Source of the DNA: Saccoglossus kowalevskii | Lineage: Eukaryota > Hemichordata > Enteropneusta > Harrimaniidae | Length of the DNA stretch: 64,000 nucleotides | Assembly (NCBI RefSeq): GCF_000003605.2 | Contig: NW_003153745.1 | Span: 185,957-249,956, forward strand | Reading direction: 5' to 3' | Shown: in pieces, positions 1 through 64,000 of the stretch | Layout of the letters: every line of letters begins with the position of its first letter | How positions within the stretch are numbered: position 1 is the stretch's first letter | Notes under the pieces: model-generated | Database searches by the model: none | What the model saw: only the letters and a program-made list of their open reading frames with translations | What the model was told of the DNA's origin: nothing | Translations under genes and position numbers: made by a program

Positions 1-212
1 ACGTTTATATTACGTCATCTGCAGTAGATTTGTTGGGATATCCCCCATTTTTCCTGTGAAACTGTCATGGTTAATAAAAGTTTCTTATATTTTTGTTAAT
101 AGTGACACTTTATCACTTTGTGCCATTTCCAGTATTGTTTATGCATTTATCTATATTTTATTAATTCTGTAGTTGTTCGTAAAGGTTACTAAATGATTAA
201 TTAACTACCTTG

Positions 213-225
213 AGGTCAAAGGTCA
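213..225 (+). promoter_or_regulatory. Perfect DR1 nuclear-receptor element
   Basis: AGGTCA, spacer A, AGGTCA: the canonical HNF4/RXR/COUP-TF site. A TTAATTAA lies just upstream, near 196-203. Confidence 0.5.
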
Positions 226-1357
226 TTAAAGCCTTCTCAAAATGAGCAAGGATACATGCTATAGTATTTGTATTACCGGGTGCGAGCAGATACCGAGTGT
301 CATAAATATGTTGTTTTTTTACAATTTCCAGTTATGAAAACAGACCATATTAAAATCTATAAACTTCTGCTATAGTTTCAACATTTTAAGCATTTGGATT
401 TGTTTTAGCTTAATTCTAAGTTTCAGTTTAAGCGGAATATGCAAGTCTGACCATTAAGCAATTTAAACCACAGGTACAGCACTGTTTTTACCCTGTAACA
501 TCGGCAAGCAGTTTTTCCACATGTCTACAGATATACCTAATGATAACGCTGTTTTAGTACTACATACATACCAGCCAAGCATGTCAACTCCACTGCATTG
601 CTGAGCTGTGGCTTAGGCAGCGGGGACAACTGATCGAAGATTGTGAACAGACAGAGAGAAGGAGTCATTGCTTTTTAGCTGAGATTGGTGACCCGAGAAG
701 AACTTCAATGCGTTGAACATTGGTCCAAGGTATATGTGTTTTTTCTACTTGAACAATACCACATTGCCGATTTTTTCGTAACTGATAATGTATGCGAGGA
801 AATTCGACCTATGGCAGAGACGGGTTGAACTAGAGTGAAACTCAAATAACTGATTAACAAAATTAAACCAACAATGTGTTTTTGAATAGCTCAATTACAC
901 TAGTCCAGTTTTTGATCCAACATTATCATCGTAAAGCACGTAATCAGCGCAAGCTGTAAAACACAACATGATAAAAAAATAATAAGCTATGATGAAATAA
1001 TGAAAAAAATAATAAATATTTCATTTGGTAGATTCAACTGAATAATTATAAATTAATTATTTAATTAACATATCGAAAGATTGGTTGCAAAAAAGCAATA
1101 AAAATAAATGTAAAATAAGAAAAAAATAATGGAAATGAAGTTGTGAGAAAAACTTCAATTAACCCTCCCCGTGTTGTCAAATGGTTAGTCCTGGGTGAGT
1201 GCCGCCGCGCTGATTTGAAACTATTATGAAATCCGAGATGAATCAGCGATGGTACTTATTCCATGAGAGCCTCACATGTGGTGTTTATTTGATCGTCCTG
1301 GGGATCCCGCGTAAAACATGACATTGAGTCACTTTAAGTATTTGCACTACACAAGTA

Positions 1358-1392
1358 CCCCCCCCCCCCACACACACACACACGCACACACA
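1358..1392. repeat. C12 tract followed by (AC)n microsatellite
   Basis: A run of 12 C is followed by about 11 AC units with one G interruption. Confidence 0.95.
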
Positions 1393-1582
1393 AACAAGCA
1401 CAAAAAACTTTCCCCATGCGTTAAGTATTGTCAGAACCCATTAAATTGTCTTCTAAGTTCACTACTACCGAATTTGCGAATAATTGTATTATTTGTGTTT
1501 TTATTTTATCAATACATGACATTTTATATTAGAAGTTGCCCGATCTACCATTTGTGGATTTCTAGAGACTACGTCTGCAGCT

Positions 1583-1626
1583 TCAACATAGATCTTAGAT
1601 GAAAATGACCACTAAGATCTCGTTGA
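1583..1626. repeat. Inverted repeat (TTCAAC..AGATCTTAG arms)
   Basis: AGATCTTAG (1590-1598) pairs with CTAAGATCT (1612-1620). Outside them TTCAAC and GTTGAA also pair, with a 2-3 nt interruption. The loop is 13 nt. One arm is echoed in a diverged copy at 1770-1798. Confidence 0.6.
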
Positions 1627-1769
1627 ACGCGAAAGTTCCCCGAGACTACTATCCCTCAAATATGTTTTTCACCCCCACCCCCCGTCATCGCGTCTACCGC
1701 TCACCGTTGTAACCATGATATTAGAACACTATTCGAGTGGTATAAACAAATCTCGCGGGTCTCTCACAC

Positions 1770-1798
1770 TCAACGAGATCTCGGCGACCATTTGTATC
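1770..1798 (-). repeat. Diverged second copy of the 1583-1626 element arm
   Basis: Compared with the reverse complement of 1598-1626, 22 of 29 positions agree, including an unbroken TCAACGAGATCT. Six of the seven differences are transitions, as expected of an old dispersed repeat. Confidence 0.5.
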
Positions 1799-4051
1799 CA
1801 TGGTATATTGCACCAAACGATTTTTTTTCTAAATATCGCGGTATTTCAAAAAATAGCAACCGAGCAAACTTTTTTATTCATGATTTTTATTACATTTTAA
1901 TAAAATCACCTAACATGCTCGAGCTGCTTCTATGGTTATACTCTACGAACGAACACAAATATACTGAAACCTTCGACAGGGTAACTAACCCTTATTAGTA
2001 GTGTACATGCGTACAACATGTTTGTCGTGATCGCTGTGATTGAAAGAGAAATGAAATAAATCATATATATTAATAAGAAATTGCAATCATTATAAAGACA
2101 TATATTATAGTGTTTTCCTTTTCGCCTATTTTTTTTACTTTCCAATATTATTTCAACTATTTCACATCAAGCACAAGCCACAAGGCGGCATATTGGATCT
2201 AGTCGTAAAACAAAATATTAAATTATTATCTTTGTGCCAACTGTAGATCAAATCGAATCATGCATCGTGGAAAAATCAGTAACAGACTTGCGGAGATACA
2301 TATATACGCCTCCGTTTTCGAATTTTCGAAATGAAACTGGCAGTCCGACCGCCATTTTTTAACGAACGAACTCATTAATAATACTGTCCCAATAAATATG
2401 AAATAGAATATATAAGTTCTGAATAAGAACGTGATTTGTGTGTGTGTGTTATTGTAAAAAGTGTGCATCATTTCACAAATTACGATAATTTATTTATGTG
2501 GGAAAGGGAGGGGTGAAAGCTGCCTTCCACGCTGAACAAGTACTGAGTTGTGATATCTACTAACGTGAAATGAACAATATTGAGGACGATATTCACTTCA
2601 ATACGTTAGTGTATGGAGCTCCTACCATGTAACACGATAATGATTGATTCTAGAGAAATCGACTTCACCTTTTAAAATGATAAAAAATCGTGAAATCAAC
2701 ATGTTGGATATTTGTAGTCGTGTCAATCAAATGAAACTGAACGCGTTTGTTATACGTGAAATCCAAACGAATTACATTTCACCTCACTAATAGCACTTCT
2801 AAAGTGACGTTGTTGAAACTAACATCATATAGATAATGGGGGTGAAATAAAATCGACGATTCTTTATTTGTTAGTTTCACACACAAAATATTACTTTTTT
2901 TCTCGATTGTCCATTACAAAAGGTCAGTCAGCACTCACGTATTCAACTATTCAGGAGAATCATTCACCAGAACAATGGGGCCTTGTCGATTTCCATAATA
3001 AAGAATCTTTTCGGCGTTTTAATATGCCCTCTGACTAATCAAAAAACAACAACTGAAACTGAAATGCGCCGAGATTTATGAGTTCCCGCTCGTTAATATA
3101 TTTGAAATCGATTAGTGGTCTCGCGTTTTGGGCAACTTACATCGTCTATGCTATTTGATTGATCTGAAAATCAACATGAATCGTTAAAGAAGTGAATAAT
3201 GGAATGAACAATATGTAACAAATTATGAAGTATTAATTTCACGGTCTCGGGGTGAAACCGACACAAAGCGAAGCTGACTAATTTAGTTCCGGTTAGCAGG
3301 TATCTGATTCATCAGAGAGGCACACGAGGGTTACCGCCAGAAAACATTAATTTCCTGAGTTGTATGGATCGTATTTGAAGCGAGTAAACATTTTACTTCT
3401 ACATTTGAATAGAAAGGCGTGTTATTTTTAAACTCTTTGTTCGGTTGAAAAAAAAAATAAAATAAAATTAAAGTAAAGATGATTTTTTTAAGGGATCGTA
3501 ATCGCTGCCTGGCTCTAAAAGTATATTGGACCGTCATTATCCGGATACCGCCTGTTTAATCGGGGACGTAATAATGGCATAATGATAGCGAGGTTATTTA
3601 TCAAATTAATTCGTTCGTGTGACCGAGTTTTACTGCCACACAACAATTAAGTGCGACATTTCAAGGATTTTCCTGATAGCTCAGAAATTCTTCGTAAATT
3701 TTTCGTTTGTTTAAACTCTCCGAAAATGTCAAAATAGGCATTGGCAGAATAACTTTTCGAAGATGGGCGGAATTGCAATTTGACCGAATGTAGCGCCCAC
3801 AATATCGGCTGACGAAATATCCGAAAAGTTCGAGGCGAAGCCGAATTAAATATTGACAGCAGTATGTGTAAAAGACGTGAACTGAACAACTGTGACTCGG
3901 ACACAAACGGAGCCGAGCTCGTTGATCGTCAAGCCTCGCAGGCGATGAATGATAAACGGTAAACAGTACAGTCTTTGTATTGCTACGCTACTCACTGTCG
4001 TCCCGCTAAAAATACGCGAAATATGCGCAAAGACAACGGAGCGGTATCCTC

Positions 4052-4094
4052 GCATGTACCATGGAACTATGGGTTTATAGTTCCATGCATGTAC
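4052..4094. repeat. Micro-palindrome insert (27 bp) with 8-bp flanking duplication
   Basis: GCATGTAC is repeated exactly at 4052-4059 and 4087-4094. Between them is a 27-bp palindrome, arms CATGGAACTAT and ATAGTTCCAT with a 6-nt centre GGGTTT. It has the same design as the elements at 25012-25040 and 25189-25225. Confidence 0.75.
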
Positions 4095-5562
4095 TAACTC
4101 TCCAATTCATCGTGACTCGTGGCACGGCAGCAGCAATGCATGCCAACTGGTCACGTGTTCGTGCAATTTTCAAACCTCTTCTCAGAGGCCGTTATTTCCC
4201 ACATGACATCTAGGCTCCAAACTTCATCAGTGTAATTTATTAAAGGAGGTTTTTCCAATTACGACTATTTTTGATCGCAGTCGGTAAAAGGACGGAGGGT
4301 GATTTAATGACCAGCACAAAAAGAATATGACAATCACAGCCAACGAGCTGCGTGACTGTTTGGGTTTTCTCGCCGATGATACGACATGACAGCAGCATGC
4401 CTGGGTTGCGCCGCCAGAAACCGGAAACTTAGCGTAAGTGCATCGTTTTAAAGACGGTCGTTAATGTCTCTCGTTTACGTGGAGTTCTACACCTCGGGTA
4501 AAAACAAACATGCCGTGTCATACGACTTCAGCTTGATATGGAGAGTAAACAAAGAACTGCATCAAGCCGACATCCACTGATATTGCATCCGGGCATTTTT
4601 CCCGTGCAACGTATATCTCCATTTAAACGCGGGAGGGGGAGGGGGTCACGACCTATGCGTATGTCGTAACCAGCAATCGGATATCTCGCCCCGATCACCG
4701 AACAGAAGTCGACTTGGGTTCAATCTCGCGCAAATACGACCTTCGTGATAGACAAGAAGGCGCCGTAATATACATATTTCCGTTATACTTGTCTCTCTGG
4801 AGATAGAAATTGATCCGCGTCGACTACCGGTACACGAACCAAGTTAAACTACATGTTGCCGAGTTCTGTTCATTTGGTTGGGTTGGTTTAGTTAATAATC
4901 TGGCGGTGAATGATCAGCGGTCGCCAGGCTGCTTTGAACTTCGTTCCCGGGAACCGTACTATATGTTTGTAAAACTTGCTCTGAATGGGAACCTTGCCTT
5001 GAAAAGGGTTTCATTCAAACTCTAACGCATGAAAGCGGTTAAATTCCACTGTAATGTCGTCGGCTGATCATTACAATAACATTTCATAGACTTTTGAGGT
5101 TTATAGATCACGAAATAGGGAGAAGGAGGGTCCACAGCACCGAATACGTTAGGTAAGAACGCGGTATTCAGTCAGTGTCCATTGGTCGTACCTGTTGACA
5201 ATATTATAAGTTCATTCGTAGCGCAGTTCAAACGTGTGAGGGCAAAGGGAAGTTGTTTTCAGGCGGAGGGAATGATACAACTAGGCGTGAATGTCCAGTT
5301 GTACTGCGTTGAATATCACATATTCGTTTAAGCCTGACACTCGTGTGGGGTCCTGTGCCTACGCTTCTCACATAAACAAGATACTTTATACAGAAGATCC
5401 TTTCATACAAGATGCTCTCCGTGATTAATTAGAAACGAAAATTCTTCTTGATATGTAATGATTTTGTTAAAAATACAAACGCGACACGAATATGTCGAAA
5501 CTGTTTACAATTTGTAGTTAAAATTTAGTCGAACACGTCGAACAAACGTTCTTACTATCTCA

Positions 5563-5570
5563 TGACGTCA
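5563..5570. promoter_or_regulatory. Perfect CRE (TGACGTCA)
   Basis: It lies inside the 12-bp palindrome CATGACGTCATG. Further perfect copies are at 13983-13990 and 14943-14950. Confidence 0.4.
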
Positions 5571-6036
5571 TGATGACATCACTGGCGGTTAGCTTCAACG
5601 TACAATGTCCGGGCCTTCATCGTCGTGCCGTAGACGTGTTTACATACCAACCATGGTAGCAGGAACTGCGTTCCTGTGCTCGTTTCCGGAGTTTTCGAGT
5701 GGGCAAGCACGGCGGAAATTTAAAATAAAACTGTTTTACAGTCAAAATGCGGAAAGAATCTTGGGTTGCCATGTAAAAATATCACTTACAGTATAAGGAG
5801 TCATGTTTGTAACCCGGGTAATTGTCACCATTAGTTACATGCAAGTTGTAAACATCTAGACATTGAAACAGATTATCCGTTTAACAGTCGTCACGGTCGA
5901 ATAAGAATTATTGCAACATGTATTTTTTTAGGTTTATAAACTGTTTTATGTATTATTATATCCTGAAATTCAAATTTTGTTAAAATCGGTCAACCTGATC
6001 GTAATATCTCGTTTAAAGCACCTGTAACGGCGCGGC

Positions 6037-6135
6037 GCGCGTTCAAATTTCGGGGGAAACGAAACTGTGTTTTAGACGCTTTGTGTAAGTTGCATGGGAC
6101 CAATATTTCGAACACGATACGGCGCAACGGCTGTG
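6037..6135 (+). repeat. Dispersed repeat family A, copy 1
   Basis: It starts with GCG..GTTCAAATTTCG and ends with a core at 6091-6135 (TGCATGGGACC, then TCGAACACGA). The last 28 bases match copy 2 at 23 of 28 positions. Confidence 0.5.
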
Positions 6136-6762
6136 TCGCTTCAACAAATTCTCCTGGTAATGTACTGTCACATCATTGTTATTTTGGTCAAAAGTTATCC
6201 GAACACGTCACAGTTGCTATAACCTCGATTTTGACAACGGGAAGATGTGCACCTGATGTAAAAATTACGTATGCAGAACCAACAGAGCATCGCCTAAGTT
6301 AACAAAGAGAATAAACTAACCCCTGAAAAAAACGTGATGTCTCCAGGGAAACTATGATCAATCACTTCACTCTCAATTCCGCGCCGTTCGTGGAAAATTG
6401 TTGGTAGGTTCCGTAGAAGAGTAGAGTGACATTGTGAAGTTGGCAACAATATTAAAGAGCCAAATAAACTGCACGAAAATCAAATACTTGAACGTGCCTG
6501 CCTTTCCTATAATATTGGGTTTCATTATCTGTTGAAGTTCAGAAATATGTTAATATTAATCAAGCGTTAAAACTGCCGATCTTAGGGGCATATTATTAAA
6601 ATGTAGGTAACTCCAGCATACCGGCATTCGAATAATAAGAAAGTCGCACACTCACTTAATTATTTGACAAAATTTACTGAGTAAATGTGGTATTGTGCGA
6701 TGAAGGAACATAATACTAGTAGACGATTTATATTTTTTTTTACCAAAACACAAAGAGTTTTT

Positions 6763-6778
6763 AAAAAAAAAAAAAAAA
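6763..6778. repeat. A16 homopolymer
   Basis: Sixteen consecutive A. Confidence 0.95.
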
Positions 6779-8298
6779 CGGATGTATATGTTTTGACTCC
6801 GAAATTGACGTAAGTGTTCTACCGCAACATATCCGGAAAACGAGGCAAACGAAAAGAACTAACTCCCCTGATAATTAAGACTGGTGTAGTTTTCCCAGTG
6901 ACATTTACCATCCATATTTTAGGCAATTCCATTCGCTGCGGGTAGCCTTTCAATGAATGGGCTAGATAGAAATTTATTAGGGCCATGGTTTCAACGTTAC
7001 AAAAGTTAACGACGTCACAGGAACGGTGAAATCGATTCGGGTTTCCGCCTTTATAACTGCCCATTTCGGTTCTCTTCGCGTTCATGCACAAGTAGTCGCT
7101 TTCAGAGAGCAACGTGTCCTTTAAACGAAGTTAGCGAGCTATAATTTATTTTGTTTTTAATAAGTGAATAATAAGGGCGGTGACAAATTCGACGGATTTG
7201 TTTGCTGTTGATGCATTGAATGGCCGACTCTTTATGCACTTCAGCGTAAAAAACAAATTGAGAAAAGCGCTCTTCGAATATAACTCTCGGCACTTCTACA
7301 TTCAAACCTACTCCACAGTCGCATCAGTCTAGTTCTTCATGGTGCACTCGACTCACACAGAAAAAAATACGACTCGCTTGTTATTGCTTTATTAAGCCAA
7401 GAGAGACAGGCCCTTGTTTTGCTGAGCACCGATCGCAATTTAGCATAATCAGGGCGATTTCCCCCGAAGTTAATTGAAAAATTGTCCTCAATTGTCAGAA
7501 ATCATGGATAATGATGAAAAAACGGTTAGATGTTTGCGCGAAAGTGTATCGATCGTCAATCTAGTACATCTTTCATTTGTTCGAAGGCACTATTTATGAT
7601 TAATAAAATCACTTTTTGGTTAATAATGAAACCCAATTTAATAGCGCGGCGGGACGACGTATCCGTGAATGAACACATTTTTTGCACGTGTACGGTGAAT
7701 AGTTACAGAAACACGGCGAGCTTGCTTGCTAACAATACCGATAACTTTTTAAGTATTAGAGACTAACAAAGTATCAACGCTAGAACATGTTTAATTTTCA
7801 GTGGATTATCCCAACCCCGCGCACATCACCCCACCCAGCAGTAATAACTAAAACTTATAAACAAATTTGACATTTTTGTTATATTTCAGCTTCAAAATGT
7901 AGTTACATGTTGTTGTCGGTGAAATATTAATTACAATCTAAAGAATATGTTATTTTTGATTTTTTTCTTTTTTTTCAAATCAACTGCCGATCGAACAAGC
8001 AATAAATAAATACAAATGGCAATTTGATTACCAGAATTGAATTCACATAATATTTTCACAATTCTCATTTAATGCGCAACTCCGCAGACATCGACCCTTG
8101 TTTCTGACGCTCCAGGGTAAACCGAAAACATTTTTATTTGCCTATGCACCGATCTTTTATATAATTTATTGCACATAACGCTGTGTTTGAACAAAACTGA
8201 ATACCCAATATATCGCCCTACAAGAGTTGAAGAGATTTGCTATAATTATCAGAAAGCTTTAAGCTAACAAAATTATATGTTTTTTGCCATATGGGCCA

Positions 8299-8320
8299 TT
8301 TTTTTTTTTTTTTTTTTTTT
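8299..8320. repeat. T22 homopolymer
   Basis: Twenty-two consecutive T after ATATGGGCCA. It could be the poly(A) tail of an old minus-strand retro-insertion, but no body is recognisable. Confidence 0.95.
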
Positions 8321-11300
8321 GCTTTGATTCATGTCTATTAACGCATTATTTGACTATGCCCTCTTTCGGCGTTATTAAGCGGTTTGCGAGTAGCTTTTCA
8401 TCAAACACTTCTTCGTCATGTATATCGTTTATGTCACTCCTTCAACCGTCAAAGCTGGCATATGTTTTAAGTTTGAATATGAAAAATGCGTTTGTTATTT
8501 TTATTTTATTTTAGAGTTGATTCACACGGTTCTCGCGGGGATGGAAAAGTAGGTCGATTTACATCACGGAAACAAGAACTAGCGATCACTTAGTTACGCC
8601 GAGATGCTCCGACTTGCATACTCAGGCTACATTCACGGTACTTATATTTTAATTCAGTTCGTTTTTAATTCCAAGTATCTTCACAGCGTCTGAAACAAAT
8701 CAGACCCCCTCCCTCCCCTCAACGCATACCGTAGATATAGATTTATTTATAAATTGTGGATGTTTTGGATAATTAATCGACAGAATTTGGAAAGTTTCGT
8801 CGTCTCGCCTGGAGTTACATTAACACTCCTCGGAACTGTTGAAAAGTTACACATCTGATTTTGGTTGTAAACAGCCAAAGTGACATGGATATGTGTATTA
8901 GTTGTTTTCCCTTTGTTTTTTTTCAAGAATAACTTCAACTACATGATTGTTGCGCGAGACATGGTGACATTACAAGTGTTTATGTAAAAACACAATGAGC
9001 ATTTTTCTGTCTGAAATTGAAACAATTCGTGATGCGCAAGTTATCATTTTATTAAAATTGTTGCCTAGTTATACAAATAATTGCATATCTGGAAGCAATA
9101 TCATAGAGCCCCAAAGTGAGTGTCCTTATATTGGTTTCATGAATGGCTGAACCAAATTGGTCCGGGTTTACGTCATGTTTTGTGGGACTAAGGTGTGGCG
9201 TAGTACGCATGCGCACAGTCCCATCCCTGTGAATCAAACGTCTGGAGTATATTCGGCGGCAACATGAGCAAGGGTAATTACTCATTTCAGCTTAAACGGG
9301 ACGAGCGTAAAGGAGACAAAAACAAACATATTCATCCCATCTCAGGTTATCTTGTGTATCATATTGCTCTTTTTGAATAGTATGAGTGATCACAAGCCTC
9401 ACTGAGTCCTACATATTAAGAATCACAATCCGAGAGTTAGTTATAGTTTACTTGTCCTCTTCTATATAGAAGATATGATTTAATTTGAGTCTGTGTATTA
9501 ATAATATCTCCACATGGTACTAGATTAAATGGCCCACATGACACGACGCGATTTTGCTTTTATTTTGCGTGGAAGATACTATTTAGAAAAATAAAGACCG
9601 CTGTTTTTATAGCTGTTTTTATTTCCGTGCATGTGTTTTCGTGTTGTCTTATAATGAAAGTACATATTCACACCGTGAATAAACTGTTGGTGTTAAATTG
9701 TTTCCTGCGCGGAACAATCCACATGACGTTGCCGCGGGCACCGATAAATGTCACGTGTCATTTGCCGTTAAATAATTAAAAACAAAATCGCCGTCACGGT
9801 CTTGTGCTAAAATTACATTAAATTTAATCAAAGGGTAAAATAATAAGGTTTAAGTATCAGTTCAAATTTCTGAAAAGAAAGGCCAACATTTCAGAGAATT
9901 TGAATTATTTGTTTTATATGGATAGTTCATCTATTGATCGCATGTGCATCGCACGAAAAAAGACCCTGTTGACTGATTCAGACTCAATCAGATGGGTTTT
10001 TTTCTTTTGATTTTCTAAATAGTGATCGATGTTAGTGTGGCCACTAGACGATAATCGTTTATTATCCATGTTTAAAGCGTCCATCGAAGTGTATTTCCCG
10101 CAACATCGATTTCAACGCAACTGTCGTGTTCAAACAAGTCCGATTTACACTAAGAGCACCTCTGCCCCTATCCGACCCGAAAGAAAAAAAAACGCGGAAT
10201 ACGAAAAGGCCTCAGGTTAAGCTGAAGACAACGAAGGTGTGTGCTTTTAACGATGAGTCTTGTCGAACTGTCATTGACAGTATGTTTGTTTTTGCTATAA
10301 AAGAAAAGTACAACAAGAAAAGTATTCTTTGCCGCTTTGAGCTGTTTTCGTGAGAGGAGCGATGATCTTAGAGAGCTTTCCCGCACGGGTGATTGATTGT
10401 TGATACAAGTGGTGAGCGGCCGTTTTTCTACTTTTAGTAAATCCAGTATCAACACATTGAGGTGCGCTCGTGAGTTGTTTTAAGAGACAGAAATGTAATT
10501 AATCAGGCCCTATGTTCCGACGTTGATGACCAATTAGTCCTCTCTTTTCTCTATTCCTTCTCCACATACTCACTCAAAATCAAATCATTTGGTGCGCTCA
10601 TGCTCTTGGATACACTTTACAGATAACTGAATGATGAGGGTCTGGGCTAGTTCTTTTTTTTTTCTTAAAAGGCTCTTTGCTTAAAAGTAGGTATCAAAAG
10701 TAGAAAACCGTCTTCACTTAATAGCATTAGCAGTAATTCACAATCATTTCGTCATGTCTCGTTAAACAGGTCCGATCCATTGTATAGGCGGTGCTATTAA
10801 CAAAACGGAACGATCCCCGTATCCGTTTTTTTTTTCTAAAGATTGTTTTATTTCTTTTGCCGTTTAAGGCTGTGGAGTTTTCATTAAAAGGGATTGGGGC
10901 AACATCATTCAAATTATTTACATGAAAGCGGAAGAGATGGGAAAGAACGAGGGCACTGTCTGTCAGATAATTTTATCTGTTATTACTGTAATTAACAATA
11001 TAGAAAGCTACCCCCCACTGAGATGACAATTTGTTTTGCTCGGGCCTCCCAGTGACACAGGCGAATTTAACCAATACCAGTCACTGAGTAACAACTCCCG
11101 CGTGCGACCTATTGTTACAGGGAATTTTTTAATAAATGCTACGGCTTTATGAAGAATTTGTATGTGCATTAAGCATTTCGTTTGAGCGGCCAAAGGTCAG
11201 AGAGAGCGCATTAACTGCGATCAGTCGCCGGGTGGTAAAAGCTTTAGCTAATAGCAAAAAAGTAACGTATACGCGAGACAGCGTAATATCGCTAACGGCG

Positions 11301-12849
11301 TGTTCGCCGATCACTGATGTTTTATATTATGTTCTCATTGTCTTGTTCCCAATAAAGCGGCATAATTCCGTAAAAGTTGACAAAAAATGTTTACTCAAGC
11401 ACGATGTGATGAGTTCGTACAATAAAACGCCCTTCTTCTGTCTTCTCTCCTGCGCCTCTTTCTCTTTCGCTTCATCAAACATAACACCTTGTCACAGTAT
11501 AGTTAAATCAATTTGAATGGGTAATGCAGCGATGAACGTTGGACTGTCCGTGATGAAACAATTGCGTCGCACGCGTACAAATTTGCCGTATCTCGTCATG
11601 ATTTTGTGTCAGATTTCAAAAAGATAATTCAACGCCGATCTGCGTATCTAATAAAGTGTTACCGTTATACGTATATGCACATGAAACCCTATTAGTGAAC
11701 ATCAACGATGGGGTTACTATTAATCAATACAAAGGAAACGTTTTACATGGCAAAATACATACAATGCCTCGGCGAGATTGTTTGTCAAAATGGATACATT
11801 GACAATTCAGTTAACTCTATCCGCTGGCTGTTTGAGTTAGCAACCATTTTTCTCTACTGACAGGAAATATTCCATCCGAGGCGTCTACCCGTGTAGCGCC
11901 AATCGGCGCGTCTCGACTGATCCATTAATAGCGATATCAATCAGCTCTAGACGCCGTCGATCGCTCTGCAATAAGCAATCTTTCCGTCACGTGTCATTTT
12001 ACACATTCTCGTATTATATGTGTGTATGTTTTCTTTTCTCTTAAGATACTTCTGGTGATGCTTTCGAGAGAAGCTTTTTTTTTTACTTTAAATCAGTAAT
12101 AAATACACTTGGTCAAATGAGTACAGCCCGGAGGAAGTGTTGTATCGCTGAAATACGTAATGAAAGCGTGTTTACGACGTCTGTCATATTGACAGTTTAT
12201 TATAATTCATATTTTGAACAGACTTTGAATGCAATACGAAATCAAGTTAATACAATTTAGGGGAGTAATAGAGTACATTTCATTTAAGATCGCTGTTAAT
12301 TATGAACGAATGGCTAACGTCATTGTCCTTCATTAGACAAAGATTTTAACACGTTGTGTACATTATTTAGTGCATTTTAGAATCACAACAAGTACTGTTC
12401 TCGAGTGATAATTACTGGCATTCAAATTCAAGTTTACTCTGACTGAACATCGTACATTAAATTGAGTAATTTAAAAATCTGCATCCTGGTAATGGGGGGA
12501 AAAAGCAATTGTATCAATAATATGTATAATGCGTTAATTAATTGATGTTGCTGTCGTTTATTTTGGAAACAATTACATGCTCAAGCGGGTCACGTAAACT
12601 TTTAAGCAACATAATTCAAGAAAGCCTAATGTAACGCTAAATTAGGTTCAAAGTTGTGAAACCGGAAGTTGTTTAAGTACGATTCTCCGTCTAGAATGCG
12701 TATCTCTAAGAACCTTTGGTGATCTTCAGTGTGTGTCCACAGTATTTCGGTCGGCACGTGATTGTCAGTAGCGCACTGATATATTCACATATTTGTGGAC
12801 ACCACCTGTTGGCATGCCCGTTACACAACCCGAACAATATATCCTAAAC

Positions 12850-12894
12850 GTCGCATGGATCCCACGTCGAACACGACGCGAAGCAACGACTGTG
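12850..12894 (+). repeat. Dispersed repeat family A, copy 2 (3' core only)
   Basis: Contains GTCGCATGGATCC, then TCGAACACGACGCGAAGCAA and ACTGTG. It shares GAACACGACGCGA exactly with copy 4 at 59401-59413. Confidence 0.5.
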
Positions 12895-14265
12895 GCGTTT
12901 TGAAATACATTCAAAAATTCGACGCATACACTGAGAATACAAGATTCCTCGGGAGGTCGAAAAAACCACTGACTGTATTGTATGTATAATGTGGGGGGCT
13001 ACAATTTCAAATTCCTGCATTTGGGAGATTTGTGAACAAAATATAATAAAAAAAATAGTATTATATGGCCACTTTCCGTTCTGGGTTACAATCAATGTCG
13101 CGTTACATATGTCCTTTCATTATTTACTTCCCTACCCAGCTAAACTCAATAAAGAAGATTATCTTCATCGCGTCCGTAAGGTGTTACGTAGTGAGATTTC
13201 GTGTGTTTTTTTTCCCATCAAAACAATGTGCTGCAATGGTTTAAAGGGTCGTGGTCGTCGCGCCGCGTCATGCTGAATAAGGATCCCATAGCGACGTATT
13301 CAAACACGCGCTGCCCGATAATTATATTCCTTCAATATATTTTCTATATTTTTTAATCTCACTTTCTTTTCACGCCCGCTCGATAGAAATGTGCTCCTTT
13401 TTACTTTCAAGTCTGCCTCATTCAAATATAACACTAAAGTAACGGCTAACGTCTTATCATTGAGAAGTCGACTAAATACTGTCAACACAGAATGATGAGA
13501 CATCGCGTTAACAGAGACAGAGAGTTAGACAGATAATCGATACGGAACACAGAGAGATTTCCCTTTTTTCAGAGAAACCTTCAGTCCCCGGTTTTAATTA
13601 AAATCGTACTGATTTTATATAGTTCTTTCTTGTATCTGTATGATAATACCGTCTCATCGACAATTCGTGTACTATATCACAACATCTTATTTAGATCGAT
13701 TTATGGCGGAGCTGAACTGAAGGAAGGGGCCTAACGTTTAGAAAAAAAATCGCTTATAATATCTAACTGTTATTGCGATTTTTATTGTACGTATCTCATC
13801 AAATTATTCAACTTCGGGAATAATAAAAGGTTTTTTGTTTATTCTAACAACTGTACCTGGACGCGCCTGTTGTCATGGTAATAATAGTCAGTCGTAGGTG
13901 ATCATGGTGCGACATTCCTCCTCGTAGTTAAGCTAACTAATAAAATGGTATTATTAGAATTATTCGGCAGAAGTAACAAAGGTGACGTCACAAAAAAAAA
14001 CGCAAAAGCCTAATACCAGTTTAATTGTGTGTTGTATAGGAAGACACTATTAAATTTGTCAATTCATTTCGAAAACATTATAGAATCATCAAAATAAAAA
14101 AATAAAAAGGAGGTAAATAACTAAGTCAACACTATTATTTCAAGTTCAGTCACTTCGCACCCCCAAGCACACTATACACAAAAATGCACATTGCACGAAA
14201 TCGCATGACAAATGTGTAATAGACAAAGGCGATTTAAGCGAGAAAAAAGATTAAGTGAAGCCAGG

Positions 14266-14320
14266 GACCTCCCTCGGTTAGGTAGGAAGGACCACAATAA
14301 AGAAGAAAATTGAACGCTAC
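14266..14320 (+). repeat. Dispersed repeat family B, copy 1
   Basis: Aligns without gaps to 15305-15359: 42 of 55 bases identical, and 10 of 13 differences are transitions. The core reads CGGTTAGGTAGGAAGGACCA. No coding frame is shared. Confidence 0.55.
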
Positions 14321-15304
14321 AATGTTGGTAAATACAATGTGCAGGAAAATAAAGTACTAGCAAAAACATACATTGTATGATATTTTCCTTTGCTTCAAGG
14401 GAGGGAGGACCTGTTGCGCGTATTCCGTTAGAACAAGTATGAAAAGTAAGCGACAATTTATTTCGACGTCAGAATTTTTTAACTGGGCGCAATTTTTGGC
14501 GAGGCTGTTATTTAATTCAGGTGACTAGCTACATATTAACTTTTTACGAAGTGACCACCCTCCCTACCTCTCACACACTAATATATGTAAAAAAAAACGA
14601 TTATCATCTCCTCCTAACTACGCACGTTCTCTTCTGTCACCCCTCTTCCTACACTCCAACTAACATGTAAGTACGTGACCAACCACACTTTTCAGGACAG
14701 TACTGATAATATGATTAGAGTAGTTAGAAAATGGATAAATTGCAACAAGTATAAGTTGCCGTGTCTGTAAATCACTGGGTATACTGTAATCGTGCGTGTT
14801 TCTATCAGTCTTCGCAAGCTTGATGGGTGATTTGTAAGATTGCGCACTAGTTTGTGTCAAGTTCATTACTTATTTTTTGCTGTCTTTGCCGTCTTTTGGT
14901 GTCAAAACGCGTCGCCCTGTATCTGACTCTTTCATACATATGTGACGTCACATCGTAACTCTGCGCGTTTTATAACAACCAATTTGTGGTCTGACTTTTT
15001 GCGAAACAAGCGATCCCAAACCCTGCTGGCATAGGTTGCCACCATTAATTTTATTATTTTTACGACACCACTTTTTTTTTAGTGTAGAGCACTCTTACAA
15101 ACAAACGCGCATCATATATGTATATATGTATGTATGTACAGAGGTGGAATTACAACTATATCGACCAGCGCCCCAAGGGACTTTTCCGACTTTTTTTTGA
15201 AAATCCCGCTGTTCTGTTGTGCTCATCACAATACGAGTATGTAATAGCCAGCGGTTATTGGCGGGCATAAACGAAATGAAACACGCGCATCACGTATCCA
15301 ACAT

Positions 15305-15359
15305 GATCTCTCCCGGCTAGGCAGGAAAGACCAGTTTAAAGGAGGAAATTAAACGTTAC
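15305..15359 (+). repeat. Dispersed repeat family B, copy 2
   Basis: The partner of 14266-14320, with core CGGCTAGGCAGGAAAGACCA. A perfect TGACGTCA lies about 280-360 bp upstream of each copy (13983 and 14943), so an old tandem duplication of about 1 kb is possible. Confidence 0.55.
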
Positions 15360-15663
15360 CAAATTTATACTGAAACAATGTTCAATGGAAGTTGAAAAGA
15401 CGCGAAAGAGATGTGTGATGCTTTTTCTTAAATTCGTAGAAAAGACCCTATTATTTTGTTAAATCTGTAACGACTGTGTGTTTTTACTCACGCAGTTACT
15501 ATAGTCCGTGTCTACATTGATGTCTTCCGCAACAACTAGATTATAATTGATTGCATGTAATATGATGTCATTATGGTGTTTTACTTTCTACAAAACGCAT
15601 CGGGCGAAAATGGTATGGTTACACCCTTACCAATTTTATCAATCCCCGATCTTTATACAGTGC

Positions 15664-15703
15664 GCGTTCGGAATTTCGTGTAAACAGATAAGGTATGTCA
15701 CCT
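15664..15703 (+). repeat. Dispersed repeat family A, copy 3 (5' part)
   Basis: Matches copy 4 through GCGTTCG, AATTT, GTGTAAACA and TATGTCAC.TG, in the same order with small indels. The 3' core is not evident here. Confidence 0.45.
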
Positions 15704-15950
15704 GCGTTGTAAACGTTACAGGAGACGCAGTACGACGACCATCGCCCTTTAACTTGAAAAATATCATATCACGTCATGCCAGGTCAAGCTCTTAAGACAT
15801 ATAGTCACGTACCTGTGCGTCAGGCCAGGTTTATCCGGCCGTGTCCGGCTCGCCACGCGCGCCGAGTAACGCCATGATTTTCGTACATCATACGCAACGT
15901 TACATTATCTCCCTCATCATGTATACGTATTTGTCACGTACGCGAGTTGC

Positions 15951-16015
15951 ACGTCCGTCCTTTCAGCCCACCAGCCTGCCCGTCCGTCTGTCCGTTCATC
16001 TGTCCGTCCGTCTGC
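15951..16015. repeat. Degenerate (CCGT/CTGT)n tetranucleotide tract
   Basis: Repeating CCGT, CTGT and CTGC units run across about 65 bp, interrupted by TTTCAGCCCACCAG. A related short CTGT tract lies at 16308-16328. Confidence 0.85.
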
Positions 16016-16984
16016 CCATACGCTCGTGGCCGTGGCTTCGTCCTAGGTAAATCTTTGAGTAAAAAATTCGGAAATATCTCATTCCATTCAGCTTGAGTGT
16101 GTATCCAAATTTAGTATTTTGTTTTTGAGTCGGGCCAGCGCTTCCACAGCGCTTCCGTTCAAATTTTCAAGTCTTTATTACCGAGTCTTGGTGTTCATTG
16201 GACGTTCAACTCCATTAAATGTTGAAGTCTAGCTGGTAAGTTGATAACGTAATTTTCGAAGTCGGTCCAAGTATTGTCAGGCCTGGCAGAGAGCCTTTCA
16301 GTCTACCGGCTGTCTGTATGTCTGTACGTATTAACTTTTCTGTGATTCCTTTTGCCTGGACACTCTACTTAGATGGAAATTATTGACAAGTAAATGTCCC
16401 ATCGTTGCCATGATAACAGATCGTCATTCAGTCTACCTGCGTGTTTGAGAAAGTTGGTCATAAGTCATGTGACATTGTTCATTGTGAATAATCCTGAAGC
16501 TATAATTCCATTGCAACAGGAAACAGAATTCTGCTGTGTGTACTGTATTTTGGGGAAATTTTCCAAATATTATTTTAAAAAGTTGTATTCTTAGAGCAGT
16601 TCAATAGAAAGCATCGTTAAAGCAAAATCGCATTTTATGACAAATCAAATTTTTCGAATAATTCAGAAGTACCTTATCAGTCACGATACACGGTAGTTTC
16701 ATTCTTTGTGATATGACGCCATATATCCACCACACGATCAAATGGTAAATCGTTCTAATACTGACAAAATAGCCTCTATTCGAAAAAAATATAATCAAAG
16801 TTTTCTTCAAAAGTACGCTGGTGATCTTAAACACGTGTTAAGTACTTATATTAACCGGGAGTGCATTTTATCGTAAAATCGACTAACTCTGGGTATTTTC
16901 ATTTATGAGTAGGCTTCAACTTCAAACATCTATCACGTTACACAAGTGAGGTTTCTTCAGTCATATCACGGCTGGCTTGTAACG

Positions 16985-17215
16985 TTCACGCCATTCCCCG
17001 TCAAGACACAACGTCACGCAACCCACGTCATGCCAGACGTTTTTGATCACTCCACAGCATGTTCTGGAAATGTATTCAGACATGGCTTGACACATATTGT
17101 TCTACAGACGCTTTCTGCCACGCCACACTACCTAACGCCGCCCCACGTCACTCCACGCCACTCCACGTCACGCCACGTCATTTCATGTCATGCCATGTCA
17201 TGTCTAGTCGCGTAG
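16985..17215. repeat. Degenerate CGTCA/CCACG-rich tract, block 1
   Basis: CGTCA, CACGC and CATGTCATG words recur about every 5-10 bp, densest at 17140-17210. CGTCA is the CRE/ATF half-site. Confidence 0.75.
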
Positions 17216-17302
17216 TGAAATACTCTTCAGATATATTTGTTCAAGTCACACTGTGATTTAAAAACTATTCTGTCATGTCTCATCACGCGCTTTTAGTCAG
17301 AC

Positions 17303-17560
17303 CCCGTCATAGAACGTCATAGAACGTTCTTCCGTGTGTTTTGTTAACTCGAATTGCTCCTCGAACATCTTTGACCACGTCACGTCACATTGAGCTCTGT
17401 AGATGAGTATTCTGCTGCGTCATTATTGGCCACACGTCTTGTTCTTCATAAGCCATCGACGACGTCACGTCATGTGCTCCGGGATTCTTTACCGAGTAGC
17501 GCAATGTTCTTTAAACGTCTGCTATGTACGTCACGTCACGCCACGCCGCGTCACGCACTT
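17303..17560. repeat. Degenerate CGTCA-rich tract, block 2
   Basis: Includes a tandem CGTCATAGAA duplication near 17307-17326 and compact CACGTCACGTCA, GACGTCACGTCA and CGTCACGTCACGCCACG groups. It continues block 1 after about 90 bp of unlike sequence. Confidence 0.7.
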
Positions 17561-18852
17561 CTGAAGTTTTCCATCACTTCGAGTACAACAGGTTCCTTCG
17601 GTATGAAAGTATATTTGAAATATAACTTCCCTGCTCCTCACTTCACCTCTAGCTACTCGTGGTTTAACAGTCAAGAAATCCCGAAATACTTTCTCGACGT
17701 AGTAGTTGACGAAGGAAATACGATTTCTAGTTTTACGGACGATCGGCATAGCATTGTGATTATTTTTTTCTTTGTATAAAAACTGTGGAATTGAATACAT
17801 AATAAAATATTACAATCGGCAAGAAACAATACCTTATCGAAATGGTCAAGATAATCTAGATACCCCAGTCAGTGACGAATTCAGCATGAATTTCCTTTAT
17901 GTGTTCATGAAAACGTTACAGCTCAGACAGTTTTTTTTTCTCTCTCTCTCATAGTGGTGGGTGGGAGCTCAGTGACAATATACAATGCATACAATCAACA
18001 ACGCTGCATGCCACTTCACAGGGGAACTGTTCGTTTCGCCGTGGCAGATGCTAAACTCCAGAAAAGCAAACAGTGGCAGCATGTTCTGAACTAGTACGCG
18101 TGAACAATCACAAAAAAAAAACGGTGGAGAGAATAGTAAAAAAAAGAGTAAATCAAAAAAGCATTTAGTTAGTCGCCAACTCGACATAACCCCGTGATTT
18201 ATTCCCATCAACAACTCCGATCTGATCACGTCCAATGTTGACCAAACGTTTGTCGCCATACGTCACAGTGACAGCTAAAAGTTGACTCAAGACAGCGTAC
18301 CTTCTGCTGTGCATTTGCGGCCTAACAAGGCGATAATATCACCTGTAACGATCCCCAGACGGCTTAATTTCGTGATAGATTGCCGCCAATAAAAGCCTGC
18401 AACAGCATGAAATTCGAAACTGGCTTCAAAGAAGGCGGAAAAAAACGCAAAGGAGGCACTTTTAAGCGATCTCCGACTACATGCTGACGCGAATTACGGC
18501 GTGTGTAAATAGAGTTGTCTCAATATCGCAGAGTACTGTACTAAATCGATAGCAAAACCCATAGATAGAGCAAGGCAAAGAGGCATGATTAGAGCAAGCA
18601 TATGGTACAATTTACTTTGCTTGCAAAGAACAGACTGTACAAGGAGCGATAACACGAAGCGGAAATGCAACGATTTATTACTTTTCCCAACATAATTCCA
18701 CCAAGTGTCAATATTTTCCAAGTTGGGGGTATCGGAGAGTCGCTAGAGTGGCGGAGGATATAAGAGGTATTATGGGATAGCCGAGTACAATACTCTTAGT
18801 TGGACACTCGCGAGAAGTTAAGACCCACTCCAAACAAAACCCTCCACCACAG

Positions 18853-18950
18853 TATACAACAATCGTGGCGCTGAGCAGCCACCAAGAGTCAGACACTCTC
18901 CGTCAATTCTCCACACGAAGAGAGCCTCTCGTGTTCGTTCCCCACAGGTA
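18853..18950 (+). promoter_or_regulatory. Possible 5' non-coding exon with strong splice donor
   Basis: TATACA at 18853 is followed by an initiator-like TCAGACA near 18889 and a consensus donor CACAG|GTAAGAG at 18948. The intervening 57 bp lack an ATG. If real, it could be a distal first exon for Nkx2-2, whose start codon has an acceptor just upstream. This is not demonstrable from sequence. Confidence 0.2.
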
Positions 18951-20250
18951 AGAGCTACTTCTTTAATGCTTTACTCCCCTCTTTACATTTTATTATCATT
19001 TTTTTCGAGAACATCTTCAATTGTTTTGTTTTTTTTATATCATCTATGCGACACGCGTCATAATTTTCAGATTCTGTTTAAAATAGACTTTCGAGAGTTT
19101 TTTTTTTTATTTTTATTAAAATCAAATGTGATTAAGTGTGGTTATAGGGTGAAAATAAGTCGGGCGAGCTGTGCTCCCCGTTTTCATTATTTTCTCAAAA
19201 TTTAAGAAAGTTGTGTTCTTTTATCCGGTGACTCAATCTTTGAGGAATATCGACGTTCTTTTTTCTTATGGTGGACCATTCCTTCGCTGGTAGTTCAGTG
19301 AATGTGTCCGAAAACCGAATCAGCAGTTGGCGATGTACGCCCATGATACTTAGCTTAACGTCATCGAAATCATGAATTTGTTTTCAAGACACTTGCGATT
19401 CATTCAACGTGTGCCTACGCATAGCTGGGATTGGTGGAATCTGTACCATACCCGTTACCTGTGTAATCGGATGGCTAGGTACATTTCGCCGATGGATTGC
19501 TCCATTCAATTGACCACTACACGGATCGGACGAAAGTTGGAACTCGTCGCGAGTGCTATGCACTAGATTGAATGGTGCCCATGCAGTCATGGTGATTCAG
19601 ATAGCACACCCCCGAAGAGCCGATCGAGATAACCCACGCGACAGGTGGACGAAAATTATTTCCAAAAGGCCGACGAGGTTAACTATGCCGTGCTACAGGT
19701 CACGAGACCCATATTTATAAGTTCTTTATCGATAGCCATAAAGCACAATCAGGGGACTTTGCATTCCAATCGTGGGGTAATTAATTGTATGGGGTGTCTA
19801 TTTGGAGGGTCACTAAAAAAACGGAAGACGCGAAGCGTATACATACTGGCAACGGTGTTTCTATCTTCCACGACGGTTGTCTGGCAAACTCCGATAGATT
19901 CGCATTTGACAGTGTGGTGTTTGCCGCTACGGGTCGATGATACAAGTTCATTGACTTAAAAAGAAATATTTCGAGAACAAAGCTCTGTTGTCAAAGTGAC
20001 TCATTGCCTATTAACTGTTAGGCACCGTATCATATTGTAGACACATAATTCTACCAGCACTGGCATGTCCCGTGTTCCTGGCCACTCACCTTGTCAGCTG
20101 ATGGCTTTACAATACGACTATAAACCATCTTTAAAATCGATTTATTTTAATCATTGGACTTAGTTTTGGGCGATAAATAAAATACTTGCGAGACTACAGC
20201 TGCTCTTTGCTTCTATCAGATTAGAATGTTTGATAATAACTTATTAAACA

Positions 20251-20274
20251 CGGCGGCGGCGGCGGCGGCGGCGG
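20251..20274. repeat. (CGG)8 trinucleotide repeat
   Basis: Eight perfect CGG units in otherwise AT-rich sequence. They lie in no convincing ORF. Confidence 0.97.
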
Positions 20275-23200
20275 TGGTGACTCAAAAAAATTAACTCAGA
20301 AATGCTCAAGTGGCAAGATTTGATTTTAGCAATAAAACATATGGAAATTTTGAATTTTTATCGAAAAATTTAAAAAAATGTTCTCGCCTTTTACTGAAAA
20401 CGAAAAACCATGTCTGTGATCGTGTGGTTTATCCGCGTAACGTCGAGGTGAGCCGAAGCAACTTTGCCCTTTGTCTACTGGTGGGATTTCTACAAAAAAA
20501 CCAGGTGTAAGTGTTTCGGAGTTTATATTCCGTGTGTTTATTTCTCGGCTGTACTCAAAACTTATCACACACAAAAAAATGTTTAGTCTGATCAGTAGAT
20601 CAACAACGTCCCTCCTTGTTTTCTTCGCCAAGTGTAGATACCCCGACTTATTATCTAGACAAATTTGAGCACATGTTATTCGATGAAACGTATACACTGT
20701 AACGGACCACCTGTTGATTGCTACTCCTCAAATAAATGATGTTTACTTCTTAATTCGTAAATCTCCGTAAAGTCTTTCTTTTATCTTCGATTTTTAGATT
20801 GCGATAAGTATAAAATAATATACTAGTGTACTGAAATTGTGACAGGATTATATGCTGGCGTTTTTGGTGGTTGCCGCGCAGTGTTCACTGCGATTACCAA
20901 TACCGACAATAATACGCATTTTTTTTATCGTGATTTTATCTCAACAGCGACAACGATACCCTCAAAAAAATGAGCATGTATTCTTAGGTTTTCTAACTTA
21001 TCTCAGAGAGCATACTTGATATGACACGATTTCCATAGTTGGTCGTCAGATGTAAATCATCTTTTTGAAAGAGCGCGATGGATCCGCGATAATAGTTCTA
21101 CGTAGCCTGGCCGTCTAAATGTACTAAACGCGTCCTTATCTTGTTTTGGTGGAGGTATTATTGAAGTGGCTCGCTAAGTAGTGTCCGCCAATACATGTAC
21201 TGTATTGTAGCTGGGTAGATCCGGTGATACTATAATAATCGGGGGGACGCGAACAATTTGTTTGATTATTTTATTATCGCTGTTGGATGTTACAATTATT
21301 AATAAACAGCGATAAATGCAAAATCCCAAAACATCCGTTCCATTTTGTATCCGTAATTGTAATCAGGAAATGGCAGTATCCATTAAACCAATTAAATATA
21401 GCCGCGGATCGGTGCATGTATGCAATTTCCCAACACTGTCCGTCGACGTACATTCACAATTTGTTCTTGAACGCGAGTCCGTTTCATATAAAATCTCTGT
21501 TGGTGCTTACGTTATCAACGCTCGCTAGAGAAACGAACATAAATCCAGAATGCGAACATTATTTTTTTTTCATTTAAGAAAAGACTGAATTTAAATCATT
21601 GAACTGGTCGCGTTAGTTAGATGGTTTAGGGTTTTTATACATTTCAGAAGAGGAATTTAAAATTTTGTGTTTATAGTTTCTTTCGATCTATTCCGCTTCA
21701 ATCAAGTTCATCGATCAATTTAGAATAAAAATCTTCAGACCACATATAAACAAATACGTAAATTACCAACTACAGCGACGACAGTGTTCGGCTCTAGATA
21801 GCAGTCTGGTCATTTTTGTTATACATGTATATAACTTGGTTATATAGCTGAATCATTTCCCACCAAATAAGTAACCGATTACTTAAATAGAACGTATTGT
21901 TTAACTTTTAATTACTTGTCTTAGTTGACTGAAGATTGTGTCAACACTTTGTTTTAAACCAATCATTGAAAATAGTGATAGCGAAAATGTTCCTTGTAAT
22001 TTAGTAACTGCTATATCGATAGTTGAGGTCCGTTGTTAATTTCACGACAGCGTCTGACGCCGAAAACGTCACCACGCATGATGTAATCAATCTTAATATT
22101 TGCATAATTTCATGTTTATTGTATTATAACTATAAATAACAGTTGTTTTTAATTAAATAATTTGTCAGCATGTTTCATGTCTTCGTGAGTTATTTTTGGC
22201 GGGAACATCTTAATAAATAAAGTTACGGATACTCGGCATCGTTATTTATATGTTGTTTAATTTAGTGCTTGTGGCTCAGTGGCGTGAAGATCGCAATAAT
22301 CTTTTGAATTTTATTTATTATCTGTTTGATTTGTTGCGATATTAAATTTTCAAAATAATAAGTTGTATAATGGTCATGCGACTAATTGCGTTGAGACGCG
22401 GTGTATTTTTTCCTCTCTTTGCTTTTAATATGGAGGGGTCAGAGGGCCATGTAACAACCGGGCGCTTTATTGAAATCGACATGGGGTTAATTTTTGTAAA
22501 TTTAATTCATCCGAATTTTAGGAAATCAGTCAAACGCCATTAGACACGCCTGAATACTGCATCATTGTCGAAATTACATGTAAATCTGAAATAAGCACGA
22601 CAAGCGAACCGGCGCCCTGTTGCGCGAAGCTATTAAACGGACGGTGACTGTGACAGCACGGTAATGGGTAGGCCCGTCAGAATGTAAGAAAACACTGTGC
22701 CCGATCACACAACATTAAATTAAAAATTGTCAATAACAAATCTTGAATGCAGCTAAGAAAATTGAATGCTGCTCGTCGGCCTACGTAAAATAACAAAGCT
22801 TTTTTCTGCCAATTTGTCTATTTTCGTTCATTGAACTTTTTTTTCGGTTTTGGTGGGCATTATTGTCTCTATCAGTTACCGATACTGCAATAATTACTTC
22901 CCGATTTTGTTATTGATACAGTACTGTATATGTGTTCGTCTTCAGAATGTACACTTTCAGTTCTTAAGTACCCATGTAGCGATTCTATCAATGTTATTTT
23001 ATCGTCATTTTCTAAAAAAATCCCCCTCCCCGCCCTTATCGCAATCTGCCGCTATTGATTGGTGGAAGTGCCCAGGCCACGTGAGCACGCGATCAGAGAG
23101 CGACACACAGTATGAGATGGCGCTGCCACTGTTGATTTGATATATAAGATGTTTTTCATCTTATATGCGCCCGCACGCCTGTCACTGTGGAAACGACTGT

Positions 23201-23349
23201 GACGGATAGGTCTCATAAAGTAACGCAAGCTAACGAAACACCGCATTGTTTGACTCGTCTATATACTTTACCGTCACCGGGAGGTCTCCTCTGGAGTTGT
23301 ACCACGCTTCCGTCGCTTGACTTTGAACACTGTTTCAGGTAGGTCACAG

Positions 23350-23367
23350 ACACACACACACACACAC
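23350..23367. repeat. (AC)9 microsatellite
   Basis: A perfect dinucleotide run. Confidence 0.95.
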
Positions 23368-24108
23368 GTTGCAACTTTGACAGCCCCCAGTTCGTACCTC
23401 TCTCATTGCCGCTGTTCACCCGGGAACGGACGTGACGTTGTTATTATTACCTGTATCAAGTCCCGTTACCACCTGACTGGGTTTTTTTAAGCGAAACAAA
23501 ATGCACTCCACCACTTCAAGCGCACTTCATAGTTCCTTTATCCGACGACCCATGCGTCTGGCGTTCCAGTCATTGGTTCGAATGCTCTCAGCAAAACAAC
23601 CGACACTTGCAAGATATTTTTTTACAAAACAAAAAAAAACGAGAGGCACAGTCCAAACTCGACCTTCTCAGGTCCATGGTGTGCCATCGGTGGAAGAATA
23701 TCGGAGATTAACAAATTCCCGGGTCCGCGAAGGGTTGCAATCTCTGCTCAAAAGAAGCCATCCGGAACAAGTTGTGATTTGTGCCGTAGATTGCCGTGGA
23801 TAGTTTCTAAAGAGAGGCGAACAAATCTTCAAGCTCGTTGTGGATAATTATTTTTCCGTTTTAAAAAGCGATGGATTACCACGTTCAAAGCATCGTAAAT
23901 ATCCCAACCATCTGTCCCCAGTATTTCCCTAGAAACATAAACTACGGCATATCTGAACTTCCAAGTAACCGTGCCCTGCCACTGCAACTGATCAACGGTC
24001 CAAAAGTCAATATTTATTGGTAGTTGTAATGTAGCTCTTCTGTCGTCTTTTTTTTTTCAACATGGGCGAAGTCGTGGAACTGTAAGAGGGGCGAGGACAT
24101 TTCGATCT

Positions 24109-24160
24109 TTTGTTGTTATATTTGTTGTTGTTGTCGTTGTTTTGTTTTTGTTTGTTTGTA
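24109..24160. repeat. (TTG)n/(TTTG)n microsatellite
   Basis: TTG units pass into TTTTG and TTTG units over about 50 bp. Confidence 0.9.
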
Positions 24161-25011
24161 CCACACGAGTATACCGTGCAAAGGGCGGGTGAGGGTAAAT
24201 GGCTGGGAAGGCGAATGTTTACCGATCGAAGGATTTTATTGTAAATCGAGGTCAAGATATGAGTAAATGTCACAAATTTTAATGTGTATTTGAAACGGGT
24301 AACAACAGCGTGGTTTCAAAGGTCAACATCAGAAGTAAGTAGTGGTATGAAAATTGCAGTTATCTGTCAGATTATCGGCGAGACACGGTCAAGTATTATT
24401 CAGTTGTTGCTGGTTTTTCCGCTTGAGAACAAAAATAATATTTCGCCAAATGCGAAATTTGTCGTTTCCTAGCCGGTTAAATTGCCTCAAGTCGCGTGTG
24501 CAACCAAAGACACGCTGTCGTCGCGATTTCTCCAACAGTTGTGTAGCTTCCCAGATAACGCGGTTGTTTGGCTTCCGGTAAACGATGTTAATATACTAGT
24601 ACCTAGTTTTGTTGACACCTTTTTCGAGTGTGGACACGCACTGTACAACGGGTCGATCGTCACTACTACACACTCAAGTAAGTGGTTACGATTTTTATAC
24701 GAAACGCAAAGCGTGTCCGATTTCCCCTTTCGTGCCAGATTGACACATTCTGGGCTTTGAGGTGTTGCTAGTAGCACCATTGCTGAAATATTAATTCAAA
24801 TGATATCGGTGGCCATTTTGTTCAACTAATCACACACCATAACCTACATTCAAACGTTTGGGATATGTCATAACAACACTCAGGGAAACATGCGTTTCAA
24901 ATCTGGGTATATAGTACTTTCCCGGGTGTTATTAATTAAAATGCCTAAGTTTGATGATTTTAAACAATCACAATTGCCAAATATAAACTGAATATTTGTT
25001 GTCCTGTGTCT

Positions 25012-25040
25012 GTGCCAATCATGGAGCTCCATGTGCCAAT
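25012..25040. repeat. Micro-palindrome insert (13 bp) with 8-bp flanking duplication
   Basis: GTGCCAAT is repeated exactly at 25012-25019 and 25033-25040, flanking CATGGAGCTCCAT (25020-25032). With the following G the insert is the perfect palindrome CATGGAGCTCCATG. This is the shortest of the three elements. Confidence 0.75.
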
Positions 25041-25188
25041 GAACGTCCACACGAATCGTATTGCTAACCACCAGCGCATCACAGTACTAACCAAAGTTAA
25101 CCAAACCAAACCTCAGAATATTGTGTTATCCGAATAGGGCGCACTTGAAAGTGTTGCAAATTTATAATTGTTACTTTTGTCCCAGATT

Positions 25189-25225
25189 GACTATACCATG
25201 GAGGTTTTTACCTCCATGACTATAC
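25189..25225. repeat. Micro-palindrome insert (21 bp) with 8-bp flanking duplication
   Basis: GACTATAC is repeated exactly at 25189-25196 and 25218-25225, around a 21-bp hairpin: arm CATGGAGGT, loop TTTT, arm ACCTCCAT. It lies only about 150 bp from the 25012 element. Confidence 0.75.
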
Positions 25226-27703
25226 TGATTGAACGCAATCATTCTGATAGTCAGTTGGTCACTGAATACAACTTCAACAGCATTATTACTCAGTAACTTC
25301 CCAATTTTTGAATGAAGAGGCATCTTAAAGTTATTTTTTTACATGCAATCCCATTTGAAGGCGTGAATGGTGTCTGTCGTTGTCATTGTGGCCTTCTCTG
25401 CTATAATAGCCCCGGCGTCGCGTCATGTCAACCTTCGCTACTCGTATTTTTCATCTGATCTCGCCAAAGTAGTAGCCACTTCGTTTTTTGTTTGCCTGAG
25501 GGGTGTCGAAATTTCCAATCAGTTTTATTCGGAACAAATCACTCAAACTAAGAATAATATTATTTTATATTGAGAATTAATAATATGTTATTATAATACA
25601 AAAGAAGTGGATTAGATGGAAACGACATTTCGCTGGACCGTGTCAATGCGTTGGCTGCAATTGGCCGCCGCCACGGTAAGAAACATTCGGGCCCTATTTT
25701 CGATGATCTTATGATCCCAATACCGAGGCATGACACAAGCGTCATTTCTGAAAGTTGAAGGAACGACACTGTACTTCAATCATTAAAAAACAACCCTCCG
25801 TTACATCAAGTCTCACTCTCTAAAATACGACAGTTTTTGAGGCAGGGTTAGGTCTTGCGGTCATGGAGGTAAAGCGATATTCGACATCCGCACGAATAGA
25901 TGATTTTATATAGTCAATCATAGTGGGCAATCGTTTTTATTTCGCCTACATGTATATCACACGACGAACTCTATTAATACGAAATATCACACAGCAGCTG
26001 AATCTATACCGGACAGCTTTTTAATCAACTCACATTTGCAAGGATTATTTGTGTGTGTTTTTTAAACGTAATTTGTTATCGACGAAACCCACAAATTCAT
26101 CGTCACCAACATCATCGTGATAATAATGTTGATGATGATAATAATTCATAGTATACAATTAATTATCAAAACATTATCGAATTCAGAAATCTGTCATTTT
26201 CACACAAAAGCTCGATTCAAATCAAGAATCCATACCGTAAATAGTAAATAAAACGTGGCGTGTGATTTCGCCATCACTCAGGTTATTGTGTGTAATTGTA
26301 TTGACACTCCAAGTACACCTAAACTTGGGTTTTCGTATCAGCTCCCTATGATCAAGTTTAGTTTCATTGTACATTGGACATGAACAGTAATTTGTTACCG
26401 TTTTAATCTCCCGATAACAAAAAGATACGAAATGACAACTGTCATACGAAAAAAGATATGTTCTCTTCAGCTATGCACCGCTTGATTCATGTTTCAAAAT
26501 TAACTGGCTGTCTGAGATATGTGTAGCCCGGTAACACGTGGACGCAGCTGCAATCATCGGCTTCTGATCATTGGGAGAACGTGCGCTTGATGTTGGTTGT
26601 ATACCCCCTTAGTCATACCCCGGATTGGTGAATGTGCAGTGGTCTCTGAGATTTATTTTTACAATTTTGGCACCATTTATAGCTATGTATCGAGCTTCCA
26701 AATCGAAGCCACTCTCCGGTGTAGAGCATTGAATCGCGGCGTTATTTTCATAACCAAAAAAAAAACGAGATAAAAATAAATAAACCCTATGCCGTTCCAC
26801 TTCACAGTCAGAACTGCCTGAGTACACCCCATTCCATCAGTTACGGGGCGGCGCTCCGAGTCGCCGATGTAAATCTCAGAATCCCATTGGCTATTATTGT
26901 ATTATTATTATTGAGTATCTCCATTACAATTGACTCGCGAGAGAAAGAACAAGTCTACAATTATATGATTGTTTCCATGTCATCCACTTATGAACTTGAC
27001 TGTATAGAGTGGGGATAAGATAAGATCGCAAGAAGCGCTCACCAGTCACCATGCAAGTTCTGTAGTAGAACATTGGAGGATTATGGATAGTATCGACCCG
27101 CCGTTGGGGTCGTATCACAGCAATATCAATACAACACTTAATGGTTGTAAATATATACAATTTCAGAACATTATATATCGGATTTTTTTACTACTTCTAC
27201 TTTAGTTCGTATCCCAAACTGCACGGTGTTCGTATTTTGAGAATGTGATCGAATTCTCCATCGGTTGAATCACGCTGTTTTTGAATAATTTGCCTGTATT
27301 GTGGCAACGCAGAGAACCGAGTCGTTTCCCTCTTAGTTCGGTTAACGGGGCTGATAATATCAAAGATAAGCTGATTCGGAAAAAATAAAACCGATGAGGC
27401 ATGGCCAACACAATACAAGCTATCAAAACACTTTTTTTTAGTGCAGTGCGGATTTGTTTTATTTCAAAGTTGTGCCATGCAATAGTGGGAATGTCTTCAC
27501 GCGATTATTACGTCAGATATTTAATATCATACGTCAATGTTGAACAATTAGTAAACTTATTGAATACTGAAATTCTGACGTTTGACAGTTTTTTCCCTTT
27601 TCTCTGAATGGAATGTTAAATATTTAAAATTGGAAACGGGTTGATTTCGAGCGCAACACATCTTTCAATTCGCCGCTTTTTTTGGAGGGTGAAAACTGCC
27701 TGG

Positions 27704-27770
27704 GTCACGTGACGGTACAAGCTCGGTAGCGGTTATTGAGTGTCACTTTTCTCCTTAAAAAATATAAAAA
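27704..27770 (+). promoter_or_regulatory. Promoter-like E-box plus TATA arrangement
   Basis: GTCACGTGAC, a 10-bp palindromic USF/MITF-type E-box (27704-27713), lies 50 bp upstream of TATAAAAA (27763-27770). No convincing coding region follows, so it may drive a non-coding RNA or be chance. Confidence 0.2.
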
Positions 27771-30700
27771 GCCTTACATAATACCATGGAGTCTGGCAGA
27801 GCGCGTCAATATCATGGCAGTGTCGATTACATAAAAGGGTGAAAAAATGCTTCTCCCCATTTGGGCGTCATTACAGCCTGTTGCGGTGCTGGCATTCCGA
27901 CTCGATAAAGCACTTGTCATTTATTGTGTGTCCCCCTTTCAGTGAATTTTGAACAAAATAAAGACATCGTACACCGCAATTAAACCCTTAACCGAGTGTT
28001 GTCACATTTCAGTGAGTCAGTCACACCTTTCTGCACATCTAACATTCTTAAGGGCTGCGATTCAATCCCGTAGTTTCTGTTCATTGGGGCGCTGAGTGAA
28101 CGGACTGGCTTATCGAGGATATATCGAATTATTTTTCCACTTGTTCTTTCAAAAACCCGTTCATTCCTAGGCACAATTATCAAGTGGTCACCCTCTCCAT
28201 GTTCCTTTCTTATTTCTCATTTAACTAGTTTCTTTCGAATTCAGGCCCGCCATCAAATTGGTATGACAAGACAATTATACGTAGCATAGATTAATAAATA
28301 TGTAAAACATTTTTTTTTTTAAAAACATGGAGTTAAAGAAATTCATTCACCAATTTCTCCCAGACTAGTTGCCCTCGCATGGCGCAAAACGAGTCACCGG
28401 TGAAATATTTCAAGTGGAGAATGTCTTTCACCACCTTGTTTAGTCCCATAGAATATCACTAATATTATCATTCAATTTTGAATAATAATACAGACCGATA
28501 GCTTTCTGATTAAATAGCGGAGTCTCCTCGTATATTAATCTGGTATAATGACCCTCAAAGAATCGACGAGCTAACGGCAGGATGAGTGTAATACAGCGAC
28601 GACTTGCCACTTGTTCGCAATCGTTTCACGATAGAGGTCAGAGCCCATGCTAAAAGCCTGTCTCATTGTTCCCTATAATCAGAAATCACTTTACGCTGTT
28701 TAGCCGTTTTAAAAGCTGTGTAATAGAATTGATAGGACCTGCGCTTTTTTTTTTCATTTTTTTTCTTGTAAATCTTATGTAAATTCAGCGGTGACAGGGG
28801 CAGGAGAAAAATATCGTCATTTTCAGTTTAATACCTGGACTAAAAATAATGTGAATGATCTGAGCTCCGTGGTAAGTTTTTTTTTTCGTTTTAAAGTTGC
28901 GATTAATTTCAGCATCTGCTGTGATTGATTAGCGTTGGCATCTTGGTTTCCTTGGCAACGTGCTTTCGGTTTGATGTGTTTTTTTTTCGCATCCTCCACG
29001 ACGAGACAGATACATTAAGTTATTTTTTTCGTGAATTAATGTCGCTACCGCACAAGTGCTATACGCGCGCTGGCATGTTAAGCCATTCGTTTTCTCTCGT
29101 GTGGTGACGGCATGTGCACTGACGATTTGTACTGCCAGGTAAATTGTCAACAATGTGTGTTTTTACTTCAAGGGTGTATGAGAAGTAAATATAAATCGGG
29201 CTCTAAATGATAGTGATTAAGAATCGCTGAACACCTATCATTCAGTCAATAAAACATTATTCATAAACCACTACGCCAACCCTGCCTCACTGCAAAGTAA
29301 TTTATTGCGGGGTCACAGTGCCAATTTATGGCTTTCTGACTAAGTCGGCTTCCTTCCCAACGTGTACAAATTGGTCGTTACGAACCCCGTGGTGATTAGA
29401 AGTGCCTTCAAAGGTGCCCTTTCACGTGGCAGAGTTGCCAAGATCACTACAGTCGAGTCGAATCCGCGAAACGAGTGAAAACATCTCTCTTCTATGTTTG
29501 CACGCGCTGTTCAAGTTGTTGCCGCCCCATCACCCTCATAACGGGTATGCTTGTCGATATCCTCTCCGCAAAAAAAAAAAAAGAAAAAAAGAAACACAAA
29601 AAAACTGTATAGTTTCGTGTAACGTACAGATACCCTGCGTATAAACAAATATGTCGAGGCTAGATCGATAGCAAGATAAGAATTGGTCTGTCGATCAATC
29701 GATCGATTGGTTTGGCACGTTGTTTTATTACCGATAAGAAGTCGCACAACGGCGAAATTTAGTACGAAAACATGAAATAATTCACCATTTGTGAATGGCG
29801 TAAACGTGTTAACTAGCACTAAATCCAAGGACGGGTTACGGTGCGGCTCGTGACTTGGGGATAGCTATAGAGAGCGAAAAACCTTATTATCTGGTGGGAA
29901 CTTCATATTGTAGTGTATATATTTGCCCGCCTTCATTTCAAGTGCGAGCGATTGGTAATGACAGTTTGAATGTTTGCCGTCTACTTAATAAAAACCCGCT
30001 CGGTCCTGATACAAAATGCAACGCGTGTAAAATAAACTGAAATAACTTTTTTTTAAAAAAAACAAAACATGGGCAGCGTGCTAAATACACCTCGTAAAAT
30101 ACGTTGTAGAAGTTGTTATTTGTCTGTGTGTTTGGTGATTTGCATTTATCATGTGTGAATGCTAGTATTATTATAATACCTATGGTATGTGAGGAACATC
30201 GGGAAGTTAGGGGGTCCAACCACGAATATTCAGCGGAGCTATGAGAAGCATGTGGTTGCTGGTGTCGAATGTATGCTTGGGTTGTCTTTTTTTTGTCTCA
30301 GTGTGAAAAAAAAGTTATTGATCATTGGGATATACATTGCAAGTGTCTATATTTGTGTCGTACTCTCGAATATTGATTTAATTAAGAGTGTGTGGGTGTT
30401 TCATTCATTGATATTTGCCACATCATCATGGAGTCACCTCCTTAAATTACGTCATGGAGATAATAGACATGCATACATTTACACCAATATATCACTTTGT
30501 TTTACACCTCGGTGCAAACTCGCTCAGTGTTTTTGATTTTTTTCTCGGACTGTTTAATTGCCGTATGTATAATTGGCCTCAGACCGAGACCAGACTCAGA
30601 TACCGAGATAGATTTGTTGGGACAGTTACAGATATATTATACTGACTTCAACTCTGTAAATACCCGTTGGCGATAGAGCGCGCGAAACAGACAGTTCTTT

Positions 30701-32206
30701 AAGCGTGTTTTAAACCACTATCGCGTACAAGACGGCGACTGTGATCACAGGTCAGTCAGTCAGCCAGTCTCTTCTCCGTGACTCCGTTCCTTTATCGTGG
30801 GGTGAAATCAGGAAAGTAGCGATGAACACACCTTTGTATGCAGCACATCGGATGTTTGCCGTATATCAAGACATATATATCCCCACTCCCTTGTCACATC
30901 AAAAAAAGAAGTCTGAAGGTGTAAAAAAAAAAAAAAAACTCTCCACCAGGCAATAACACGTGAGAAACGCCACTTTACATCAAACTTTGTACTTGATAAG
31001 TGGCGAGACCTACCATGTAATTAAGTGGCTGCCCCTCAATTCAAGTGTACGAACAATGTGGTTTCAACGTGGCGATAATCTACGGAGCCCCAATGAGGAT
31101 TCACACCTGCCATATTACGAGACATAACGCCTCTGTGATTTTAACACAGGGGACCAGAAGGGAGCATTTTGTTTAATTCCAAGATTGTGTTGTGTATGTT
31201 AATTCTCACGGGGGTGATGTTCGACATCGCATAATTTTAATTACTGTGTACATTTTTTTCTAATTAAAAAAAGACTTATTAATTCATACGTTCGCATGTG
31301 AAGTGTGAAATGTACTTTGTAGGGAAATAACAACAACAACATGCAAGAACTGGAACCGTCGTGTTGAGTTAGTCACATCACCTCACACTATACCTATATA
31401 TGCATCACTTTATCCTCACTACTTCTGTGCGCTTGTGGCCTTATCGTTCTTATCTGCGTTACGAGCGATGTCAAGTTCATGCTTCGATGCCACCGAGATT
31501 CCGATTACAAACTTAAGGCAAATATCTGTTTTGGGTGGCGATCTGGTTTGATTGGTTCTCGTACACCCTACCCTTACTGTGTTTGTTCGATGTTCGTCAG
31601 CAGGTGAGTGAACCCCGCGGCACGTCGATCCCGGTGGCTCGCCTGTCAAATGCGTATCACCGACGAATCGTCCCACGAATTCGTAACCAGACTTACTCCA
31701 CTCGAGTGCACACTACTTATTGGATGACAAGTTTGACTTTTGCTCCGTTGCATATTGGAACTCTTCAGAAGGCAATTAAATGGATTATGATTTTGTATTG
31801 TGAAGGACAGTTTTTTTCAGATTATTTAAATAAAAGCTTCACCCTCGGTAGGAGTTAAAAATAAAAAGTTAAAAAGTCGTTTAATCTCTGAAAGACCTCG
31901 ACAAGTGGCACGTTCCTTGTCAGAGATGAATGTGCAAAGTACACCTTTTGTGCCCTTGGTGTGGAAGAATTATTACCACCAACTCGAAGTCCGTCTTCTA
32001 ATTCCACCTTTAACTCCGCGGGCTCATTGTTTGTCGCGTCACTCACGTGTTTACGGCCTGGCTGCGAGAACAGTAAAAATGGCGGCCTGTACATGTTGGG
32101 TGATTGTGGATGTGGTTTTTATTGATGGCTGTGTGAGCACGCCACCTCGTAAAATGGGGTATTGGTTGAGGGGATGTCGACTCACTGTGTTGTAATCACA
32201 AAAAAC

Positions 32207-32215
32207 GACCACCCA
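32207..32215 (+). promoter_or_regulatory. Perfect GLI-type site GACCACCCA upstream of Nkx2-2
   Basis: An exact match to the GLI/Ci consensus, 2.0 kb 5' of the start codon. One-mismatch sites lie at 33356-33364 (TGGGTGGTT) and 37374-37382 (TGGGTGGTA). Vertebrate Nkx2-2 is a known Hedgehog/GLI target; use of these sites in this species is inference. Confidence 0.4.
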
Positions 32216-33749
32216 GGTTGACGTCTTTCCCTGGTCAGAATGTACAAATAAAACAAATGCACTGTAACATTTCCCAACAAAACTTTAAATTTTATATGCG
32301 CAACCTGGAAACAAAATTGTATATCTCACATTTTTTTTTTTCCGCAGAAACAATTAAATCAGCAATACGCTTGTTAATTGACGGGATTTTGCAAACATTT
32401 GTTGATGATTCTCGTTAAAATGAAGAGGTTTCTTCGCGTAATGAATGATTTGTGCGCAATTAAACTAGCAAAAGTTAAGATAGACGTAGAATGATCAAAG
32501 CGCAGAGGACGACCAGGTGTCCGAAACGCGGCTAATGTAACTTTCGTCGAACGTAACACAGTGCTTTGGTGTTAGGTATTATATTTGTATTTGGTATTAG
32601 GAGGTGTCCCTCATCTCATTGTAACGCGTACTAGTGTAACAGTGCGTTTCACTGGCCTCTTGTATCTACTGGTGTCTTCACACGCTTCGTTGACCATCTC
32701 GTTGACGGCTTTTTGTGCGATAGACAAGGACCGTTTATCACTAGATGTGTGTGTTATGATTTGAAAAGTAGCCTTACGGTGAGACTGGTACAATAAGTGA
32801 TTGTTTTGCCATAAGCCTTCTGAAGATCAACAAGGAATATTAAACAGGGGGTCTTTTAAAAGAAGAAAAAAAAACTGATAATCTCTGAAATTGTTTTCAT
32901 GGGGATTTAGATAAATCCATTCTTAAGATTAAAATAACCGGATTACGTGGTGTCAGCATTTTATTTTTGTTTTGTTTACAAACTGATAATGCGTTAAATT
33001 CCAAACGAAAATGACTTCAGGGTGCTGTAATCGGGCATTTTATTTCCAATTTATTTTTGAAAGTCTCATTGTGGAACCATACACACTAAAGAAGTGTAAC
33101 AAGTCAAATCATTGAGGGGGACACGAAACTTGTTAGTATTATCGGTGATTCAGAACACTTCTTATTAGCATACCCTAACAGATCCCTTAGTGCTGCGCAG
33201 GGCAACTCAAATTGAAGATAAGAAGAAGAAATTGGTACTAAGGGTAGAGTACTCGCTTGTTTAGCGTTACCAACGACACGAACGCTGTGGGAAAAACAGC
33301 GCTGGGTCGGTAATTGAATATTTTCCCCAATGATGATAGTTACTCTACTGACGATTGGGTGGTTACAATTGTGAATCGCGGAAGGACGGACACAAGCATG
33401 TTTGTGAAGCTTTCAAATTCGTGTTCGAGTGTTAACTGCATATTTATTGAGTTGATGAATAATAAACAGCGACATTTTCATTCATATTGACAGCTCTGTG
33501 TTTTGTTTCAAGCTCAGAGTGTTTGGCCCTGTACTCGCAGTTGCATGTGCGTCCGAGGGAGTAAACGGGGGCTGCAAAGTTGCCGCACAGCTAGCGACTT
33601 GTGTTTTCTGGGCTGAAACACAGTAACCTAATCGGCGAAGCCTTTCTTTCTCGAAGCATTCACACATACTTTGTTCCACTTTGTATATGTTTTATCCAGC
33701 CTCCTTTATCAGGTGCTAATCTTGAGCGATATCGCTCTTGTCTGGGACA

Positions 33750-34159
33750 ATAGGCACCGCCCCTTTCTGAGTAATTAATTGTCACTTGAAATTAATCATA
33801 GCCGAAACACGCACCAATCAAACGCCAGTTTGTGGCCAAGTGACGAATTTGTCACGTCACATGTCTGGTCTCTAAGTACATACAGTATTGAGCACCGCCC
33901 ACCGAACCCCCCAGGTGTGTTCGCAGCGTACTAAAGCAAACTTCCTCCAGCGACTGTATAGTATAGTACACACAGTCCACGAGCAAATATCACCGAGCGA
34001 AGGAGAAGCCCTGCATCTGTTCCGTAGACCCTAATGCTTCAAATATTAACCCGATAAAAACAAGGACAGTATTAAGCGGCGCTCACCGTCCGACGTCGCG
34101 ACCGTGACTGTGTACTGGATATTTTTTCTTCAAGAGAAAAACAAAACAACCAAACATAA
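33750..34159 (+). promoter_or_regulatory. Proximal promoter / 5' UTR region of Nkx2-2
   Basis: Richer in GC than its surroundings. Visible elements are a GC-box-like CACCGCCCC near 33756, a CCAAT box at 33814-33818, an NK2-type site CACTTGA at 33783-33789, a related CCAAGTG at 33836-33842, and a weak TATA-like TATAGTATAG near 33957-33966. The spacing suggests transcription starting around 33990, but no single element proves it. The NK2 sites would allow autoregulation. Confidence 0.45.
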
Positions 34160-34201
34160 TTTGTGTGTTCTTGTTACAGAAAATACTCGACCAACGTACT
34201 C
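34160..34201 (+). promoter_or_regulatory. Candidate 3' splice site just upstream of the Nkx2-2 start codon
   Basis: A T-rich stretch ends in TTCTTGTTACAG at 34168-34179, 22 bp before the first ATG. This looks like an acceptor for a 5' non-coding exon. An in-frame TAA at 34157 closes the upstream frame, so no further N-terminal coding sequence lies directly 5'. If the site is used, the first exon is upstream and unproven. If not, the 5' UTR is contiguous. Confidence 0.4.
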
Positions 34202-35673
34202 ATGGATGACACTGGCGTTGCTATCATGAACGCTAAGCCTAGCTTTACTGTGAAAGATATACTAGACATGCCGGAGGGTAAACCCTCGTGTGCTATAACC
34301 GCACAGGGACTATCGAGCTTAAAACATCACGCAGCAGATTTGGTATCTGGAGGCCACCACCATCATCACCACCATAACACTGGTTTGGGGCTGAACAACA
34401 TCACTGGTACCCTGAGGAACTCGTCATCTGCGAGCAACGCGGTGGTGAACTCGACAGGAGCGACCACGCAACAGACACCTTCACTGCCGTCCTATTTTGA
34501 CAACACCGATAATCCGTACACACGATGGCTACAAAGCCAGGGCTCACAGGAACCAATGCAATATTCATGTAAGTACTCTAGTCCAAGAGACGTAAATTCT
34601 CTTTCCCATCCTCCGGTTATCCAGGTACTTTGGCGACGTGTTTCTTGTATTATCGGCTTTCTCGAGTGTTGGTCAGCTAAAAATAGCCACCTAACGAATT
34701 TAAATCAAGATTCGAGAAAGATTATATCGGTTTTGAAGGGTGTTCTACTTGTAAATATACTTCAATATCAGACTATAGTATGTCTTGATAATGAGTTTAG
34801 ATTCGTATTTGTAATGAGACTTGTTAGTTCTTGTACAACACGTTGCCATAAACGAATCTGTGAAGTCTTTCAATTGTGTATTGGTACACCAATATCAATA
34901 CTTATCAACTCTTATTATTTATTATTATTAAACTGTTTATTCGATTTGATTTTTTATTCATAGCACTGAGTCAGACGAATAATCACCACCATCATAACAA
35001 TACGAACAGTAGTAATAATAATACAACGAATAATCGTGAGAACAGCGAAACTCCGACGACTAATAACACCAGCGGAAATAACACGACTAATAATAACAAC
35101 GATGTGTCCACGCCAAACGCGAACAGCACTGTTTCTGGGGAATCTTCGCCCGATTCAAATATCAGCGATTCGCCGAACTCGAACAGTGGCGACCAACCCA
35201 AGAAACGGAAGCGGAGAGTGTTGTTCTCCAAGGCACAGACGTACGAGCTCGAAAGGAGGTTTCGACAACAGAGATACTTGAGCGCACCAGAGAGGGAACA
35301 CCTGGCTAGTATCATCCGACTATCGCCAACACAAGTAAAGATTTGGTTCCAGAATCATCGGTACAAGCTCAAGCGTGCTCGACAGGAGAAAGGGTTGGAC
35401 ATGAATCCATTGCCATCGCCGAGGCGGGTGGCTGTACCGGTGCTCGTGAGGGACGGCAAACCGTGCCACGCCAACATGAACGGCGGTATGAATACAGTCA
35501 TGAACAAGCCACACCAGGACTCGGTACCTTTACAACATATGCAACAGTTGCAGTCGATGCAGCAGTCTATGCAGTCTATGCAGCATTACCCGAACTACTC
35601 GTCCAGTTATAATTACACAAGCTGCAATTCGCAGTTCACACAGCCCCTCGCACAACCAAGTTGGCCCTGGTGA
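34202..35673 (+). CDS. Nkx2-2: NK2-class homeobox transcription factor, Nkx2-2/vnd orthologue (two coding exons)
   Basis: Exons 34202-34568 and 34964-35673 join in phase 1 to give a 358-residue protein. Residues 14-24 form a TN/eh1-like repressor motif ([11 protein letters not shown]). A 7-His run lies at 52-58, and NPYTRW at 104-109 matches the Nkx2-2 pre-homeodomain block. After a His/Asn/Ser/Thr-rich linker, the homeodomain spans 203-262 with Phe8, Leu16, Phe20, Trp48, Phe49, Asn51, Arg53 and the NK2-diagnostic Tyr54. The NK2-specific domain follows at about 271-290 ([18 protein letters not shown]). The C-terminus is Gln/Met/Ser-rich and ends PSWPW, like the Trp-rich vertebrate end. The family binds CACTTGA/TCAAGTG-type sites in the nucleus, recruits Groucho through TN, and patterns ventral neural and endodermal tissue. 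The start could instead be Met9 (34226), which has A at -3 and lies nearer the family start; 34202 has C at -3 and G at +4. The family assignment is very secure; the exact start is not. Confidence 0.97.
34569..34963 (+). other. Nkx2-2: Intron of Nkx2-2 (395 bp), open in the exon-1 frame
   Basis: The 5' splice site is CAT|GTAAGT at 34569 and the 3' site is TTCATAG|CA at 34963. Splicing joins T to CA as Ser123 and restores the family reading frame (QYS then LSQT). The intron is AT-rich. It has no stop in the exon-1 frame until TAG at 34961-34963, which includes the acceptor AG, so a retained-intron transcript would encode a 253-residue protein with TN but no homeodomain. Confidence 0.93.
35203..35382 (+). 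other. Nkx2-2: Homeodomain-coding segment of Nkx2-2
   Basis: This encodes 60 residues from KRKRRVLF to KLKRAR. Recognition helix 3 reads [12 protein letters not shown], with Asn51 (DNA adenine contact) and Tyr54 (NK2 class). From memory, it differs from vertebrate Nkx2-2 at a few conservative positions: Ile for Leu in SII, Ser for Thr in LSPTQ, and Leu for Met in YKLK. No contact residue is lost, so the domain should be functional. Confidence 0.97.
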
Positions 35674-36534
35674 GAATCCGACATGTTACCTACTCGTGCC
35701 GGCCAACACCACCATTACAGCGATTGTCAAAGACGATTTGTATGCGTTATTGTGAACTGAAAAACGGGCAGTAAAAAAAAAAAAACGTTTACGATCGGAG
35801 TCCTAGGACAGAACGTATGTACGTACCAATTTTATTCGTTGTCTGTGTACAGTGCGAACTTTATTATTTAAAAAGACTGGCTAGTTTAATATAAACACTT
35901 GTAGAGAGAGAAGGACGCCATCTTAGTTAACGTTATTCAAATGTTATAACACATGGACCATTGCTCACGGCTGTTACTCGCAGTGACTGTTTACTTACAA
36001 CACGTTTTTAAACTAAGACGGTTTTTTTCTGTTTCCAGTATTATGTACGTAATTGGTTCATTTTAGAAGCCAACGATTTTTACGGAACGGATCATACACC
36101 CTTTCATTTGTCCTCGTTCTAGACATGATCTGAAATGTGTATTAAAGAGATCGATGATGTGTTTTTTTTTATTTCGTTTTTAACGTTTCAAAACTTGTCT
36201 AGTTCTAACAAAATTTATGTGAATATTATTAAGGAGATATCTCGAAATTTATATTTTATATATTTCTTTTTAAAGTAAGTTGAGTTACATGTAGCGCTAG
36301 ATAAAGGTGCGGACAGTGCAACTGGAGGCACCATTGTACATGATGTAGCTCATGTCGGTATACAGGTCTAAACTAAACAACAACTTGTATCATGTAGCAT
36401 TGTTATTTCGACAACCAGATTTTTGTTTTATTCCAATGAAGGATAATTAAAAAAAACACAGAGTCCATCTGTGAATAGAAACAAAAGGCGTTTCAATTGC
36501 TAATGATTTTTTTTTTTCTGTTATCGCCTCTCAT

Positions 36535-36540
36535 AATAAA
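36535..36540 (+). terminator. Candidate poly(A) signal for Nkx2-2
   Basis: AATAAA lies 862 bp after the Nkx2-2 stop, which gives an AT-rich 3' UTR of about 0.9 kb. A weaker ATTAAA at 36141-36146 could give a shorter transcript. GT/T-rich sequence follows at about 36575-36600, fitting a downstream element. Confidence 0.5.
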
Positions 36541-39500
36541 AATTAGCATTCTAATTGGAGAGCCATGTATACGTTTGTAGATTGCGTGTGTTTTTTTGTT
36601 CAGTGACTACTCGGATAAAACGGCTCACCACTGTTATGTGTGACTTCAAGAAGTGATCACCTTGTCTGCCCATTGTCCGATGGAGTACTGCTACCCCCTT
36701 TCAATTGTCTCCAAAACACCAAAAGAAATTGTTTCTCAAACAACATATTTGTGTCCCCTTTCACACGGAAAGTGACTCGGTCCATTCAATCGTTGATTGG
36801 CTTTGTCAGGGATAGGGACCGCGAATGCCTTTGAGCAAGCGACGGGACATGCACAGGCACGAGTTGCTGGTACCAGGGGACACCAATTGGGGAACCGGTT
36901 TATACTGTCCCTCGGGGGACGCAAGTAAATTGGCTGTATTTTGTTGGGTAGCGTAATAACAAACCACAATCGCTGTTCTGTGTTTTATTTTAAAGTTTCA
37001 TCGAAGGAGGGTCCACGTCAGTATGCACGAGAAGTAAACGTTTGAGGTTTCATTACATGGAAGATTTTAATTTTTTAATGAGTTCCCGCCTCAAATGAGC
37101 ATTTCCGTAAAGTTACACTGACGCTGTCATTCAGTGTTTGGGCGAAAAACAGCAATCAAGATTTTTGTTGACTGCGATACTCAAAAATTGTGTGGATTCT
37201 GCTTGCATACTACTAACCAGAGAAGGAAGTAGAGGATTTTACGTGTGGGCAAACACGATTAAATCCATTTCGCTCTGAATGTGTTTGGTAAACGGATTGA
37301 TGGACCTGTTGGGAATCGAAATAATGTTATTGAGATGCCACAATCAATAGGTATGCTTGACCAGCGATACCGGTGGGTGGTATTAGATTCAAACGCATTA
37401 CCGTGATGGGGATGAGTTTGCGAAAAAAAAAAAAAACACACAGTGGGTATAGAAATTTGTTGGTTGTAATCTCCTAACAAAATTGGTTGAAATGTCGACC
37501 GCGAGTGTCATAGTGCGTGTCTGAGTCATTCCCTCGCATGGCATTCACCTTATTGAAAACGGAAAGAATGTTGATATTTTGCGGCCAAATCAGGAAAGGT
37601 TCGTCGGCAGTACTATGGCTATAATTTGATGAACACCGCAGATGCAGCCAGTCCGAGATTTAACGAGTAGTTAAAATGATAAACTGGATATATTTTGTTA
37701 ATTTAGAACAGAGGTCAATCGTTAGTTCTTAGTAAGATTCACATACCTTTTATATTTTTGAAATAGTTGAACAAACACACCGTCAGTCGAAATTTGTATC
37801 ATGTTAGCGAGCGAGTATCGTCCAGTGTATCAACCGTGTACCCCGGGGACAAACACGAGACTTCACTAAAGCACTAATTGTAACTCGTTGTTTAACCTGG
37901 TCAAACAAGGTGAATTTTTATATACAGGCATCATATACCCTAAGATGAAGTTCGGCCCTCAGCTAAAATATCAATCCATCAACATGAATATCGCCACGTT
38001 TGTTTATAATATCCGCTCATATCAAGAATGTGAAATTATCCGAAGAGTGGAATAACAATTTGGGGAAAATTATTGAAGGGGTTCACACCAACACTAATCC
38101 CCCTCACCCACCGACACCACCACCCATCAGACCAACCCACCTCACCCCCCAAAAAAAAAATGTGCTGAGTGACGCGTATATTGCAGTAGTTCAATGCTTA
38201 TATTAAAAAACATGCGTCACTCGGACGACGGGTTCGATAAGTAATTGCTTGTACGAAAACGCCGGAGATGATTTGTTAGCGATCACAGGGAGGCCGTGAT
38301 TCATGAAATAGACACTGTGTGCACCATGTCTAATTTCATTAGATACGGCAGCGCGTCTTGTTTATATTTAACCGGACTCCGCAGGTCTATTTCCATGAAA
38401 GATACTATTTGCTACCCGCTGCATTTTTGATTTATCATGTTCATTACATTATGAAATATATTATACACTATATTCTATCGAACATTGTGTAGAGTTGCCG
38501 ATCATCGTCGTCGTCAGAGAGCTTAGTTACCGCGTTCTCATAACATTGATGTCGTTTTTGAATCGATTTTACGAAACAGCTAGTTTTTTGAGAAAATATG
38601 TTCTGAATTAGAAATATTCGTATACGTGGAAACTTTAATTCGAAGATTGGCAGGCATAACTACTAGTATTACACACATAATGTGTAATTGGAACGTCCCT
38701 TTTCTCTGAAGTACATGCTGAAGACAATACCATTAGTGTGGCATGTCCATGTTTTGTTTTCAGCTCCACCGCAGAATAATCTTCAAACATCTGCTGAAAT
38801 TAACAATTTTGTGAAAATTAAATTAATTGAATAACCGTCTTCATTAAAATATTTCATACAAAATACGGAAAATGACCCAGAAGTTATAGGAAAAGTACTC
38901 CAATCTGACTCTAATCACATCCGTAATACAGAAAACGCTTCTAAAACTAGAGATAACACAAACAAATGAACAAGAGTACTACTAAACGGCTAATCGGCGG
39001 CAATCGATGATGATATTGACAGCAACTGCTCAAGAATATTGGAGATAACAAACACACAAACAAACAACTTAACGATGGCCCTTACACGTTGTTTGAATTG
39101 AAGTTGATTTGCTTGCCGATAGGCTATTGCCACGCAAATGGAGCCCAGATACGTTAGTGGTGCTTGTCAACTGACAGTTGATTCCGTAGGAAGAAAGTCA
39201 CACTACAGATAATGAGGTATAGGCGTTTCCGGAATCCTACTTTCAATGATACCATACTTATGTGTTTCCAGCGCTGTAGTTAGTATGATAACAAAACGCA
39301 ATTCGCCGAACCGTAAGAGCATGTCGAAAACAAATTTATGCGTTTAGTACGGTTAACTATTGTGGCTAAACATTGAGCAGAAAACGCTAAATATTAATAG
39401 CTGAATAGGAGGGAATATGCTTTCTCCATGAGTACGACTTGATCACATTCACTCCCCGTTTCTGCAGATGTAATTACCGCCGAGTTATGTAAAGAAACCC

Positions 39501-42374
39501 GGAATAATCTCTACGGGGGAGGCTTTTCACCTATCCCCCCTTACGAAGAAAGCTCAAAGATCGATTCCGGTCCCGGTGGGTAGAAACGCAGGGAACATTT
39601 ATTTTTTTTTACCTCGATCGGAGCCAATGGTATACACTTCCCAGTATAATTGGTACTCATTTCTAGTACACCACATGGAGTACAGCGTACAAAATTGGCA
39701 TTATTTCTTCTTTTGAATGTTATCAGGGGCAGCAATCAAAACGTGCGGTATTGATGACTTATTTAGTGTGGGGTGCTCATACACATGCAAATCTGTTTTA
39801 ATGGCTTTCATTTCCGAACGATTTTGTTTGCCGATTGCTCTCGGGGTGGCGTGCAATTTGTTGTGCTCGTCTTCGCCATACGCACCGCCATTAAAAAGAA
39901 AACTGGCTTCTGAAGGGACGTCAGATCAGGCAGGGAAAACAAACCTATAGGTGATCTTCTGACGACACGAATCAGGGGGTGTTGAAAGCGATTCGATTTT
40001 TTTAAGCAATTCCCTGTCTTGGTATTCAGGTACATGGAAATCACATCGATTAAAACACGACAAGGGTTGTGAGTGGAGTTCTCTGAACCAGCAGACGTGA
40101 CACACACACATACACACCGCACAAAACCTGCAATTATTGAAAGGCGCATGTCAGAATGAACAATTTCAATAGACTATCACTACCACGATAATGAACAGCC
40201 ATCTACAATGTAAATTACACTTGTTGGTGAAACATATTTTCAAGTATGTATTTCAAGGACCACACTTAACATAAACTTGCTGATATTAATCTCATTATTT
40301 GCGGCATTTTTTTTTTTTATTTTCCTTCACCGGGTAAAGGAAAAGAAAGAGAAAAAAGGCTGACGGTATTTACAGCACACTTACACTTCCATATAGTCAA
40401 TAAACCGGTTCACAGTGTAAGTGCCCTGTGACGGGAAACTCATTAAAACACATGAAAAGGCACCAAAAAGAGAAAATGATATGAAACGGAAAGCGACGAC
40501 ATTTAAGCTGAAGTTTCCGATTTTCAGCTTATCGAGCGGAATTTTTCCCTCTTTCTTCGAAGAGGCGATTTCCTTGTTGTTTCATCATTAGGCATAATGC
40601 AACGTGACAATGGTCTATTTTTGGGTGACTTGAACTCGTCGATCGCTATAAGGGTCGGGACAATAAGAGATATTTTGGAGACAGTGTCGTTAGATGTTGA
40701 GAGCAGTTTTTTTGTTATCAAATTTCTTCAATTGAATTAAACAGCCTTTGTAGTGCATCCATGTCTCCCCGGAGCTCTGTGTTGGTGCGCCCCTAACTTG
40801 AACTACCACAAGACGTTTTCATTTTTGACAAAATTCAACCCATGAAACAGGTACTTCAATTCCGTGTTTGTTATCTGAGATGCCGGCGTGTTCAATGCGT
40901 TTTTGACCTCGCCGACAGCATCAGAAAATGTCGGGTTAATCGGCGGAAGAGTAAATTAACTAGCGATAGCTGGAGACGGGGCTGTCAATTTACAAGACTC
41001 GCCAATTTCAACTGTTAATTCGACAACATTCACAAAAGAGACACTGAAAAAAGCTCAATCATTTTATTAAGTTGTAGCAAATAGGCGAACCCTGTTAGCG
41101 TGGTGATTAAGTCTCCCCGTTATTGCCAGTCAACAGTATTCCCAATTTCCAGTTTGTTGGATATAGATTTGTCGCGCGCTGCATGGGGTTAAAGCGAACG
41201 AAATTGCTTGTTGGGGACGAACAGCGGAGAAACAGGCGAGTACCTAGTATATGAGTTCATTTGTCGGACTCATTAAAGCGAATGATCGCAGATAGATTCG
41301 CATCTTCTGAGAATCCTGTTCTGTTGTCATGGCAACGTTGGATCAATCCACAAGTTGAACAGATGTAAATGCTAACAGAGTGGGTTCAAGTTAAGGGAGA
41401 ACGTGGCGTCGGCTCCACGATCCGGGTGCGGGTAATTCGTTTGCGCGGAGTACTCTTGAAGATTTTAATCAAGACTCGTGACATACGCGAGGGGGAACTC
41501 GAGTGCATCCTCTTCGAGTTCAGCCAACAAACTCTGCCGTTCTCCTCATCAATCCTCACACACCTGCTGGTGATCTACTCACTAGATCATGGCACTTTTA
41601 TCGGGCTGCAACACTAATAACCACGCCACGACTACCTGTGTTGTCATCGGCGCGGCAGGGGTGGTCGCTGAATATTCGCCGAGCTTTTAGATCACCCATA
41701 GGTTAATGCTGACTTGTTCATAAACACATTGTCATCACTCAGCATTCTTATTATATGTCGTCATCTGACGGTAAAAAAAATAACGATTTTCTCTTTGTGT
41801 GTGATTGTAGTGATCACTCCGAAGTATTACAAAGTGAATTGGTCACGGTGGAATCACGCACCATTGTTGTCGAGTCGCCTTAAACATGATATTGGCTGTC
41901 GTAGTTTTTTTTTTAAACTTCTGCATCATTTTTTTTTTCGTATACTCACATGATGTGCTTTGATTTCCACGGAAAAATAAAAGAATTTACAAGAATCAGC
42001 CTATTCCGCTGATCCCTGAACGTCCAGCTTTTTTTTTGCCGAATTAAAATAATGAGGTATCCCCGACTCGTTTAGATTCCAGATTTGATACAGAAATACA
42101 TATGGTGATATGAGGGAGCTTTGTCAGAACGTCTCGTTATAGAGATAAATGTATCGTGTAATGTGCGAATTAGTGTGTTTTCCACTCAAGAACAATCTCA
42201 GTTCTCGTCCACAGCCGTCCCTGTGTTAGTACTTATTTAGTATTGTTCAGGTAATATTGTCGATAAATACTCAAATAGTTAGATACCAAATCTCTATTTA
42301 CTTTAATAAATTAAGTAGTACGAATGGCTCGAGTTTAGAACATTTGATAATCCCCTCAAGTATAACAGTCCTTG

Positions 42375-42385
42375 CCCCCCCCCCC
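42375..42385. repeat. C11 homopolymer
   Basis: Eleven consecutive C, followed by CT-rich sequence. Confidence 0.95.
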
Positions 42386-42530
42386 TCTTCCCAGAGGAAC
42401 TCACAACACAGACTCTTTAATATTTAGGGGCCATCAACTTTAAAGATTTTTTTTTTGAATTGCTGAAATGATATGTAATGATGTCATATAAAACGGTTGG
42501 ATTTAAAGGCACTTTAATGATCTGGTGGGT

Positions 42531-42540
42531 CCATATATGG
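42531..42540. promoter_or_regulatory. Perfect CArG box CCATATATGG
   Basis: An exact SRF consensus inside an imperfect 18-bp palindrome (GGGTCC..GGGCCC). Confidence 0.3.
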
Positions 42541-44291
42541 GCCCGGCGACCTGGTCGTATCACAGCGATGCAAACACTGCCCATTAATTTATCGATCGAT
42601 CGGGTTTAAATGAATGCCACATTTACGTGCCGGGGACATAAATTGTCGGGAACTAGACATTAAACAGATTCTGCGTGGCAAATATCGTCAATATTTAACC
42701 TAAAAACTACGCATTCCTGTCGCTAGAACCTGTCACCTAGGATGTTTTGCGGGCACAAGCTTAGCCTATGTCGATTTCTCTTGGACTTTTAAATCAAAAT
42801 ATCTTTGGCAGTTGGGACATACGGGGTTGAGCGGAACTAACGCTGATAAGATTCTATAATCGGTATTTGCGCCCAATGTCCAAATAAGGGCACACTGTTT
42901 TAGTGGCCAACGTGTGAATACATACAGTTTTGGAGATAAATCAATGTCATTTTAATACTAATGAACACAATATGATTTGAGTCAATCGAGCGTAATAAAT
43001 TCCCTAATGTACACAAAGGCCTAGCGTGGCAGTTAATAATTCTAATTCAGCTTGCACGAGAACGAGCAATAAACTGTGAAATTGTTTAAATTATCAATGT
43101 TAGTTAGTTAATAGGTTTGTTAATTAAATCGCAATTATCGAGTCTGAGCCCCCTCCCCCTCGCCTCACGTATTTTTTTTTTCTCACGGCGATATCAAACT
43201 TGATGTTATCAGTATATTATTTCATTGTTATGCGTAATAACCAGCCTCTAAGTGATTTAAATCAATTCGACCATCATGAAATTAACACCTATATTCACAA
43301 CTTATAAATGTATAGTTAATAAAAAGGAAATTTTCGTAACTTTAAACACAATCAATCGGGTTATATCGACGGAGTAGAAAGACACCGGGAAGACCCGGCG
43401 CGTACTTGTCGTTCTCGGCACACGCGATTGATTGAATACACGAGTATACCGAAATTCTGTGATTATCATTCAAAATATCGAATTACACGTCGAACATTTC
43501 TGTCAATTGACCTTTGCCAAGTAATTTACACACATTTAATATTGCTCGAGAAATCCGTAACATCATTAACCCATTATCCGTTGAATTTTCCGAAATCAAT
43601 ATTTTTTTAACGGATAACTTCGTCCCGTAGCAGTCATATCCAGTCCTCGTGATTTTAAATGACATACACAGAAGCAGAAATACTATGATAATTGGACTAT
43701 ATACAGCATTTATTTTCCCGCGATATAGGCAATTCTCCATGTTGCACATATGATGTATATTTACTTAATATTTAAGCGTTATTCATCACGATACTGTTAC
43801 CCGATGCTCCTTCATATGGATGCGTGGAATATTAACGACAAGGTGACCTTTGACACGAGTAAGCGTTGTATGTAGTTCAAGAGAGAATGTAGCTGAAGCG
43901 TAAATTATCATTCACATTCCATTTGTTTTGTTTTAGTTCTTTAGGTTGTACGTATCAGAAACTAAATTGAAATCGTTTCGTAATATGGGTGCAGAGATGC
44001 GGACCGTGATCTCTGACGCGGCTCTCGCCTCGTTGCCGTACCTCATAGTTTGCCTTCTGAGAGAACATAAACGACGACTCAGAAAACAGCTAATTGTAAT
44101 GCACGCGGGTACGGCGTGTGCTAAAAGAATCTGGCGAGAGCATGAAACATACAACGAAAAAAGAAAAGCGTTGATACCAGGCCGTGATGAGAGCGAGGCG
44201 GTATTCAAAAAATCAATTTGTACTTCCGGTTCCATCTTTCGCGCCACGAGGTATAGTAAATGAAAATTTGCTGATACAAATCATCTCGTTG

Positions 44292-44295
<4 letters not shown>

Positions 44296-44323
<28 letters not shown>
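44296..44323. repeat. T28 homopolymer
   Basis: Twenty-eight consecutive T, then ATTTATTT. It may be a retro-insertion tail in minus orientation; no element body is recognised. Confidence 0.95.
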
Positions 44324-44324
<1 letters not shown>

Positions 44325-46163
44325 TTTATTTGGGCTTTTGAACAACGCCGATATTCGGAAGACTGCTATCAACATGATTTGTGTGTCAGTTTATGCCCTT
44401 GCCACTTCTCAGTGCTTTGTTAATAATTCCATCAAAAAATTGCACTTTATTGTCAGACTATGGTCGTTTAAGTGTTCATCGAGTATGTCTGGAAATAAAA
44501 GAATTGAGGGGCTCATTTTTCACCAGAGGGAGACTGAAACGTGCTGTTTTTAACAGGAGAGGGGTATAGGAAAATGACGTGGTTCTCGCCTAGCAACACG
44601 TACAATGGTTCTTTTGTGAGGAAAACATTTGTGTGTTTTTCAACTGAAATCGACTACATTCGTAGCCCGGCTCCATTACAGTGTAAATTGACTCGTTTCA
44701 ATAAATGGGAATCCCATGATGGTAGTGATGAACAACGAACAAGCATAATATAATAATTTTTCAAAAATCCAGTTCAATAAACACACTGAGCAACGGCTCT
44801 TTTAGCATCAAATAGGACATGGATACATCGCATAATCGATATTATTATTTTTTTTTCTTGTATCTGCCTCTTGGTTGACGGCGATACTCCGTTCAGAAGC
44901 CAGCTACGGCGCCATCGTACAAAGGCAAACAGGTGCGCTCTCTGATTACCGACTTCACGCATGTACGTAGTAATGTTTGCACACACTTCGCGGGATGATA
45001 TTTTTTAATCGTATAGTTCCCGGACGTTTAGCAAAGGTCTTTAATAATAATAAAATTATTGCCGTTTGATAAAGTCGTGCGGACGCGGACTGAAAAGGCG
45101 TATCCAGAGAAGATTCTACAGAACTTCGCCCCAATACGAGATAATTAAAACTGTCGTTTCGGTGATAACGTAACACTGCATCAATGCATTTCGCACGTAG
45201 TGACGAAACCCCCATTGCAAGTTGTTTTGGTAAAATCTGTATCAACGGACCCAGTCTAGGTCAAATGAAACACGGGGTATGTTCACAGCGTTTTTCCCTG
45301 ATAGTTTTTTTTCTTTCTATCTCGCTTTGTCCTTTCATCTTCAGGTAGGATAATAACAATAAAAAAGAGAAAAATGACTCTCTTTAAAAACACAAACAAA
45401 CGTGCAAAACAAGAAAGACATTACGGTAGAAAATACTTTGCGAGGAGCCAAATTCCCTCTTGAGCCTGTAAACGGTGACGACGGGAAGGGAGAGACACTT
45501 GCCGCGGAAGCGTGGCGCTGCTGAGCGTCGCGTTCGGCTTCTTTACTAAGACCGTTTGTCGCCTTTAGTGACTATTGTAAACAATTGATTTTGGGGTGGT
45601 TTTATTGAATTAACCCCTGTGCCTATCTCGGGACGTCGTTACTTGGTATTTCAACACACCGGTAAGCAATAGCAACTCGCCCAAGGCGAAAGCATGGCTA
45701 AAATAAGATTGATTTGCATTCCTCCCATTTCAGTGGTAGGCACTAGCAGAACAGACACCTCCTTATACGAATCAGGCTTTGTTCTATTTTGTCGAATCAA
45801 TGGAAACAACCAAATCATCTGTTTTTAAGGAGGAAATTATCTTTGTTTTCAAATTTCATTGCTTTATGGCTTGTTCAAGCCCCAGGACCGATAATAAACA
45901 ATAGAGTGTTTGTGTATTCGTTCTTCGTGCATTTTTATTTTCCTTTTCGGAAATTCGATTATATGTTGTAATTTAAGCGTAAAATTGAAAGATTATATGA
46001 AATTAGAGTATCGCGATGACAACGAATTCCATGTGTTGTCGCTTTAGCACTTCCCAGCTAAACAAAAACAAAAAAGCTGTTAGATCAACTCCGATATTGC
46101 AAACCCAGTAGCATTGTGTTTTTTATTTTATCGCGTATATTGCAATAATTAATTATACTCAGA

Positions 46164-46176
46164 AGGTCAGAGGTCA
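46164..46176 (+). promoter_or_regulatory. Perfect DR1 nuclear-receptor element
   Basis: AGGTCA, spacer G, AGGTCA, with AATTAATTATAC about 15 bp upstream. A related one-mismatch site (minus strand TGTCAAAGGTCA) lies at 43844-43855. Confidence 0.5.
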
Positions 46177-47128
46177 AACGAATATACCAAGTTATAACAC
46201 CTGATTTAGAGGAACGTGTATTTTTAAAAGAGGATATTAAACAAAGCTTTCCAGTACAACATTTCACCATTCCCATAGTAAATAAATGATGCGGTCCATT
46301 TCAGATATGGCTTCCAACAAGTGTTTATAGTGTCTTTATATAACAGAATGGTTTTATCCCGTCCCGGCGTCACCACAGATTACAGCATGTTTCACGCTCG
46401 TGTAATTATCGCCTCACCCAACGAATACGTAACGTCGTATGACGGATTTATACTGGGAACATTCTATGTGATCATTACGATCGTTGTGCTACGGTATGGT
46501 TACAACCTCTCATCCTCCCGGTGTATTAAAACTACCTTTATACTTTCTAGTCGTGCAAGTGGCGAATAAATGTAGGCCAATGTTTTAAAATGACAACAAA
46601 AGATGCCACTGAACTACAGTACTTCAAGCGATTATCAAGTTCACATTTTGTTTATTTCCAAGAAACTGAACACAAAATAAGTATTTATTACTTAATATTA
46701 ATAATATTATAATAATATTTTAATGAGATTAAACTAATGTTGTATGACATACCCGACCTCCCTCCACGCACTTTATACTCACGCGTAAAATATTGTGTGT
46801 AATGTTCATCAAGTCGACGTGATGTTTATCACACAAATGTGTGACGTTTGATTGTATTAAACAATTCTAACCAATACAGTCCATTAAGTTTCCAAGGTTA
46901 TCGTAGAATTCGTTGATTTTTTAACCCACGCTCCATTTTTCGTCTGATAACAAATAGAATCACAAGTTGTTGTGTAATATAATTGAACTTTATTTTCTCG
47001 TAAGGGATGTGAAAATAAATTCCATAAAAAAACAGCCAAAAAGTATTTTCAGCGAAAATTAATTCCAGCTAAAATACAACATAGCATACTAATTGTTTTG
47101 TCTATCATATTCCACTCATCGCCACATT

Positions 47129-47267
47129 TATAATAATATGAGGTTATTACGAGGATACGGTAAAATATGCACGAAGACAGTACAGCGGGAGTGCGCGTCG
47201 GTCGATGCGACGATGTACTGTCTGAGTGCATACTTTGAGGTATCCTCGTAATAACCTTATTGTTATA
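47129..47267. repeat. Long imperfect inverted repeat (hairpin, about 139 nt)
   Basis: A perfect 17-bp arm pair (47142-47158 with 47240-47256, GGTTATTACGAGGATAC) continues inward through paired blocks ATATGCAC/GTGCATA-type and AGACAGTACA/TGTACTGTCT, with short internal loops. It closes on an inner CGTCG/CGACG stem at 47196-47212. The outermost AT-rich bases pair partly. It could be a palindromic MITE or a transcribed hairpin RNA. Confidence 0.7.
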
Positions 47268-47802
47268 CTTCTTTTCCTTCTAAGGATACATCATGGGAAT
47301 GCCGAAATCCAAAATGTTTAGAACAGAATCAGCGAACTTCTTTGTGTGGAGTCCGGCCATGAAACCCTGGTGGCAGCCATGTTTTTTTGTTATTATTAGA
47401 GGACGCGTACGCACGTAATCATTCCATGTTTGGAATTCGCATTTCCTAATATGGTAGGATGAAAATACCACGTAAAATACCACAAAAATACGGCACGCTG
47501 TAACTAACGGCGTTATGATGACAAATGTATAATACATGTAATAATTATTATTATTAAAACTTTAGTTATTTCTTATAATATCAAGGGAAATTTCATAATC
47601 GATAATATGTGCGTCACCCCATAATACTGATGTCAAAACCCGCTGATAACCAATTGTCTTCCCCGGAGTATGAACATTATAATCGGGACCAAAAAAATGA
47701 TATAGTTGACTATAAAATTCCCATTTTAACCCCTGTAATAGTCAGGTTCTGACCCTATAACGAGAGGCTAAACGAAATATTGACTTGACAGTGAGAAATG
47801 TG

Positions 47803-48500
47803 ATGGTATCTTTTATGAGGAATTGTCAGCAGGGAAAACGCTTGACAGGTTACGACTCATTGCTACTTCTATCCTTTTTTTCCGATGTATTCATGGCTCT
47901 CTGCTTCTTTTCCTACTTCGGCGCAGCGGGAGACGAGCAGTACACTATCACTCCCATGGAAACACCGTGTCATCTTTTCACCGCCGGAGGGGACCCTTTC
48001 ACCATCGTCAATTTCATTTTAGAATTGATGCGATCGTGCCTCGTTATCGCCCCTTCCGTTTTACTTATATATATATTTATAAAGTGTCACGTAGCGACAT
48101 TCGGACCACCGCCGGAGTTTGCCATATTAAAGAGGCATTTTAACTTGATCATTTCATTTTTAGTTTATGATTTTGTCCTTTGTTTAAGGTATTATAACGG
48201 AGGGACGCTTCATCTCAACTCTGCTCCGATTCGCCCCTGAGCCACACCAGAAATGATTCTTGTTTAACCTCTTCCCCAGGGCGAGTAAGCACCAGATAAA
48301 TGCATGTACAGTAGGCGGGCTTCCTTTGTCTTCGACTTTTTTCTCACTTTTTTAACCTCTCTCTTTCTTTCTCTCTTTTATACAGGAATGACTTTACCCA
48401 GAGGCAAATAACAAGGACAATTTGTCACCGGCGTGTCAAACATATCGTTACACAAACCGAATTCTCAACTCCAGAATTCACCGATTCAGATTTTATTTAA
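47803..48500 (+). CDS. Tentative two-exon gene for a small multi-helix membrane protein
   Basis: Not recognised as any family. Exon 1 is open from ATG 47803 and holds three hydrophobic segments, roughly residues 18-38, 78-101 and 112-127, so the product looks like a membrane protein. A possible donor AAG|GTATTA at 48189 and a strong acceptor (CT-rich tract, then TTATACAG) at 48385 define a 197-bp intron. The split codon AG|G keeps the frame for 37 more residues to TAA at 48498, and AATAAA follows 17 bp later. That is 166 residues in all. Upstream exons may be missing; an acceptor-like TTGACAG sits at 47785-47791. In its favour are the in-phase splice, the poly-Y tract and the poly(A) signal. 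Against it, an open frame of this length can occur by chance in 64 kb, and there is no homology I can name. Confidence 0.27.
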
Positions 48501-48517
48501 AAGAATGAGGTGTAATG

Positions 48518-48523
48518 AATAAA
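48518..48523 (+). terminator. AATAAA after the tentative 48-kb gene
   Basis: AATAAA begins 17 bp after the stop of the proposed terminal exon. It is meaningful only if that gene model is right. Confidence 0.25.
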
Positions 48524-48645
48524 ATAGGTCTAACACACTGCAGACAGACACCATAAAACTGCCCAAGCGTGCCGCTCGTGATGAGTGAGCGACATAGTAT
48601 ACGCGACTAGAACATAATGTGAAAAGGCAAAAACACTCCCCCAAC

Positions 48646-48722
48646 ACCAGAATCGAGCCTCGAACGGTACGGTGTATCGAGGTGTCGACTAACAGCTTAG
48701 GTTTCGCAAAAGCTTTACCTCG
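48646..48722 (-). mobile_element. Possible tRNA-derived SINE-like remnant (minus strand)
   Basis: On the minus strand, GCTGTTAGTCGAC is followed by a box-B-like GGCTCGATTCT (plus coordinates 48649-48659), which is 9 of 11 to consensus. The order and spacing are tRNA-like, but box A is weak. Confidence 0.25.
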
Positions 48723-51700
48723 AGTCCCACCTCAATGCGGAAGGCTGACCTTTCGATTGGTTGCGAATGACTCGGCTCTTGATCCCCCCAAGTATGCTAG
48801 AGAATAAACCACCACCACAAAGGAAAAAGTCGCGGAACACTGCTCGGCATCCCCCTTCTCTGTTTCCACTAATGCTGAAATGTTGTTGCCGCGATGATAA
48901 AATGCATGCCACCGACAAATTTGAAACTGGGGTCGGAAAAAAGAGACAGGGCCGTGTTCTCTGCATACATTATCAATTGTAATAGGAATGCTTCGATTCC
49001 AATCGCTTGGTTCATTACCCTAAATGTTAGTGGACACAAAAGAAAAGACCCTCGGTACTCAGATTTATTATCTCCATTTGCATGGGAATATTTGTTGGAA
49101 ACTCGGAGCGGAAATTGGAGAAGAACTTGTTTCTTTGATAATATGAGTGTTATTTGCATCAGAAAGTGATATTGCAGGCCATGGTTTTTCATCCGCCATT
49201 GGCAAGAGAAAAAAAAATTAAACATTAAAAGTGTATCCGATTTTGTTTCGGTTTTTGACTTATTCAAAAAGTGAGTTCGATAACTGTTCTAAAGATAATC
49301 AAATGAAGTCGCGGGCGTATAGAAAAAAACTGAAACGACGGGATTGTGCTGCTTTTGATCATTTGTTGAGGTTTGTCTGTAATACTAGGTCACATGCATT
49401 TCTCACACATGCACTTCAGTTGTTACTGCCAGGGAGAAATCACAACACAACGGAGAGGGGCCCTTGAAAACTGAATCATGTCCACCAGTGAATACACGTA
49501 TTAATAAAGACAAGAAAACAACTTGACAGGATTAGGCGCAACAAAGAGACTGGGGACACAATTCTAGTATACGTGCGCTGTCAAGTGTGTGTATCCAGCA
49601 TAGAGTTAACGATGGCGACGAAAGTAGTGAGAAAATTAAAAAGAAAAACGAATCTCCAGGCGTGTTCTTAAAACTCTTGTTTCGCCGTGGCTTTTTGTCA
49701 CAGCTGCCAGACATATGCAATGCGCAGCTCAACAAAAATGAATTGCATTCCCGAGATTATTTTATATTTCTCGCTTTACGTGAATCCGTATATTCGGTAT
49801 AATACGAAAACAAATTATGGAGAAAATTCTAATTATTTTTAGGAGTGTGCAGAAGAGCGCCAATAAGTGTAGTGACACCATGTCATTTAATTACAAGTGG
49901 GAACCGCTGTTTTTTTTTACCAAATCATCTATACATTCGAGTCTATGTGAAAAATTAACGTTGGTGCCCGGGTGATTTCCAGTACGTTGCATACCGTTTT
50001 ACTGGTGAGTTAGTTCGCTTATTCGAACCACTGAATTTCCCGTGGTACCCCGGTGAAAAGACCCCATAGGTCCCACCACTTCATTCAACAAAATCAATTT
50101 GGTGAAATTTTCGTGTGGTGGTGTCGTTTTGGAGGGGCAACATCCTCGAAGGGGGCGATGAAAAGTCTCAGGAAGTATTTCTAGCGAGAAAATATGTTCA
50201 TGAAACAAAATCATTATGTCAGCTGGTTCTATTTTATTTGATTACTTCTCAGCGTTTTTTTAATTCTCAGTGGCCGCTTTATGCGCATGAGTTTCTCACA
50301 AAAACCGAATTATGTTGGTTGTTTTGGAGGCAAATCGTCGGAAAAATACAGCTCTGGGTATTGTTTAACTGAGCTCGAGGGACGAGTCGGGAAACGAGGA
50401 TTGAAGTTTTTGTTTTCGGTCTATCCAATCGGTCTACTCTACGTATTACGTATTGGTAGAGTTGCAGTGGCGAAGAACTCTATTTACTTCGTGACCCACG
50501 GATCTACATCCTTATCCGCCACCGCTGGCTGGACTTTCACCGAGCTTGACTCAAACAGGTAGCTGATCGCCTTATCTCGACCATGATCTCATACAAAGGT
50601 GTTAATATAAACTCGCCAAGTACAAGCCTACTTAGTTAAAATTAATTTGAGACAGCCCGGACGTGACAAGAGAGCCATTGAGAGGCACCACCGAAACGTG
50701 CGTATCGATTGCCCGTGTTTTGTTGGGTCATGTCAAAGGGGTGAGGGTATTGAGTTTCCCCGCTTTTTCAAGGGAACCGGGCTCAAATTTTTATTAAAGA
50801 CAGCACAATTGACTTCACAGCGTTTCCGTCATCGGTTATAATGCCTAAGCTTTCAAGCTTTCAAAAAAACCGTTGAAGTTTTCCATGTGTGTTCAATCAA
50901 ACGTAGACATTTCTCTCGCTCGTCTCGTAGCACAATGAGCCAAGGGTGCGAATTTCAAACACTTGCACAGGTGATGGGACAGGGCTTGGCAGTGTTCACC
51001 GGGAACCACCAACAATGTTGACACGGTCCTTTAGGCCTGAATTTCCGATATCATCGGCCACTTTGAGCCACTAGAAGTTAATGTTGTTAGACTAAGTGGG
51101 CCGTGTGTTGACTACAAGTGCGGCTCATTTCTCGCATGTCACTTTGTTCGTAAGCCATAAATTACGTTACCATATACCGAAAAGTTACAAAGGAGCCGTA
51201 CAACAATACCCTCCTTTCCCTCCATATACATATATACTGCCCTGTGCAATCGTGACAGCGACAACGCCTCAAATTACACTCTGCTGACCAGACTGGGGAG
51301 ATTTTCCACACTTTGCACCTCGAAATGAAAGACTTCATGTAATGTTCGTCGGGTATATCATAGCGAGAAATGCCGCCTTTATTATCATTACAGCTTACGG
51401 TTTCAATATTGGTGCACGGGTCAGGAAACAAATCGCGGCCCTTTTGTATGGCGAACTTATTCCTATCCTTTGCTTGAAGAGTCGCACTCAATGCGCCACA
51501 AGTACCGGTCTTTGTCGACTCCTCTAAACTCTGCCACGGTATCACTTAAAGCCCTTTGCTTTAGACACACTGTAAATTGGATTCGAGAAATTAGGGTTAT
51601 ATAGTATGTACAGGTACGTCTGTCCTCGAGACAAAAACCAACAAAACACATCTAATCGAGAAAACGGGAGGAATTGATTATCTGAAGTGGGTAATCGTAG

Positions 51701-52814
51701 AGTGATCAACTCTTGGCGTTTTATCTTGTTTGTGTATGTGTGTTCACTGTTCTTACGGCAGGCTCGTAACCGAGAACAAACCCCTTTGTCCGCGCGCGCT
51801 CACTTGGCTCGAGATGGAGGGGATGATGGCGAACACTTTAGCTGATTACCACGGATATATAAAAGAAATGTACATTACTCTTACGTGACCCCGAGTATCT
51901 CACTCAATTGCGTGTAATGCGGTCTGTTCTTATTTAGCTCCGCTTGAGCATTTGTGTCCCATGGTCCATCACTTTTCTTGACACCCCTCACTAAAAAGAG
52001 TTGTTGTCTACCAAACGGGGTATCATGACAGCTTAATTCTTCGCGCTTACTTTCCCATACGCTTTTTTGTTAAACCGATCTGTCCGGATGTTGTTTGACA
52101 TGTTGGCACACCTGCATGGGGAGAAAAAAAAATTGCTTGAACTCGTCCATGATCCTCCTGGGAAAGCAGAATACCGGCGCATGCGCATTACGACAGGGCC
52201 AGTCGGGATTTACTACGATTTTTTTTTTCATCAAAAGAAAAAAGATATAGTAGTTTTCTATCTTCATAGTTTATATTTAATTATGGCCTGTTACGTATTC
52301 ACTAGCGCCGGACTGATCAGTAACTTTGTCCGGCGACACTGTGACAGACCGCATCGATAATATCGCGTAGTGTACTTTGTACAACCATTTCAGATGCTTT
52401 GCATGAAGGTTATAGCATGTAGATAGGTCCGTGAATTGTTTGTACAGCGATCTACAGCATTTAAAAAAAACCTTGTCAGTGCTGCTGCCTATGTTCGGTG
52501 GTCCAGCTGAGCAAAGGATCAGTAACCGGCGACGCTTTGGTTTTACCCCTTGATCACTCACATGTCACCAAAGTAGAGCGATACGTCGAATATTTGCCCA
52601 GAGCTCAATCATAAGACTATATAGTGTATATGTATGTGTGTGTTTTTTTGTATTTGATTGATCGATGCCAATGATCTCCGGCTCTAGATAGTTAGTTTTT
52701 CGGTCCATTAAAACCTCGTACAGAATACTAGAACTGACATCTGTGTTAAGGGCTGGTTAAGAATTATCTTCCTGAAGTGTTTCAGCTTGTTGTTCTTAGT
52801 TGCCCGCATCTGTC

Positions 52815-52854
52815 GATAGATGGATGGATGGATGGATGAATGAATGGATGGTTG
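52815..52854. repeat. (GATG)n tetranucleotide repeat
   Basis: GATAGATGGATGGATGGATG-type units with GAATG variants over about 40 bp. Confidence 0.93.
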
Positions 52855-55800
52855 GAATGAAGATCATTATCATTTAAGATATATATTTATATATTTGGTG
52901 TATAATGCGAATTTGTCGTTATGAAAATTACATTATTGGAAACACATTCCACTTATTATTTCGTGGGTTATTTAGAGAGGGAAAATCGAGTTCCCAAGTG
53001 CGGCATACTCCATCCATCCATGCACAAGCTTTGCGTCCGTCAGTCCGCCGGTACGTCCTGTGAAAAACGGCAAGCTAAATAAGGAAGCGACTTTTTGAGC
53101 ACTTCAAGTGTCGTTGTTTTCCCAGCAGATCATCGTTTCCGCGAGAACAAAACAGCGGGAGCTAAAGCCACTTTAAATGTAGATGCCCTTTATGGCGTTT
53201 ACCAACAGCTTCTATTGTTGGGACGCGGGACCACCTCAAATATTTGTGTAACGGCAAAATAACTGTGCACACATCGCACAGTGAAATCTTGTTTACGTTC
53301 ATGGCTAGTTTCTACCCAAGCAGTGTGTATATTGAACACTTTAACACCTACGAGAAAAAGGTGGTCAAAAACGACATGCACACCGATCCGTGAGTCGACG
53401 ACGCACTTCCCATATTTGATTTGGCTGTGCAGGGGAGGCCACGGCCGCGATGACGGAAACTCCTGGTTAAAATCAAATCATACAACGGAATCAGAAAAGT
53501 TCCGATGACTCGGAGAGTAAAGTGAAATCCGATATCGCTTAAATTTGATGCGGAATAAATATGTGTTTTAAAAACGATATAGATTGCAGTGTATAATTTT
53601 AAAAATAAGTGACGCAACATTTTAAAAGACAAGTAGAAACATTGGGTTAAAGTTCAAATCCGCTGACACGAGATTGGCTTCCGACAGAAATTATTGACGT
53701 TTTATGTCATTATTGATCTCAACAAAGATAAAAACGACTGATTTACTCCGGTACTGTCGATTCGTCCTTGCCAATGTGATCCCTTTTTTGGTATGATATT
53801 TTAACATATAGTCAAGAGTGCTATTTCTCTCGGACGTACAGTGAGACATACCTACAACTTCCCATCGAAATATTGTAATACTCTCATTGTTTTGAGCGCG
53901 GGTAATTTCGAAATCGGTAATTCAAATCTTCCGATAAACAGATTTCCTAACTGCTACTAACTGTCCCGAAAGGAACAGGGTTTACCACCCCAGATCTATC
54001 AGAAAGATAAGATCGGTTCTACGGAGGGCGTTCTCAATATACGCCGGTTCTTGTTGTTTTTTTTCGTATCTGTCAAAGGTGACAGACAACACGTGAATTC
54101 ATCAAAACACAGAGTGGCAGTTCAGAGATAAGAAAAATGTGTCAATTGTATTGGTTGATAAAACAACAGTTTGAACAAGGTTGTTATATAGAGGGCTCCT
54201 CGTGAATAAAAGAATATCACCAATCTGACAGTCTAATATACTCGGACACTTGTCCGGAGATCCAATGATTAATAACGATTTTCATTTATTTTCTTAATAT
54301 TTTCTTAAACGCGATTATAATGAAAAATAATTTTAAAGCGTACAATGAATCAAACCAAACCAAAATATTTCGAGGTTGCAAATAGCTGGGCTTGATATTA
54401 TAATGATATTATACAAACATCGCATCCTGTTTAAACAAAAGCGTCAGTTTTTGCCGGGTCGTCATTAGCCGAAGCTATCGGCCAGTGGTCACGACGCGCT
54501 TTCTGTCGCCGCATTTCAAATTTAGTGGCCCAACAGTCCTAATACCACGAGGAGCTCGATTACGAGCACCGAGTACGATCTGTGATCAGACTAATCGATA
54601 ACAGTTAAATTATCTATCTCATCGACTTAAATTGTATCTATAAATAAATAACTAACCTGGATTTAGTTTGCCATGTATTAATGTTAAACTCCGTTTTGTC
54701 AGTTTGGTTGTTAGCATTGTAAACGTTTTCAATGCGGACGCGTTACCAAGTATACTATGCAGAACAGAAAGTTTAAACTACTCCAAACTGTAACTACAAA
54801 TGCTAAAAAGTTGTTGATACAATTAGCTATAATATAATAATCATAAATAACACCTTGTTTATTGTTAGTTTTTTACAGTGGTTTGGAAGACGCAAGTAGG
54901 TGTGAACTTATTTCGTAAAAGAACATATCGTATGGCCACCAAAATAGTTCAATGGTAGAGAATGTGTACACACTTTACGCGTGATTCCGTTGCAAACGAA
55001 TTTTGTCGTCATCCGTACTGACGTTAGAAGCCTGTGACTTAAATAAATAATCTTCCCGCAAAGTGAAATACAACTGTACTCTGTAAATGCTCCTGTGGTC
55101 AGTAGTCATAGTTATTCGAGTCCAAAACTTTTGCGCCAATGGTTTACAGAGAAAAAAGTACCTGAGCCTACTTACCCTTCTTCCTTGTGGAAAAAGTGAG
55201 GTAAATGTGTTTGTTGTGCCTCGAAAGTTATGTCACATGACAACTCTGATTCCAGGCAGCTCATCGTAACATGGTGAATGGTGTGGTACATCGATGTTAG
55301 TATGTCCACATGTCTGTCCTACTACGAAACAATTCACTGATAAAAAATCAACTCGCCATCATGACCAAAAAATATGTAGTATACATTTTAATCGTTTAAG
55401 TCATGGTCTGACAAATATTATCAAAAAATTCCCGTTAGACGTTCGGCCATACCCGCGTTTTACTCATGTGTGCACAATATACCTTCCTTTTTTGCACTTG
55501 ACAATGTACGTTCATCTAGCGTCGCGATTAAGTGCACGGTCACAAATATTGCGAACACCTGCCTAAAGAAAACAGAGTAGACGGAGAAAAACTCGATACT
55601 TGGTTTACTTTCCCCCTACTGATTGCCCACACGTCATGTGGCAATATACCTGGGGTAGAAGCCGCCAGCTAAACATCAATAATGAGAAAAGTACGTAAAC
55701 AATGAAAGAATGTGACTTGGTGTGTAACTCAATAAATCAAACAAACACGGTGAACGCAAATCCGATGAAGAAACTGGAAAAAAAATAAGGCTCGAGTGAA

Positions 55801-56515
55801 TATTGGGGCTGCAGGTGCAAGGAAAGGTATAAGGTTGCAAATATAACAATGTGAGTCGACCAGCGTTCGAAAGCCTGGCCCTCCATTCTACACGTATAAT
55901 TAGGTATATCTCAAGTAATACTTGCACTCCAACGCTTGACCTTTTTAAGAACACCAAACGCGATCCTTGGCCCCCTGAAAAGTAACTTCTAAATAAGTAG
56001 AAGATGTTTCTCCTTGTTGTAATCGTGGTTTTATTTATTTTATTTTTAAATTACAAAGTTTTGCACAGTAACCATGGGCTGTTATTTCTTCGTTATTTAT
56101 GTTTGTCACAATGTATTTCGGATTCAGTTTTTTTTTTTTTTCGAATGAAGCATTTTTTTTTTATTGCAAGCTCCAGTTTTGGTAATATTTTCAAATTGGC
56201 TACAAAACAGGGCGCTAGCGAGAACTGTTGGACATCAAATCTCACCGTGTCTGCTTAGCCGAAAGGCGAGGTGTTGAAATGGACGATATTGGGTTTCAAT
56301 TTGCAAGCAATTTGCATAAACTTGAAATTCCGTCCCATTCTCTGGTTTCCTCTCCGTAAAAGCGTCTTATAGGTGAAATTAGTCACGAATTCTAACGATT
56401 TCCTGGCTCGATAACAACCTAAAGTTGTTGGGGGACACAAAGAAGTCTGTATTCGGACGCACCTAACTCAATTCTCGCTGCAGCTGCCCAAGCGGTAATT
56501 GCATTTTGCGGACAT

Positions 56516-57699
56516 AGAGGGCGACCACACAGAGCAACATACTAGGTTTCTTAAAAATTATCAAAAAGTTATTTAAGAGGGCGCGCTTTATATCAACAAA
56601 GAACAGCGACCTGGCCGTGTTCGCCTCGCATCAGGAAGGTTGTGGGTTCGATTCTCGGAGCCAGCCGTTCACTAATCGATAAAATAACAGTCTTCTTTCT
56701 CCGCCTCTTAAAAACTTGGAATTTATGTTTGGGAGACGCAACGACAGTTAACACCAACATTTTTACAAAGCAGCAGTGACTTAAATGTCGCTTGGCACAC
56801 TGACAATTAATAATTTTAAAACAACCGTTGTCTTGGTAACATCTGCTTGCTTGGAAGATATACGCATTCATGAAGCTCCATTTGGAATGGGATGCCTTCT
56901 CAAAAGTGGGAAAATTTTCGCGTTTCAAAAATGATTTGAAAAATTAGAAAAAGTGTTGCATCTGAAATGATTGTTTTTAAAAAAAATATTCGATCCAAAT
57001 CGCAACAAAATAATTTAATTGTATTCAAATTAATAACGATGGCGAGACTTCTATACTATTGTTGGTATGTCACAGATTTAGTTTTAATGGCCTGGAGTTC
57101 CCGATGCTGAATTCAAATGAGAAAAAAACATACGAATACAGCAAACTAGATTATCTACTTCTTATTTTTTGTACAAAAATAACTTATCGATACTATTTTT
57201 ATCTTCGTTTAGCCTTTGGAAACGTCATCCGGCACAGAGATATCCATATGAATGAATCACGCCACCAATCGACAACCACCTGTTAAAAGAATAAAGTCAA
57301 CTAAAGAGGGCGTCCATATCACTGGAGTCCAGTGATCCACTATCAGAGTAACAACAATAAACTAACATTCAAGTTTTTGGCCATTGGATGGTCATTACAA
57401 TTTTTAAGTTTTTAATGAAGATTTATTTTATTTTACAATTCACTTCTATCCCCCACTGGCAGAAAGGGTATATACACTTACAATTTTTTTTGTATTACAA
57501 ATTAAAAATAATTGAACACTTTCAACATAAAACTATGGATTTTAAATATTTTATTGATTTTTATTATAAAAACTGAGTTTTTTTTTTGTTTTTCATATCT
57601 TCTTTGTGTCGATAAACGGACGATAATGTACAATTCAACATTTCAACTACCTGTTGATGTCGAAACGAAAGCCACGAGGTAAAGTATTACAGAGGGCGC
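56516..57699 (+). promoter_or_regulatory. Cluster of four co-oriented AGAGGGCG motifs (CTCF-core-like)
   Basis: AGAGGGCGN occurs at 56516 (A), 56576 (C), 57305 (T) and 57691 (C), all on the plus strand. Two copies match the full AGRKGGCGC core of animal CTCF sites. The upstream CCASY half is not clearly present, so insulator function is inference. Confidence 0.35.
56604..56664 (+). mobile_element. tRNA-derived SINE-like remnant
   Basis: A box-A-like TGGCCGTGTTCG at 56612-56623 is followed 33 bp later by a box-B-like GGTTCGATTCT at 56645-56655, which is normal tRNA promoter spacing. The anticodon-arm region (CCTCGCATCAGG) folds only poorly, and no acceptor stem closes. This is therefore better read as a decayed SINE head than as a tRNA gene. 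Confidence 0.5.
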
Positions 57700-58330
57700 T
57701 CTACAATTGACTGAATTATACAACTTGCCGGATAATGGTATTGGCTAACACTATGGTATTTCAAGTTACAATTATATATTTAAGAGTTCTTCTTTCCACG
57801 ATATTCAAGTTTTCCTGGAATAAATGGACGTATTTCCATAATAAAATAGGATGTTTTATAATTGACGATCTCTTAAAATGAATGTAAATCCTATTTCTTG
57901 TCTAGAAAAAGTTTGAAGCGTTGGAATTATTTTTCAAAGCTGCTGCTTTTTTTCTTTTTACAACAAAGTTTTTGCTTGCTAGTAAGGCTATCAAATTAGA
58001 GTAATTGTTCAATGTATCAGATTGTGACCAGTCTCCATTTAAACAAAAGGCGAGCAAACATGTGTTTCTCCAACACAAAAAGATGTTTCGTTGCCGGGTG
58101 ATGGAAACCGTATAAAAACGCGCCGTTAACCTGGGATGATATATCGACGGACGGATATATATTAGCTCGTTACTTTTTATCGTAACTGCATGAGTTATTG
58201 TTCCTTGGCGATGCGTGAGGTGGTGACCCCTCCCCCTCCCTCACTGACCACAGTCTTCCTCCCACTAATCACATATTAACATTATTCTTTGTTACTTCTT
58301 ATGTGCATATTATCCTCATCTCATATTTGT

Positions 58331-58360
58331 GTTATTGTTGTTGTTGTTATTGTTGTTGTT
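58331..58360. repeat. (TTG)n microsatellite with TTA interruptions
   Basis: About ten TTG/TTA units in a row. Confidence 0.9.
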
Positions 58361-59216
58361 TCCGCCTACAATAGTCAGTCAATAAATGTTCTTTCATCTT
58401 TTTTCTTGTAAGTTCGAATAACAAGTTAAATAACTGGCCATAGTCTTCCAAGTGAAAAAAAAAATGCACTACCATTAATGTTACCATAATTTTCTTTTGT
58501 AACTTTGTGGACCTGCATGTTGACTCGGTTAATCCATCCTGTTCGTATTTTAAAATAGAGAAAAAGTAAAAATCATTCCAAATTAACCAAAATATACTGA
58601 GCAAAAAAGGCTTAAGTCATCCACATTAATTCATGGATTATTTTAGTTAACAAGATAACGGTGCGATCGTGGTTATGCTCGAATACTTGATTACGTGGAA
58701 GAGGAACTATTTCCCCCACCCATATTTAACAACATAGTATAATCTCAAAGTCAATAGATCACGGCCTCCATAAAAACCGGCGCCAGATCGTAATCTCTGT
58801 TATCGTCGACACGAATTAGTCACATGACGTAGTTAGACCGGATGGCGGTCTACACATTCGTGCATCTCTAAGTCGAACAAAAATGATTCTCTCCCATTTG
58901 GAGGAAACCGCTGAGTATTAACTCTATCGGTGTATCATCGTTTCAGCTATAACAACCAATATCTTAAACACGGATATAAATGTGCACAGTTGGTCAATCG
59001 TAGTCGGCTTTCAGTGGAGATTTTCATCCTTGCAGCTGTCAGATCCCGTTGTCAGGGCGAGGGTGGGTCGATATTACCGAATTCGGAAAATTAAGATGGG
59101 GCAACACACATTTTTCTGATTCAACATTGAATAACTGAACCTAGCAACGATGGTTACTATGAATTTTGTACTATAAATAGTCAATACGGACTGCGCTTTT
59201 TGGGTGATTTTGACAT

Positions 59217-59341
59217 ATTTGCATTTGCATTGAATGTGTGAGATTTAATTAATTATCAATTTGCATACATGCATATGTTTTACATAATTAACCACTGCGA
59301 TCAAATGCAACTACAGAATTTACAAGTCCTAATATTTGCAT
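59217..59341 (+). promoter_or_regulatory. Homotypic POU-octamer cluster (candidate enhancer)
   Basis: Exact ATTTGCAT occurs at 59217-59224, 59223-59230 (overlapping), 59259-59266 and 59334-59341, all on the plus strand. A homeodomain-type TTAATTAATTA lies at 59245-59255. Family A copy 4, carrying a FOX site TGTAAACA (59361-59368), follows directly. Confidence 0.5.
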
Positions 59342-59346
59342 AGCTT

Positions 59347-59429
59347 GCGTTCGAATTTTGTGTAAACAAATGTGTTTTATATGTCACTTGGAACCATCTT
59401 GAACACGACGCGACGCGACATAACCACTG
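59347..59429 (+). repeat. Dispersed repeat family A, copy 4 (longest)
   Basis: Carries both the 5' block (GCGTTCG..GTGTAAACAAAT..TATGTCACTTGG) and the 3' core (GAACACGACGCGACGC). It links the 5'-only and 3'-only copies into one family. No coding potential or terminal repeat is visible. Confidence 0.5.
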
Positions 59430-62400
59430 ACTTCGATAATTGGCCCAATTTGCGTAAAATAAGTGTCATTAAATTAATTAACCTTCATTTAAAACGAGAA
59501 ATGGAAAACAGTCGCTTGATCATTTTCTAGTCATGAAACTACCACCTGTTGTTGGGAATAATTCTCTTGCAATATCAAAATATGTCGATACTTAGGGGTT
59601 GGTTTCAAATAACATGTTTTCATGCAACAACACATTTGATTTTGTGAGAAGATATATTGTTATTTGGTTTTACCTAAATTTGTTATTCTAAATATGTTCC
59701 TATTGATTTTGTATGGTTTACCCACGAAGATGAATTTATTGCCACAGCCCAATGCTGTAATACAGACATACAGAAGAAGAATGGTCCATGTACACAACGT
59801 TACCAGATTGCAATCTTTTTTTCTGTGTTATTTACATTTCGATGGATGTCTCATTTTTTTTTTCATCCAAATATCGGTAAATTAACAACATCGGAATTTA
59901 ACTGGAACTCCGTGCCAACGCGCCGATAAACATCGATGTTAGACGCGCGTTCAAACGAGTGTTTACAATCTCATAGTGGCGCTGTTTGGTGGAACCCCCG
60001 ACTAACGAATCATGACATGGATATTGTATGCCTTTGACGGAATAAGTAACTTGAAAGCATATTCCTGCATTGTCTCGTCTGTATACCACGCGCGTGTTCG
60101 TCTGTTTATACTGTGGCTCCAATATTCCAGAATATCAGTTGCTGTGCGGGGAGGGGTACTATTATATCCACGTAGCGTGTTGAATTAGGTACGTCTCAAA
60201 TCATTATGAGTCAATTGCAGGTGAATTGTGGTCAAAAATTACCCCGAAGTTATATGACCTCGACGAGTTTGTAATGTGTCGAGTTTGATCATAGTGTTGG
60301 ATTCTTTAAGTTCGGATTGAAGTATTTATTAGAACACCTTAATTCCCACTCTTCGGTACAGGAGAGCTTACTTTCCGACAGATTGTCGCTTATTGCTGTG
60401 CTACCAACCATTATGTACAGACTCATGCTATATTCACCAATCGATACAGAATATTGAACTACATTTCTATTCCCAATTACAAATGTCAAATTAATTATTA
60501 CAAATATTTTCATACATAAAAACTGCGGCGCAATAATATAAAAATGTTATTTTCTCACTCCATCCCGCCCATCTCATTGCACATTGTACTAGAATCAGTT
60601 TCGAAACAAGTGTCCCAACAACAACTTTCATACAAGTGCACAGTTAGTAGAAATACATCGGCATTTGGTGGAACTATGAGGTTCTTTGCAGTGGTGACTA
60701 CCAGGCAATGATCCCAGGTTGGAAATTACGTTTCATTCCCAAGTGGTACCCAATCTACGACTGGTATCGCTTGTAGCGCTTACAAATAATGAGATTCAAT
60801 TCCCGATTATTATCACAAATGTAATACCGAAGTCAATTAAGGAAAACCAAATGTTTCAACCCAAATTTGACAGATGTGTGACGCAATGCCGGAAACTATT
60901 AACTCAGAACGTCACAAAGATCCCTCATGTAGTATTATGTGTGCCCACTCGTGCGATACAGTGTTCCCACGTGCAGCGTAAACAGATAAGAACACTGAAG
61001 TACCGTATCTGATATCGTCACCCGCAATTATCGAAAGTCGATACTGGTATGTTCTTATCGCACGTTAAAAAAACGATAAGGGAATTCATGGACAGCATGT
61101 AGAGTCTTATACCGTAATTAATTACTCTAGTTAATTACCCTTGTCAATTGCATCCTTCTGCGATAATCGTTATGTAATATATCACATCAACCATGAGTAG
61201 TTTATCGTGTGTTTTTATAGATAAAAAACTAGGCATTATACAACCGGCTGATATTCCTTTTCCTAAAATTCGGTCTAAGTACGTTGAATGCGCTAAGATT
61301 CGTAACATTTATGTCTCAATGCCGCAACTCTCAAAATTCGACATTCTGAGTGTATAAATACCGACAACATTACTTCACATGTGACAGCCCAGCTATGATT
61401 TAACAACGTGTTTCATTGCGAGGCCATACCACCAGACAGAAGATGCTAAACAACACAATCAATATCACCCTTTAAAATACGTTACTTAAATCGTGATTCA
61501 CTCTAGAAGTATCGCCAAATAACGTAATCTGCGGTGCTGAAAGAAACAATGCAATTCCTTGCAGAAACCACTAAAATACGTGCCAGCTTTTTTTTTATTA
61601 TACTCGTTTGTGGGTACGCACTCAACACTCACTATATTTTAAAATGTGACAACGAGTCACTATAATAACTTTACATCACATTAGGCACAGATATAATGAA
61701 TATTCATTATTATGGTCACCATGCAAGTCACTTAAAAATGTGTGCGTCAAAAAATGTTTATGTCAATTAAAATAAAGTTAAATATCGCACGCGAGTATCG
61801 TTTTTAGGGAAACACCTGACGAGAAATTCTTCTTATTAATGACAGAAAATAATCTATACAATGATTCTTCTATTGCAATGACTGGGTTTATTTACAGAGG
61901 ATGCCAGACAGACATGCAATACACGGGAAAAATGTTTTCATTGGGATATCCCCTCGAGCATTCATTGCCAGCGGTGTTAGTTTTGATAGTTTTAATAATG
62001 AAAACAACGGACGCTTTTAGACACACCCATTTTCACCTGGGTATGTTTGTTTAAATAAAATATTAAAAAGAAATTAAAAACAATGTTCGCTTAGTATAGT
62101 AACCACAGTTGCCCGCATGCTTTGTAATAGTTGTAGATGTCCAATATCATAAGAGATATTTTCATTTTGTTCGAATGTTCTTTTATTTCTGACTTGATAG
62201 CACTTCCGGTTGATAACAATATATTATTATACCCACATACGTAAAAACTCGTAATTTGTGTATGAGCAAATTTTGTTAATCTTTAAGAAGACTAAACGAA
62301 CGTGTAGTCCAATATTTATCAAAGTTGTCATAAATAAATAATTCTAACTTTACAGTTTATTCTTAAATACAATTGATTTCTTTTTTGATTACTTTCCCAG

Positions 62401-63769
62401 CATTCCACACCAAATATTTTAGTGCAGACTGTCCCGTGTGGTTGTAAGCCTGTATTTTTATTTCAAACCAAAATAATATTGACAAATTGTATGTGCATAG
62501 GACTATTTGCCTCGTCATAACAACACGCCACCAACGACAATAAAATATACATGTCACATTAAACACATGTAATTTACGAACTGGTCCAACCTTGACTAAG
62601 ACCCTCGGAGATGAGGGCGCACTTCACCGTCGAAATCACTTGGGACGAGTATTTTTAAATCGACACTTTCACTTTTTAACCTAATATTTCTGCAACAATT
62701 TCAACTTTCACTACTCCTCTGTTTATTACCGTTTATTAAGTTTCTGGCATGTCAAAAATGATTTCAGAGAAAGAAATGGTGTTACCCCTACTTTTCAAAC
62801 ATAGAGTTTTTTGGGGAGATCAAACCTGTAAATGTGTTGAGTTCTTAAAAAAAATATTTACATATACATGTAACTCGTCGGATTCCTGCTTACTTAGATA
62901 AAAGACTACATTTCTGTCTTAGATTCTTGACAAGAAATATAATTTTAAATAAAGATAAATAATTTGATAAATCAAAAAACTTCACGGCTTCCAACTACAA
63001 GGTATACACATTTTAGGAATGATGCGCTGCTTGTAAGCAAGAGGAGTAAACTTCAAATTTTGTAATAATATATTTCATTTTACCGTGAGATTTAAAGACC
63101 ACGTACGATAAGTTCAAATACATATGTTTCCCTAAATGCACTGGAGAACAAAACGCGTCATTGATCGAAGTTGGCAACATAGCGCCATCAACGGATGAGA
63201 GAAGAAAAAATCTTTGAAATATTCACTGAGCGAGCGAAGTGATAACGATGAATGGTGGTTTCATTTCAGAGACTACCGCACTTGTCGAGTTGTCGGTTTC
63301 TAGCAGCGGTACCGGGCATCCCAGACATGTCGGCCCTGTCTATAAATCAGAAGTTGTTCTGCCTGGATTTCTGAGAATCCATTTTACCCGAGATTTAAAA
63401 AAAAATTACGTTATAAACAAAGCTATTAGATACGGAGTGTAAGTTTTAGATAATAGCACAAACTGTGAGAAGGGTTATGCGCACGCCACATTGGGTCGTA
63501 TCTGGGAGCTCTCAAATAGGACTTCACGAATACGACCTACTTTACATATTACCCATATTGCATTATACAAAATGGCTGGTAGGTTAGTTGTTAGTTTTTT
63601 TCGGTTTCTTCGCAGTGTGTACTCGATGTTTTGCGTTTACCAGTAATCGTACGTTTTCCTGACGCAGTATTTGAACCAATATCGCCTCGCGAGATAGCGA
63701 TTCAGTTTGCATGTTTATTCATGTTTATGAACGTAGGATTTATTGACATTTATTGGAATATTTATTGGC

Positions 63770-64000
63770 ATCGGACTCGTTGCGTTGACCCGAATCTTCG
63801 ACAGCTTGTTAAACGGAAGAATAACAAATAGATTTCCATACTCTTCAGGAGTAAAACAGAGCTGTAACTTAAGCCCAACATTATTTAATCGTTTTTATTT
63901 TATAAATGCTCTCCAGACATTTTTGCTATGAACACTTGTGACCCTCCAACCAGTCGGAGCCCAGGAACTTTGATCAACTGTACGCAATCCCTATGAGCGA
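63770..64000 (+). mobile_element. Non-LTR retrotransposon reverse-transcriptase relic (runs off the window)
   Basis: Translation at 63848-63889 gives GVKQSCNLSPTLFN, matching the conserved GVKQGCNLSPTLFN-type block of non-LTR reverse transcriptases. The following FINALQTF resembles the FINDLxxF element. Upstream, LTRIFDSLLNG fits the preceding helix. A stop appears at 63929. The likeness resumes in another frame (CDPP..LINC), so the copy is frameshifted, and the catalytic YADD block is not present intact before the window ends. The clade (L1, RTE, CR1 or Jockey) cannot be set from this piece. Confidence 0.7.

What the first reader, a model, noticed from the sequence alone, without database searches (positions are those of the whole stretch)
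4052..25225. Three micro-palindromes CATGGA...TCCAT, each flanked by a perfect 8-bp duplication
At 4052-4094, 25012-25040 and 25189-25225 the structure is the same: an 8-bp direct repeat (GCATGTAC, GTGCCAAT, GACTATAC), then a 27-, 13- or 21-bp palindrome starting CATGGA and ending TCCAT, then the same 8 bp again. The duplicated sequences are unrelated but each starts with G and has A at position 7. Perfect 8-bp duplications around three inserts with shared ends are far beyond chance and look like target-site duplications (8 bp is typical of hAT elements). Inserts of 13-27 bp are too small to be ordinary MITEs. They could be paired inverted-repeat ends left after internal deletion, or a distinct palindromic insertion process. 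I do not know a named family of this form.
Basis: partly seen in the sequence, partly recalled or inferred. Interest (0 to 1): 0.78.

Follow-up and report, generated by a model that had tools for sequence, protein, structure and literature searches.

The report
Scars left by departed P-like transposons
The three tiny palindromes are most likely repair scars left when jumping genes of a P-element-like kind cut themselves out of an animal's DNA, and this genome carries so many such scars that one can read from them where the enzyme cuts and how the cell mends the break.

Summary
The three palindromes (14, 22, 28 bp) are flanked by exact direct repeats, 7 bp rather than 8; the leading G belongs to the palindrome. 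The window lies in a 572-Mb animal genome that could be searched: CATGGA(N0-30)TCCATG occurs 2322 times against 353 for the reversed control. Inner arms fall into families. For two I found intact parents: elements of about 740 and 940 bp with 30- and 33-nt terminal inverted repeats and 7-bp target duplications. The palindromes keep about 18 nt or less of each end (family A: 92 places with a 0-20 nt gap between 11-nt arms, 1 with a 21-51 nt gap). They are joined bluntly, at 1-2 nt microhomologies, or through short inserts. Paralogous empty sites carry one copy of the 7-mer. Published Drosophila P-element excision junctions have this architecture (17-nt tails, 8 bp); the 7-bp GTNNNAC target resembles Galileo and 1360. 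So these are excision footprints of P-superfamily-like transposons. P transposase domains exist in the genome, but none was linked to these ends. The mechanism is known; the genome-scale archive and the 18-nt offset are the new part.

The parts
4053..4059 (.). left copy of 7-bp target-site duplication, CATGTAC
   Evidence: sequence; exact repeat of 4088-4094
4060..4087 (.). footprint 1, 28 bp: 11 nt (CATGGAACTAT) from one end of a family A element joined to 17 nt (GGGTTTATAGTTCCATG) from the other end
   Evidence: parent element terminal repeat CATGGAACTATAAACCCCAGGAAGAACAAC from 18 copies
4088..4094 (.). right copy of 7-bp target-site duplication, CATGTAC
25013..25019 (.). left copy of 7-bp target-site duplication, TGCCAAT
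25020..25033 (.). footprint 2, 14 bp CATGGAGCTCCATG: 7+7 nt blunt if from family C (CATGGAGGT..), or 9+9 nt sharing 4 nt if from the family with ends CATGGAGCTAAA..; family not decidable
   Evidence: families seen; decomposition by eye
25034..25040 (.). right copy of 7-bp target-site duplication, TGCCAAT
25190..25196 (.). left copy of 7-bp target-site duplication, ACTATAC
25197..25218 (.). footprint 3, 22 bp: 8-9 nt (CATGGAGG/T) joined to 14 nt (TTTTTACCTCCATG) of family C ends, 1-nt microhomology
   Evidence: decomposition by eye; parent family C terminal repeat CATGGAGGTAAAAAGAGAAGGAGTCACAGCCAA from 5 copies, a few mismatches and one diverged end
25219..25225 (.). right copy of 7-bp target-site duplication, ACTATAC

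Best explanation
Each micro-palindrome is the excision footprint of a P-superfamily-like cut-and-paste transposon. Step 1: an element (family A about 740 bp, family C about 940 bp, and others) inserted and duplicated 7 bp of target. Step 2: a transposase cut it out. It cut one strand at the element boundary and the other about 18 nt inside, so each chromosome end kept the 7-mer plus a tail of about 18 nt of terminal repeat. Step 3: the two tails, which carry the same sequence in opposite orientation, were trimmed and joined by end joining (blunt, 1-2 nt microhomology, or with short inserts, some of them templated). This left target 7-mer, truncated end, reverse-complement truncated end, target 7-mer, which reads as a palindrome. 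Shown here: 7-bp duplication, empty paralogous sites, parent elements, the 18-nt ceiling, the join types, and the presence of P transposase domains in the genome. Inferred: the enzyme's identity, the strand polarity of the stagger, and the repair pathway.
For: Genome excess 2322 vs 353; family A 92 vs 0 control. 35 of 40 fetched family A sites have a perfect 7-bp repeat and 38 of 40 at most one mismatch; 0.19% and 0.77% of 1560 mispaired flanks have 0 and 1 mismatches. Parent family A: 18 copies examined, 30-nt terminal repeats (the first 18 nt were the search key), perfect 7-bp duplication in 16 of 18. Ceiling: 51 family A footprints retain at most 18 nt on their longer side, except 4 that match a 19th base, 2 of these explained by overlap with the other arm, although the repeat goes on to nt 30; gap 0-20 gives 92 places, gap 21-51 gives 1. 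Family C: perfect 7-bp duplication in 5 of 5 parent copies, and 4 of 10 other family C places fetched read exactly CATGGAGGTAAAAAGAGA (18 nt) before the joint. Joins among 51 family A footprints: 26 blunt, 10 with 1-2 nt microhomology, 15 with 1-11 nt inserts, two visibly templated. Paralogous empty sites with one 7-mer. Palindromic target motif T..[GTNNNAC]..A, compare 1360 GTTNAAC with 7 bp and Galileo GTANTAC with 7 bp. Drosophila P excision junctions with the same layout. P transposase domain PF21787: 13 matches in this genome.
Against: No P transposase gene was found between CATGGA-type ends: the 13 loci of 3.2-3.4 kb gave no such pair, only one weak CA..TG candidate in L176 (10 of 14 end bases, 7-bp repeat TTAACTC), and 8.4 kb around the best one gave nothing. 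19 of 45 CATGGA palindromes examined have no 7-bp repeat within one mismatch and no 8-bp repeat, more than the 15% background suggested by 353/2322; they include chance matches and possibly decayed scars. 2 of 18 parent copies have unrelated flanks, and in 3 of 10 further family C places no scar was recognised. One family A case (C2109, 54 bp) and one of two cases of another element (C4170, 41 bp) keep more than 18 nt, so internal deletion also happens. The offset is 18 nt rather than the 17 nt of Drosophila P. The 5-10 nt microhomology joins common in the Drosophila data (29% in spn-A flies) were not seen, but my family A pattern needs 11 nt from each end and would miss most of them.
Confidence: 0.9

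Rival explanations
1. Internal deletion: the elements are still in place but lost their middle during replication or gap repair, leaving both ends; no transposase cut at a fixed point is involved.
For: Two cases retain more than 18 nt of an end (C2109; C4170), and shorter 446- and 544-bp family A copies exist.
Against: Random deletion should leave a broad spread of end lengths through the 30-nt repeat and beyond. Observed: 92 places with gap 0-20, 1 with gap 21-51, and a ceiling at 18 nt in family A (51 footprints) and the same 18 nt in 4 of 10 family C places, whose sequence there is different.
Confidence: 0.05
2. hAT excision footprints, as suggested by the reader's 8-bp duplication.
For: hAT elements such as hobo have 8-bp duplications with a GT....AC target core (GTNCGNAC in PMC3276498, passages), and the end bases CA..TG are also common in hAT (recalled).
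Against: Duplication is 7 bp in 35 of 40 family A sites and in 21 of 23 parent elements. hAT excision hairpins the flanking DNA and does not leave 18 nt of element (recalled). No search with a hAT family was run.
Confidence: 0.03
3. The palindromes are themselves tiny mobile units that insert as palindromes.
For: Some exact sequences recur at unrelated 7-mers: CATGGAAGGTACTAACGTTAGTACCTTCCATG twice among 45 sites, CATGGAACTATATAGTTCCATG six times among the 50 listed family A places.
Against: The recurrent ones are joins expected from microhomology within one end sequence; the inner parts vary among footprints of one family, and long parent elements exist with the same ends. No sequence of 14-36 bp is known to suffice for transposition (recalled).
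Confidence: 0.02
4. Chance palindromes or a local duplication artefact.
For: A minority of CATGGA palindromes genome-wide are chance (353 in the reversed control against 2322).
Against: Shuffles and mispaired flanks.
Confidence: 0.005

Closest known systems
Drosophila P-element excision junctions (P{wa} repair products, PMC2895639; passages, section 9 with Tables 2 and 3; those tables come from spn-A mus308 double mutants)
   Same: Target duplication, up to 17 nt of terminal repeat from each end joined head to head, then target duplication; ends start CATG; blunt, short-microhomology and templated-insert joins.
   Different: There 8-bp duplication and 17-nt tails, made in laboratory crosses; here 7-bp duplication, about 18 nt, an estimated one to two thousand natural copies of the CATGGA class, terminal sequences otherwise unrelated.
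Galileo (P superfamily, Drosophila; PMC2775673 and PMC4168063, passages)
   Same: 7-bp target duplication, occasionally 8; GTANTAC-type palindromic target.
   Different: Galileo has long internally repetitive terminal repeats; here 30-33 nt. I made no search aimed at Galileo footprints in print.
1360/Hoppel (P superfamily; PMC3276498, passages; the name Hoppel is recalled)
   Same: 7-bp target duplication with core GTTNAAC.
   Different: Terminal sequences were not compared here.
hAT elements (hobo; PMC3276498, passages)
   Same: GT....AC target core.
   Different: 8-bp duplication; no retention of 18 nt of the element (recalled).

Membership tests
P superfamily of DNA transposons | target-site duplication of 7-8 bp with palindromic GT..AC core | tested here: met
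   7 bp, T..[GTNNNAC]..A in 38 footprint sites; similar core in 21 parent-element duplications (G1 13/21, T2 14/21, A6 12/21, C7 9/21)
P superfamily of DNA transposons | terminal inverted repeats beginning CA and ending TG | tested here: met
   CATGG was the search key, so its presence alone proves nothing; but the 7-bp duplication abuts CATG exactly at both ends in 21 of 23 parent copies, and in a scan that did not ask for any end, 7 of 14 non-CATGG palindromes with a 7-bp repeat begin CA, about 1 expected
P superfamily of DNA transposons | staggered cut about 17 nt inside the element, leaving long terminal stubs at the donor site | tested here: met
   ceiling at 18 nt in family A and 18-nt stubs in 4 of 10 family C places; inferred from products only, strand polarity not testable, and 18 rather than 17
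P superfamily of DNA transposons | encoded or partnered P transposase (THAP, GTP-binding and RNase-H-like domains) | tested here: inconclusive
   PF21787 matched 13 times in the genome, but not between CATGGA-type ends; the one family A copy examined has no frame over 90 aa
hAT superfamily | 8-bp target-site duplication | tested here: not met
   7 bp in 35 of 40 family A sites; one 8-bp case, L132
hAT superfamily | hAT transposase linked to the ends | not tested
   no search with a hAT family was run
MITE (non-autonomous inverted-repeat element) as parent | short non-coding element, terminal inverted repeats, many near-identical copies with target duplications | tested here: met
   family A about 740 bp, 22 pairs of ends among the first 100 of 138 matches; among 8 whole copies up to 99.3% identity, longest open frame 90 aa in the one copy examined

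The most novel reading that the evidence does not exclude
This animal genome holds a natural archive of germline double-strand-break repair events that all start from the same chemically defined ends (P-type excision with an 18-nt stagger, one more than in Drosophila). The CATGGA class alone gives roughly 1300 to 2000 two-armed scars (58% of 2322 with a recognisable duplication, or 2322 minus 353), and other CA..TG families probably bring the total to several thousand. Excision followed by end joining outnumbers intact copies: in exact-match counts for family A, 92 two-armed scars against about 30 intact copies (22 pairs in 100 of 138 matches, extrapolated).
Probability: 0.65. Interest if true: 0.6.

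Novelty: new variant of a known kind. Interest (0 to 1): 0.5.

Why it matters
Excision scars are usually studied in crosses of one marked element (as in PMC2895639). Here the scars alone reveal target duplication length, target motif, cleavage offset and end-joining spectrum of transposons whose enzyme has not been identified, in an animal genome held here without a name. The same reading (fixed ceiling of retained end sequence plus target duplication) could be applied to other genomes to infer cleavage offsets of uncharacterised transposases and to compare germline break repair between lineages. It also warns that short palindromes flanked by direct repeats need not be elements of their own.

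Tried and rejected
hAT reading: rejected on the 7-bp duplication and retained ends. Eight-bp frame: rejected because the target motif is symmetrical about 7 bp. Longer elements inside the window: a scan for 7-9 bp repeats with 12-bp ends up to 4 kb gave two weak candidates with ends other than CA..TG, and a scan for CA..TG ends gave one weak candidate at 60128-61698 with 11 of 16 end bases. Viral-contig scan for relatives: used only as a chance control. Footprints of a 402-bp element found at L141:7216-7617 (24-nt perfect ends, 7-bp duplication): only 2 candidate places genome-wide, one with a filler and one with more than 18 nt of an end, so this family says little and its second case runs against the ceiling. 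Linking a P transposase to the ends: failed. A similarity I suspected between 4020-4055 and the hairpin at 47138-47260 rests on a shared 10-mer and was dropped as likely chance, without a test. Rfam and tRNA scans of the window: nothing. Pfam on ten window frames: homeodomain only, plus two matches below the curated cut-off in the same frame. None of the titles and abstract starts listed describes a genome-wide set of P-type excision footprints; I opened five papers in part (PMC7776569, PMC2775673, PMC4168063, PMC2895639, PMC3276498) and none in full, so this is no proof of absence. A genome-wide count of CATGGA(N31-61)TCCATG and of CATGGAGGTAA(N0-22)TTACCTCCATG did not complete.
Full report
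What is in the window. Written without the shared G they are 7-mer, perfect-ended palindrome, 7-mer: CATGTAC with a 28-bp palindrome at 4060-4087, TGCCAAT with a 14-bp palindrome at 25020-25033, ACTATAC with a 22-bp palindrome at 25197-25218. In 60 dinucleotide shuffles such structures averaged 0.18 and never exceeded 1, against 3 seen. A fourth weak case at 26426-26451 (TACGAAA, TGACAACTGTCA, TACGAAA) has other ends; with arms of 5 nt or more the shuffles average 0.47, so it is at chance level.

Whole genome. The window is part of an unnamed 572-Mb assembly in 4830 contigs. CATGGA(N0-30)TCCATG occurs 2322 times against 353 for the reversed pattern. At about 4 per Mb, the window (3 in 64 kb) is locally rich. 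Of the 50 distinct places listed I examined 45 with flanks (five, C52:183824 and four on C53, were left out). 17 have a perfect 7-bp repeat, one an 8-bp repeat (L132), 8 a 7-bp repeat with one mismatch, and 19 none of these. The inner arms are not random: they repeat a few sequences (CATGGAACTATAAACCCC, CATGGAAGGTACTAACGG, CATGGAGGTAAAA.., CATGGAGCTAAAA.., CATGGACGTAC.., CATGGATGTAC..). A scan of the fetched stretches and the window (283 kb) for any palindrome with arms of 6 nt or more and at most one mismatch in the 7-mer gave 42: 28 begin CATGG (the stretches were chosen for CATGGA), and of the other 14, 7 begin CA (CAAAGACACTAG, CATAGACCTT, CACAGTCCCTCTATCAC and others) where about 1 is expected.

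Family A. CATGGAACTAT(N0-20)ATAGTTCCATG: 92 places, control 0. Of the 50 listed, 6 were already among the 45 above (4 perfect 7-bp repeats, one 8-bp, one with one mismatch), 40 were fetched now, 4 were not fetched. Of the 40, 35 have a perfect 7-bp repeat, 3 one mismatch, 2 more. Among 1560 mispaired left and right flanks 0.19% had no mismatch and 0.77% one. The target motif over the 38 sites is T at -3, then G T N N N A C, then A at +3 (T 32/38, G 19, T 26, A 25, C 21, A 27), symmetrical about the centre of the 7-mer. Intact parents: CATGGAACTATAAACCCC occurs 72 times forward and 66 reverse, control 0. Among the first 100 matches listed, 22 pairs face each other 446-757 bp apart, most of them about 740. 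I fetched 8 whole and the ends of 10 more. All 36 ends, whose first 18 nt were the search key, go on to CATGGAACTATAAACCCCAGGAAGAACAAC, 30 nt, with one mismatch in total; 16 of 18 copies have a perfect 7-bp duplication and 2 have unrelated flanks. The 8 whole copies are up to 99.3% identical, and the one examined has no frame above 90 aa, so they look like recent, non-autonomous elements.

The ceiling. The terminal repeat continues for 30 nt, but the 51 family A footprints (50 listed plus window footprint 1) keep at most 18 nt on the longer side, apart from four that match one further A, two of which overlap the other arm. Searching for longer two-armed products, CATGGAACTAT(N21-51)ATAGTTCCATG, gives 1 place against 92; that one (54 bp) keeps about 37 nt of one end. 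The search form did not impose this: a one-sided product could have reached nt 31. Family C, the likely source of window footprint 3, agrees with different letters. CATGGAGGTAAAAA occurs 215 + 211 times, control 3. Five intact pairs 732-942 bp long (three of them 938-942) have perfect 7-bp duplications (5 of 5) and 33-nt ends CATGGAGGTAAAAAGAGAAGGAGTCACAGCCAA, with a few mismatches and one diverged end. Ten other places were picked by hand from the listing: four stop at exactly CATGGAGGTAAAAAGAGA (18 nt) before the joint (L258, L262, L266, L267; two of them with one mismatch in the 7-mer), one two-armed scar stops earlier (L259), two (L260, L265) read as scars that lost nearly all of one arm (my reading), and in three (L261, L263, L264) no scar was recognised.

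The joins. With the end sequence known, family A footprints decompose into left stub plus right stub: 26 blunt, 10 with 1-2 nt shared, 15 with inserts of 1-11 nt, out of 51. Two inserts clearly copy nearby end sequence (C540 TAGTTCCATG, C1374 ATGTAGTTCCA). The pattern demands 11 nt from each end, so products with longer deletions or long microhomologies are not counted. Window footprint 1 is 11 nt plus 17 nt. Window footprint 3 is 9 plus 14 nt sharing 1. Window footprint 2 is 7 plus 7 nt of family C, or 9 plus 9 sharing 4 of another family (2 and 3 worked out by eye).

Empty sites. L134:2983-3057 carries two nested scars: a 34-bp palindrome CACAGTCCCTCTATCAC/GTGATAGAGGGACTGTG in ACCTGAC, then a family A scar whose 7-mer CCTGACC includes the first base of the earlier scar. 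The paralogous stretch in L133 (98.8% and 98.6% identical on the two sides) reads straight through with one ACCTGAC. L133:6287 has an empty relative in L125 (87-91% identical), L133:3976 one in L135. L126 and L146 are copies of one repeat with scars at two neighbouring positions, each empty in the other. These are insertions into a single 7-mer, as required.

Mechanism. In Drosophila, P transposase cuts at the element's 3' end on one strand and 17 nt inside on the other (PMC7776569, passages), and the donor site is repaired to duplication, up to 17 nt CATGATGAAATAACATA, its reverse complement, duplication, with blunt, short-microhomology and templated-insert joins (PMC2895639, passages and section 9). 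The scars here have the same layout with 7 bp and 18 nt. Among P relatives, 1360 has 7-bp duplications with core GTTNAAC (PMC3276498, passages) and Galileo 7-bp (rarely 8) GTANTAC (PMC2775673 and PMC4168063, passages). Hobo, a hAT element, has 8 bp. Shown: insertion with 7-bp duplication, parent elements, the ceiling, join types. Inferred: the transposase family, the strand polarity, Pol theta-like or classical end joining.

Limits. P transposase domain PF21787 has 13 matches in the genome and none in 14 control genomes; two of the 13 lie next to each other on one contig and may be one gene. I could not place one between CATGGA ends (8.4 kb around the best one), and the best open frame matches no other Pfam family at E up to 0.01. 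P-superfamily membership therefore rests on DNA signatures. A genome-wide length spectrum over all families was not obtained because the search machine did not answer. Two products keep more than 18 nt, so rare internal deletions coexist. The number of scars of all families together is not measured; the CATGGA class alone is about 2000 above control, and one-armed scars are not counted.

Novelty. Excision footprints and P-type cutting are known. New, as far as the searches named in Tried and rejected show, are the size of this natural archive, the two parent families, and the inferred 18-nt offset.

Noticed in passing
window 34160-35670: Homeobox gene, apparently in two exons, NK2 type by recall (homeodomain E 5.5e-19); shows that the host is an animal.
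   Followed up: partly
window 47138-47260: Hairpin with 50-nt arms, 84% complementary, 23-nt loop, containing GAGGTTATTACGAGGATAC; possibly a small inverted-repeat element.
   Followed up: no
window 26426-26451: TACGAAA, TGACAACTGTCA, TACGAAA: palindrome flanked by a 7-bp repeat but with other ends; not above chance.
   Followed up: partly
L134:2983-3057: Two nested excision scars of two different families, the second using a target that includes the first base of the earlier scar.
   Followed up: yes
L133:6287, L134:6964, L134:3024, L142:4632, L142:8093, L142:8975: Palindromic scars with 7-bp repeats (at most one mismatch) whose ends begin CA but not CATGG (CAAAGA, CATAGA, CACAGT, CACGGT): further families of the same kind, possibly numerous.
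   Followed up: partly
L141:7216-7617: Intact 402-bp element with 24-nt perfect ends CAGAGGTACATTACTTGGGGTTTG and 7-bp duplication ATACTAC; only 2 candidate scars of it in the genome.
   Followed up: partly
L165-L177: Thirteen P-transposase RNase H domain matches, several with stop codons; the protein of L165 finds the others at 24-80% identity; none linked to inverted-repeat ends.
   Followed up: partly
L123:1501-1521: Scar with one end from family A and the other from family C (CATGGAACTAT..TTACCTCCATG) within one perfect 7-bp duplication CTTATAC; perhaps a hybrid element or ends of two elements joined.
   Followed up: no
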